A stretch of DNA of 40,560 nt, from IMG/VR virus record IMGVR_UViG_3300009788_000066, positions 1 through 40,560 of that record, one strand, 5' to 3'. The stretch is from a virus. A program made the position numbers and the translations under genes. Below the pieces are notes generated by a model. It was not told the DNA's origin and did not search any database. It saw nothing but the letters and a program-made list of their open reading frames with translations. Positions 1 to 40,560 of this stretch are shown here, one piece after another (within the stretch, counting starts at the first letter, position 1; each line of letters begins with the position of its first letter).

Positions 1-23
1 GACTGAGTAGCTCCTACAAGTGC
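1..23. repeat. Terminal direct repeat, left copy (assembly overlap)
   Basis: These 23 bases are identical to 40538-40560. Because a capsid reading frame continues across the join, this is best read as the overlap of a circular or circularly permuted assembly rather than a biological terminal repeat. Confidence 0.9.
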
Positions 24-452
24 ATTAAGAGTACCATCAATAGTGATACCAAATCCATTTGTGGAAATAAAAGCGTTTTGGAATACAGAAGCTGCGATCT
101 GATCTTTCTTGATCCTAGATCGCATACCAAGATTACGTGCTTGTTGAAGAGTTTTATCGATAGCAGTAGCCTCACCAAGTTGAGTGAGTGCTATCTTTTT
201 CTTGAAGACTCGGACAGTAATATCTTTACGTCCTACTTCCTTTGGGTTGGTCTCTGGGAAGTTAGCACCTTGTGCAACCTCTTCAGGGGTTGACCCACCA
301 GCAATCATTTGAAATTCAGAAGTCTCCCTATCAGATTTCACTACTTCAAAAATGTTCTGAAACATAGTTTGAAACGATAGGTATCCTACATTGAATGCAT
401 CAAAATGTTGCTTATCAGTGGTTCGCGGTGCTTGACCTGTTGTATAAGCCAT
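1..452 (-). CDS. Major capsid protein, N-terminal part (gene continues at 40560)
   Basis: This is the first part of the major capsid gene. It starts at the ATG at 452 (MAYTTGQAPR...), runs off the left edge and resumes at 40537-40033 through the 23-bp terminal overlap; the frame is kept, giving 318 aa. Capsid identity is inferred from size, from position after the scaffold and decoration genes, and from an HK97/Mu gpT-like pattern: an early LSFQTMF helix, a glycine/proline-rich stretch (GGSTPEEVAQGANF), and a conserved-looking 'KKIALTQLGEA' segment. The leader is A/T-rich with no Shine-Dalgarno. The subunit would build the icosahedral head. No close homologue is recalled. Confidence 0.8.
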   Translation of the reverse strand, partial: MAYTTGQAPRTTDKQHFDAFNVGYLSFQTMFQNIFEVVKSDRETSEFQMIAGGSTPEEVAQGANFPETNPKEVGRKDITVRVFKKKIALTQLGEATAIDKTLQQARNLGMRSRIKKDQIAASVFQNAFISTNGFGITIDGTLNALVGATQ

Positions 453-478
453 AGATTAATGTAAAAAAAAAATAAAAA

Positions 479-922
479 TTAGAGATTCGCTTTAAGGAGG
501 AATCTATGTACTCCATTTGTTAAGTCAAACGTACCGTCAGGTGTTCGCAGAATAGTAATGGCACCAGTAGTGGTGTCATCTTCATCTACCGTTTGAACAG
601 ATCCACTAACATCAAGTGTTACTAGATCGCCGATAAGCGCTTGTGCAAGGTTAGCAGCAGTTGTTACCTTACCTTCAATCTCAATACCTTCATTATGGTA
701 TGCGATTTGAACAGTACCAGCAACAGATGCTGTGTGGGTAGAGGCTCCTACACAAATACCAACACCTACGTCAGTACTGATGAGTGCCGTAGAGAAAGCC
801 ATAAAACCTGTTCCAAGTAGGTCTACGACATCTCCAACAGCTATATCAGTGCTAGCAGCTGCAGTATCCCATGTGGAAACTTTATAGTTTTGGCCTTCTA
901 CGATTTTAAAATTAACAGCCAT
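479..922 (-). CDS. Capsid decoration / head-fibre-like protein
   Basis: 147 aa. It is Gly-, Ala-, Thr- and Val-rich with a repeating VGDVV...VGVGI...GTVQI beta pattern, as in DUF2190-type or lambda gpD-like decoration proteins that cap the capsid surface. It lies between the scaffold and major capsid genes, the usual place for a decoration protein. The N-terminus (MAVNFKIVEGQNYKV) follows an A/T-only leader that forms part of an 11-bp inverted repeat. Family assignment is by pattern only. Confidence 0.55.
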   Translation of the reverse strand: MAVNFKIVEGQNYKVSTWDTAAASTDIAVGDVVDLLGTGFMAFSTALISTDVGVGICVGASTHTASVAGTVQIAYHNEGIEIEGKVTTAANLAQALIGDLVTLDVSGSVQTVDEDDTTTGAITILRTPDGTFDLTNGVHRFLLKANL

Positions 923-927
923 TGTAA

Positions 928-960
928 AAAGAGAAAAAATATAAAAATGTTTTTCTCTTT
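928..960 (-). promoter_or_regulatory. A/T-rich inverted repeat before the decoration gene
   Basis: AAAGAGAAAAA at 928-938 pairs with TTTTTCTCTTT at 950-960 across an 11-nt loop. In the minus-strand transcript the hairpin ends just before the ATG at 922, so it could act as a processing site, a weak terminator or a translational control element for the decoration and capsid genes. Confidence 0.4.
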
Positions 961-970
961 AATTATGTGG

Positions 971-1789
971 CTAATCGTCTATAACAATTTTTTTCTCAGT
1001 TCCATGGTATTTGAAGTTAGAATCATTTGCATGTCCAAGTTTTACAACTTTGATAGCATTGTCTCTAGTCAAATATGGACTCTGAGATTGGAGTGCTGTA
1101 ATTTCAGCTTCTGTAATAACTATCTTCTTTTCAGTAGTGACGTCACCACCTCCAGATTTGATAATTGGTTGGGTTGTAGGAGATTCTCCTTTTAAACCAA
1201 AGTACGCTGCTGAAACAGCATTCTTAACTTGTTTTTCGCCAGCATCATGAAGTGCAATTGCATTACGTTTTATAGTCTCAAATTCATTATCGCTTTTGAC
1301 ACCTGTCTTGCGAATTTCAGACTCTATGTCTTCTATATTACGATCACGTTTAAGGTCTGTTTTAATCTTCTCAGTGATTTCATCAGCGTTTAACTCGCCT
1401 TTGGTCTCACGTCTTGAGGATCGAAACTCTTTGTAATCGTCCTTGAACTTTTTCTTTGCGTATTCGGAAACACGCTCGTTACCTTCGATAAGTTCAATAG
1501 CAGTTTCGTCACCTTGTTGAGCCTTCTCAAGCAAAGTTTTAACTGTTGCTGAAGACACATGTCCTAAGTCTCGAGCGCTTTCGGTCTGCTTTTCGAGATT
1601 AGTTTTGAGGTCTTCAACTGAAGTATCTGATTCTTCAGTTTCCTGTGTTGTAGGGTGTTCTGCAGACTCAGATGCTTCCAATGCATCAGATGTTTCTTCC
1701 GAAACGTCAACTTCATTGTTATCTGAAGTCTGCTCTTCACCCTCTACAATGAACTGTGGTCCATCGTCTTGGGGTTCTGGCATAGCCAA
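971..1789 (-). CDS. Head scaffolding protein (probable)
   Basis: 272 aa. The first 100 residues are very acidic and Ser/Thr/Glu-rich (low complexity). The middle is charged and helical (about residues 100-190, Lys/Glu-rich), and the C-terminus is a basic, more ordered tail ending EKKIVIDD. This composition, and the location immediately before the decoration and major capsid genes, is typical of phage scaffolding proteins, which guide procapsid assembly and then leave or are cleaved. No protease motif is visible. The start ATG lies only 12 nt after a terminator-like hairpin. Confidence 0.7.
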   Translation of the reverse strand: MAMPEPQDDGPQFIVEGEEQTSDNNEVDVSEETSDALEASESAEHPTTQETEESDTSVEDLKTNLEKQTESARDLGHVSSATVKTLLEKAQQGDETAIELIEGNERVSEYAKKKFKDDYKEFRSSRRETKGELNADEITEKIKTDLKRDRNIEDIESEIRKTGVKSDNEFETIKRNAIALHDAGEKQVKNAVSAAYFGLKGESPTTQPIIKSGGGDVTTEKKIVITEAEITALQSQSPYLTRDNAIKVVKLGHANDSNFKYHGTEKKIVIDD

Positions 1790-1803
1790 TATAATTAAAG
1801 ATC

Positions 1804-1828
1804 AAAAAAAGCCCAGGATAGGGCTTTT
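1804..1828 (-). terminator. Rho-independent terminator upstream of the scaffold gene
   Basis: Read on the minus strand, AAAAGCCC (1828-1821) pairs with GGGCTTTT (1814-1807) around a 6-nt loop, followed by further T residues to 1804. It lies inside the transcription unit, 12-15 nt before the scaffold ATG, so it would act as an attenuator rather than an operon end. It directly follows the interleaved repeats at 1831-1889. Confidence 0.7.
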
Positions 1829-1830
1829 AG

Positions 1831-1889
1831 TATGCACAAACACGCCGACCAAGAGTATTTGTGCACAGTAAAAGCACTATTTGGTCGGC
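1831..1889 (-). promoter_or_regulatory. Interleaved inverted repeats (switch or pseudoknot) before the attenuator
   Basis: In the minus-strand RNA, GCCGACCAA (1889-1881) can pair with UUGGUCGGC (1852-1844), a perfect 9-bp stem. UGUGCACAAAUAC (1867-1855) can pair with GUGUUUGUGCAUA (1843-1831), 13 bp including two G.U pairs. The two stems interleave: the 5' strand of the second lies in the loop of the first, and their 3' strands abut. They therefore exclude each other or form a strained H-type pseudoknot. The terminator at 1804-1828 follows with 2 nt between. This is a plausible conditional attenuator for capsid genes. Confidence 0.5.
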
Positions 1890-1912
1890 TTTAATTTTTT
1901 AAAAGAACAATC

Positions 1913-2248
1913 TTATTCAGATTCAGAAGAATGATAAACTATTTTACATTCACTAGGAATACACCTTGCATAAGAAGGAGAGTTTATCTCTCTTTTTGTA
2001 TCATCACATTTTGTTGCGATACCTTTCTCAAGATTATACAAGCGTTGTTTATACTTTCTCCATTCCTCACCTTTTTCATCAGCCTTCTTATCCATTCTTT
2101 CTCCTCTATCTTTTTCCATATTCGCGTTCTCTTGTTCTACATCGATAACTTTACTATTAAGCCAATCAATATCATTCTTAAAACGGGCAGGAACATCTTT
2201 CCCTGTCATCTCAGAATATCTCTCACGTGCTGTATCAATATCTGACAT
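1913..2248 (-). CDS. Hypothetical coiled-coil protein
   Basis: 111 aa, not recognised. Residues 25-75 are strongly helical and charged (VIDVEQENANMEKDRGERMDK), fitting a coiled coil; three Cys occur near the C-terminus (C80, C95 and C101). It is the first gene after the promoter-like sequence at 2277-2303 and the last before the attenuator region that precedes the scaffold gene, which suggests a head-assembly accessory role. That role is inference from position. Confidence 0.6.
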   Translation of the reverse strand: MSDIDTARERYSEMTGKDVPARFKNDIDWLNSKVIDVEQENANMEKDRGERMDKKADEKGEEWRKYKQRLYNLEKGIATKCDDTKREINSPSYARCIPSECKIVYHSSESE

Positions 2249-2276
2249 ATGAATTTGATTAAATTACAATTAAAGT

Positions 2277-2303
2277 ATTATATAAAATGGGTACAAAAGT
2301 CAA
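2277..2303 (-). promoter_or_regulatory. Probable sigma70-like promoter for the head gene cluster
   Basis: On the minus strand, TTGACT at 2303-2298 is followed by TATAAT at 2282-2277 (15-nt spacer) or TAATAC (17-nt spacer), ahead of the gene starting at 2248. It carries no copy of the 14-bp operator found in the other promoters, so it may be constitutive or late. Confidence 0.4.
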
Positions 2304-2500
2304 TCTATTCTTTTCTTACCTTGTGCAGCTAATGCTAATTCAGCTGTTTCGCCTCCAAACTTCTCTGATATTTGTTCTTCTGTAGCTCCTTGTTTAGCCC
2401 ATACTCTCGCCTCATCCATATCTTCACTCCAATTCTTATTGTCTCTATCTTGATTGGATAAAGACTTGTTTCCTATGGCTTCCGTAATGATATGTGTCAT
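2300..2500 (-). CDS. Hypothetical small protein
   Basis: 66 aa, acidic and hydrophilic. The segment EARVWAKQGATEEQISEKFGG resembles a short helix-turn-helix-like module, but this is weak. It overlaps the upstream 82-aa gene by 4 nt (ATGA), indicating translational coupling to the portal cluster. Function unknown. Confidence 0.6.
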   Translation of the reverse strand: MTHIITEAIGNKSLSNQDRDNKNWSEDMDEARVWAKQGATEEQISEKFGGETAELALAAQGKKRID

Positions 2501-2745
2501 GTTACAGGTGCATCAGAAGAATATTTTAAAGGCATCTTTCTATCTTCTTGTGAAAAATCTTGCAATGTACTTACTAATTGTGCTTTTTTTACTTGTAATT
2601 TCAGAATATCTATTTCCTGTTCTAACACACGCATTCCTTCTTTGCCTGACAAAATCGGCTCTTGTGCGTCTTCCTTATTGGACACCTGCTGTGGCAACGT
2701 CTTGGGCTTCCTGAACTTGTTGAGGAGGTTTTTTAGCATTGGCAT
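2497..2745 (-). CDS. Hypothetical portal-linked small protein
   Basis: 82 aa. A basic N-terminus (MPMLKNLLNKFRKPKTLP) precedes a heptad-like region (residues 40-65: LEQEIDILKLQVKKAQLVS), suggesting a short coiled coil. It starts inside the 3' end of the portal gene (71-bp overlap in a different frame) and is coupled to the next gene by ATGA. It could be a head-completion or portal-associated factor; no family recognised. Confidence 0.6.
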   Translation of the reverse strand: MPMLKNLLNKFRKPKTLPQQVSNKEDAQEPILSGKEGMRVLEQEIDILKLQVKKAQLVSTLQDFSQEDRKMPLKYSSDAPVT

Positions 2746-4507
2746 TTAATAAAAGGTCAAGAATTTTATTTGTCTTTAATGGATCTTTTTGATCAAGGGC
2801 TTTAGAGACAAGCGTGTTTATATTTGATTCTTTTGTCTTTTGGTCTTCCACTCCTACATTAATCTTTCCACCTCTTAAGGCTTCTCCTATCTCACCTTCA
2901 ATCTTAGATTCTGACTCTTCTTTTGCAAACAATTCTGACGTATCTAACTGAGGGAATGTATCCATAATCTGTTGCAGGAATGTATCTGCAGAAAACTTCT
3001 CTTTGAGTTCTGGAAAAATAGGGAAAATACTTTCAAAGAATATCTCTGCCATTCTTAATAATTGATTCCTTGTCTCTTCCTGAGTGACCTCGTCTTCACT
3101 TGCTGGTCTAATAATAACACTGTATTCAAATCCTTCCCAATCCTTCGATTGTATCTCTATTTTAGCTTGGGAAGATATTGAAGACCTTAGCTTATCGTCT
3201 GCAGTTAAAGCAAAGTCGTTAATAAGAATGTCTCTATCCTTATTAAATATAAATCGAATAATACTTCTAGACCTAAGCATCGCTCTTTGACTCTCAGCGT
3301 CTACCATCATTGTTGTGATAATACCTCGTAGCCTCTTTACTTGTGTAGCAACTTTCTGCTTCGTCTGTGTAGCAAGTTCTTGAGGTTTCGCTAGTAAGGC
3401 ATTTATATCTTGTCCACTCGCTACAGTAAATTCATCATTCAAAAACGCTATGTACTGCTGTAAAAAAGCTGGATCATTCCCTAGTTGAACTTGCTGTATC
3501 TTTTCCTGTATATTAATTCCCTTCTTTAGATCTACTGGTTGAACTCCTCCACGTAATTCTTGTCCTGCAGTCAATCCAGTATCGTCTGCAGCGAATATGA
3601 TTGGTGTGGAAAGTAGCTTCACCAAGTTGGACCACATATTCACACTAATATCCTTTTGCTTTAATACAGGAGCAACTAGTTCCAACACTGAAGGTGGATA
3701 TAATGTCTCAAACTCTAAATGAGGTGTATAAACAACAAATGGCAATCTGCCATACGGATTCTTTCCATCAAAAATAAGTTCGCTCCCATTCGTTGTAGCA
3801 ATTAAATGTTGATCTTTTGACCAATATTCCAGTACTTCAATCTTGTCTGATTCATGTTCTTGCTCATTAAGATTGATTTCTGTTTGGTCTTCACGAGTAT
3901 CTCCTGTGCCTCCTCCTTTTGCTGTGTTTTTAACAGCAGCCACATTAAATGGTTCTTTACTAAACAAACTCTCAAATACTTCACGTTTATATCTCCTACG
4001 TCTAATACAGTCTTGCGCTCCATCTATTCCTAACGGGTCATAATACTTAGTCGCCTCATCATCCATAAAGAAATCTCGCACATCTATTCTTTGACTCATC
4101 AACCCTACAAACACATCCTTATTATCAGTCTCTAAATATCCTTCAAATAAGACACCAATTCCATAACAAATAGAATCAAATATAGCTCCTTTGCGTTCTT
4201 TCTCAGTATTGATTTTCTTAGTCTCTTGATTGTATATCTTTGTAAGTCTGTCATATTGAAATCCTTCCTTGACTGTGCTTTCTGCAGTAGGAATAAATAC
4301 GACACTTCCATCAAACTCATTTGTTACTTCCTCAGCGATACCATTACAAACAACCCACGAATTAGCCAAATGAACAGCTCCATCGTTTCTTAAGAATGAA
4401 AACTTACGTCTATTGTTACGCTCCCAACGATCATCAAAATCATCATCTTTGGCATTTTGCATAGCCGTAAACCTAGTCTGTACAAATGCTGCGTCTTTTT
4501 TGGGCAT
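2675..4507 (-). CDS. Portal protein
   Basis: 610 aa, in the range of podovirus (P22/T7-type) portals. Supporting features are a charged N-terminal arm (DDRWERNNRRKF), a long mixed wing/stem region with conserved-looking 'LPFVVYTPH' and 'QKDISVNMWSNLVKLLSTPII' segments, a helical 'SGQDINALL...QTKQKVATQVKRLRG' section, and an acidic, Gln-rich C-terminal tail. It lies downstream of the terminase genes and upstream of the scaffold and capsid genes, as expected. The dodecameric portal would be the DNA gate and head-tail vertex. The ATG at 4507 has an A/T-rich, SD-less leader. Confidence 0.8.
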   Translation of the reverse strand: MPKKDAAFVQTRFTAMQNAKDDDFDDRWERNNRRKFSFLRNDGAVHLANSWVVCNGIAEEVTNEFDGSVVFIPTAESTVKEGFQYDRLTKIYNQETKKINTEKERKGAIFDSICYGIGVLFEGYLETDNKDVFVGLMSQRIDVRDFFMDDEATKYYDPLGIDGAQDCIRRRRYKREVFESLFSKEPFNVAAVKNTAKGGGTGDTREDQTEINLNEQEHESDKIEVLEYWSKDQHLIATTNGSELIFDGKNPYGRLPFVVYTPHLEFETLYPPSVLELVAPVLKQKDISVNMWSNLVKLLSTPIIFAADDTGLTAGQELRGGVQPVDLKKGINIQEKIQQVQLGNDPAFLQQYIAFLNDEFTVASGQDINALLAKPQELATQTKQKVATQVKRLRGIITTMMVDAESQRAMLRSRSIIRFIFNKDRDILINDFALTADDKLRSSISSQAKIEIQSKDWEGFEYSVIIRPASEDEVTQEETRNQLLRMAEIFFESIFPIFPELKEKFSADTFLQQIMDTFPQLDTSELFAKEESESKIEGEIGEALRGGKINVGVEDQKTKESNINTLVSKALDQKDPLKTNKILDLLLNANAKKPPQQVQEAQDVATAGVQ

Positions 4508-4567
4508 ATGAATTAAAACTCATACGGTCGGTGACATTACCATATACCTACTAAAAACATTTTGCAA

Positions 4568-4921
4568 CTATAGTTTTTTAAGGATAATTGTGAATTCTAT
4601 CTTGTCATCAAATCCGAATCCTTCTTCTGTTGTATATCCTCCTCTTGGCCTTCCCCATGAGTCTTTTACTTTGTATCTACCGTTTTCTTTATGATGAGGA
4701 CATTTGTGAACAAGCCCCTTATCAAGTATGTAAGAACATTTCTCAGCACCACATTCTATATACCACTTTTTCTTCTCCTGCAACGCCTCAAAGTCTGTTG
4801 ACCTCAATTCTATATCGCCGTTGTCGAGTTCTGCTACTTGTACTTTGTCATCTAGTCCACGTTTGCAACTAATAGAATAAGGATCAGATCCATCAGGAAC
4901 AGATATTGTTTCTTCAGTCAT
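4568..4921 (-). CDS. Hypothetical zinc-ribbon-like protein
   Basis: 117 aa from the ATG at 4921, chosen because it overlaps the preceding stop by 8 nt (coupling) rather than the in-frame ATG at 4951. It has CGAEKCSYIL...HKCPHHK around residues 58-77, four or more possible zinc ligands, and a beta-rich C-terminus. Function unknown. Confidence 0.6.
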   Translation of the reverse strand: MTEETISVPDGSDPYSISCKRGLDDKVQVAELDNGDIELRSTDFEALQEKKKWYIECGAEKCSYILDKGLVHKCPHHKENGRYKVKDSWGRPRGGYTTEEGFGFDDKIEFTIILKKL

Positions 4922-5354
4922 CTTGTTTTGGTAAAAGGTCAGGGGTTTCAAATGGATTTCCTAAAACTTCACATTGACTCCTCATTTGTCCCTCAAACAA
5001 TCCAAATGATGGTGGCATATCTTCTGGCAAAGCCCATTGTCCTTCTGGAATATTTCGTGGAACTAATTTGAATCCTGCTTCATGCCACACAACTAACATT
5101 TTATATTTCTCCCCTTCTTCACTTTCTTTTTCAATTATATCAAATTCATATATTTCTTTTCCGTTCTTATCCTTGAGTCCTGTAAATTGCATCAAGATAA
5201 TGTCATCACTGAATGTATCGTCAAATTCTCCATCAGGACAGTCTTGAGAAAATAACTTCTTGCCATCAAGAGTTATATGAAAGTTCTCAAACTTAGAGTT
5301 ATCGTAAAACATTTGTCCATCATACCAAGCCCGAAATGATATCTCTCTGTTCAT
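4914..5354 (-). CDS. YopX-family protein
   Basis: 146 aa from the ATG at 5354. The N-terminus MNREISFRAWYDGQMFYD and the internal LMQFTGLKDKNGKEIYEFDII match the hallmark start and 'TGLKDKNGKEIYEGDI' motif of YopX proteins, which are common in phages and prophages and whose function is not settled. An upstream in-frame ATG would add 37 unrelated hydrophobic residues and is rejected. It is coupled to the next gene. Confidence 0.8.
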   Translation of the reverse strand: MNREISFRAWYDGQMFYDNSKFENFHITLDGKKLFSQDCPDGEFDDTFSDDIILMQFTGLKDKNGKEIYEFDIIEKESEEGEKYKMLVVWHEAGFKLVPRNIPEGQWALPEDMPPSFGLFEGQMRSQCEVLGNPFETPDLLPKQDD

Positions 5355-5358
5355 AGTG

Positions 5359-5547
5359 TTATGAAAAATAAACAATAGTGGGATTTGTATGCTTAGAGAA
5401 GTAAAACATAGGATATCTCTCAAAGCATTCAACGCAATACCATATCCTATCCATTCCTCCCTCACAAAATACCTTCTTCTTTTTCAACTTCTTCTCACAG
5501 AGTTCACAATTTGTACATGTTTCATGTGAAATGATTGCAGCAGTCAT
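5359..5547 (-). CDS. Small zinc-ribbon protein
   Basis: 62 aa with CTNCELC near residues 11-17 and WYCVEC near 36-41, a four-Cys zinc-ribbon arrangement. Zinc-ribbon miniproteins are common in phage genomes and usually bind nucleic acid or host factors. The stop lies 4 nt before the YopX start. Its leader (TAACACTATG) resembles that of the neighbouring YopX gene. Confidence 0.65.
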   Translation of the reverse strand: MTAAIISHETCTNCELCEKKLKKKKVFCEGGMDRIWYCVECFERYPMFYFSKHTNPTIVYFS

Positions 5548-5568
5548 AGTGTTATTTGGTTAAATATC

Positions 5569-5766
5569 CTAATTATTTACAAGTTCATCAATTGGAAACT
5601 CCATATCTAATATTCTTCCAAAAAAAACTTCAAAAAGTCTTCCAGTCTTACTACATAAAACAAGACTATACGTTCCATCTTTAAATTGCATCATAGTATT
5701 GCAACCCGTGAACAATTCTTCTATTTCCTTTTTTGTCATGCCCGAAATTGATTTTCTATTGTTCAT
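5569..5766 (-). CDS. Hypothetical small protein
   Basis: 65 aa, not recognised. It has a mixed alpha/beta pattern (KKEIEELF, then DGTYSLVLCSKTGRLFEVFFG). No signal peptide or membrane segment is seen. Confidence 0.6.
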   Translation of the reverse strand: MNNRKSISGMTKKEIEELFTGCNTMMQFKDGTYSLVLCSKTGRLFEVFFGRILDMEFPIDELVNN

Positions 5767-5802
5767 TTCCCAGTAAATAAAAATACTAAACGCTTCCAGA
5801 AG

Positions 5803-6093
5803 CTAAGAAGAATACCTTTCTATACACTCTTGAAAACAAGTCAAAATGTCTCCTGAAATGTCTTCTCCTGCACCATCAGCACCCCATGTGTCTGCTACTC
5901 CATCAAACAAATATCTACATGTATATCTACAACTCGTGTCTGGATCATCACAATCAATCTTATTATTAGCCTCCTCCCATGAAAGTCCGTTATCCTTACA
6001 TGATTGAATCTTTTCTCCCATTTCTTTATCCGTCATTCCTCCACACCCTGAAAAGATCAATACCGCCAATAATGTAAATAGTATTTTCTTCAT
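5803..6093 (-). CDS. Cys-rich lipoprotein
   Basis: 96 aa. A short Lys-led hydrophobic signal ends in a lipobox, LIFSGC, with lipidation expected at C17. The mature part is Cys-rich (C32, C49, C55, C59 and others), suggesting disulfides in an extracytoplasmic domain. Phage lipoproteins can act in superinfection exclusion or lysis. It is unlike the plus-strand lipoprotein at 25619 apart from the signal. Confidence 0.7.
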   Translation of the reverse strand: MKKILFTLLAVLIFSGCGGMTDKEMGEKIQSCKDNGLSWEEANNKIDCDDPDTSCRYTCRYLFDGVADTWGADGAGEDISGDILTCFQECIERYSS

Positions 6094-6112
6094 AAACTTT
6101 TCAAATAAAGAA

Positions 6113-6262
6113 CTAAAACTGTTTTAAATCTGCTTCCAATTTTTTCCTTATCTCATTCCTTTGAGTCCTTGATAAAAGATTCCAGTTCTTCTTCAAACTT
6201 CTTTTGGACTTCTTCATCTTAAGTGCATATTTGCCTATGAGTTTTGCAGTTTTATTGTTCAT
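6113..6262 (-). CDS. Very basic 49-aa protein
   Basis: A short open frame from the ATG at 6262 encodes a Lys/Arg-rich helical peptide (MKKSKRSLKKNWNLLSRTQR...). It fills the gap between the Phd-like gene and the lipoprotein gene on the same strand. The composition suggests nucleic-acid binding. It is supported by fit to the gene layout only. Confidence 0.5.
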   Translation of the reverse strand: MNNKTAKLIGKYALKMKKSKRSLKKNWNLLSRTQRNEIRKKLEADLKQF

Positions 6263-6277
6263 GAATATAGATAAAAG

Positions 6278-6805
6278 TTATTTCTTCTTTTTCTTCTTCT
6301 TCACTGGCTTAGGCATTGGTGTGAAGTCATCAAACGATCCTCTTGGCTTCATGTCAAAACTAGAAGGAGGAAATAAATGTGAATTTGGAATTATTTCTAC
6401 TCTTTGTAAGGTCTTCAAATACGCTTCTAACTTATGAGGTGGAATCATCCCTCCAAAACATTCTTTGCATATCGCTAACGCTTCTCCTTCATAATACAAC
6501 TCCCATAATTTTTCTCTCAATATATTACATCTATCACATTCTTGCGTGAGTGGAACTTCTGTCTGTGGAGTCGGTCTGTTCTCAACTTCGCGAACTATTT
6601 CATCTGCTATTGCTTTTTTATCTACTAAAGGACGAATGTGTACACTTTCTGTTTCTGGTTGTGTACGCACTTCTTCATTGTGTACACAAGGCATCAGTTT
6701 TGCTATCTCTTTTCCATGTTTCATCACCACAAATACCTCTCCATCTTGTACAGCCATAAGGTAGGAAGCTAGGTTTTCCCTTAGCTCGCGAGTTGTTATC
6801 TTCAT
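6278..6805 (-). CDS. Phd/YefM-like antitoxin domain fused to a zinc-binding module
   Basis: 175 aa from the ATG at 6805. Residues 1-38 (MKITTRELRENLASYLMAV... VVMKHGKEIAKLMP) match the Phd/YefM antitoxin DNA-binding fold closely. Residues 90-125 carry CDRC...CKEC, a likely zinc site, and the C-terminus is a run of lysines. No RelE/Doc-type toxin partner lies next to it, so it may be an orphan regulator. Two TGTACA-core palindromes exactly 20 bp apart lie directly before this ATG, and three more similar sites lie within the first third of the gene. YefM operators are known to use a TGTACA core. An upstream start at 6847 would translate the operator and is rejected. Confidence 0.75.
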   Translation of the reverse strand: MKITTRELRENLASYLMAVQDGEVFVVMKHGKEIAKLMPCVHNEEVRTQPETESVHIRPLVDKKAIADEIVREVENRPTPQTEVPLTQECDRCNILREKLWELYYEGEALAICKECFGGMIPPHKLEAYLKTLQRVEIIPNSHLFPPSSFDMKPRGSFDDFTPMPKPVKKKKKKK

Positions 6806-6836
6806 TGTGTACACACTATCAAATTTGTGTACACAA
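6639..6836. promoter_or_regulatory. Cluster of GTGTACAC palindromes (Phd/YefM-type operator)
   Basis: TGTACA cores lie at 6639-6644, 6681-6686, 6808-6813 and 6828-6833, with a variant TGTACG at 6662-6667. The outermost upstream site and the one at 6678-6689 are the perfect 12-bp palindrome TTGTGTACACAA. The two upstream sites are 20 bp apart (two helical turns) and overlap the leader of the Phd-like gene, consistent with cooperative autoregulation. Confidence 0.6.
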
Positions 6837-6837
6837 G

Positions 6838-8199
6838 TCAATCCCAAAGTTTATCCATCTGTTCTGCCATAGTTGTCAATTCTCCTTTTTCCTCTACCTG
6901 CTCCTTGTGTTCAGTAGGTTCATCTATGGTAGTCATAATATATGTAAGTGCATCTACCGCATGATTAGGTTGTTTTCCCCATACAGGCTTCTGCTCTATA
7001 CCTGCAGATGTCTTAACTTCTTCCCAACGTAAATTCTCAATCTCTTTCACAAGGAAATTGTATGGTATCCCTTCGCTATTTAAGTCTGTTAAGTCCTTAG
7101 AAATAAAGACTTTAGGTTTTCCTGTAAGTTCTTGTACACGTCCTTGTGTTTCCATAAGTCTTGCTCTGTACTGATCCCAATTCTCTTTAGTTGTACCTGT
7201 TGTCTTTGATACGCCCTCAATAACTATCCCTGAATCATTCAACTGTTCGATATCAGCTGCTTGTGCTGAGTCAGCTATTCTTGTGACTCTTGGTATCCTT
7301 CCCTCTTTTTGACGTATCAGCTTCGCTATTTCGGGAGTTATGAGTCCTTTGCGGTAGAACCCCTCAAATATCCACCAATTGAACTCACGGTCAATTCTGA
7401 CCCATAAACAGGCACATGGTGCTGAGAATCCAAAGTCTATACCCATATATGTCTCTCCTTCGGGTATCTCTTTCATATCTATAACGTGTATATCTCTGTT
7501 AAACCAACTGCACACTAGCCCTACCATCTTCACGAATTTCCCATCTCTACGTACTTTCAACGCCTGTGCTGATAATCCTCGTTCCATTTGTGCCTTCTGC
7601 TTCTTTTCTAGGTGAGGATTATCGTCCCATCCTGCTGTAGATACGAAGATGTCTGGATTCTTTGTGTTCAAGTAAATATCGTCATACACCCATGTCATAC
7701 CTTTTACAGGTGTCATAGTCATGATGATAAATAGGTCCACTCCTGCTTCTTGTCGCACAAAACACTCCTCAAATATCTCCTTACTAGGTTCTTCATCAAA
7801 CCATATCATTGTCTTCCCTGCTCCCTGAGCCTTTTCACGACCTTGTTCATAACTTTTAAATGTGACTTTTTGTCCTGTTTTAAGATGTATTTCCTTGTAG
7901 ATACCTTTTCTGACCCATGTGCTCTTAGCCTCATCAATCATACCTTCAGGTATGTACTGCAACAGCTTCTTTTGCGTTGTATCCTTCTGCTCATCATACG
8001 ACGGGCAGAAACTCCATATATCGCCTTGAGCAATAAATGGATGTGTCCCAAGTAACACCTCTACCACCTCCATAGCTCCCCATTCTGTTTTTCCCACACG
8101 ATTACCCCAGAACAATGCTCTGATAGGTTTCATACTCTCGTGTGCCTCCTGTTGTTTAGGATGCCGCTTCGCGAACTTCAAAGGATCCTTCTTCACCAT
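6838..8199 (-). CDS. terL: Terminase large subunit
   Basis: 453 aa from the ATG at 8199; a TTG at 8277 is possible but would overlap the small subunit gene by 122 bp. Walker A is GNRVGKT (residues 32-38), Walker B is MIWFDEE (131-137), and a coupling-type MTMTP lies at 160-164. The RNase H-like nuclease begins at YMGIDFG (D255), continues with RIADSAQAADIEQL and ends with PNHAVDALTY. It packages DNA into the head through the portal and cuts the concatemer. The small subunit gene lies directly upstream. Confidence 0.93.
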   Translation of the reverse strand: MVKKDPLKFAKRHPKQQEAHESMKPIRALFWGNRVGKTEWGAMEVVEVLLGTHPFIAQGDIWSFCPSYDEQKDTTQKKLLQYIPEGMIDEAKSTWVRKGIYKEIHLKTGQKVTFKSYEQGREKAQGAGKTMIWFDEEPSKEIFEECFVRQEAGVDLFIIMTMTPVKGMTWVYDDIYLNTKNPDIFVSTAGWDDNPHLEKKQKAQMERGLSAQALKVRRDGKFVKMVGLVCSWFNRDIHVIDMKEIPEGETYMGIDFGFSAPCACLWVRIDREFNWWIFEGFYRKGLITPEIAKLIRQKEGRIPRVTRIADSAQAADIEQLNDSGIVIEGVSKTTGTTKENWDQYRARLMETQGRVQELTGKPKVFISKDLTDLNSEGIPYNFLVKEIENLRWEEVKTSAGIEQKPVWGKQPNHAVDALTYIMTTIDEPTEHKEQVEEKGELTTMAEQMDKLWD

Positions 8200-8614
8200 C
8201 TGGATCTTGTCCTGAATGCTCTGGTAAAGCGCCAGACTTTTTGAGGTAGGCGAGGCCGTCTCTAATACCTTGGTCAACTTGTTCTTGGGTTAAATCCTTT
8301 GTAATAACTGTGGGCTTACCACCTAATAATTCAATAGTTGTAGTGAAATCCTTAGCAGTTCTTGTCGTATCAGCATAAGAAGCCTTATCAACAGTTTGTT
8401 TCATTCTATTGAGTGCTTGTTGTCGTGCTTCTTCTAATTGTTGAATGATGGGTTTAGCAGCTTCTTTGAAACCTGCAGACTCTGTTACCTGTGAAGGCTT
8501 AGTAGTTGTATGCTCTGAATATCCTGATTCCTCTAGGATTTTTCCCAAAGTTTTCTTGTTTCTCCTATTTTCACCTATTTTCTTGGCCGCTGTTTTTTGT
8601 TTAGGAGTTGGCAT
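8156..8614 (-). CDS. terS: Terminase small subunit
   Basis: 152 aa from the ATG at 8614. The N-terminus (KIGENRRNKKTLGKILEESGYSEHTTTKPSQV) reads as the helix-turn-helix DNA-binding region of TerS, followed by a helical oligomerisation region and an acidic tail. It overlaps terL by 44 bp on the same strand, the classic terS-terL order. It would recognise the packaging site. Confidence 0.75.
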   Translation of the reverse strand: MPTPKQKTAAKKIGENRRNKKTLGKILEESGYSEHTTTKPSQVTESAGFKEAAKPIIQQLEEARQQALNRMKQTVDKASYADTTRTAKDFTTTIELLGGKPTVITKDLTQEQVDQGIRDGLAYLKKSGALPEHSGQDPDGEEGSFEVREAAS

Positions 8615-8819
8615 AATCAGTGTTAAGTGTAAATCCATTATTAAGTATACTCATAACTCGTTTGTCTGCTCTTTCCTCATTCTCAGCATCATGTAACATC
8701 ATTTCTTTAATCGTAGCACCATGTGAGTATTTCACCCGTCCCAAAAGGGTAAGAATCATTCCTTTTTCTTCTAAAAACTTCTTATCTTTAGCCGTTAGCT
8801 TTTTCTTTTGTGTACTCAT
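8601..8819 (-). CDS. Hypothetical small protein upstream of terS
   Basis: 72 aa with a Lys-rich N-terminus followed by helices (KDKKFLEEKGMILTLLGRV... ENEERADKRVMSIL). It overlaps the terS start by 14 nt. A head/packaging accessory role is possible from context; no family recognised. Confidence 0.6.
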   Translation of the reverse strand: MSTQKKKLTAKDKKFLEEKGMILTLLGRVKYSHGATIKEMMLHDAENEERADKRVMSILNNGFTLNTDYANS

Positions 8820-8950
8820 TCTTGTGGTTTTTTAAGAACAAATTTCATTTCTCCTTTTTCGTTTATTTCCATTACATATTTATCATTGTCTAGCATTTCA
8901 AATTTTATAGTTTCTTTCTTCTTAGCCTTTGGTGTAAGGGGTTTATTCAT
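8816..8950 (-). CDS. Hypothetical 44-aa protein
   Basis: Starts at the ATG at 8950 (MNKPLTPKAKKKETIKFEML). Basic N-terminus, then a short beta-rich part. It overlaps the next gene by 4 nt (ATGA) and the preceding one by 8 nt, so it is likely a coupled gene. Function unknown. Confidence 0.5.
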   Translation of the reverse strand: MNKPLTPKAKKKETIKFEMLDNDKYVMEINEKGEMKFVLKKPQE

Positions 8951-9065
8951 AAAAAGGTCTAAATTTATCGACAATTTCTTCCAACCGTTCATAAAAATCT
9001 GGCATGTCTTCAAGTTTTACATCTTTGTCTTCTTTCTTTGCTGGTGGTGTAGTGTTAGAGGTCAT
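8943..9065 (-). CDS. Hypothetical 40-aa protein
   Basis: From the ATG at 9065 to the stop at 8943. It begins MTSNTTPP, sharing the MTS start of the two genes upstream, and has an acidic C-terminal helix (DFYERLEEIVDKFRPFYE). Overlaps on both sides support a real, coupled gene. Confidence 0.45.
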   Translation of the reverse strand: MTSNTTPPAKKEDKDVKLEDMPDFYERLEEIVDKFRPFYE

Positions 9066-9379
9066 GAGCAGTATGATTTTATTTCCTTAAGAGTTGTGAT
9101 ACCTCCTCCACCTGTTCCACTAGAAGGTACATCTGTAGTCGTTTTAGTAAAATCTCCTCCAACAACCCCATCTCTATCAACTCCGTCACTGTATTCTATC
9201 CATTCCTTTGTTTTGCTTCTATGAGCCCTTCCCAATCCACAGTTCTTGCAGGTTTCTTGTTTGTCAACAGGTTCTGGAGGATACACTGTTACATTAAAAT
9301 CGTTTCCTACATCTTCCCATGCATGTTCAAATCCATTGTCTTCACACTTGTTCCCAGTGATTTGTTTTTTAGAGGTCAT
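9062..9379 (-). CDS. Zinc-ribbon-like protein with duplicated N-terminus
   Basis: 105 aa. It starts MTSKKQITGNKCEDNGFEHAW, and ETCKNCGLGRAHRS near residue 45 gives a CxxC site. The first 15 residues nearly repeat those of the gene upstream (MTSQNKTTGNKCEDN), and the underlying DNA is also alike, pointing to a local duplication of a gene start. The C-terminus is Gly-rich. Function unknown. Confidence 0.6.
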   Translation of the reverse strand: MTSKKQITGNKCEDNGFEHAWEDVGNDFNVTVYPPEPVDKQETCKNCGLGRAHRSKTKEWIEYSDGVDRDGVVGGDFTKTTTDVPSSGTGGGGITTLKEIKSYCS

Positions 9380-9579
9380 GAAGGTTTTAAAACAATTGCT
9401 TCTGGAAATGGTAACGATTCAACTTCTCGACACTCCTTCCATTCAACACCATCCTCACAAGGAATAAAGTCTAATTCAATATATCCCCTTTCTATTTCAA
9501 TATACACACTAGTCATTCCCATTTGACGTTTTTCATTGTCTTCACATTTATTGCCTGTGGTTTTATTTTGTGAGGTCAT
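9376..9579 (-). CDS. Hypothetical protein, paralogous N-terminus
   Basis: 67 aa from the ATG at 9579, chosen because MTSQNKTTGNKCEDN matches the start of the downstream gene; the longer frame to 9630 adds unrelated residues. The rest is acidic beta-rich sequence with ECREVE. ATGA overlap with the downstream gene. Confidence 0.55.
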   Translation of the reverse strand: MTSQNKTTGNKCEDNEKRQMGMTSVYIEIERGYIELDFIPCEDGVEWKECREVESLPFPEAIVLKPS

Positions 9580-9587
9580 AAAATGGC

Positions 9588-9758
9588 TTAAATTTCCCAA
9601 GCACACTCTCTTGCACAGTCGTCGCAACAATTACATAATTCTTCATTTCCTGTTATTTCTTCATCGTAAGGACATCTATGCAGTTCTTTTGCCTTATTAT
9701 CACACTTCCCATTATCTCCATCAATACCACGCTGACATTTTTCTTTTTCTACCTTCAT
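9588..9758 (-). CDS. Cys-rich 56-aa protein
   Basis: Starts at the ATG at 9758, overlapping the upstream stop (ATGA). It contains about eight cysteines, including a dense CNCCDDC cluster near residues 42-48, suggesting bound metal. Function unknown. Confidence 0.55.
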   Translation of the reverse strand: MKVEKEKCQRGIDGDNGKCDNKAKELHRCPYDEEITGNEELCNCCDDCARECAWEI

Positions 9759-9997
9759 AGGTATTCATTAAATATTGATTCGATCTCGTCCTCATCTATC
9801 ATTCCTTGATTTGCCATCTCTTTCATTATCTTCTCCTTCACCTCAAGTAGTAATCTTCTTTTTTCTCCCTCGTGCCATCTTTTAAAATCACAATCTGACA
9901 ATACGTCTATTATCTCTTTATTTTTTCCTTTGTGTCCAACGAGACATATCGTTTCACCCTCTGGTAATCTCTCAATTAGTGGTGCTTCTACTTCCAT
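9755..9997 (-). CDS. Hypothetical helical protein
   Basis: 80 aa. The first half has a GETICLVGHKGKNKEIIDVLSD pattern; the second half is a long charged helix ending in an acidic DEDEIESIFNEYL. It resembles no family I can name with confidence. Confidence 0.55.
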   Translation of the reverse strand: MEVEAPLIERLPEGETICLVGHKGKNKEIIDVLSDCDFKRWHEGEKRRLLLEVKEKIMKEMANQGMIDEDEIESIFNEYL

Positions 9998-10048
9998 AAG
10001 TTAGCAAAAAAAGTGTAAAAAGTCAATGTATGTGATTAAAAACTTGAA

Positions 10049-10099
10049 GAGAGATAGGCATCGGTGTCATGATTATTGTCATGACCGCCTAGCCCTCTC
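10049..10099 (-). terminator. Imperfect hairpin with downstream T-run
   Basis: GAGAG (10049-10053) pairs with CTCTC (10095-10099), TAGGC (10055-10059) with GCCTA (10087-10091), and GTCATGA (10066-10072) with TCATGAC (10079-10085). On the minus strand a TTTTT run follows a few bases later. It lies between the small membrane protein gene and the gene starting at 9997 and may be a terminator or a processing site. Confidence 0.45.
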
Positions 10100-10126
10100 C
10101 CTCTTGAAGCCTTTAATGTAAATGGG

Positions 10127-10306
10127 CTATTTGGGCTTGTGATGCATCGACCAAACGAATAGTGCAAAAAATGATATTTGCATCCACGGATTAATATCCC
10201 ATTCTTTGATTCCCCACAAGCACCATATCATGAGAACAAATACAGAGGCCCAAGGCATACTAAGCTCCCAAAACGATTTGTACATTCCTATGATATATTT
10301 CTTCAT
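10127..10306 (-). CDS. Small membrane protein, 59 aa
   Basis: Open frame from the ATG at 10306. Two hydrophobic segments (residues 13-30, PWASVFVLMIWCLWG; and 39-52, WMQISFFALFVWSM) with charged ends suggest a two-span inner-membrane protein. It fills an otherwise empty 330-nt stretch in step with its neighbours. Confidence 0.55.
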   Translation of the reverse strand: MKKYIIGMYKSFWELSMPWASVFVLMIWCLWGIKEWDINPWMQISFFALFVWSMHHKPK

Positions 10307-10330
10307 ATCTAAAAAATAAAAGGTTAAAAG

Positions 10331-10516
10331 TTATTGGGAGGAGTTGATTGCTTTATCAGCACAATGTAATCCTTCTATTTTTCCGCAAGCAGAACACTTG
10401 AATCCTATCCATATCTCACTTCCTCTCAGCTCAGAATGCACTATTCCATAATTCCAATTCAATATATGAGCAATCCAGTGCAATATCTTCTCCGCCTTAG
10501 TAGATTGTTTTTTCAT
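10331..10516 (-). CDS. Hypothetical zinc-binding small protein
   Basis: 61 aa: basic start, Trp-rich helix (HWIAHILNWNYGIVHSEL), then FKCSACGKIEGLHCAD, a CxxC plus one Cys and two His that may bind zinc. It shares the start MKKQ and a 4-nt overlap with the upstream membrane protein gene. Confidence 0.6.
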   Translation of the reverse strand: MKKQSTKAEKILHWIAHILNWNYGIVHSELRGSEIWIGFKCSACGKIEGLHCADKAINSSQ

Positions 10517-10704
10517 TTGAAAATAAGTAAAAGAATAATCGTACCTCCTGCAATGTAATACCAGTTTCCTAACGCAACTCCTTCAAATATCATTGTAAAT
10601 GAGAAGTAACAAGCATATATGAGGGCTGCAATCACAGCTAATACAACAGCAAATACAAGAATCACTGCTATCCATTTGCCTATCTCTAGAAGTTGTTTTT
10701 TCAT
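10513..10704 (-). CDS. Small two-span membrane protein
   Basis: 63 aa with hydrophobic stretches at about residues 11-35 (IAVILVFAVVLAVIAALIYA) and 47-62 (NWYYIAGGTIILLLIFK). ATGA overlaps on both sides place it in a tightly coupled trio (10940-10331). Function unknown. Confidence 0.6.
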   Translation of the reverse strand: MKKQLLEIGKWIAVILVFAVVLAVIAALIYACYFSFTMIFEGVALGNWYYIAGGTIILLLIFK

Positions 10705-10940
10705 TGGTCGGTGGGAAAAGATTCTCTAAAGATTTCATCAACATCTAGCCATTTCAATCGGTATCTTTGTGGTTTTTCTTCATACGTCTTTTTCCATAAC
10801 TCTTCCTTAAAACGTTCTACTGCTTGTTTTTCAATCTTGTAACAAATAGGACACCCTTTTGAAATTGACACATCCTCATCTGGAAACGGAATGTTCCCGC
10901 ATTTTAAGCATGTTTGATAACCATTCGGATTTCGTGGCAT
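10701..10940 (-). CDS. Zinc-ribbon-like protein
   Basis: 79 aa. CLKCG at residues 11-15 and GCPIC at 29-33 form a CxxC...CxxC pair. The C-terminal half is helical and basic. Probably a small nucleic-acid- or protein-binding factor; coupled to the next gene by ATGA. Confidence 0.6.
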   Translation of the reverse strand: MPRNPNGYQTCLKCGNIPFPDEDVSISKGCPICYKIEKQAVERFKEELWKKTYEEKPQRYRLKWLDVDEIFRESFPTDQ

Positions 10941-10955
10941 TGTTAGGGGGTGAAA

Positions 10956-11354
10956 TTAAGGAGTTAAACCTGACGCTGTTCCTGCTCTTTCTGGATCCTC
11001 CCCGTGATATGTCAATTTAAAATAGTGCTTGTATTTCTTCAAATGCTCCTTCTCCTTCTTGTGCTTCTCCTTAATAGCATATTCTCTAGCCATAAAGTTG
11101 TCATAATTACCTTTGAAGTCTTCATCAAATTTAGACAAGTATTCCTCTTCGAGTTCTTTCTTTTGCCGCCCTAACTCTTCCCAGAAATGATCCTCTGGAA
11201 TCCAAGTCCTCCCAGCGGAATCTCCATTTATCTCTACAATTCTTTTTCGTATTCCCTCTCTCCAATCTTCAGCCTGTGGGGGTGTAGGAATTGCTATCTC
11301 AATCTGCTCTGGGTCTTGAGAAGTGTTTTGTGAAATTGGTGTAGGTGTTTTCAT
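10956..11354 (-). CDS. Hypothetical charged helical protein
   Basis: 132 aa. A Pro/Gln-rich N-terminus (about 30 residues) precedes a long charged helical region (KKELEEEYLSKF, IKEKHKKEKEHLKK). No domain recognised. ATGA overlap with the gene upstream. Confidence 0.55.
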   Translation of the reverse strand: MKTPTPISQNTSQDPEQIEIAIPTPPQAEDWREGIRKRIVEINGDSAGRTWIPEDHFWEELGRQKKELEEEYLSKFDEDFKGNYDNFMAREYAIKEKHKKEKEHLKKYKHYFKLTYHGEDPERAGTASGLTP

Positions 11355-11629
11355 TTTAGGGAGGATAAAAGTCTTTGAACTGCTTTCTCAACACACGTAC
11401 TCCTGCATCCCCACTCCATATCTTCACCAGTATCGCAATAGCTACCATCCCCTTCATCATGTGTCTGAATTATTCCAATGCACTCCTTGATCACCTTTTT
11501 GCGGTAGGAATCAAGGGCTTCAGTAAAATACTTACTAATATCTCTTTCGTCGTAATTACCATCTTCATGGCAATCAAAATCTTCAAAAAATTTGTCAACT
11601 ATTGCCTGTGATGTTTTGTTATCTGCCAT
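11351..11629 (-). CDS. Hypothetical acidic protein
   Basis: 92 aa, acidic with several Cys (DCHEDG, SYCDTGEDMEWGC). The helical 'EALDSYRKKVIKECIGIIQ' segment is of a kind often seen in phage small proteins of unknown role. Confidence 0.55.
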   Translation of the reverse strand: MADNKTSQAIVDKFFEDFDCHEDGNYDERDISKYFTEALDSYRKKVIKECIGIIQTHDEGDGSYCDTGEDMEWGCRSTCVEKAVQRLLSSLK

Positions 11630-11641
11630 GAGGCTTTGGGG

Positions 11642-12043
11642 TTAAAGAAAAATTTCTACAAACGCTATTGCCTCTTCTGCTCCGTAGCACACAGATGATT
11701 CTGTATGATCCCTGCCCTGTAAATATTCAATCCATTCTTTTTGTGCTCTCTTGAGCCCTCCTCTTTCTTTCTGTCCATCCTTCCAATCCTCCATAACATT
11801 CCCTTTCTTTAGCTTTTTCTTTGGATCCTTCATCTCTATGTACAACGTTCCCTTAGGTATAAATATTTCGTAATCAGGAAACCCCTCAGACATCCCTAAA
11901 CTTTTCTTCTTCACCACCACATACATTGTTGCTTTAGGATCTTTCATTGAGAATCCTGTCTCGTTAGATATATGCGTGAACCTTAATTTCTTTATCCTAA
12001 GCCATTGTGCGAACATTTTGCACTCTGTGTCTTCAGGTGTCAT
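11642..12043 (-). CDS. VRR-NUC-type nuclease
   Basis: 133 aa. It follows the VRR-NUC pattern: an N-terminal acidic residue (PEDTEC), GFPDYEIF (catalytic D) and LYIEMK (ExK) near residue 65-70, and a later KRAQKEWIEYL helix with the conserved Gln. VRR-NUC enzymes are PD-(D/E)XK nucleases of phages and of FAN1; the stand-alone phage forms act on branched DNA. It sits directly downstream of the HNH-like gene and likely processes replication or recombination intermediates. Confidence 0.75.
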   Translation of the reverse strand: MTPEDTECKMFAQWLRIKKLRFTHISNETGFSMKDPKATMYVVVKKKSLGMSEGFPDYEIFIPKGTLYIEMKDPKKKLKKGNVMEDWKDGQKERGGLKRAQKEWIEYLQGRDHTESSVCYGAEEAIAFVEIFL

Positions 12044-12044
12044 T

Positions 12045-12395
12045 TTAAAACGGTAATAGGCAATGGGGTATTTCAGCTTTAAATTCGTCTGTAAGGAATT
12101 TTAATTCTTGTACCCAGTCCTTCTTAGGAAACTTCTTTAAATCGTCGTCAGTGGCACGTAAGAGGGCAACATATTGATTCCAGCGTTTGTCATCAGACGA
12201 GACATCAACATTCTTCGCCCAACAGCATGGAACTATCGCCCATATTTCCTGAATCTGTTCTCCTGCGTAGAGCCATGCATGTTCCATTGTTAATCTTCCT
12301 TCACATACATGGCCATCCTTTCCGATATGAATACATATCTTGTAAAATGAATCTTCATCTATTTGCCGTCTGATCTTTGGTGGTATGGGTGTCAT
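12045..12395 (-). CDS. HNH-like / NinG-like nuclease (probable)
   Basis: 116 aa. CIHIGKDGHVCEGRLTMEHAWLYAGEQIQEIWAIVPCC around residues 21-58 resembles an HNH beta-beta-alpha metal site with Cys pairs and a central His. It is the first gene after the operator promoter at 12407-12435; the ATG lies about 5 nt after the predicted start of transcription, so the mRNA would be nearly leaderless. Nuclease activity is inferred. Confidence 0.55.
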   Translation of the reverse strand: MTPIPPKIRRQIDEDSFYKICIHIGKDGHVCEGRLTMEHAWLYAGEQIQEIWAIVPCCWAKNVDVSSDDKRWNQYVALLRATDDDLKKFPKKDWVQELKFLTDEFKAEIPHCLLPF

Positions 12396-12406
12396 AATTT
12401 GAAATT

Positions 12407-12435
12407 ACACTATCAAATGCGATGTCACATGTCAA
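12407..12435 (-). promoter_or_regulatory. Operator-promoter copy 1 (leftward)
   Basis: On the minus strand: -35 TTGACA (12435-12430), 17-nt spacer holding ATGTGACATCGCAT (12430-12417), -10 TAGTGT (12412-12407). Transcription would start near 12400, just before the ATG at 12395. One of four identical 14-bp operators in the genome. Confidence 0.7.
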
Positions 12436-12441
12436 TAGATT

Positions 12442-12990
12442 TTACGGGACGTAGTTTAAAATATCCTGAGCACACTTGTGAGCATCGTTCCATATTTCAC
12501 TCCCTGTATATCTAAGCACTATGTATCCTTTCTTCTGCAGCCACCGATCTATACTCCTATCATGCTTTGCTTGTTCCTTTGTTCTCTCATGAAATTCATG
12601 CCCATCACAATAAACACAGATATTATGTTCAGGTAAAAATATATCTGGTCGAGTCTTGATCTTTGTTTCTTGATAAAGTTTATGCTGTTGTACTATTTCT
12701 CCTGGAAACATTTCTTTAAGTTCGCGGTAGAGTGAAGATTCAATTGGTGACTCTGAATTCTCTTCCTGTTCTTCAAATGTTTCATATTTACCTAGGCTCC
12801 ATTCAACAATCATTTTCTGTACACATCTCTCAAAACCATTTGACTCCCATTCTCCGCGAATAACAAAATGATGTTCTTTTCCATCAGGACAAATAAATGT
12901 GTAGCCAATAGAGCCATTATTTCCGTCCCCATGTTTAACTTTTTTTAAAGTATATCCCTCATGATGGACTCTGTGATATTTAATTTTCAT
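12442..12990 (-). CDS. DUF559/VSR-like endonuclease
   Basis: 182 aa from the ATG at 12990. The C-terminal half (residues about 95-180) reads as a very-short-patch-repair/DUF559-type restriction-like fold: SPIESSLYREL with the initial Glu, TRPDIFLPEHNICVYCDGHEFH with the PD-xxCDG core, then KHDRSIDRWLQKKGYIVLRYTGSEI. The N-terminal half is unrecognised. It overlaps the primase-helicase gene by 11 nt. The enzyme may nick or cut host or recombining DNA; the substrate is unknown. Confidence 0.75.
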   Translation of the reverse strand: MKIKYHRVHHEGYTLKKVKHGDGNNGSIGYTFICPDGKEHHFVIRGEWESNGFERCVQKMIVEWSLGKYETFEEQEENSESPIESSLYRELKEMFPGEIVQQHKLYQETKIKTRPDIFLPEHNICVYCDGHEFHERTKEQAKHDRSIDRWLQKKGYIVLRYTGSEIWNDAHKCAQDILNYVP

Positions 12991-14590
12991 ATGAATCAAT
13001 AAAAGTACCATGTTTAAAAAACATTTCAAATTCTGCTATCTCCCCTTCGTCTCGATCCTTGAGTATTCTCACCATACATGCACACTTATCCTTATCAGTT
13101 TCAGGATCTTTTGCTCTACAGTAATGTATTCCTAAATCTACATCGTCACCGATCTTTGCACTCCCTCTGAAATCTTGAATACTACGAATACCTTTCCTTC
13201 CTTGATCTTTCCTGAAATGATGTAATGCTATGATGCAACAATTGTTTTGTTTCTTGAGGTTTACTATACTCCGAGAAATTTCCTGAAACTTATCATCAGT
13301 TCCACTATCTTCTTCAATGAATCCAAAATTATCTATGAAGATCATGTCGTATTTTTTCTCGTCTAGCTTTGCCTTTATTTCATTTACCGACACAGCCGAA
13401 CTTCCCCAGAATTCTATATTATCTGGTATGCCTTTAAGAATTTCTTCTGCTTTTTCTATTTTGAACTTAGGTACATTTCCATCTAATCTTTCCTCCCTGG
13501 TAATGCCAGACTTCTTTCTAACATACCTACTAAGTAACGCTTCAGTATTCATCTCCAAACTGATATATAAAATCTTATGATCTCTTCTTGCATTCTCTCT
13601 TGCCAGAAAGAAACTAAACTCTGTCTTACCTGCCCCTGTCTCTCCTGCTAATACATTGTATTGTCCCCTGTTTAATATCCCTAATTTCAAATCTCTTTCC
13701 CTTGTTCCCCATGTAAATGGCACACCTTTTGAATCCTCGAATTGTTTAGTAATATTTTTCAGGTGATCTTTCACTGTGGTTATCTTTCCTTCCTGGGTAA
13801 GTATGCAAATATCTTTTATGTTTTGTACTATGCTATTTTTATCTATTCCCCTGAATAAATCATTCACATCAATTTTCTCTTTCATCTTTGGCAATTCATA
13901 TATACTCAGGTCAGGACATATCTCCATAAACTTTTCTCTTAAAATTTTCCCTGACTCATCTTGATCACCTAGCCAATAAATATTTCTGTACTGTGAAATT
14001 ATTTTCTTCACATCAGTTCGATATGCTGTAGCACTTACATATCCCATAACATGTTCAGTAGATTGACGAATAGTTAGGAAGTCAAACATACCTTCAACAA
14101 TAAATAGATCTGCTCCTCCAACGCTTTCGTTCTCAAAGAATATTCCAGTCTTACCGCCTTTCTGTAATTCAAACTTCTTTCCAACACAAGATCTACTTTG
14201 CTTTCCTACAATCTTACAATCACCATCTCGTATATTCAGAAATACAGTATTGTTTCTTACATCTACAATTTTTTCTATCACCTTGTAATCAATACCTCTC
14301 GATTTGATGTATTTAATTTCTTCACTTTCCTTCAAGGGTGTCGGTACTACCGACGCCAACTTTTTAATCTCTTCTTTGTTTGTTATCCCATCAAACTCTG
14401 CTTGTAAATTTATACAATCTCCAGTCCTATCACATGAGAAACATTTAAATCTCTCTCCATTATCAGAAACAGAAAAGCTAGGAGTTTTGTCTTCATGGAA
14501 TGGACAAGAGTAATTTCCTTTCCTTCGAGTTATCCCATTCTTTTCCAAAACATCGTGACATGAGCCGAGTTGTTGTTTTAGTTCATCCAT
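12980..14590 (-). CDS. Primase-helicase
   Basis: 536 aa, T7 gp4-like in layout. It has a CHC2 zinc finger (C29, H32, C50, C53), a TOPRIM region with LFIVEGMFDFL and the YWLGDQDESGK acidic motif, then a DnaB/RecA-like helicase with Walker A GETGAGKT (K322), Walker B MIFIDNFGF and the following LHHFRK. It would unwind and prime the fork. The ATG at 14590 overlaps the end of the upstream replication gene by 8 nt; a longer frame to 14656 adds only Lys-rich residues. No phage DNA polymerase is present, so it probably recruits the host replisome. Confidence 0.9.
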   Translation of the reverse strand: MDELKQQLGSCHDVLEKNGITRRKGNYSCPFHEDKTPSFSVSDNGERFKCFSCDRTGDCINLQAEFDGITNKEEIKKLASVVPTPLKESEEIKYIKSRGIDYKVIEKIVDVRNNTVFLNIRDGDCKIVGKQSRSCVGKKFELQKGGKTGIFFENESVGGADLFIVEGMFDFLTIRQSTEHVMGYVSATAYRTDVKKIISQYRNIYWLGDQDESGKILREKFMEICPDLSIYELPKMKEKIDVNDLFRGIDKNSIVQNIKDICILTQEGKITTVKDHLKNITKQFEDSKGVPFTWGTRERDLKLGILNRGQYNVLAGETGAGKTEFSFFLARENARRDHKILYISLEMNTEALLSRYVRKKSGITREERLDGNVPKFKIEKAEEILKGIPDNIEFWGSSAVSVNEIKAKLDEKKYDMIFIDNFGFIEEDSGTDDKFQEISRSIVNLKKQNNCCIIALHHFRKDQGRKGIRSIQDFRGSAKIGDDVDLGIHYCRAKDPETDKDKCACMVRILKDRDEGEIAEFEMFFKHGTFIDSYEN

Positions 14591-15311
14591 AACGAGAAGA
14601 TAAATAATTTTCAACAATTTCTTTTTCTTCTTTGGTTTCAGGACTTCTTCTTCCACTTGCTATTTCCTCAGCAACTTTCTTCTGCTCATCTGTAAGTTCA
14701 TTTGATTTGTTTTCTTCCTTAAACCAAACTGCTATCATTTTTTGTTTCCAATTCTTCACCTTGTTTCCTTTCGAGTCTACCCACTCCGCAACGTCATAGA
14801 ATTCAAACGCTTTCTTTGCTGACTCTTGAGTGTATCCCTTTAGTTGAAAATATTCTTTAACTTCTTCCAAGGAAGGAGGATTGAATTTTTTATATTCTTT
14901 CTCCTTCTTTTCCTTCTTATCATTCTTGTTTGTGTTCACTTGCTGTTCACTTGCTGTTCGTTTGCTGTCCACTTCTTGTTCATTTTCCTGTTCATTTGCT
15001 TGATACTGTTCGTAGTTAAGTATGGTAATAAGCCTGAATTTAGAGAAACTTTGCTGTTCAATTTGGTGTTCGGTTTTCATACTGTGAATGATTCGCTCTA
15101 TCTTCGCAGTTGACACGCCCGAAACTTCATGTAGTGATCTTCTAGATGTAACAAATTGCCCTCTTCCTATCTTTATCTTTTGAAAGCCAACATACACCTC
15201 CTTTTCTTTGTGATTAGCCAATAAGAGCATACATATCCACAACCAATTTCTTTCGGGAGATATATTCCTATCTAGCATTTGCCTGTGAAGTTTTATCCAA
15301 CCTGAAGACAC
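14583..15311 (-). CDS. DnaD-like replication initiation protein (GTG start)
   Basis: 242 aa starting with GTG at 15311 (SSGWIKLHRQMLDRN). The N-terminal 100 residues look like a winged helix (LHEVSGVSTAKIERIIHSM... FRLITILNYEQYQ), followed by a Gln/Asn/Lys-rich linker and a C-terminal domain (YFQLKGYTQESAKKAFEFYDVAEWVDSKGNKVKNWKQKM), the pattern of phage replication/helicase-loader proteins. It lies directly upstream of the primase-helicase and downstream of a repeat array that could be its binding site or the origin. The third repeat ends exactly at the GTG. Confidence 0.7.
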   Translation of the reverse strand: MSSGWIKLHRQMLDRNISPERNWLWICMLLLANHKEKEVYVGFQKIKIGRGQFVTSRRSLHEVSGVSTAKIERIIHSMKTEHQIEQQSFSKFRLITILNYEQYQANEQENEQEVDSKRTASEQQVNTNKNDKKEKKEKEYKKFNPPSLEEVKEYFQLKGYTQESAKKAFEFYDVAEWVDSKGNKVKNWKQKMIAVWFKEENKSNELTDEQKKVAEEIASGRRSPETKEEKEIVENYLSSRYG

Positions 15312-15420
15312 TCTGACGGGTAAAAATTATAAACTAAAAGAGCAACGCACTAAAAAACCCGTCAAAGACTTTTTACGTATGTGCGTTGCTGTTTCAACTG
15401 ATAATTCATGCTTTGACGGA
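15311..15420. repeat. Iteron-like repeats and inverted repeats: candidate origin or leader switch
   Basis: CTYTGACGG(G) occurs three times: 15311-15320 (plus strand), 15358-15367 (minus) and 15411-15419 (plus). Between them, AGCAACGCAC (15341-15350) and GTGCGTTGCT (15381-15390) form a perfect 10-bp inverted repeat. The pairs interleave, so the RNA could form an H-type pseudoknot (9-bp and 10-bp stems). Alternatively, UGACGGGU and ACCCGUCA could pair and hide the GTG start. As DNA, the array could bind the replication protein encoded next to it. Confidence 0.5.
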
Positions 15421-15469
15421 TAAATGCAGCGTGGACTGTACCCTCACCATACACCCTCTAAAAAATAAA

Positions 15470-15682
15470 TCAAGATAATATCAAACAATCTTTATGGCTA
15501 TGTCTGTTTATGTTTCCATCTGATCTTGTTTTCTCTGTAATATGATACTCAATAAATTCTACATTGTTGTATTTTGCTAGTTCTAGAGGTAGATCCATTT
15601 CTGCTAGTGTAGAGACATCTTTCTTTAAGATAGCAATTTTAGCTCTCATAGCTTTGTATGTTGATGTGAATTCTATTTTCAT
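15470..15682 (-). CDS. Hypothetical 70-aa protein
   Basis: Hydrophilic with mixed helix and strand; the Lys-rich N-terminus (MKIEFTSTYKAMRAKIAILKK) is followed by VEFIEYHITEKTRSD. No family recognised. It is the last gene of the small-protein cluster before the origin-like array. Confidence 0.55.
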   Translation of the reverse strand: MKIEFTSTYKAMRAKIAILKKDVSTLAEMDLPLELAKYNNVEFIEYHITEKTRSDGNINRHSHKDCLILS

Positions 15683-15690
15683 AGTTAGTG

Positions 15691-15921
15691 TTAAAGTTTC
15701 GTAAAACGTCCAGTCTTCTTATCTCTGGAAACTCTTTTCCAAGCAGAGTTACATTCTTTGCAACTTTCTAAAACGCTTTTCCACAGATATTCATTAACCT
15801 TTCTGAGCCTTATGTTGTCTGCAAATACCGATAACGAGAACACAAAAACAGCTAATATAACGAGTAATGTACCTCCAAATATGAGGACGAATGGGCGGTA
15901 GATGTCTATAAAGTTTTCCAT
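15691..15921 (-). CDS. Single-span membrane protein
   Basis: 76 aa: a hydrophobic segment at residues 12-34 (LIFGGTLLVILAVFVFSLSVF), then a basic C-terminus with CKECNSAWKRVSRDKKTG, a possible half zinc site. Same strand and spacing as the other tiny membrane genes here. Confidence 0.6.
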   Translation of the reverse strand: MENFIDIYRPFVLIFGGTLLVILAVFVFSLSVFADNIRLRKVNEYLWKSVLESCKECNSAWKRVSRDKKTGRFTKL

Positions 15922-15938
15922 AGTTAAAAATTAAAAAA

Positions 15939-16118
15939 TTATTCATCAAAATATTTTTCCATCAATATTCCCACGTAATAAACAACTGTAAATATAGCAA
16001 CAAATATAATTATTTCTTTCCCATTAATTACATATGCTTCCCTTGCTTCCACTATCTCTCCCAAATCCCAAAAACAAACTAAGAATGCAATTAATGGAAA
16101 AACGAAATATTTAAACAT
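15939..16118 (-). CDS. Small two-span membrane protein, 59 aa
   Basis: From the ATG at 16118. Hydrophobic stretches at residues 4-17 (YFVFPLIAFLVCFW) and 35-52 (EIIIFVAIFTVVYYVGIL) are separated by a charged loop. Part of a run of five small genes between 15.9 and 16.9 kb. Confidence 0.5.
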   Translation of the reverse strand: MFKYFVFPLIAFLVCFWDLGEIVEAREAYVINGKEIIIFVAIFTVVYYVGILMEKYFDE

Positions 16119-16135
16119 TTTGATAAATAAAAGGG

Positions 16136-16243
16136 TTAAGACTTATGCTCTTCAATGAGCCTTTGAATTTCTTGTAATAACATTTCTAGCTCAGCCATTG
16201 TGAGGTTTCTTGCGTGCTGCATTATGTATTCTATTGTGGTCAT
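16136..16243 (-). CDS. Hypothetical 35-aa helical peptide
   Basis: Starts at the ATG at 16243, overlapping the stop of the upstream membrane protein (ATGA). It reads as one amphipathic helix (MAELEMLLQEIQRLIEEHKS). Its reality rests on coupling and composition. Confidence 0.4.
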   Translation of the reverse strand: MTTIEYIMQHARNLTMAELEMLLQEIQRLIEEHKS

Positions 16244-16416
16244 ATAATGAAATATAAAATTGCACAAGCTATTGCAAAAGAAAATAGCCCTGAAAATGCA
16301 AGTATTTCGTCATTTTTTTCTTCAAAATATTCTTTTCCATAGAAGAAGCGTATCAGCCAACAAAGAAGTACATAAAGAAAGAGAAATATTATTGGAAATA
16401 AAAGTAATGCTTTCAT
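16240..16416 (-). CDS. Small two-span membrane protein, 58 aa
   Basis: From the ATG at 16416. Two hydrophobic segments (residues 3-25 and 41-58) flank a charged loop, GKEYFEEKNDE. ATGA overlaps with the genes on both sides indicate a translationally coupled set. Confidence 0.5.
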   Translation of the reverse strand: MKALLLFPIIFLFLYVLLCWLIRFFYGKEYFEEKNDEILAFSGLFSFAIACAILYFII

Positions 16417-16496
16417 AATGAGAAATAAAAAATAGTACCGAAGATTATAGTTACTGCTATAGAGCCGAGGAGTGCTGTAAGAAGGAAGAGTTTCAT
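16413..16496 (-). CDS. 27-aa single-span membrane peptide
   Basis: MKLFLLTALLGSIAVTIIFG... is almost entirely one membrane span after a Lys. Its start overlaps the upstream stop and its stop overlaps the next start, both as ATGA, which is unlikely by chance in two successive junctions. Confidence 0.45.
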   Translation of the reverse strand: MKLFLLTALLGSIAVTIIFGTIFYFSL

Positions 16497-16897
16497 TTTA
16501 AACCATTAATAATATCCATGAGTGCGTAGTATTCAGGAATTGCAATGTTTCCAATTGTTGTGGCAAAAGTAAGAGAAGATACTATCATTCCAATACCAGA
16601 GACAGCCAAAAGAATTGAAAAAATAATAATCTTCACGGTTAAAACATATTCCTCTTTTTTTTCACTACTATCTTCAGATTCTACTTCCTTAGCAACTCTA
16701 AGGACTTTATAAAAACTGAAGCTCAGAACAAGGAAAGAAAGCGAAGAAATGATTGTTAATATAAAAATAGCCACCCCATCCACCCAAAAATGCTTATCCA
16801 CCATGTACCCCCATCCTAAGCCCCCTATTTCTTGTGCAGCCTCCACAAAGGGTGACAAGTTCTCCCTGATAACATCAATAGTTTCTTGTGTTTCCAT
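16493..16897 (-). CDS. Multi-span membrane protein
   Basis: 134 aa with three hydrophobic segments (about residues 36-60, 85-105 and 107-125) and a charged cytoplasmic-type loop (KEVESEDSSEKKEE). The topology resembles small phage or bacterial membrane proteins; holin-like function is possible but the classical lysis block lies at 20.4-22.4 kb. Confidence 0.55.
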   Translation of the reverse strand: METQETIDVIRENLSPFVEAAQEIGGLGWGYMVDKHFWVDGVAIFILTIISSLSFLVLSFSFYKVLRVAKEVESEDSSEKKEEYVLTVKIIIFSILLAVSGIGMIVSSLTFATTIGNIAIPEYYALMDIINGLK

Positions 16898-16906
16898 AAT
16901 AGAAAA

Positions 16907-17323
16907 TTAAAAAATAAATAAAAGTTCTTTTTCCTTGATTTCCTTCTCATACCACCATGCATTACCGTTGTGTCCTCTACGTAAATCTGAATGTAATGTC
17001 TCTGGTGTACTGTTTTCTGTGTATCCTCTGAACCATTCCAAGCATTGGTTCTTTTGTTTCTGGTAGTCTGCTGGTGCGCAATTCGTTCTGTGCCACCTTG
17101 AGCATTGACACAGCCCTAAGCTGTCTTCTTTTGTGGTGAGGTTTCTAGTATTTTCTGAGAATGCTCCATTCTCTTGTCTGAACCATGCCACCAGAGTCTT
17201 CATCTTCCATTCTTCTATTCCTATAACGTAAGCTGATCTCTGTATATCTATGAGTCTGTCGTTCTTATAGTCTGTAGTATCGTTTTTGAGTTGATAGAAC
17301 TTACGATGGCCGAGTATTTCCAT
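16907..17323 (-). CDS. Lysozyme / transglycosylase-like protein
   Basis: 138 aa. WFRQENGAF places a candidate catalytic Glu at residue 51, followed by the 'SLGLCQ' block (68-73), as in SLT/lysozyme-like folds (E...S-x-GL-x-Q). Several Cys and Trp follow (CSRWHRTNC, WFRGY). No signal peptide. It may be a second peptidoglycan hydrolase, in lysis or virion, in addition to the M23 enzyme; the assignment is by motif only. Confidence 0.5.
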   Translation of the reverse strand: MEILGHRKFYQLKNDTTDYKNDRLIDIQRSAYVIGIEEWKMKTLVAWFRQENGAFSENTRNLTTKEDSLGLCQCSRWHRTNCAPADYQKQKNQCLEWFRGYTENSTPETLHSDLRRGHNGNAWWYEKEIKEKELLFIF

Positions 17324-17337
17324 CTTTTTACGTGCTT

Positions 17338-17658
17338 TTATTCTTCGTTTTGGGTCAACTTGTTTTGGCTGTTTTTTTTTCTCAGGATTGCATCTCCTTC
17401 GATGATTAAGTTGTAAGCATGTATCTCTTCTTCATTACTTCCATATTCTTCCTCTAAGACAGATATCTCTTCTCTCTTCTGTCGTATCTCATCTTCTATC
17501 TGTTCGTTACGCTCTTCTTTGTTCTGCTTCATTTCAGGGTATGTCTCCTTTGCATTCGCTATTCCAACAAAGAAAATAACAATGAGAAGCAATACTCCTA
17601 ATGAGCCTTTAATAGCGTGTGGTAAGTATTTATTGAATTGAGTTTTTAAGTTTTCCAT
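17338..17658 (-). CDS. Membrane-anchored coiled-coil protein (spanin-like?)
   Basis: 106 aa: an N-terminal membrane span (residues 15-34, AIKGSLGVLLLIVIFFVGIA), then a long charged coiled coil (NKEERNEQIEDEIRQKREE...). This type II topology with periplasmic coiled coil matches i-spanins (Rz), and the lysozyme-like gene follows it. No Rz1-like partner is obvious, although the secreted 60-aa protein upstream might be considered. Confidence 0.5.
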   Translation of the reverse strand: MENLKTQFNKYLPHAIKGSLGVLLLIVIFFVGIANAKETYPEMKQNKEERNEQIEDEIRQKREEISVLEEEYGSNEEEIHAYNLIIEGDAILRKKNSQNKLTQNEE

Positions 17659-17696
17659 ATCTGTTAAATAAAATGATAAAAACGATTAGGGGAGGG

Positions 17697-17879
17697 TTAT
17701 GAGCAAGGGTATCCAAAGCTAACTGTTGCTGTTTTCTGCGTATCTTTAGTTGTGTAATGTGGTAAATATTTGTACGGTTTCTCTATCTCAAACTTTTGTG
17801 GTGTGTTTCTTGTTTCTGCCGTTTGAGTGAATAGAAACATTCCTGATATGAATATCAGAATGACGATGATGTTTTTCAT
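17697..17879 (-). CDS. Small secreted protein
   Basis: 60 aa from the ATG at 17879. MKNIIVILIFISGMFLFTQT is a signal peptide or anchor; the remainder is short, hydrophilic and ends in FGYPCS. An upstream in-frame ATG at 17942 would run into the structured RNA region and is rejected. Confidence 0.5.
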   Translation of the reverse strand: MKNIIVILIFISGMFLFTQTAETRNTPQKFEIEKPYKYLPHYTTKDTQKTATVSFGYPCS

Positions 17880-17958
17880 ATGTGTTTTGGTAAAAGAATG
17901 AAAATTCCTGATAAACAGGGAGAAGTGGAAATAGACTTTCAATCTACCCCACTTGTCT

Positions 17959-18031
17959 CTATCTACAGGACGCTGAAGGCATTGGAGTAGAATAGTTCGA
18001 AATTCATACCTTCAGCATTCTGTCTATATAG
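17959..18031 (-). ncRNA. Long hairpin next to the tRNA-like RNA
   Basis: GCTGAAGG (17972-17979) pairs with CCTTCAGC (18009-18016), extended by ACAG/CTGT (17965-17968 with 18020-18023) and CTAT/ATAG (17959-17962 with 18028-18031). The loop is about 29 nt. It follows the tRNA-like element by 5 nt and may be part of the same transcript or its 3' processing signal. Confidence 0.4.
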
Positions 18032-18035
18032 TCAT

Positions 18036-18200
18036 TGGTGAAGTGGAGGTAGGACTCAAACCTACGAAATCACAGCTAAGTACTTCACTTGGGAGATCAA
18101 TCCTTCGATTCATACCATCACTGATCGCGTCTATCGGTCTAGGGGTTTTGAATTACCCTCCGCTTACGTATTGCGTTGAAACTTCGCCACTCCACTTCAC
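18036..18200 (-). ncRNA. tRNA-like structured RNA without a normal anticodon arm
   Basis: On the minus strand, GTGAAGTGGAG (18200-18190) pairs perfectly with CTCCACTTCAC (18048-18038), and CCA ends at 18036. Next to the 3' strand is a T-arm-like hairpin, 5-bp stem and 7-nt loop TTTGAGT (18065-18049). After the 5' strand comes TG, then a GCG/CGC D-stem-like hairpin with a 9-nt loop, as in tRNA-Leu but lacking the GG of the D-loop; the T-loop lacks the matching C. About 108 nt of further structure replace the anticodon and variable arms. No tmRNA tag motif (GGATTCGAC) is seen. The stretch 17880-18226 holds no protein gene. Confidence 0.4.
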
Positions 18201-18226
18201 AATAACTACGATGTAAAAGAACTAAT

Positions 18227-18418
18227 CTAAAACTTCTTTAAGACTTCTTTGCGTATCTCTTCAAACTGTTCTTCGGTTATTTCTACGACGAGAACATCTT
18301 TTTCTATTTCTCTTAGAATGTGGTCATTCATATGCATACCATATCCATTTCGTTGTTCTTTGCGTTGTTCTTCATAATCCTGATTTGGGACTGTCTTTGT
18401 AACAATAAGTCTGATCAT
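18227..18418 (-). CDS. Hypothetical 63-aa protein
   Basis: Begins MIRLIVTKTVPNQ, contains two His-flanked Met residues (YGMHMNDH), and ends in an acidic-basic helix (ITEEQFEEIRKEVLKKF). It is the last gene of the early recombination cluster before the RNA elements. Not recognised. Confidence 0.6.
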   Translation of the reverse strand: MIRLIVTKTVPNQDYEEQRKEQRNGYGMHMNDHILREIEKDVLVVEITEEQFEEIRKEVLKKF

Positions 18419-18423
18419 AGGTA

Positions 18424-18846
18424 TTAAGATAAATTATAAAAATGTTCTAACTGGTCAGGTGGTATCTCATTTGCTTGTGGAATATATATATCTACTTTCT
18501 CTTGTGCGAATTGTCTAATAAGTTCCATGTATTCTGAGAATTGTTTCGTATCTAAATTGGTAGTGCTTCCTGTTGTTACTCCTACCACTTCTCCGTTTAT
18601 CTTCATTTCTTTTGGCAGGAAGTGTAGTTTAAAGAATCCATGCCACTCCTCTCTGGTGTATCCTGTATCTGTTAATAAGTCGATTGCGAACCAATAGTAT
18701 GCGTTCTGATTATTGCTGCGTATATTACGCCATTTCTTTATGTCTACAGTGATCTTTTCTCCTTCTAAGGTGTTAAGATAGTCTGAGAGCTTATCTTTCT
18801 TTGTAGCGCGTATTTTGCCGTTTTCTATTGATGCTTGAAATTTCAT
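18424..18846 (-). CDS. NinB-like recombination protein
   Basis: 140 aa. The segment KITVDIKKWRNIRSNNQNAYYWFAI with following GYTREEWHGFFKLHF matches the NinB (lambda Orf) pattern 'RS..QN..YW...'. Lambda Orf/NinB helps load recombinases at SSB-coated DNA, so its place beside an SSB-like gene fits. It ends QLEHFYNLS. Confidence 0.7.
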   Translation of the reverse strand: MKFQASIENGKIRATKKDKLSDYLNTLEGEKITVDIKKWRNIRSNNQNAYYWFAIDLLTDTGYTREEWHGFFKLHFLPKEMKINGEVVGVTTGSTTNLDTKQFSEYMELIRQFAQEKVDIYIPQANEIPPDQLEHFYNLS

Positions 18847-18848
18847 TT

Positions 18849-19388
18849 TTAGTTAGACACATCTTCAAGAAAGTCATCTAATTCTTTCTTATCTTCTGAA
18901 ACGTTGGCAAATGGATCATCACCATCATATAAAGCCTCCAGGTTAATAGTCATTGAGTCGTATTGTTTTTGAATTTCAGGATCTAGTTTCTCCTTTGGAT
19001 CTGGTGTTACTGTGTAAACTGTCTCAAGATTCTCACCTTCTCTATTAATAACAAGATCATAATCAAAAGGTGATCCCCATTTTGCATTTCTTGCTAGTCC
19101 ACTAATTATATTCATTATTGTTTTTTGTGTAATTTCAAATACCTGTACTTGTTCCTCTTGATAGTTCCACACACAGAATGCCCAGAAATGTTTAGGGCCA
19201 TTTTTATATTCTGGTTTCATTTCACACTTTTCTTCTTGTCTAAATCGTACAGGCTTGTTGTCGTTTGTCCAAAACTCTACTCCTAGTATTGCACTGGATA
19301 ATACTCTGAATTTGTTCTCTCCTTGTTTGAGTTTCATATATCCATTAGCAGCGGATGGAACTGTGTAGTCATCTGGTAGAAATGTCAT
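18849..19388 (-). CDS. Single-stranded DNA-binding protein (probable)
   Basis: 179 aa. The N-terminus (ANGYMKLKQGENKFRVLSSAILGVEFW) resembles phage gp32-like or OB-fold SSB starts ('F.K...G.N.FR.L'), and the C-terminus is strongly acidic (EDKKELDDFLEDVSN), the usual partner-binding tail of SSBs. It lies directly upstream of the NinB-like gene. It would coat single-stranded DNA during replication and recombination. Confidence 0.65.
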   Translation of the reverse strand: MTFLPDDYTVPSAANGYMKLKQGENKFRVLSSAILGVEFWTNDNKPVRFRQEEKCEMKPEYKNGPKHFWAFCVWNYQEEQVQVFEITQKTIMNIISGLARNAKWGSPFDYDLVINREGENLETVYTVTPDPKEKLDPEIQKQYDSMTINLEALYDGDDPFANVSEDKKELDDFLEDVSN

Positions 19389-19399
19389 AATGTATGGGG

Positions 19400-19510
19400 T
19401 TAAGAATAATAAATACGTTTCTGATGCTGTAATGACTCAATGAATTCTTCACATTCTTCACATACTCCATCTTCATTAGTTTCGATATCTTCTTCGCATG
19501 AGTAACACAT
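19400..19510 (-). CDS. 36-aa zinc-ribbon peptide
   Basis: From the ATG at 19510. CYSC (residues 2-5) and CEEC (17-20) form a compact zinc-ribbon; the rest is acidic. It fits between the SSB-like gene and the gene ending at 19512. Confidence 0.5.
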   Translation of the reverse strand: MCYSCEEDIETNEDGVCEECEEFIESLQHQKRIYYS

Positions 19511-19511
19511 A

Positions 19512-19808
19512 TTAAGAGGGATTAGATAATTCAAAGTCTTTAGGGTCTCCTATTGCAGAAGCCCCGCTATAAGCACATACAACGTGCTCTCTTGGGGATT
19601 CGTTAAATATCTCCCTGGCTACATCTGCATGATTTTCAGGATCAGTGTCCTCTGGTATCTCTACTTTTACATATGCTGGAATCAATCCCGTTAGCAATAC
19701 CTTCTGCGTCCCTGTACCTCTTTTTAAATCCATAGAATCAAGAGTGTCATCAAAATCGGCATCGTCTCCATATAAGGACTCATCTATCATGTCGTCTGCA
19801 AAACTCAT
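19512..19808 (-). CDS. Hypothetical acidic protein
   Basis: 98 aa, acidic N-terminus (DDMIDESLYGDDADFDDTLDSM), then a beta-like segment (TGTQKVLLTGLIPAYVKVEI). Function unknown; an early-gene location suggests host interaction. Confidence 0.55.
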   Translation of the reverse strand: MSFADDMIDESLYGDDADFDDTLDSMDLKRGTGTQKVLLTGLIPAYVKVEIPEDTDPENHADVAREIFNESPREHVVCAYSGASAIGDPKDFELSNPS

Positions 19809-19855
19809 GTTAAATAAATAAAATAGTTAAAATAGAAAGGATTGCAAGAACATAT

Positions 19856-20044
19856 TTACTTACCTCCGATAATATGCTTGTACTTATCGTATTGAGATGA
19901 TATCCATGCAAGGAATACCCCTGGACTCTTCCTGTTCTTCTTAGCGTTGGACTTAATTGATTTGTACAATTCTTTTGAAGGTCGCCATGACTTGACCTTA
20001 TTCTTACGAGATTGTTTGAGTAGTTCGTTGGTTTCATTTTGCAT
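19856..20044 (-). CDS. Basic 62-aa protein, first gene of the replication transcript
   Basis: Lys/Arg/Ser-rich with a helical core (KSWRPSKELYKSIKSNAKKNRKS). It lies about 20 nt downstream of the start expected from operator promoter copy 2, so it is probably the first gene expressed from it. It could be a DNA-binding regulator, including of that operator, but no HTH family is recognised. A longer overlapping frame (19810-20037) is rejected. Confidence 0.6.
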   Translation of the reverse strand: MQNETNELLKQSRKNKVKSWRPSKELYKSIKSNAKKNRKSPGVFLAWISSQYDKYKHIIGGK

Positions 20045-20068
20045 TGTTATTAATAATAAAATTGTCTT

Positions 20069-20097
20069 CAGTATATATATGCGATGTCACATGTCAA
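20069..20097 (-). promoter_or_regulatory. Operator-promoter copy 2 (leftward)
   Basis: On the minus strand: -35 TTGACA (20097-20092), operator ATGTGACATCGCAT (20092-20079), -10 TATACT (20075-20070, 16-nt spacer). It precedes the basic 62-aa gene by about 20 nt of A/T-rich leader. Confidence 0.75.
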
Positions 20098-20108
20098 TAG
20101 ATTTTTTG

Positions 20109-20131
20109 TGGGCAGTTTTGCGTCATGCCCA
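20109..20131. other. Inverted repeat between the two tandem promoters
   Basis: TGGGCA (20109-20114) pairs with TGCCCA (20126-20131). No T-run follows on the minus strand. No protein gene is seen between 20045 and 20275; the rest of that gap holds the two promoters. Confidence 0.35.
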
Positions 20132-20218
20132 GGACGATTCAAAAACAAATTTGTACTGATTAGGCTACTAGGTTTATGCTCGGTGGCTTTACCTGTGCTT
20201 TCTCTCAGTGACAAAACA

Positions 20219-20247
20219 ACAATACACAATGCGATGTCACATTGCAA
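20219..20247 (-). promoter_or_regulatory. Operator-promoter copy 3 (leftward)
   Basis: On the minus strand: -35-like TTGCAA (20247-20242), operator ATGTGACATCGCAT (20242-20229), -10-like TATTGT (20224-20219), 17-nt spacer. It is tandem with copy 2, 150 bp downstream; the leader between them has no clear gene. Confidence 0.6.
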
Positions 20248-20275
20248 ACAAAAAGTCCCAAAGTTTAATATTCAT

Positions 20276-20470
20276 TTAAGATTTGTATTTTGCCATCTCA
20301 ATAGCAAAGTGCTCAGGGCATATACCATGCGTTACACTATATCCTTTACCTTTCCATTCTAATGTATGCTCAATATTCCCCCTACAATAAGAACAAACAC
20401 GAGCTATCATTGTATCATGGAAGATTTCTATTATCGGTGATGGTTCGAATTCTCTAGCTTCTAAAGACAT
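20276..20470 (-). CDS. Zinc-ribbon-like small protein
   Basis: 64 aa. VCSYCRGN and THGICPEHF provide Cys/His ligands in the pattern of short phage proteins ending 'THGICPEC'. The ATG at 20470 overlaps the M23 gene by 17 nt; the internal ATG at 20410 (MIARVCSYC) is an alternative start. Confidence 0.55.
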   Translation of the reverse strand: MSLEAREFEPSPIIEIFHDTMIARVCSYCRGNIEHTLEWKGKGYSVTHGICPEHFAIEMAKYKS

Positions 20471-21065
20471 CGTTAGCTCTGCTTAGATAACTATGCGTTT
20501 CATGCATTTCTTCCTCAGTTATCTTTCCCAGCTTGTATAAATTATCAGCCAATACCCACGAATTAGAATTGTAATCCATGTACGTTTTTACAATAGGATC
20601 GTATTCTTTCTCATCTTCATATTCATTCACAAATTCAATACCATCTTGATACCACTCACGAACCTCATCCCTACTCATACCAGTCGTATATTTCTCCCAG
20701 TTTGGCAACTTCTTTATAATCAAATCCCAATGCACATGTGCTGAAGAAGTTCCAGACTTCCCGCAGGTAGCGAGTATGTCCTTTTCTTTCACTTTGTTAC
20801 CTACCTTATAATTCATCTTCTGTAGGTGTCCGTATCGTGTCCACATGTTGATATGAGGATGATGTACTACCATCAAATTCCCCCAAGCGTTCCCAGTAGC
20901 CTTGGCATATACTACTTCTCCATCTGTCATAGGGTACACTGGAAGACCAAGGTCAGCATCTTTAGAATTTCCCCAATTCAAATCCCAGCCAGGGTGGTAT
21001 TGACCGTTAGAGTTCTTCTGTAAGAATTCATATCCGAAATGAGTGTACTGCATTGGTATTTTCAT
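20454..21065 (-). CDS. M23-family endopeptidase (endolysin)
   Basis: 203 aa. All M23 landmarks are present: H24xxxD28 (HPGWD), the glycine-rich strand region, H80 in RYGHL, and H110-V-H112 in SSAHVHWD. M23 zinc peptidases cut peptidoglycan cross-bridges or stems. The C-terminal 70 residues are an acidic helical domain without a known cell-wall-binding motif. No signal peptide, so export would rely on the holin genes just upstream. Confidence 0.88.
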   Translation of the reverse strand: MKIPMQYTHFGYEFLQKNSNGQYHPGWDLNWGNSKDADLGLPVYPMTDGEVVYAKATGNAWGNLMVVHHPHINMWTRYGHLQKMNYKVGNKVKEKDILATCGKSGTSSAHVHWDLIIKKLPNWEKYTTGMSRDEVREWYQDGIEFVNEYEDEKEYDPIVKTYMDYNSNSWVLADNLYKLGKITEEEMHETHSYLSRANDVFRS

Positions 21066-21158
21066 TTCTTCTTATAAAGCAATTTCAATATACACCAAAG
21101 AATGAATACTGTCAATACTAGGTACTGTGATGGTATTTCCCAAGTCGTAAAAACTTAG

Positions 21159-21323
21159 TTAAATATGTAAAGACTCCTTTTGTTCTTCAAGTGGTATGTT
21201 GTTTTCTGATGCACATCGCGAATGTATTAAAAGTTTTCCTTGCTTCTTCTCAGAACGTACAATGAAGAACTCTTCATTATATCTTAACTTCTTGCCGCAT
21301 AGATCACATCTATATTGTATCAT
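21159..21323 (-). CDS. 54-aa zinc-finger-like protein
   Basis: From the ATG at 21323, overlapping the stop of the basic 61-aa gene (ATGA). RCDLCGKKL gives a CxxC and HSRC adds two more ligands. Function unknown. Confidence 0.5.
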   Translation of the reverse strand: MIQYRCDLCGKKLRYNEEFFIVRSEKKQGKLLIHSRCASENNIPLEEQKESLHI

Positions 21324-21505
21324 GCCATAAATCTTCCTGTTTTCTTATTCCTCTTCTTTTTAACAATAGCACTCTTCCTTCTGTCAGGAAATGTCTTACC
21401 TGTAGGAAGACGTTTAATCTTAATTTTAATTCTTCCCTTAGCTCCTTTCAATTTCTTTTTTAACCCTTTCGGAGCAGTGCCGATTAATTTTATTTTTCTG
21501 GCCAT
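21320..21505 (-). CDS. Highly basic 61-aa protein
   Basis: About 40% Lys/Arg (APKGLKKKLKGAKGRIKIKIKR...), almost no acidic residues. It would bind DNA, RNA or membranes strongly. Located between lysis genes; could be a membrane-active lysis peptide or a DNA-condensing protein. It starts within the end of the preceding gene (16-nt overlap). Confidence 0.6.
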   Translation of the reverse strand: MARKIKLIGTAPKGLKKKLKGAKGRIKIKIKRLPTGKTFPDRRKSAIVKKKRNKKTGRFMA

Positions 21506-21882
21506 TTAATATCAGAGACATCAATTGTAATATTTTCTTGTAGTGAAGCCTGTATTCCAGCATTGTCTACATGATTCATTAATCCTACTCCAAGTCCTAT
21601 AAGGACTAATACTCCAAATCCACCGATAAACCATTTCCTAGGAGTAAGTATCTTATCTGCTAATACTTGAGATATATCAGAAAACGATCTCTGTGTTGCT
21701 GGCGAACTCTCAGTATGCAATGGCATCTCTCTTAGAGTAGCTCTATAAAATGATTCCATTTCCGTGAATCTTTCCTCATATATATCTGCCAATTCTTTTT
21801 TAATCTCTTCTACTTCTGCATATGTATATAGCATATTCTCCCTTTCAAACATCCTAGTTGTATTTTTTTTCTTTATAGGCAT
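21490..21882 (-). CDS. Coiled-coil membrane protein of the lysis block
   Basis: 130 aa: charged helical N-terminal part (VEEIKKELADIYEERFTEMESF), then one membrane span at about residues 84-103 (WFIGGFGVLVLIGLGVGLM) and a short tail. The start overlaps the preceding stop as TAATG. Perhaps a holin or holin accessory; unassigned. Confidence 0.55.
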   Translation of the reverse strand: MPIKKKNTTRMFERENMLYTYAEVEEIKKELADIYEERFTEMESFYRATLREMPLHTESSPATQRSFSDISQVLADKILTPRKWFIGGFGVLVLIGLGVGLMNHVDNAGIQASLQENITIDVSDIKWPEK

Positions 21883-22157
21883 TATTTGAGGACAAAAGTA
21901 AGAGTAGTAAGAGTAGCTCCCACTATAAAGATTATTGTATATTTGACGATCTCTTTGAACATAACATTCGTTGGTGCAAATTCCTTCTGTGATAGTGCTA
22001 GTCCTGATTGGATTTTATTCTCTACTAATTTCAGCTCTGCTTTAGTGACATATTTCGTATTTAAATCTTTTCGTATCTCTGATACATGAGTCGCTGTATT
22101 CCTTGTCCTCTCATCTATACGAGCCAACAATGCACTATCACTTTCAGTCTTTTTCAT
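21882..22157 (-). CDS. XhlA-like membrane protein
   Basis: 91 aa: N-terminal helix (LLARIDERTRNTATHVSEIRKDL) and a C-terminal membrane span (residues 70-89, EIVKYTIIFIVGATLTTLTF), the topology of haemolysin XhlA/holin-associated proteins. ATGA overlap with the holin-like gene upstream. Confidence 0.55.
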   Translation of the reverse strand: MKKTESDSALLARIDERTRNTATHVSEIRKDLNTKYVTKAELKLVENKIQSGLALSQKEFAPTNVMFKEIVKYTIIFIVGATLTTLTFVLK

Positions 22158-22408
22158 TTTTTAATTTTATTAAGGATTACTTTACCGATTTCGTAAATAC
22201 CTATTGAAGAAGTTCCTACCATTGGTATCGCCCATGCAAAAAAGGCTTTTATTTCCTCTGTAGCGTAATATTCATACGCTGTTGCTACTACTCCACCCAA
22301 GACAGATAAAAGACCAACCACCATTAAAGGGTTAGCTTTGTAGCGTTTTGCCCACTGTGTGATACATGTAACCAATCCTGCTCCTAATAGAATATATAAT
22401 TCATGCAT
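22154..22408 (-). CDS. Holin-like protein
   Basis: 84 aa with two to three hydrophobic segments (residues 4-19, 28-47 and 55-75) and a Lys-rich C-terminus (KVILNKIKK), typical of small phage holins that form membrane lesions for endolysin release. It leads a coupled set ending in the M23 peptidase. Confidence 0.6.
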   Translation of the reverse strand: MHELYILLGAGLVTCITQWAKRYKANPLMVVGLLSVLGGVVATAYEYYATEEIKAFFAWAIPMVGTSSIGIYEIGKVILNKIKK

Positions 22409-22431
22409 AATAATTTGATTAAATCAATAAA

Positions 22432-22460
22432 ATCCTAGCACTTATAGAACAAAGTATCAA
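22432..22460 (-). promoter_or_regulatory. Possible lysis-cassette promoter
   Basis: On the minus strand, TTGATA (22460-22455) and TAGGAT (22437-22432) lie 17 nt apart, before the holin-like gene. The leader also carries the 13-mer AATTTGATTAAAT (plus-strand reading) found before the gene starting at 2248. Weak match. Confidence 0.3.
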
Positions 22461-23128
22461 GTCAATACCCTGGTTTCAGGGATCCCATCCATTGAAAAGT
22501 CAAATTGAGCAAGGGTGATCGATCCTTTATCAGTAAACCATTGTACTTGTAGAACATCACCATCAACTATTCCTGTGGCATCTGCTTTAAATGGGACCCC
22601 AATATCCTGGCCAAGTGTCTTAAGAGAAACCATTAGAGAACTTATTCCTAGAGGACTTCCATTTTTTAATAACCGAAAACTAGCTACTGTAAGAGCCACG
22701 GAAGGTGATACCAGAAATCCAAACGAAACTGTATAATTACCAGTTTCTCCTAGATCTTTTGTAGTCAATGTAGCATTTGTAATATCTACGAATGTACCGC
22801 TTGAAGTTGATTGAGGTGTTTGATCTATAATAAACTGTCTATCATGAGAAATACTCTTCTTCATAGAAGACCAAGCAGTATCACTAGCATGTATTTGAAT
22901 TGATTGATTCTGAGAAAGAGTCACAGTAACACCATCTATATTCTCAGAAAAACTTACTATCCCAGTATTAATATTAGAGACATTCAAATTCTGTAATGCA
23001 AAATCGGTTAAGTCTCCAAGGGTAAGAGTTATGTCACTTGCACTATTACATCTGATCTCATGATCCGTTAAAAGAACAGTGTAGTTAGCAGTGACAGTTG
23101 TAATAGGTGTAAATTGATTTTGAGACAT
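22457..23128 (-). CDS. Tail fibre / receptor-binding-like protein
   Basis: 223 aa, beta-rich with an N-terminal fibre-like motif (NYTVLLTDHEIRCNSASDITLTLGD) and a C-terminal jelly-roll-like domain (GNYTVSFGFLVSPSVALTVASFRLLKNG ... GDVLQVQWFTDKGSI), like C1q/TNF-type tips of phage fibres. The start overlaps the stop of the spike gene (TAATG), so the two are probably assembled together at the tail. Confidence 0.55.
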   Translation of the reverse strand: MSQNQFTPITTVTANYTVLLTDHEIRCNSASDITLTLGDLTDFALQNLNVSNINTGIVSFSENIDGVTVTLSQNQSIQIHASDTAWSSMKKSISHDRQFIIDQTPQSTSSGTFVDITNATLTTKDLGETGNYTVSFGFLVSPSVALTVASFRLLKNGSPLGISSLMVSLKTLGQDIGVPFKADATGIVDGDVLQVQWFTDKGSITLAQFDFSMDGIPETRVLT

Positions 23129-24816
23129 TATTCTAGTATATTAAATTTCAAAGTATCAGCCACTAAGTTCACAGTACTTGCAGTATCTTCTGCAAATATC
23201 TCTAAATAATCATCAGTCTGAAATTCAAAACTTCCTTGAATAGGGATGTTTCTTAAATCGTTATTATCAAATGTATCTCTTGATGTAGAGTCAAATATTA
23301 ATTCCCCCCAATCTCCAGCAGCATCATCTGCTACAAATGCAGTATCGATATCGAAAGTTGTTAATGTCACATTGGATATGGCATGTACTCCGTTATAGTT
23401 TGTACTATTGTTTATATTAACTCTCTGGGTAACACTAAAGTCTAAATCAGGTAAGTTTCTAGTATCGGTTGTTACTGTAGTAGCACCGCCTCCTGCGTCA
23501 GCATATGCAGTAATAGCATTACTTACTAAATTCCCTCTCACAAAGCAGAACTGAAAAGGATTATTAGCACCTGCTTGCGCATTAACTCTAAATGATGCTA
23601 AACAAAACAGGATTCTGTCTTCTAGTCCTATATACGTAGCTCTTCCTGTGGTATCATTTTCAAATCTTTGCACTGCGGTAACTCTTTCGCCAAAAGTACC
23701 AGCAAGTTTCACAGGCGTATTTGATGCTGCTATTACTGTCACAGTTGAATTCTCTATCATTGTGATGAATGTAGTAGCCGTGCTATCAGGAATTCTAGAA
23801 TTACCTTTTACGGTAACGTTGGGGTTTCTCTCATCAACACTTCCTGAATTAAATCTACCAACACCATCATCAGCAACGAATGCTGTGTCTATATCGAACG
23901 TATTGGCTGTAACACTACTTACATTGTGACCGTTATTATAATTAGTAGTCAGATCTATTAAGACCGTATCTCCATTACTAAGTCCGTGAGCAGTACTAGT
24001 AACAGTTGTGAATCCTCCTCCTGCATCTGCAAAAGCTGTTATATCTCCAGTCAATCCAACTCTATAAAAATCACCTCCGAGAGAATCATCTATAGCATTA
24101 CCTGATATATCTAATCCACCATCATATGTATTAATAGGATTTATGAATATAAAAGATTCAGTAGACTGCATACCGATCTGACAGTTTTCTATTGTTAATG
24201 TTCCAAAATTACCTCCATCAATTTCAAACGCTGTTCCTCCTACATTATTTCCAAATTTAAATTGTGCAACTATAACAGTCTGCCCTATGTCACTTATTGT
24301 AAATCCATCATCCCAAGCAGAAGCAATCATAAAATCCGTTATTGAGAAGAAGTCTGTATTCTGTACTGTCCCCATCTTGGTTCCAGATGCACCAATAACA
24401 AAAGTCCCTTTTAACCAAAACGTATTTCTTCTGGCTCCTCCATCTGGAAAATCTACCAAGTCTCCGCCTCCTGTTAATAGAATTCTTATAAATCTACATA
24501 TGAATATATTTCCTGTAGCAGTTGCTGGATTATCAATAAATAATGAATCAGTTCCTTCATATATAAGTTCATCAAAATTAATCTCCCATGCTTGAAGTGC
24601 AACAGTAGCTCCATCAGCTATTTTGAGCTGATTAGTTCCAATATTAACCCTTCCATTAATAAAATAATAACCACTGGGAAGTGTTATAACACCTGCAACA
24701 GGCTTAGGGAAATCACTGAGTTTGCAAATATCATTAAATTTAGGCACTGATATTGCAAGTTTCAGTACACTTGCATCAACCCTATCTGGAAAAAATTTAC
24801 TATCAATTCCTGGCAT
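23128..24816 (-). CDS. Tailspike-like protein with a duplicated inserted module
   Basis: 562 aa. The first 250 residues look like a beta-helix or spike (repeated Ile/Asn-rich turns: GGTAFEIDGGNFGTLTIENC). A ~68-residue module, ITAFADAGGG...TNYN...TANTFDIDTAFVADD, occurs twice, at about residues 256-323 and 434-503. This Gly/Thr-rich module type is frequent in environmental phage structural proteins. The C-terminus is beta-rich. Likely host-surface binding; no catalytic motif identified. Confidence 0.6.
   Translation of the reverse strand: MPGIDSKFFPDRVDASVLKLAISVPKFNDICKLSDFPKPVAGVITLPSGYYFINGRVNIGTNQLKIADGATVALQAWEINFDELIYEGTDSLFIDNPATATGNIFICRFIRILLTGGGDLVDFPDGGARRNTFWLKGTFVIGASGTKMGTVQNTDFFSITDFMIASAWDDGFTISDIGQTVIVAQFKFGNNVGGTAFEIDGGNFGTLTIENCQIGMQSTESFIFINPINTYDGGLDISGNAIDDSLGGDFYRVGLTGDITAFADAGGGFTTVTSTAHGLSNGDTVLIDLTTNYNNGHNVSSVTANTFDIDTAFVADDGVGRFNSGSVDERNPNVTVKGNSRIPDSTATTFITMIENSTVTVIAASNTPVKLAGTFGERVTAVQRFENDTTGRATYIGLEDRILFCLASFRVNAQAGANNPFQFCFVRGNLVSNAITAYADAGGGATTVTTDTRNLPDLDFSVTQRVNINNSTNYNGVHAISNVTLTTFDIDTAFVADDAAGDWGELIFDSTSRDTFDNNDLRNIPIQGSFEFQTDDYLEIFAEDTASTVNLVADTLKFNILE
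23305..24050 (-). repeat. Duplicated module inside the tailspike-like gene
   Basis: Two copies of a ~205-nt coding segment, about 23305-23515 and 23845-24050, share ITA(F/Y)ADAGGG, TNYN and TTFDIDTAFVADD. Conservation is highest at the ends of each module. Confidence 0.7.
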
Positions 24817-24848
24817 GTATAGTAGAAATACAGGGTCGGCTAGATATT

Positions 24849-24877
24849 ATGTTACTCTTTTTCAATACATATGTAAA
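24849..24877 (-). promoter_or_regulatory. Possible leftward promoter for the spike/lysis transcript
   Basis: On the minus strand, TTTACA (24877-24872) and TAACAT (24854-24849) are 17 nt apart, 33 nt upstream of the spike ATG. Divergent from the operator promoter at 24883. Confidence 0.35.
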
Positions 24878-24882
24878 TTCTA

Positions 24883-24911
24883 TTGACATGCGATGTCACA
24901 TGAGCTATCAT
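24883..24911 (+). promoter_or_regulatory. Operator-promoter copy 4 (rightward, island)
   Basis: TTGACA (24883-24888), operator ATGCGATGTCACAT (24888-24901), -10 TATCAT (24906-24911), 17-nt spacer. A 10-bp palindrome ACAGTACTGT lies at 24919-24928, about the start point. It drives the plus-strand island, the only rightward genes in the phage. Confidence 0.75.
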
Positions 24912-24954
24912 TGTCTGTACAGTACTGTTAATACATTTTTAATATTTAACCCCC

Positions 24955-25047
24955 ATGCCTATGAAAGAGCTAGGTCCTGAAGTTTTTGTATCCGCTATTT
25001 TTGTTGGCGCGATATTCTTTATGCTCCAGAATTCTGGAGTTATTTAA
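24955..25047 (+). CDS. 30-aa membrane peptide
   Basis: MPMKELGPEVFVSAIFVGAI... is a short charged start followed by one hydrophobic span. First frame downstream of the rightward operator promoter, with an A/T-rich leader. Reality is supported by position only. Confidence 0.4.
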   Translation: MPMKELGPEVFVSAIFVGAIFFMLQNSGVI

Positions 25048-25058
25048 CCCCCCTTATT

Positions 25059-25199
25059 ATGAAAAATCAAAAAAAAGACGGTGATACTAAAGACGCTTCC
25101 TCTATGGAAGGGAAATACCTCACCGGAAAAAACCTAGAAGAAGCTAGGAAAAAAATTAAAGACGCTAAGAAAAAGAAAGATGAAGATAACAAGAAATAA
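25059..25199 (+). CDS. 46-aa Lys/Asp-rich protein
   Basis: Strongly charged and helical (EEARKKIKDAKKKKDEDNKK at the C-terminus). Starts 11 nt after the preceding stop; its end overlaps the next gene by 20 nt. Not recognised. Confidence 0.45.
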   Translation: MKNQKKDGDTKDASSMEGKYLTGKNLEEARKKIKDAKKKKDEDNKK

Positions 25200-25353
25200 G
25201 AAATGGCAGGATCCTCTTGAGCGCAATGAGATTATCATTGTAGGAGACTGTGCCAAGAAATGCAGCAAATGCATACCTAACTCTGAAGAGAAGGCTCTGA
25301 AGAAGAAGTATGGCATCAGATCATTTTCAGATGGACTTTGTGACCATCATTAA
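25180..25353 (+). CDS. 57-aa Cys-rich protein
   Basis: From the ATG at 25180. GDCAKKCSKCIP (residues 22-33) and a terminal CDHH give possible zinc ligands. It overlaps the preceding gene in another frame. Function unknown. Confidence 0.45.
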   Translation: MKITRNKKWQDPLERNEIIIVGDCAKKCSKCIPNSEEKALKKKYGIRSFSDGLCDHH

Positions 25354-25372
25354 TAATTTTATAAAAACAAAT

Positions 25373-25537
25373 ATGAAAAACATCAAAATAACAACATCGA
25401 AAAACACCGTCTCTGCGAGATGTCCTTATAAGCCATGCGGTGAGACCACTGTAGGAAGAACCTCTCAGAGAGCTATAAGTAAACTCGTTAAACCTGCACT
25501 CGTGTGCAAAAAGTGCAATAGACTTGTAGGCTTGTAA
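25373..25537 (+). CDS. 54-aa zinc-ribbon protein
   Basis: From the ATG at 25373. CPYKPCG (residues 16-22) and CKKCN (46-50) make a zinc ribbon; the remainder is basic. The longer in-frame start at 25310 would overlap the upstream gene and is less likely. Could be a small DNA- or RNA-polymerase-binding factor. Confidence 0.55.
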   Translation: MKNIKITTSKNTVSARCPYKPCGETTVGRTSQRAISKLVKPALVCKKCNRLVGL

Positions 25538-25547
25538 ACAGAAAAAA

Positions 25548-25567
25548 CATTGCCTTTCGACAATGTC
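25548..25567 (-). terminator. Weak minus-strand hairpin with T-run
   Basis: On the minus strand, ACATTG and CAATGT (6 bp) enclose an 8-nt loop and are followed by six T residues. It would stop leftward read-through into the island; only weakly stable. Confidence 0.35.
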
Positions 25568-25618
25568 ATTCTGCGAAGTATCATTTCTCAATTTACTTTA
25601 TTATTTTATTTTTATCAA

Positions 25619-25834
25619 ATGAAAACCTTACTTACATTATCGGCTCTTATGTTAGTTTTTACTGGGTGTAGTGCTCAACCGTTACCTGAAGAAACAAGAT
25701 CAAGAATATGTCAGGACGCAGTCAATATGCAAGGACAAAGCAATGTCAAGTATCAATGGCTTGGTCCTATAGGGACTTACAAAAAAGATGGTTGTGCCAT
25801 TGTGACAAATGGAGGAACTGATGTGATTTATTAG
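25619..25834 (+). CDS. Small lipoprotein
   Basis: 71 aa from the ATG at 25619. MKTLLTLSALMLVFTGC is a signal with lipobox LVFTGC (C17). The mature domain has three more Cys (CQDAV, GCAIV) and is otherwise polar. Last gene of the island, directly followed by the bidirectional terminator. Small phage lipoproteins often block superinfection or DNA entry; here that role is inference. Confidence 0.65.
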   Translation: MKTLLTLSALMLVFTGCSAQPLPEETRSRICQDAVNMQGQSNVKYQWLGPIGTYKKDGCAIVTNGGTDVIY

Positions 25835-25847
25835 TCAGTACACATCT

Positions 25848-25881
25848 AAAAAGGTCTATGAAATTTCATGGGCCTTTTTTT
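25848..25881. terminator. Bidirectional terminator between convergent units
   Basis: AAAAAGGTCTATGAAA and TTTCATGGGCCTTTTT form a near-perfect stem with A-runs and T-runs at both ends (two T.G pairs on the plus RNA). It separates the rightward island from the leftward ejection-protein genes; the stop codon of the latter lies in the stem's T-run. Confidence 0.8.
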
Positions 25882-27838
25882 ATTCAATCCCCTCTGCAAC
25901 AACAGCAGCTTGAATAGCTTGTAACACTTCACGAGGAATCCCCTGTGTAGCACCATTGATAGCTTTAGTCACTATGGACTGACTCACCCCAGTGTCTTGA
26001 GCTATTTTACGTGCTATAGCTACAGGATCTGCAAATATTTTTCGTGTTGTTGTTATTCCTGCTCTTATAAGTCCAGCAGTAGGTGTAGCCTCTTCAAGTA
26101 TTTCAACTAAACGAGATTTAGCCTGTGATCCTCCTAGATTCTCTGCTGAAAATTTAGCAAAGACTGAATCTTCAAATAAGTCAATATTAGTTTCTTTAGC
26201 TATTCTATCGAATAACTTACGTGTTTGTTCGCCTCTTTCATTCAATGCTTTCTTAAGTATGGTAACTGCTTTTTGATTCTCACCTCCTGCTGCTTTAAAT
26301 ACATCTTTCTCTAGTCCTGCTAATTCAGCAAATTTCGCATTAGCTTTAGCAAGTTCAGGAGCAGCTTGCTGTTGTACTTTGTTCAATTTTCCTCTTAATT
26401 GTTCTACAAACTTATTAAGTGTGTCTTTCTTTGGTTCTGGTAGGTCTCTGTTAATAAGTCCATCTAATCTCTTCTTGATATCATTTATCTTTCCTACAGA
26501 GGTTTCTTTTTGAGAAAGTAATCTCACTTCATTATTAATCTTTTTAAGTCTGTTAAGATCAGCATCTTGCAATGTAGAAACCCTTCCCTTGGGAGATGTT
26601 ACTTTTCCTGCTGATATTTTTACATTGAATCTCTCAAGTATATCATCTTGGAATTCTTTTATGAACTTTCCAGTCTTAGCTTTTATACCCTGTGATGCTT
26701 TTAATGCTTCTCCTTGTATCTTTCCTGCTGATCTTTTGGCTGTATTTATAGAATTTCTCGCTTGTTCTACACTATCCTCTGCTAATGCTAAGGCTCCTTT
26801 CGCTCTAGGATTAGCAGCATTCTGTTCTGCTGCAGCTAAGAACTTCTCAAAACTCTTAGCTCTTTCAGGTTGTTTTACTGTAGTGTTTATAAATTTAGCC
26901 TGATCTGCCGCTGAGAGACCTCCTGTTGGATTGATCACAGTAGATATATCATCAACTCCTGAGAGTTTTCTTTGTAATGCCCTAGCACCTCTTCCTATAG
27001 CCTTTCCTCCAGGTATCAATGAAGATAATAGAATATTCAATCCTGCTCCTGTTACTACCTCCGCAGTTCCTGGGGCCTGTAATGTAGCAGCTTCAAATGC
27101 TGCTGTACCTGCTGCACCTTCAACCCCTCTTGTCAATAGGAATTTTCCTAAATTTCCTAATGTTCCTCCTTGTTTGGCTAAACCAGGTGCTATCTTTAAC
27201 AATCCTGTTCTTGCAGCATTAGCACCTGCTCCTCCTGCTATGAATGCAGGAATAAGTGATGCGACCTTACCAAGAAATTTACCTGCATCATTAGTAGGGA
27301 TTCCTGACCTTTCAAATAATTCTTCAGTAGACACAGGATCGATTCCTGTTATACGTTCTATAATAGGGTCAAGCACTTCACTAGCTTCAGAAAGACCAGC
27401 CCCAAATCCTCCAATTGTTTCTTTTGCTGTCTCTACTATTGCACCTAGTCCAGTAGTACCTCTTTCCTCTGCAGCAGCCCTGATTTGTCCCCCAAGGCCT
27501 CTTGCTGGTAGTTCTGGATCAACCGCTGGCCTAGTCTCACCTCTGAGCTGTGCCCCTAGCCCTCTTGCTGGCAATCGTTGCTGTTCTGGTGGCAATACTG
27601 CTTGATCTTCTGGAACAAACTCTCTTCTTTGAGGACCTACGAATCCAGGCTGCTGAGAAGGAAGTGCCGCAAGTCTCTTTCTTGAACTTTCAGCATCACT
27701 ATTCAAAATATTTCTCCTTGCATTATTCACTCTCACTTTATTTTTATCTCCTATTAAATTAGTGCGTTCCCCAGGAAGTCCAGCAGTTGGTTCTACATCT
27801 TCTTTTAGCTGAAATTGTGATAAGTCAATTGTAGGCAT
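25880..27838 (-). CDS. Internal virion / ejection protein
   Basis: 652 aa. Residues about 130-300 are rich in Gly/Ala with repeated hydrophobic helices (LIPAFIAGGAGANAARTG, VVTGAGLNILLSSLIPGG), a membrane-inserting pattern seen in podovirus pilot proteins (P22 gp7/16/20, T7 gp14-16). The rest is coiled coil and helical. Its start overlaps the stop of the 1130-aa CHAP protein (TAATG), so the two are made together. It would enter the cell envelope during DNA injection. Confidence 0.6.
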   Translation of the reverse strand: MPTIDLSQFQLKEDVEPTAGLPGERTNLIGDKNKVRVNNARRNILNSDAESSRKRLAALPSQQPGFVGPQRREFVPEDQAVLPPEQQRLPARGLGAQLRGETRPAVDPELPARGLGGQIRAAAEERGTTGLGAIVETAKETIGGFGAGLSEASEVLDPIIERITGIDPVSTEELFERSGIPTNDAGKFLGKVASLIPAFIAGGAGANAARTGLLKIAPGLAKQGGTLGNLGKFLLTRGVEGAAGTAAFEAATLQAPGTAEVVTGAGLNILLSSLIPGGKAIGRGARALQRKLSGVDDISTVINPTGGLSAADQAKFINTTVKQPERAKSFEKFLAAAEQNAANPRAKGALALAEDSVEQARNSINTAKRSAGKIQGEALKASQGIKAKTGKFIKEFQDDILERFNVKISAGKVTSPKGRVSTLQDADLNRLKKINNEVRLLSQKETSVGKINDIKKRLDGLINRDLPEPKKDTLNKFVEQLRGKLNKVQQQAAPELAKANAKFAELAGLEKDVFKAAGGENQKAVTILKKALNERGEQTRKLFDRIAKETNIDLFEDSVFAKFSAENLGGSQAKSRLVEILEEATPTAGLIRAGITTTRKIFADPVAIARKIAQDTGVSQSIVTKAINGATQGIPREVLQAIQAAVVAEGIE

Positions 27839-30800
27839 TATTGTTGATCAAAAATAAATCTATTTTCAGGTGTATCTATTATACCATTTTGTTCTGCAAA
27901 TTCTTCAAAAGTTGTTCCTTCTCTTATTGCCACATTATTCTCCTGTAATGGACCAATAAATCTATCTTGTTGAGAAGGATCGTATAATCGGACTCTTAAG
28001 TCTCTATCTAAAATTTGGAATTCATTCACTTCAGGAAGTCCAACTTGTCTACGAGAAGTATTATGCTCTTGCATTAACCCAGACTTCAATTGTTTTATTT
28101 TCTGTAATGCTATTTCTGGTTGATCTTTTAATGATGCAATAAGTGGATCTAAAAATCTTTCTTCAGTTTCAGTAACAGCAGATCCTAATAATTTACTCCT
28201 CATTTCTTTTATAAGATCAGTATACGCTGAAGCTAATCTCTGTGCTTTTTGGAATTCTTCATCTGTTTGTCCAAGCGCTCTTCTTGCTGTAAAAATATCT
28301 CCTTGCAATCTTCCTGTAAATTTCTTTCCTACTTGTCCAAGTAATTTTTCAACCCTGTTAGCCTTAGAGACAGTAGAAGAAGCAAGTTGAGCATCCTGAA
28401 GTCCTACATCAACATCTTTTAATAAACTATTTTCAATTAATGTCACAGCTTTTCCTGACTGACCATCATTAATCAATCTTGCAATACTAGCAGGGTCAGC
28501 ATCACCTTGAAGTGCAAGTTGTCTCAAATTCTTTCCAAGTGGTTCTAATTCTTTATTATCAATTCTAAATCCTATCATTACATCTGCTGCTTCAAATGGT
28601 GTTTTTCCTTCATCTAATAATGCATCTATACCGTCTAATAACAATTCTCTTTCTGCATCAGAATTTCTTAACTGAGTAGGTACATTAGACATAGCAATCA
28701 TTCTATCAGCAAATCTTTTAGATTTAGATCCTACACCTTCTGCTGCTAATTCTGCATCTTGCAATCCAAATGATCTGAGTTGCACTTGTTTTATTTCTGC
28801 CTCAGAAAGTCCTGCGTCTTTTAATGCTGTTCTTTTTATACTCCCTGTAGACAATTGCTTAGCAAATGCTTCAAGATCAGTTCTTAATTGTCTTCCTCCA
28901 ACTCCAGGAACTTCTACTGGAGCAGTAGCTGCTGCAGCTGCTTTAGCTGGATCAGACGCTTTCCCTGCATAGAATCCACTTATCTTTAGCTGTTCAGCAG
29001 TGCCTTTCCTTTGACTAACTTGTCCACTTTTAAAATTAGATTCTGTAATAGTTATAATTCCAGTTTCGGAATCAAAATCACTAACAACTCCTACGTGTCC
29101 TATTTGTTCACCCGTAGCAGGATCAGAATTTTTAGTATCCATTATTGCAACTGCTCCTTCTGCAGGAGTGTTAGAATTAATAATTGCTAATTTATCTTGA
29201 AATGTAAACAATCCACCAGGTAAGTCAGCAACAATAGACCTCGAGAACTTAACACAATTTGCAGCCAAATCTTTTGAAACACCTTCAGGATTACGAATAG
29301 CGTTATTCAAGTTTTCTATTCCTTTTTCAGTAAACCCAGGCTCATAACCATCAGCAAATATCTCTCTATCTTCAAAGTCTAACCTCTGAACAAAATCATA
29401 ATCATCTAAATCTCTTAATAATGCATTTCCTTCTTCTTTTGATATCAATCCTGTTCTCATAGCATTTCTTGTTGCTAACTCAGAACCAGTTCTCCATGCA
29501 GCAAAGTCTTCTCTGTCTTTTGGTAAATCGAATACATTACCAAAGAAATCTTGCTTGACTTTTCTTTCTTCTTGAATTCTTTCCCATGTCTGCACAGGTT
29601 CTCCATTCTCATCAATGAATGGCACAACCTTTCCTTCCCTATCTACTGTACTAATAACGCCCAAGCTGTCAAACAAATTCTTAGCACTCTCATTTTGGGC
29701 TCTTGATATATCTTGACGCTTTTGTAATTCTTCAGCCCTAGCATTACTAGCCAGAGTAGCCATATCACCTTGAAACTCAATTAAGGCATCTTCTTTCTTC
29801 TGTTCACGTTCACGTATGAGTCCTATTTCTTGATCGTCTATAGAATCTAATTGACCTTGATACGATTGCAAAGCACTAAACGTATCTAATTTTAGCTTAT
29901 TATCAATTTGTTCAACCTTATCAGTGTAATCAATCATGAGTTCTTGCTGTTTGTCAAATACATCTAATACTTGATCATCAAAATCTTGAGCAACGTCCTG
30001 AACCATTTTATCGTAGCGTATAGTCTCACTTACGATTGTATTAAGTCCAAAACTTCCTTCTAATGCTACACCAGTAAGACTCATACGAGCCTTGAGCATA
30101 GCTATCGTGTCATCACGTTTACCATTTAAATCTTGGACAGTATCAGTTTTTTGAGACCTTAAGCGAGCCTCTTCACGTTCCAGTTTTGTATTTAGAAATC
30201 CAGCTCTTTCTTCCAATCCTCGTTTTTGACTAGCTGCTTGATCTGTAATCAATGTTCTAAATATCTCTTCATTACGTATAACTCTATCCCTACGTGCTTG
30301 TAATTGATTTTGTTGCAGAATAGTAGATGCATTGTCTTGACCTGTAGTAGCGAGTTTATCCTTAAGTATTTGTGAATTAGCCAAAAATAAATCATGAGGA
30401 GTAGAATCAGGATCACTCAATATGTTAAATATTTCCTGAGTACTCATGTTTAGCCCTACATCAAATGTATTAGGTACAGTCATAACCTGACCTGTACGTT
30501 TCAACATTCGATCCTGTACTTCACTTATTGTCCAATCGTTTATTTTATTTCCTTGTTCATCGAAATTCAACAAACCCAACATTGTATTAGGGTCTGTTAT
30601 ACCTTGACTCAGAAGATCATCAATAACAGCTTGTTGTGATATATTCTCTTGTTCTTTACTAGGAGGCAATGGAGTCTCTCTCGTAACATCTTGTATTTCA
30701 TCAAGAGAAGGTTCTTCGCCAAAAGGCCTTATGACTCTTTCTCCTTCAATATCAGCAACACGTCTTCCTCCTTCTACACCTATCTCTGCTCCTAACTCCT

Positions 30801-31230
30801 CCCTACCTTCTTCACGTCTTCTCAGTCCTCCTTCCTCAAGAGTTGGAGCAGCTACTACTTCTTCTGGCTTTGGAAGTTCTGTGACTTTTGCTTCAGGAAT
30901 AGTAGGCTGATCAGTAACCTTTTGACGTGCAATATCTCTCTCAGAAAGTTGTCCTCCTTCAAAGACAGGAACATCCTTTGGTTGTCCTCTGAACTCAGAT
31001 GCAGCTTTTGCTTGAGAAAGCAATTTGCTTTCTCTTCGTTGTCTTGCAACACCAGAAGTAGCCTGTTGACCAGGGACAACTGCTTCTCCAGTACGGACAT
31101 CTTTAAATGCTCCTCCAGAAGTTTGCTCAACCTTCGTTCTAACATCAATGCCCGCAGCCTTTTTTTCACCTGCTCTCAGGATTTTCTTTCCTCTTTTGCC
31201 AGTAGGTCTAAATGGTTTCTTTGTAGCCAT
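27838..31230 (-). CDS. Large internal virion protein with CHAP peptidoglycan hydrolase domain
   Basis: 1130 aa. The N-terminal 450 residues are charged and coiled coil; a CHAP (NlpC/P60-like) domain follows with C659 in AANCVKFSRS, H712 in IGHVGVVSDFD and E730/N732 in TITESNF. The C-terminal third is helical. A large podovirus virion protein carrying a murein hydrolase fits the ejection proteins that open the wall for the DNA (compare T7 gp16). Being the largest gene it could also be called a tape-measure-like protein, but the tail genes here are of the short-tailed type. Confidence 0.7.
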   Translation of the reverse strand: MATKKPFRPTGKRGKKILRAGEKKAAGIDVRTKVEQTSGGAFKDVRTGEAVVPGQQATSGVARQRRESKLLSQAKAASEFRGQPKDVPVFEGGQLSERDIARQKVTDQPTIPEAKVTELPKPEEVVAAPTLEEGGLRRREEGREELGAEIGVEGGRRVADIEGERVIRPFGEEPSLDEIQDVTRETPLPPSKEQENISQQAVIDDLLSQGITDPNTMLGLLNFDEQGNKINDWTISEVQDRMLKRTGQVMTVPNTFDVGLNMSTQEIFNILSDPDSTPHDLFLANSQILKDKLATTGQDNASTILQQNQLQARRDRVIRNEEIFRTLITDQAASQKRGLEERAGFLNTKLEREEARLRSQKTDTVQDLNGKRDDTIAMLKARMSLTGVALEGSFGLNTIVSETIRYDKMVQDVAQDFDDQVLDVFDKQQELMIDYTDKVEQIDNKLKLDTFSALQSYQGQLDSIDDQEIGLIREREQKKEDALIEFQGDMATLASNARAEELQKRQDISRAQNESAKNLFDSLGVISTVDREGKVVPFIDENGEPVQTWERIQEERKVKQDFFGNVFDLPKDREDFAAWRTGSELATRNAMRTGLISKEEGNALLRDLDDYDFVQRLDFEDREIFADGYEPGFTEKGIENLNNAIRNPEGVSKDLAANCVKFSRSIVADLPGGLFTFQDKLAIINSNTPAEGAVAIMDTKNSDPATGEQIGHVGVVSDFDSETGIITITESNFKSGQVSQRKGTAEQLKISGFYAGKASDPAKAAAAATAPVEVPGVGGRQLRTDLEAFAKQLSTGSIKRTALKDAGLSEAEIKQVQLRSFGLQDAELAAEGVGSKSKRFADRMIAMSNVPTQLRNSDAERELLLDGIDALLDEGKTPFEAADVMIGFRIDNKELEPLGKNLRQLALQGDADPASIARLINDGQSGKAVTLIENSLLKDVDVGLQDAQLASSTVSKANRVEKLLGQVGKKFTGRLQGDIFTARRALGQTDEEFQKAQRLASAYTDLIKEMRSKLLGSAVTETEERFLDPLIASLKDQPEIALQKIKQLKSGLMQEHNTSRRQVGLPEVNEFQILDRDLRVRLYDPSQQDRFIGPLQENNVAIREGTTFEEFAEQNGIIDTPENRFIFDQQ

Positions 31231-31242
31231 AATAAAATAAAA

Positions 31243-31392
31243 TTATTTTCTAGCGAAATCTTTGAGCTGTTTAATAGTTGCTGTACCAAATGGACGTGTA
31301 GCCTTTCTTTTATTCTGTTTCTTTACACCACGCCTTCTACGTGATAATTCAGATCCTGCAGCTTGCCTTTGTTTTTCGCTAGCACTGGGCAT
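31243..31392 (-). CDS. Small basic virion-associated protein
   Basis: 49 aa from the ATG at 31392: MPSASEKQRQAAGSELSRRRRGVKK... resembles short basic phage proteins that start 'MP.ASEKQR.AAGAEL.RR'. It is encoded just before the large ejection protein. Confidence 0.55.
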   Translation of the reverse strand: MPSASEKQRQAAGSELSRRRRGVKKQNKRKATRPFGTATIKQLKDFARK

Positions 31393-31397
31393 ATTTT

Positions 31398-31700
31398 TTA
31401 AATAGTAGGTTCATCATCACTATCTCTCAAAGGTAATATAGCATATTGCATAAACATACCACCTGGATCTCCTCTTTCCTTCTTGACCTTTTCCATCCAA
31501 TCTTCCTTTTCAAGTTCCTGAGCCTCTCCCCATCTCCCACCTGCAGGAAGTATAGCTTCTCCGCTAGGAAGTACTACAAATGCTGAAGGTCTCCACCCTG
31601 GATGATCTCCAACAATATAACCTTCATCTTCAATGATGGGTCGTTCGTCTTCTTCGATTTTCCCATAAACACCTGGGCGGCTAAAACACATGTATTTCAT
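31398..31700 (-). CDS. Hypothetical 100-aa protein
   Basis: From the ATG at 31700 (MKYMCFSRPGVYGKIEEDE); upstream in-frame ATGs overlap another gene and are rejected. It has a hydrophobic-proline core (GDHPGWRPSAFVVLPSGEAILPAGG) and acidic ends. Unknown function, in the tail module. Confidence 0.55.
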   Translation of the reverse strand: MKYMCFSRPGVYGKIEEDERPIIEDEGYIVGDHPGWRPSAFVVLPSGEAILPAGGRWGEAQELEKEDWMEKVKKERGDPGGMFMQYAILPLRDSDDEPTI

Positions 31701-31725
31701 AATAATAAATAAAAATAGTAAAAAA

Positions 31726-32025
31726 TTAAACGTAGATAACCTTCTCAATGTAATTCTTCTTTTTGTTTCGCTTATGAGCATCTTTTGTTTTCTTGAATAA
31801 CTTCTTATCTTGAGCATCATTGAATTTCAATTTCAGATTTCCGAATTCAACATCGAATTTCTTTGTCTTCTTAGAAAGCACTTCAATTCCATCTCTGCAA
31901 TCTATAGTCTTATGAAATAAGCCTACATCTTGATTAGGGATTTCAAATTCTTGTGAATTTTCAGTGGGACGAGTGCTCCATGCACCCAAAAAGCCGTCAG
32001 TGTTAAGTATGATATGAATTTTCAT
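31726..32025 (-). CDS. Hypothetical protein downstream of the polyglycine fibre
   Basis: 99 aa. The N-terminus MKIHIILNTDGFLGAW is beta-like; the C-terminus is very Lys-rich (DKKLFKKTKDAHKRNKKKN). The start overlaps the fibre stop (TAATG), so it could be a fibre chaperone or assembly factor; this is inference from the overlap. Confidence 0.5.
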   Translation of the reverse strand: MKIHIILNTDGFLGAWSTRPTENSQEFEIPNQDVGLFHKTIDCRDGIEVLSKKTKKFDVEFGNLKLKFNDAQDKKLFKKTKDAHKRNKKKNYIEKVIYV

Positions 32026-33701
32026 TATGTAAGGGCAAAAGAAACAATTTGTTGAAGCGAAGATGAGCCTGCACCACCACCAGATCCAGAACTACCAGCA
32101 GATCCTGCACTTCCTCCTCCTACCACAGTACCTCCACTTCCATTAGAACCTCCTGATCCTCCTGCAAGATTAGAACTCCCTGCTGTAATCGTACCAATAA
32201 TAAGAAAATCTAATTCTCCTCCACCACCACCTCCACCGCCTCCTCCACCACCACCTCCACCAGCTTCTCCACCTGCTCCTGTATCATCTCCTCCATCTCC
32301 TCCTGCAGTACCTGCTCCTCCATTCAGATTAATATTCCCTGTATTATTATAGTCACCTCCGACGTTAGCAAATATATCACATCCCATATCTCCTGCTTCT
32401 CCACCTGCTCCTCCTCCTCCTCCACTATTTCCTGCGTCTCCAGCACCAACACCACCAAAGGCATTACCTCCTGTTCCTCCAGTACCAGAGTTACCTGTAC
32501 CACCTCCACCTCCAGCAAAGTTTCCACCTGCATTTCCAGGCGCTCCTCCTGTACCTCCTGATCCTGGAGTATCACCTAAGTCTCCTCCACCTCCAGCTCC
32601 TCCATTAAAATTAGGCTGTCCAGTATTTGTACCTCCAGCTCCTCCTGTAGTTGTGTTTCCTCCTTCTCCACCACCTCCACCGCCACCTCCTCCACCAAAT
32701 CCTAGATCATCTGTATCTCCACCTGCGCCTCCATTACCTGCATTAGCAACCACTGGCATAGTATGAGTTGCTCCTCTTAAGAATGGAGTAATGCTATTAG
32801 TCTCTATCTTATCTGCGAAATCAAGTGTTCCAGCATTTGTAAAATTCCCCTGACAAAGAATATATATAATTCCTTCAGTTGTACTTGTTGTAGAAAGTGT
32901 TGCTCCAGCAGATACAGAAAAACTTACATATTGTTTAATAGTATTGGTAGCAATATTTGTTGTACCACTGGTTACATTCAATACTCCATCAGTACCATCT
33001 CCTAAGAATGCATCAGGTAATGGTACATTTTTAAAATCAACTCCGTCATGCTGAATAATCTCATCAGCAATGGCACTTGCTACAGTTGCATTTACATTTG
33101 CATGGTCAGCTAAATCTGCACCATTACCATGTGCCCCTACACCACTCAGATCACTAAATATAGCTCCATCATCACTAAACTGTGCTTTTCCAGCTACAGG
33201 ATCTTTACGAAGCCATGTTTTAGTACTTCCTGCGTCTTTATGCTGTATATCGAAATCGGTATTAGTTCCATCACCTCCAATAATATTATTTGCACCTGTT
33301 TCTTTTGTTCCTGCAAATACATCTGCTGGTATATTCCATGCAAAATGACTTACTAAACATCCAACTTCAGCATTTTCAAAATGTACCTGCTTATTAGCAG
33401 TCACTTCAGTTAATATATCACTTCCATCGAAAGAAAGACCTCTTAACACTCCGTTAGACAACGTAGTTACCCCGCTCGTTGTTGTATGACCATTCACAGC
33501 ATTTAAGATCTCATAACGTGAATTAGGACTTAACACACTTCCTTTATCTATGACAAATATACGTGTATTAGCATTAGGAGTTCTTGCATCTCCTGTTATT
33601 CGATCAGTAAACTCTACTTCTATACCATTGGCTTGAGTAGAGGTTAGTTCTGCTCGTAATCTTCCTATAAGGCGCGATTCTGCATTATAGATATGGGTCA
33701 T
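32025..33701 (-). CDS. Tail fibre/adhesin with polyglycine-rich domain
   Basis: 558 aa. The N-terminal 320 residues look like a fibre shaft (GDGTNTDFDIQHKDAGSTK, VSFSVSAGATLSTTSTTEG). Residues about 319-539 are dominated by glycine, with runs up to 15, broken by G-x-G-G-T and GGAGG blocks. Such stretches can pack as polyglycine II helices, as in the S16/T4-type gp38 adhesin tip, where loops contact the receptor. That fold is hypothesised here from composition only. It sits next to the nozzle gene. Confidence 0.6.
   Translation of the reverse strand: MTHIYNAESRLIGRLRAELTSTQANGIEVEFTDRITGDARTPNANTRIFVIDKGSVLSPNSRYEILNAVNGHTTTSGVTTLSNGVLRGLSFDGSDILTEVTANKQVHFENAEVGCLVSHFAWNIPADVFAGTKETGANNIIGGDGTNTDFDIQHKDAGSTKTWLRKDPVAGKAQFSDDGAIFSDLSGVGAHGNGADLADHANVNATVASAIADEIIQHDGVDFKNVPLPDAFLGDGTDGVLNVTSGTTNIATNTIKQYVSFSVSAGATLSTTSTTEGIIYILCQGNFTNAGTLDFADKIETNSITPFLRGATHTMPVVANAGNGGAGGDTDDLGFGGGGGGGGGGEGGNTTTGGAGGTNTGQPNFNGGAGGGGDLGDTPGSGGTGGAPGNAGGNFAGGGGGTGNSGTGGTGGNAFGGVGAGDAGNSGGGGGAGGEAGDMGCDIFANVGGDYNNTGNINLNGGAGTAGGDGGDDTGAGGEAGGGGGGGGGGGGGGGELDFLIIGTITAGSSNLAGGSGGSNGSGGTVVGGGSAGSAGSSGSGGGAGSSSLQQIVSFALT
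32084..32745. repeat. GGN-repeat tract coding for polyglycine
   Basis: Plus-strand tract of imperfect (cc[at]cct)-type triplets, the complement of GGA/GGT codons. Runs are imperfect and codon-mixed, so a microsatellite with slippage potential is possible within the fibre tip. Confidence 0.7.
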
Positions 33702-35710
33702 AATGATGGGGTTAAAATTGCTTCTGACATACGTTCTCCTTCTATGATTATTTCCTCTATTTCTATTCCTTGTTCTACATTAGAACTTCTCATAGCTAGG
33801 AATATCTCTTGTCCTTCATTAATATCTGAATCTACATGTATTTCCTTGAAAAATCGAAACATAGGAATATCATCCATAACTGATCCTGCATCTCCTACAA
33901 ATCCTATTCCTACAAAGTCATCACCTACGTATTCTCCTACAGCAGAAGTCCCAATTATATTGGTATCATTAATAGTTGCATCCTGACTGACTACCGCACT
34001 CTGATTCCCCACAACAATAGTAAATGTTCCACTAAATGGATTGGTTATAAACCCTTTAATAGTAACTCTTTTAAATCTATTTGCTTCTCCTAGGTTAGAA
34101 TTCCCTGCTCTATACGTTTTACCACGCCATATAGCATCAATTTCTTTCCCTACTCCTGTAGATTCATCAAAGTTATCACTAAACCTTCTATTGAATCGAA
34201 ACAGCTTTCCACTGAGTTCAGATCCGAAATATACCTCACGACCATCAGAATTTTCAAATATAGCATAGTCTGAGATCTGTAATCCCGTATTAACACTCCA
34301 TGCACCAAATCTTAAGTCATATACGAGTTCATGTGAGTTATCAGGACTCGTAGCCAGTGGCACAGCACATCTATACTTGTTCTGGAACCTATCATGTATC
34401 GCTGTAGGCTTGTCTAATGCACTATCGTTAATCAACCGTACCGTAGGGTCTATTTTCTCTGATAAATTAGCAGGACGTCTAAAACCAGGGAAATCTTCTA
34501 CAAATCCGAATGATTGAAACCTATTCTCTCCTAAAAACATAACACCAGCATTAACAGCTTGTGCTGTATTTCCTGAAACTGCTCCATCTGACCTATCTGT
34601 AATTTCACTTTGTCTCCATCCTAATGTATCAGCATCAGCTACCACTGTTATAGAACTTTTGAATATTGCCTCTAGTGCTGCTTTAGAACGTTCTTTTATC
34701 ATTAAGAATTGTTGGTCATGGCTTTTCATAGCAGTCATCCTTTCACCATTGTCCAGCAATATAGGCGTATTACCTGAAGTAGCACCAGTCCAATCTTCAG
34801 GATCTTCTACTACGCAATTAAATACTACTGTAGGAGCTGTTGTAATCCCTGAAGCAAAAACAAAGTCTCTATGTGTCTCAAATATACTTGCATTAGGAGG
34901 AGTACCACCTAAGTCATCTATTTGGAATGCATTCACCTTGTAGCTCACTGTTTCTAAATCATTTGCACCACTAGAGACTGCTATACCATCAGCTACCGTA
35001 GAAGTTACATGGAAATGATCCTCGCTTCCTGCTGTGAAGTTCATATTAAACTTCTGAAACCCACTAGAAGCCATATTTGCAGCTAAAATAGTGTCACTTG
35101 CTATCACAACATCAGAAGAATCATGCACTGTTACTGTCCAATCACCCGTACCCTTCGCACTGATCTCAATCTCTATAGAAGTAATAAAGAATCCACTTGT
35201 TATAGCTGTGAATGTTTTCTTTTCTGTAGCTACTTCAGATATAGCTGTCGCTATAGTGTCAGTATTCCCTCCTGTTGTATCGCTTTGTTCTTCAACATCA
35301 GCAAATTTCTTCACGTTATTTGCATCATTCCCATTTCCAAAAATACCAAGGTTCTTATATACCGTCCCATTCACTCTTTCTCCATCATCAGTTCCATACG
35401 TACCATGATCTATCCATGTAGTGTCAGTATCACTTACAGTGAATAATTTGGAATCATTAAATATCAGAAGAAACTTCTCAGGATTAGCTCCTATAGATTG
35501 GAATGCAAGTAATCCTCTTACTCCTTTCGTTGTACTACCACCAGTAGAAACCTTATCAAATCCAAACCTCTTCTTGAGTCTTCCTTTACCACTTATTTCA
35601 AAGTTTTGCAAGATAGCAGACTCATTATCTCCTATCAGATGAGGAGCATCTTTCGTATTAAGTCCGCCAGAGAAGTCACTAATGACTATAGGTTTAAAGG
35701 TTCTTGCCAT
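33698..35710 (-). CDS. Tail nozzle / stabilisation protein
   Basis: 670 aa. It starts ARTFKPIVISDFSGGLNTKDAPHLI, and GDNESAILQNFEISGKGRLKKRFGF closely matches the opening of podovirus nozzle/DNA-stabilisation proteins (T7 gp12-like, P22 gp10-like), including the 'SGGLNT.D....L..NE...' pattern. The remainder is beta-rich. It follows the adaptor gene directly, the usual adaptor-nozzle order. It would form the tube beyond the portal. Confidence 0.75.
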   Translation of the reverse strand: MARTFKPIVISDFSGGLNTKDAPHLIGDNESAILQNFEISGKGRLKKRFGFDKVSTGGSTTKGVRGLLAFQSIGANPEKFLLIFNDSKLFTVSDTDTTWIDHGTYGTDDGERVNGTVYKNLGIFGNGNDANNVKKFADVEEQSDTTGGNTDTIATAISEVATEKKTFTAITSGFFITSIEIEISAKGTGDWTVTVHDSSDVVIASDTILAANMASSGFQKFNMNFTAGSEDHFHVTSTVADGIAVSSGANDLETVSYKVNAFQIDDLGGTPPNASIFETHRDFVFASGITTAPTVVFNCVVEDPEDWTGATSGNTPILLDNGERMTAMKSHDQQFLMIKERSKAALEAIFKSSITVVADADTLGWRQSEITDRSDGAVSGNTAQAVNAGVMFLGENRFQSFGFVEDFPGFRRPANLSEKIDPTVRLINDSALDKPTAIHDRFQNKYRCAVPLATSPDNSHELVYDLRFGAWSVNTGLQISDYAIFENSDGREVYFGSELSGKLFRFNRRFSDNFDESTGVGKEIDAIWRGKTYRAGNSNLGEANRFKRVTIKGFITNPFSGTFTIVVGNQSAVVSQDATINDTNIIGTSAVGEYVGDDFVGIGFVGDAGSVMDDIPMFRFFKEIHVDSDINEGQEIFLAMRSSNVEQGIEIEEIIIEGERMSEAILTPSL

Positions 35711-36382
35711 TTATAAAGTTAAAGGTTCATGTCCGTTGCCAGGAGAGGCAACAATAGTATCTTGATCAAATTTAGAGTTAGTAGGCGCTCCACGATCCAA
35801 CTTCTCTCTACTCATCACCTCACTGATCTTATCTTCTGCTTCAGCTCTTAATACTGAAGCCTCTTCAAATAATCTTCTATCAAATAAAAGTATCGCAGCA
35901 GCCCACCGAGCATGTGCCTCATCAAATTGTGAACTGAATCCACTTTCATCCGTATCCACACTCATGTCTGTTTTCTCTTCTATGTATCTCAGAGTTAATG
36001 TCACTGTACTGGCTTCAAATATATTAATCTTCAGGTCTCCAGCTCCATCTTGTTTCACTGTCCATGTAAGAGAGATATCATCATCAAATCTCGCTATACT
36101 TACTCTCTGATAATCCTCTTCAGTACTCGCATTAAACAGATCACGACAAAAATTCGATTCTCCCTTGACTTTTCTAAAAAAATCAGTAGGCAAAGTTCCC
36201 ACTCCACTGGTAAAAGATATAGTTGCATCCTCTTTAATAAAGTCATCTACATCATATCTCAATAATATTTCAGTACGAGCAAGATTAAGTGCACCGTTCT
36301 TTTTATCAGGAGTATAGAAATCCTCTACTGCTGTACCGAGCCGACGGGTTACTTTATTTCGTAAAGTTTGTAATTGTGCCAT
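35711..36382 (-). CDS. Head-tail adaptor (gp11-like)
   Basis: 223 aa. Helical N-terminus (LQTLRNKVTRRLGTAVEDFYTPDKKNGALNLARTEILLR), then FRKVKGESNF and a beta portion, as in podovirus tail-tube-A/adaptor proteins that bind under the portal. It precedes the nozzle gene with no gap. Confidence 0.7.
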   Translation of the reverse strand: MAQLQTLRNKVTRRLGTAVEDFYTPDKKNGALNLARTEILLRYDVDDFIKEDATISFTSGVGTLPTDFFRKVKGESNFCRDLFNASTEEDYQRVSIARFDDDISLTWTVKQDGAGDLKINIFEASTVTLTLRYIEEKTDMSVDTDESGFSSQFDEAHARWAAAILLFDRRLFEEASVLRAEAEDKISEVMSREKLDRGAPTNSKFDQDTIVASPGNGHEPLTL

Positions 36383-36384
36383 TT

Positions 36385-37425
36385 TTAATAAACAATTATT
36401 GGTCTTAAAGTGACTGGTACCGTGAAATTCACTACCAGTTTAGGATCTTCAGATGTACCAGTTCTTTCTGCCATCCATACCTGAGTATTCATATTCTGAT
36501 TAGTTGCCCATGACGGAGCTGACCCCGTACCATCATAAACCGATTCTCTTATTCCAAAGTTTGAAACATCTTCAGTTTCAACAGCAGCTTCTCCAGAAGT
36601 ATTCAAAAGGAAATCATTGTAAGCACTCGTAGTTTGGCTCGCAAAAGTTATTGCAGTAGAGAAAACAGTTGTGCCTAACGAATTATAATCTCCATTTACT
36701 AGGTCAGTATCAGAAGCTGGAGCAGAAGAATAAACATTCATTGCAGGAGAATTAATCCCTGTATTCGTCTTAGCCTGAATCTTTACTGAAAAGGTGGCGT
36801 CATCAAGAGTAGCAGAAGCGCCTAGTGTGCTGGTGTCAAACAAATATATGCTTCTCGTTATTCGAGTCCACGCACCCGAAACCACACTTGGACCAGCAGT
36901 TATTTCGTAGCAAGGAAGAAGTGATGAAGAGTCCGAATGCTGATTTCCTACCTCTCCTCTTAACGATGCCCAAAACCTACCAGTAACTGGAGAACTAACA
37001 TCATGAGAAACCCTACCATCCACACTTGAAGTCTCAGGATTAGCATCAGGAAAAAATGTATCTGTAGCATTAGAAGCTACAAGTCTTCCATTATAGTTCA
37101 GATACGGAATAAGTATTCTTCCATCTTCTTTCTCATAAAAGGATTTTGCAACTATCTTAAATGCGTCCCATCTGTGACGAATGACATTTGCCCATTTAGA
37201 ACCTGCACGAAAGTCAGAAACAAAGCTATTCTCTCCAGTCTGAGCACGTACCTCATTCTTTCGTATCTGTACGATCTTAGGAAGTCTTTTGTCTATGCAC
37301 ATGATATCTCTTCCATAATCAGTATTCACAATATCAAGCAGCAGTGGTTGAAATAATTCAAACCATTGGTCTTCATTCAGCTTTGTAGCGCCTTCATGTG
37401 TAAATCGTCTGTTTAGTGTAATCAT
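36385..37425 (-). CDS. Virion protein with a DNRLRE/CBM96-like domain
   Basis: 346 aa. The N-terminal 100 residues are head/tail-like (SKWANVIRHRWDAFKIVAKSFYEKEDG). Residues about 165-330 follow the DNRLRE pattern: RSIYLFDTSTLGASATLDDATFSVKI and the terminal TGTSEDPKLVVNFT. DNRLRE domains are often carbohydrate-binding, so it may contact host glycans. TAATG overlap with the gene before it. Confidence 0.6.
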   Translation of the reverse strand: MITLNRRFTHEGATKLNEDQWFELFQPLLLDIVNTDYGRDIMCIDKRLPKIVQIRKNEVRAQTGENSFVSDFRAGSKWANVIRHRWDAFKIVAKSFYEKEDGRILIPYLNYNGRLVASNATDTFFPDANPETSSVDGRVSHDVSSPVTGRFWASLRGEVGNQHSDSSSLLPCYEITAGPSVVSGAWTRITRSIYLFDTSTLGASATLDDATFSVKIQAKTNTGINSPAMNVYSSAPASDTDLVNGDYNSLGTTVFSTAITFASQTTSAYNDFLLNTSGEAAVETEDVSNFGIRESVYDGTGSAPSWATNQNMNTQVWMAERTGTSEDPKLVVNFTVPVTLRPIIVY

Positions 37426-38048
37426 TAAGGTGTTTTAAATCCCATAGTAACAATCAATCCTTTCGCAGGTGTTGTGTGAACAGCATCTACATCCACTCTA
37501 ATTAGATCATTCTCTGCTACATCATCATTGTCAGTGTCAATCACAGCAGCAGCAGCAGCTGTGTCAGATCCAGTCTCAGCTGAATCTACTGTTAGTTTTG
37601 TCGATAACATATCTGCGGCCCCTGTAACATTTGCTATTTGTACATCAAGTGTTCCTGTAGTTCCTGCTGTAATTACTTCAGCATGTACATCTATAAGGTC
37701 CATACCAGCCAAAGTAGAATCAATATGAAAGTAAAACGCTCCATCACCAGTAGCTGTATCTGTCGTGAAGTCAAATGCTACAACTTGGACACCTTTTCGT
37801 ATTTTCAATACGTTTCCAGTACCAGCTTCATCAAATTCTTTATTCGTAAATGTAGAAGTAGAACTTCCTACCACAGATGCAAAATCACTTATAGTAGAAG
37901 CGATTTGTGTACCTGTATGATTAGCTCTAGCATATGGGTCAACAGTATTATTAGTACCACCATTAGCTAATGGTAATACACCAGATACGTCTGTAGTGAG
38001 AACTATAGGTAGTGTGGCTCCTTGGCCATCGGGATTATTGAGAGGCAT
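37425..38048 (-). CDS. Tail fibre-like protein
   Basis: 207 aa. VSGVLPLANGGTNNTV and ARANHTGTQIASTISDF are fibre-repeat motifs of phages. The C-terminal half is a beta-sandwich-like domain rich in Asp/Thr/Ala, ending HTTPAKGLIVTMGF. Probably a short side fibre or a surface decoration. Confidence 0.6.
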   Translation of the reverse strand: MPLNNPDGQGATLPIVLTTDVSGVLPLANGGTNNTVDPYARANHTGTQIASTISDFASVVGSSTSTFTNKEFDEAGTGNVLKIRKGVQVVAFDFTTDTATGDGAFYFHIDSTLAGMDLIDVHAEVITAGTTGTLDVQIANVTGAADMLSTKLTVDSAETGSDTAAAAAVIDTDNDDVAENDLIRVDVDAVHTTPAKGLIVTMGFKTP

Positions 38049-38069
38049 AGAATTTAAAGGTTATAGGTT

Positions 38070-38363
38070 TTAATTGATATGGAGATCGAAGACTACAGTC
38101 AAATTTTTACTTCCACTCGTAGATATAGCACTCACATCTCCTACATACATATTCGTACCATTGATTTCATAACTCCCTCCACTCGCATTTAAACGAATTC
38201 CCTCATTGAGTACTGCTGTATCTGATAAAGATAAATAGATAACTTCATCTGAATCATTGACAAACAGAGCATATCTCCTGCGAGCTTCTGCTGTAAGTAC
38301 TGCAGTGGTGGTGTTAGCAACACTGACTTTCGTATTTGTCATTACGTCGAACGAATTGACCAT
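38070..38363 (-). CDS. Minor virion protein
   Basis: 97 aa from the ATG at 38363, which follows an A/T-rich leader; the frame extends to 38429 but overlaps the previous gene. The pattern 'RYALFVNDSDEVIYLSLSDTAVLNEGIRLNASGGSYEING' is a common small phage virion beta protein. Position: between fibre and head genes. Confidence 0.55.
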   Translation of the reverse strand: MVNSFDVMTNTKVSVANTTTAVLTAEARRRYALFVNDSDEVIYLSLSDTAVLNEGIRLNASGGSYEINGTNMYVGDVSAISTSGSKNLTVVFDLHIN

Positions 38364-38382
38364 AGTAATAATGATTAAATAA

Positions 38383-38829
38383 TTAAGTAATAATAAAAAC
38401 ATAAACACCGTCTCCATCTTCGTCAGCATCTATAAATAACAAATTAGGATCAGCTATTACCAACTCCTTAGCTTGTCCTGCAGGTACTTTCTCCATCCAT
38501 ATATCATCATCCACATTACTCGTTCCTACATATACATTTCCTGTATTCGCATTCTTACCTTTGACTCTTACAGATCTACTGACAGTAGTTGTAAACAAAC
38601 TTACTGCAGTCCCCGCTGTTGTTACATTCGTAGTTCCTAGAAATGATGGTGTCCCTGCAACTATTTGATCTTCTATATCTTGTAATCCCTCTGCTGCATT
38701 CGGATCTGCAGTTACCACCGCATTATCATCACTTGCTGGAGTTTCTGTGCCTGTAGTTCGTTCTAGCACTGAGGCTGCAACGCCTTCTTCATCTCCGCCA
38801 ACGATTGCTGTTCTACCTGATTCACCCAT
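38383..38829 (-). CDS. Virion beta protein
   Basis: 148 aa. The N-terminal third is disordered and acidic (GDEEGVAASVLERTTGTETPASDD). The C-terminal part (RSVRVKGKNANTGNVYVGTSNVDD ... LLFIDADEDGDGVYVF) is a beta structure resembling small tail or head proteins of phages. Confidence 0.55.
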   Translation of the reverse strand: MGESGRTAIVGGDEEGVAASVLERTTGTETPASDDNAVVTADPNAAEGLQDIEDQIVAGTPSFLGTTNVTTAGTAVSLFTTTVSRSVRVKGKNANTGNVYVGTSNVDDDIWMEKVPAGQAKELVIADPNLLFIDADEDGDGVYVFIIT

Positions 38830-39661
38830 GAGTAGTTTTTAAAAGTTTTTTAGCATTGTTTTCCATCTCTTTAATTTTTCCACGTTTTTCTTCCAATTGT
38901 TCTTTACTAGCCGCAAACGATTTCATTTTATCTTGGAAATTCTTGTAATCTAATTGGAACTCTCCTCTGTCCTTTTCAAGTTTAGTCATTTCTGCATGTA
39001 AATGCTCCTTATCTTTCCGCACTTGAGTCTGTATATCTTCAAATGATTTATGCAACTCGCGTAATTTCCTTTCCCTGTCTATCACATCATCCTTAGCTCT
39101 CTTTGTCTCTACTTTCATTTTGTCTAATTCCTGTATGAGTTTATTAGCACTATCTTTCTTTCCTTCCAATCTCTTGACTTGTATCTCTAAATCTTTCTCT
39201 ATTGTTTTCAATTGTTTTTTCTCTGCATTGATTTGTACTAACATTGACTCCGCTGAGATTTTATTGTTATGAGCCTTACTGTTTGCTTCTAATGCATCAT
39301 TTTTAGCCTTTACAATCTCTTTTTCTTTCTTGGATATAGATTCTAGTGCTTTTTCAGAATTTACTCTCTCCTCCTTTGCCTCCTTATAGATTCTTTTGAT
39401 CTCTTCCATGTCTATGTCTATTTGATCCTGAAAAGCCTTCTGATGCTTCTGTAGTTCTAAATTTTGCTTCTTGATGAATTCAGTATGTGATTCTTTCAAT
39501 TTTTCTAGTTCTTTGACCTCTTTTACCAAATTATCTCTCTTTTCTGTTTCTTTCTTTCCAATCTCCTCATATTTCTTTTTAAGAATAGGGACCTGTCTAG
39601 ACAATGTAGCATATTCTCTTTTAAGAACTTCTAGCTTATGTTTTGAAAATTCTTCTTTCAT
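38822..39661 (-). CDS. Long coiled-coil protein
   Basis: 279 aa, nearly all a continuous Lys/Glu-rich coiled coil with few breaks (EKALESISKKEKEIVKAKND...). Encoded between two small virion proteins. It could be a filament, tail-rod or internal head protein. Its size and placement recall scaffold-type rods, but another protein already fills the scaffold role. Confidence 0.6.
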   Translation of the reverse strand: MKEEFSKHKLEVLKREYATLSRQVPILKKKYEEIGKKETEKRDNLVKEVKELEKLKESHTEFIKKQNLELQKHQKAFQDQIDIDMEEIKRIYKEAKEERVNSEKALESISKKEKEIVKAKNDALEANSKAHNNKISAESMLVQINAEKKQLKTIEKDLEIQVKRLEGKKDSANKLIQELDKMKVETKRAKDDVIDRERKLRELHKSFEDIQTQVRKDKEHLHAEMTKLEKDRGEFQLDYKNFQDKMKSFAASKEQLEEKRGKIKEMENNAKKLLKTTHG

Positions 39662-39978
39662 TAAAATTTATAAAGTTGAAGTTTAATATTGGCAATAGAT
39701 CCTGAGTTGTTTGTAATGAATATATTGCTTACCTGTAACCATGTTACTAATTTAGGACTTTCTGAAGATGTTACAGTAATTGCTGAATCAGTTGTCTTAT
39801 TGAATTTTATACTTACTGTTTGATCTGTTGTAAAACTCACTATTCCTGCTGTGGGGACACTGATAAACGAATCTGACTCATTAACCTTTACATCATAATC
39901 TGTGGTTGCATTCGCTACAGTGAATTCTGATGAGTCATAGAGATTGGTTTTCTGGGAATAATCTGATAATCCAGCCAT
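39661..39978 (-). CDS. Small virion beta protein
   Basis: 105 aa, beta-rich throughout (TDYDVKVNESDSFISVPTAGIVSFTTDQTVSIKFNK, FITNNSGSIANIKLQLYKF). Similar in build to 38070-38363, perhaps a paralogous head or fibre decoration. TAATG overlap with the coiled-coil gene. Confidence 0.55.
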   Translation of the reverse strand: MAGLSDYSQKTNLYDSSEFTVANATTDYDVKVNESDSFISVPTAGIVSFTTDQTVSIKFNKTTDSAITVTSSESPKLVTWLQVSNIFITNNSGSIANIKLQLYKF

Positions 39979-39996
39979 AAGTATTAAAGGTAAAGT

Positions 39997-40030
39997 CTTC
40001 CCAAAGCCCCCGAGGGGACTTCAGGGAAAG
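39997..40030 (-). terminator. GC-rich hairpin after the capsid gene
   Basis: In the minus-strand RNA, AAGUCCC (40021-40015) pairs with GGGGCUU (40010-40004; one G.U) around a CUCG tetraloop, with an outer TTCCC/GGGAA helix. It starts just beyond the capsid stop. No long T-run follows, so it may protect or partially terminate the capsid mRNA rather than end it. Confidence 0.5.
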
Positions 40031-40032
40031 TT

Positions 40033-40560
40033 TTAGGTTCCATCTGATCCAACAACACCAAGGTAGTTCACTGCTTTTGCATCAACAGCAAATGTTACTT
40101 GATATTCTCGATTACCATTCAATGGGTTACGAATAACCATGAAGTTCAATGGAATAACATTGATAAATTTAAATGGATTCTCCATGGAAAGTCCTCGGAG
40201 GAACCAGTTATCTTTAAGTTCAGTGTTAGTATCATTGCTCGTATCCTTCGCTTGTCCAAATGGTTCTTCAATTTGCGTCCAAATGATAGATTGTACAACC
40301 TGGTTTACGTTAATGTTCTTATTATTCTTGTTGTCCGCTGTATCAGCGCTAGCCATAGTAAGTTCATTTGCAGTATCACCAAGTGTTTCACCAACAATCA
40401 ATTGTTTTCCAGCAAATAAAGCGAGTTCATTGTCAAAATCTCTCTGACGTCCTAGAAGTGTTCTAGCATCAGAAAGTGTTGACTTAGAAAGTGCTCCACT
40501 TACTTTGTTACTCTGAGTATTTCCTGTGTCTCCAATAGACTGAGTAGCTCCTACAAGTGC
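40033..40560 (-). CDS. Major capsid protein, C-terminal part (gene continues from 452)
   Basis: This is the second part of the capsid gene that spans the contig ends. It ends ...NYLGVVGSDGT at the stop at 40033. An internal TTG near 40401 could be misread as a start, but the reading frame is open across the join (...LNALVGATQSIGD...), so it is not one. The C-terminal half has alternating hydrophobic strands typical of an HK97-fold A-domain (FKFINVIPLNFMVIRNP). A GC-rich hairpin follows directly downstream on the minus strand. The split is an artefact of linearising a circular or permuted genome. Confidence 0.8.
   Translation of the reverse strand, partial: ALVGATQSIGDTGNTQSNKVSGALSKSTLSDARTLLGRQRDFDNELALFAGKQLIVGETLGDTANELTMASADTADNKNNKNINVNQVVQSIIWTQIEEPFGQAKDTSNDTNTELKDNWFLRGLSMENPFKFINVIPLNFMVIRNPLNGNREYQVTFAVDAKAVNYLGVVGSDGT
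40538..40560. repeat. Terminal direct repeat, right copy (assembly overlap)
   Basis: Exact copy of bases 1-23. Removing one copy gives a unique length of 40,537 bp. Confidence 0.9.

Follow-up and report, generated by a model that had tools for sequence, protein, structure and literature searches.

The locus and its surroundings

The window, meaning the whole stretch of DNA that was analysed, is an IMG/VR virus record of 40,560 bases. Its minus strand carries the recognisable genes, including those for terminase, primase/helicase, SSB, NinB, tail proteins and a peptidase, and the tRNA-like RNA considered here lies on that strand alongside them. A second contig (L037) bridges both ends of the window (1-2500 and 27838-40560) with 100% identity at the protein level, which probably makes the record a near-complete genome in circularly permuted form. 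At 26%, the identity of one tail protein to a TM7 phage protein is too low for naming a host. No phage homologue was found in GenBank by blastn, and queries with the neighbouring proteins (NinB, tail, primase, terminase) returned near-identical fragments of the same phage that do not cover the RNA (L037, L045, L046) or phages whose relationship is limited to terminase.

The RNA occupies part of 347 gene-free bases, bordered on one side by a small ORF at 18227-18418 and on the other by the likely start, near 17879, of a short ORF for a secreted protein. The first-pass annotation had called this the only long gene-free stretch, which is broadly correct for 17880-18226, but the genome has other long stretches without ORFs of at least 60 aa (15922-16492, 21066-21489 and 24817-25879), in which short ORFs seem to be present. 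The features of the region are as follows.

18038-18196, minus strand: whole tRNA-like RNA, the extent matched by the family covariance model R2
18190-18196, minus strand: acceptor 5' strand AGTGGAG, all seven positions paired with 18042-18048; leader pairing extends to 18209
18182-18189, minus strand: T8 G9 and box A/D-stem 5' strand, TGGCGAAG; box A score 10.2 bits
18136-18181, minus strand: 46-nt D-loop insert, aligning with inserts of 30-57 nt in relatives
18127-18135, minus strand: putative 3' half of D-loop and D-stem, GATAGACGC (G18-A19 ... CGC); matching columns near-invariant in 32 sequences
18066-18126, minus strand: 61-nt domain replacing the anticodon and variable arms; z +0.28, no structure beyond chance
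18049-18065, minus strand: T-arm GTAGG-TTTGAGT-CCTAC, the sole consensus T-arm in the window
18042-18048, minus strand: acceptor 3' strand CTCCACT, paired with 18190-18196 and followed by T73 and CACCA
17966-18022, minus strand: downstream hairpin SL-B; 17966-18027 folds with z -5.1, reached by 0 of 200 shuffles
17906-17970, minus strand: long irregular downstream hairpin SL-C; 17903-17972 folds with z -5.3, reached by 0 of 200 shuffles

The region as a whole folds with z -4.6, and SL-C may serve as an RNase III site or as a weak terminator.

Architecture of the RNA

The T-arm is present as first reported and is stacked directly on the acceptor helix. Sixty Markov control genomes held a mean of 0.25 T-arms each, none with an abutting 7-bp acceptor. 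By exact search the 17-mer of the T-arm recurs in 34 other contigs, mostly inside real phage tRNAs, and joined to half of the acceptor (CTCCAC) it also occurs in bacterial tRNA-Tyr genes. The acceptor-type helix, originally given as 11 bp, is perfect over that length (18200-18190 with 18048-18038, minus strand) but continues beyond it, reaching 20 bp if a single bulged C is allowed for (18209-18190 with 18048-18028); a few relatives lengthen the acceptor by 3-4 bp. Because of this extension the CCA that had been taken for a tRNA end lies within the helix, two bases off the tRNA register as read from the sequence. The encoded bases 73-76 are TCAC, with the helix running on and no RCCA at the tRNA position, unlike a canonical tRNA, in which a discriminator and CCA follow the 7-bp acceptor. 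Elsewhere in the genome the acceptor motif GTGAAGTGGAG repeats no more than expected by chance.

The TG said to precede the GCG start of the D-stem is there (TG GCG AAG on the 5' side). Box A, TGGCGAAGT, scores 10.2 bits against a median of 9.0 for real class II tRNAs, a score reached by 9-mers of the window at a frequency of 1e-4. The GCG strand of the proposed GCG/CGC D-arm stands, but GATAGACGC, which lies 46 nt downstream at 18135-18127, is a more likely partner for it than the near CGC at 18175-18173, as judged from the alignment of relatives described below; folding energy is undecided between the two D-stems (-53.7 versus -54.7 kcal/mol). The elbow requires a similar revision. GG in the D-loop and C56 in the T-loop are indeed not there, but G18-A19, displaced by the insert, is matched by U56. 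Positions 19 and 56 are a covarying elbow pair in phage tRNAs: among tRNAs across all loci compared, those with U56 have GA in 31 of 37 cases, while those with C56 have GG in 1001 and GA in 14.

The anticodon arm is missing, as the first reading held, the best candidate in the window forming 3 of 5 pairs, which is the level of shuffled sequence, and the same is true across the family. The middle of about 108 nt that had been described as other structure does replace this arm, but it folds no better than shuffles (z = +0.6). An H-type pseudoknot in the window interior is not significant (p = 0.17); pseudoknots of at least 12 bp were found in 7 of 33 family members against 1.5 expected, a modest enrichment. 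A motif common to the window and one relative, L164 (GCAATACGTAA), differs in its position relative to the D-stem and is treated as chance.

ARAGORN called no tRNA in the window, a search for tmRNA (ARAGORN tmRNA mode and Rfam) was negative, and Rfam gave no hit at the gathering threshold, but its tRNA model reached 20.5 bits, below the cut-off of 29. With a class II tRNA covariance model derived from 42 tRNAs the site is the top hit in the window (20.7 bits, E = 0.0014; runner-up 9.3 bits). The anticodon arm and cloverleaf of a canonical tRNA were not found.

Relatives and covariation

Two patterns were used in finding relatives. The first, a class II box A joined to a T-arm over 100-130 nt, returned tandem tRNAs and approximately 10 overlong RNAs with fully paired acceptors, and a general scan of 2.7 Mb of collected sequence gave 17 candidates as against 0 in a Markov control. 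Some relatives hold their extra sequence in the D-loop, and it was this location that led to the window being read again and GATAGACGC being found 46 nt downstream. The second pattern comprised the tRNA parts of the D-loop-insert architecture with no requirement for acceptor pairing, and it matched 55 of 2.9 million viral contigs, where about 0.1 chance hits were expected by the author's estimate. Although pairing had not been required, the acceptor pairs at all seven positions in 34 of 41 distinct matches.

An alignment of 31 relatives and the window (32 sequences) has 99.2% of its cells paired, compared with 31-42% in slid registers, and 68 cells in which both sides have changed, compared with 12.9 in shuffles. 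The acceptor covariation score was reached by 0 of 500 shuffles, with double changes at 6 of the 7 acceptor pairs, and the T-stem covaries strongly too. The window contributes a complete 7/7 acceptor with its own sequence, AGTGGAG/CTCCACT. A covariance model, R2, built from the 31 relatives with the window excluded, recovers the window at 41.4 bits (E = 1.1e-9) over all 153 model positions. Canonical tRNA-Leu genes reach 25-36 bits with R2, and for that reason membership is set by architecture (length, insert, lack of an anticodon arm) and not by score alone; part of the window's 41 bits accordingly reflects shared tRNA-Leu ancestry. With independent, covarying relatives in dozens of viral contigs and a model that finds the window without having been built on it, the suggestion of a new phage RNA has become strongly supported.

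Anatomy and variation of the family

These comparisons show that the RNA belongs to a family of virus-encoded RNAs derived from tRNA-Leu. Its members retain the top half of the tRNA, made up of acceptor stem, D-stem and D-loop, and T-arm, with matched bases at the elbow, and for want of an anticodon arm they cannot decode. The order of parts is acceptor, TGGCGRA, D-loop insert, GRTAGACRC, a domain of 42-72 nt, T-arm and acceptor; the window has TGGCGAA, an insert of 46 nt (30-60 nt in the family) and GATAGACGC. Among 55 RNAs of at least 100 nt there are 23 different acceptor sequences, AGTCAGG/CCTGACT being the commonest. As a class the D-inserts are mostly hairpins (mean z -2.0), that of the window folding weakly (z -0.76). 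A 5-bp/7-nt anticodon arm was found in 0 of 35 members, partial stems being as common as in shuffles. The interiors are distinct in 48 of the 55 RNAs, and a motif is shared only within one subgroup. The base that follows the acceptor is A in 37, G in 10, T in 6 and C in 2 (n = 55), and with discriminator bases varying in this way a single charging enzyme cannot be the common target.

Members occur singly or in arrays. Two arrays, L284:10706-12649 and L286:276-7081, hold respectively six and seven such or related tRNA-Leu-like RNAs, whose ends are nearly constant and whose interiors are unrelated to one another, and canonical tRNAs are almost absent from both. Several relatives are located within tRNA clusters, and at half of 44 loci there is no canonical tRNA in the stretch examined, so the isolation of the window RNA is normal for its family. 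It is nevertheless a divergent member, with U56/A19, T73, an extended acceptor and its weakly folded insert, and it falls below the Rfam tRNA threshold and is missed by ARAGORN, whereas some relatives exceed that threshold. The family is large and apparently undescribed; no description was found in the literature searched, which is weak evidence of novelty given that most subscription papers and bioRxiv lay outside its scope.

Possible function and competing explanations

The explanation favoured here, at a probability of roughly one half, is that this non-decoding, top-half member of a tRNA-Leu family is processed from an operon and mimics the tRNA elbow and acceptor against a host protein. 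The RNA would be transcribed as part of the minus-strand operon, in which it lies between the NinB-like gene and a block of short secreted or lysis-type genes, and released by host nucleases, whether RNase III cutting in SL-C and the 20-bp helix or RNase P/Z cutting at the acceptor. Once released it would persist as a small RNA and, as its most likely function, imitate the elbow and acceptor, thereby occupying a host protein that recognises tRNAs by this half; a tRNA-modifying, tRNA-processing or tRNA-targeting defence enzyme would be a candidate. The interior would need only to fold away and to remove the anticodon, and the absence of other demands upon it would explain constant ends with fast-changing insides. 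This reading is preferred because the acceptor, elbow and T-arm are visibly under selection, the interiors changing freely, and we infer the mechanism from which part is conserved. The earlier idea of a decoy for anticodon nucleases is mechanistically unlikely, the part cut by such enzymes being the one that is missing, but the RNA may be a decoy for enzymes whose recognition of tRNA relies on the elbow, T-arm or acceptor.

The same facts can be read in the opposite direction, with the tRNA ends as a maturation and stability module capping a functional, variable interior (guide, aptamer or antisense), so that arrays would deliver different interiors. The arrays with near-constant ends and unrelated interiors, and the 48 of 55 interiors that are distinct, suit such a cargo, as does a 13-nt complement in the window interior to phage mRNA at 5428-5440, where 40 shuffles gave a maximum of 12. 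That antisense match is marginal, however, the enrichment of pseudoknots is modest and no common interior motif extends beyond one subgroup, and a cargo function is judged unlikely. Slightly less probable again is a cis-acting element, a tRNA-like, hairpin-rich stretch of mRNA directing processing or stability between two gene blocks. Its position in a coding-strand intergenic site, the 20-bp helix with two strong hairpins and the regional z of -4.6 would fit, but the genes next to relatives, which are found in arrays and in tRNA clusters, are not the same ones, and SL-B and SL-C are not shared as far as was seen.

Decay of tRNA genes in tRNA-rich viruses, which would make these RNAs pseudogenes and the window RNA the degraded tRNA that the first-pass annotation had entertained, draws on the fast turnover of phage tRNA arrays and on the several relatives in tRNA clusters. 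It is disfavoured, and improbable, given perfect stems and retained boxes across 23 acceptor sequences, near-invariant box sequences, a recurrent D-loop insertion point, arrays of up to seven copies and the lack of an anticodon arm in every member tested (35 of 35). Still less credible is a tRNA whose D-loop and anticodon loop each hold an intron and which becomes functional on splicing: ARAGORN with relaxed settings can force an intron of 68-77 nt upon the window, but the anticodon stem is unformable at the expected place in 35 of 35 members, the inserts share no common sequence and have no Rfam intron hit, and the exons do not join to a full cloverleaf. A minimal tmRNA is very improbable, for although the RNA has a tRNA-like domain without an anticodon and inserted sequence, and GNANDEEHYL is a possible reading of one relative (L241), the tmRNA searches were negative, a reading frame ending in L/V-A-A-stop occurs in 0 of 55 RNAs and a canonical tRNA-Leu D-arm is present. 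An attP site, carrying a host tRNA 3' end for integration into a tRNA gene, has almost no claim despite the occurrence of the T-arm with CTCCAC in bacterial tRNA-Tyr genes, as the RNA also has box A and the 5' strand of the acceptor, the family alignment disfavours this reading and no integrase was seen among the larger proteins scanned.

That the family constitutes a system of small RNAs with tRNA caps, widespread among viruses and present in one to seven copies per locus, with near-constant tRNA-Leu ends and fast-changing interiors, directed against tRNA-reading defences or serving as cargo and lacking a known counterpart, is a tentative proposal to which slightly less than even odds are given. 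Non-decoding tRNA-like RNAs, RNA C and RNA D, have been known in T4 for some 50 years without an assigned function, and a large family with clear covariation, whose members stand alone or in arrays, opens the question to comparative and deletion tests. Counts of tRNAs in viral genomes include or miss RNAs of this class.

Comparison with known systems

Several other tRNA-like loci are recorded as observations in their own right. L006:6380-6920 is a cluster of interrupted tRNA-like genes in which ARAGORN finds no tRNA; several of these genes contain or adjoin the repeat ACTTACAATACT. In the crAss-like phage cr4_1 (NC_055893; L331:3800-4030) there is an unannotated tmRNA-like sequence with a T-arm and a possible tag, GNTSYVMDYTRLAA-stop. 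A viral contig, L141:18279-18375, carries a copy of a tRNA-Pro 3' half from the anticodon arm to CCA that is probably an attP site. Tenacibaculum phage pT24 (L332:3278-4238) has an annotated tRNA-Sup, tRNA-Undet and tRNA-Pro, the last sitting inside a longer tRNA-like match (3921-4028). L151:1-580, from a Saprospiraceae MAG contig, has three tandem tRNA-Leu-like RNAs unmatched by Rfam, with covarying acceptors (CTGTAG/CTACAG versus CTGTGG/CCACAG) and a long D-loop insert in one copy.

The overlong RNAs of L151, L206, L216, L250 and pT24 ('tRNA-Undet') combine expanded loops with ends like those of tRNA-Leu or of other tRNAs; the D-loop insert is present in some, the expansion is confined to the anticodon/variable side in others, and a few retain an anticodon-like arm. 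The likeness to tmRNA lies in a tRNA-like domain that has no anticodon and carries an insert, but the window RNA and its family have no tag reading frame, no tmRNA box, a normal D-stem and approximately half the length.

T4 encodes the small stable RNAs C and D, the function of RNA C being unknown (PMC9697503, PMC3014915), and RNA C is reported to be expressed as a small stable late RNA (PMC9697503). RNA C (rnaC, species 1) is 139 nt long and, as in the window, combines a perfect T-arm with an acceptor-like stem that closes the molecule and lacks an anticodon arm; the class II tRNA model gives it 21.7 bits, against 20.7 for the window RNA. RNA C has no tRNA-Leu box A/D-stem, however, and its interior differs from that of the family; among the matches listed for R2, T4 is represented by its tRNA-Leu only and not by rnaC. 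By this model test RNA C is the nearest known analogue and not a homologue. The phage class II tRNA-Leu shares with the family the TGGCGRAA box, GRTAGACGC, the T-arm and the 7-bp acceptor, and differs in having an anticodon arm and a variable arm where the family has lost the one, replaced the other and added a D-loop insert; it is clearly the family's ancestor.
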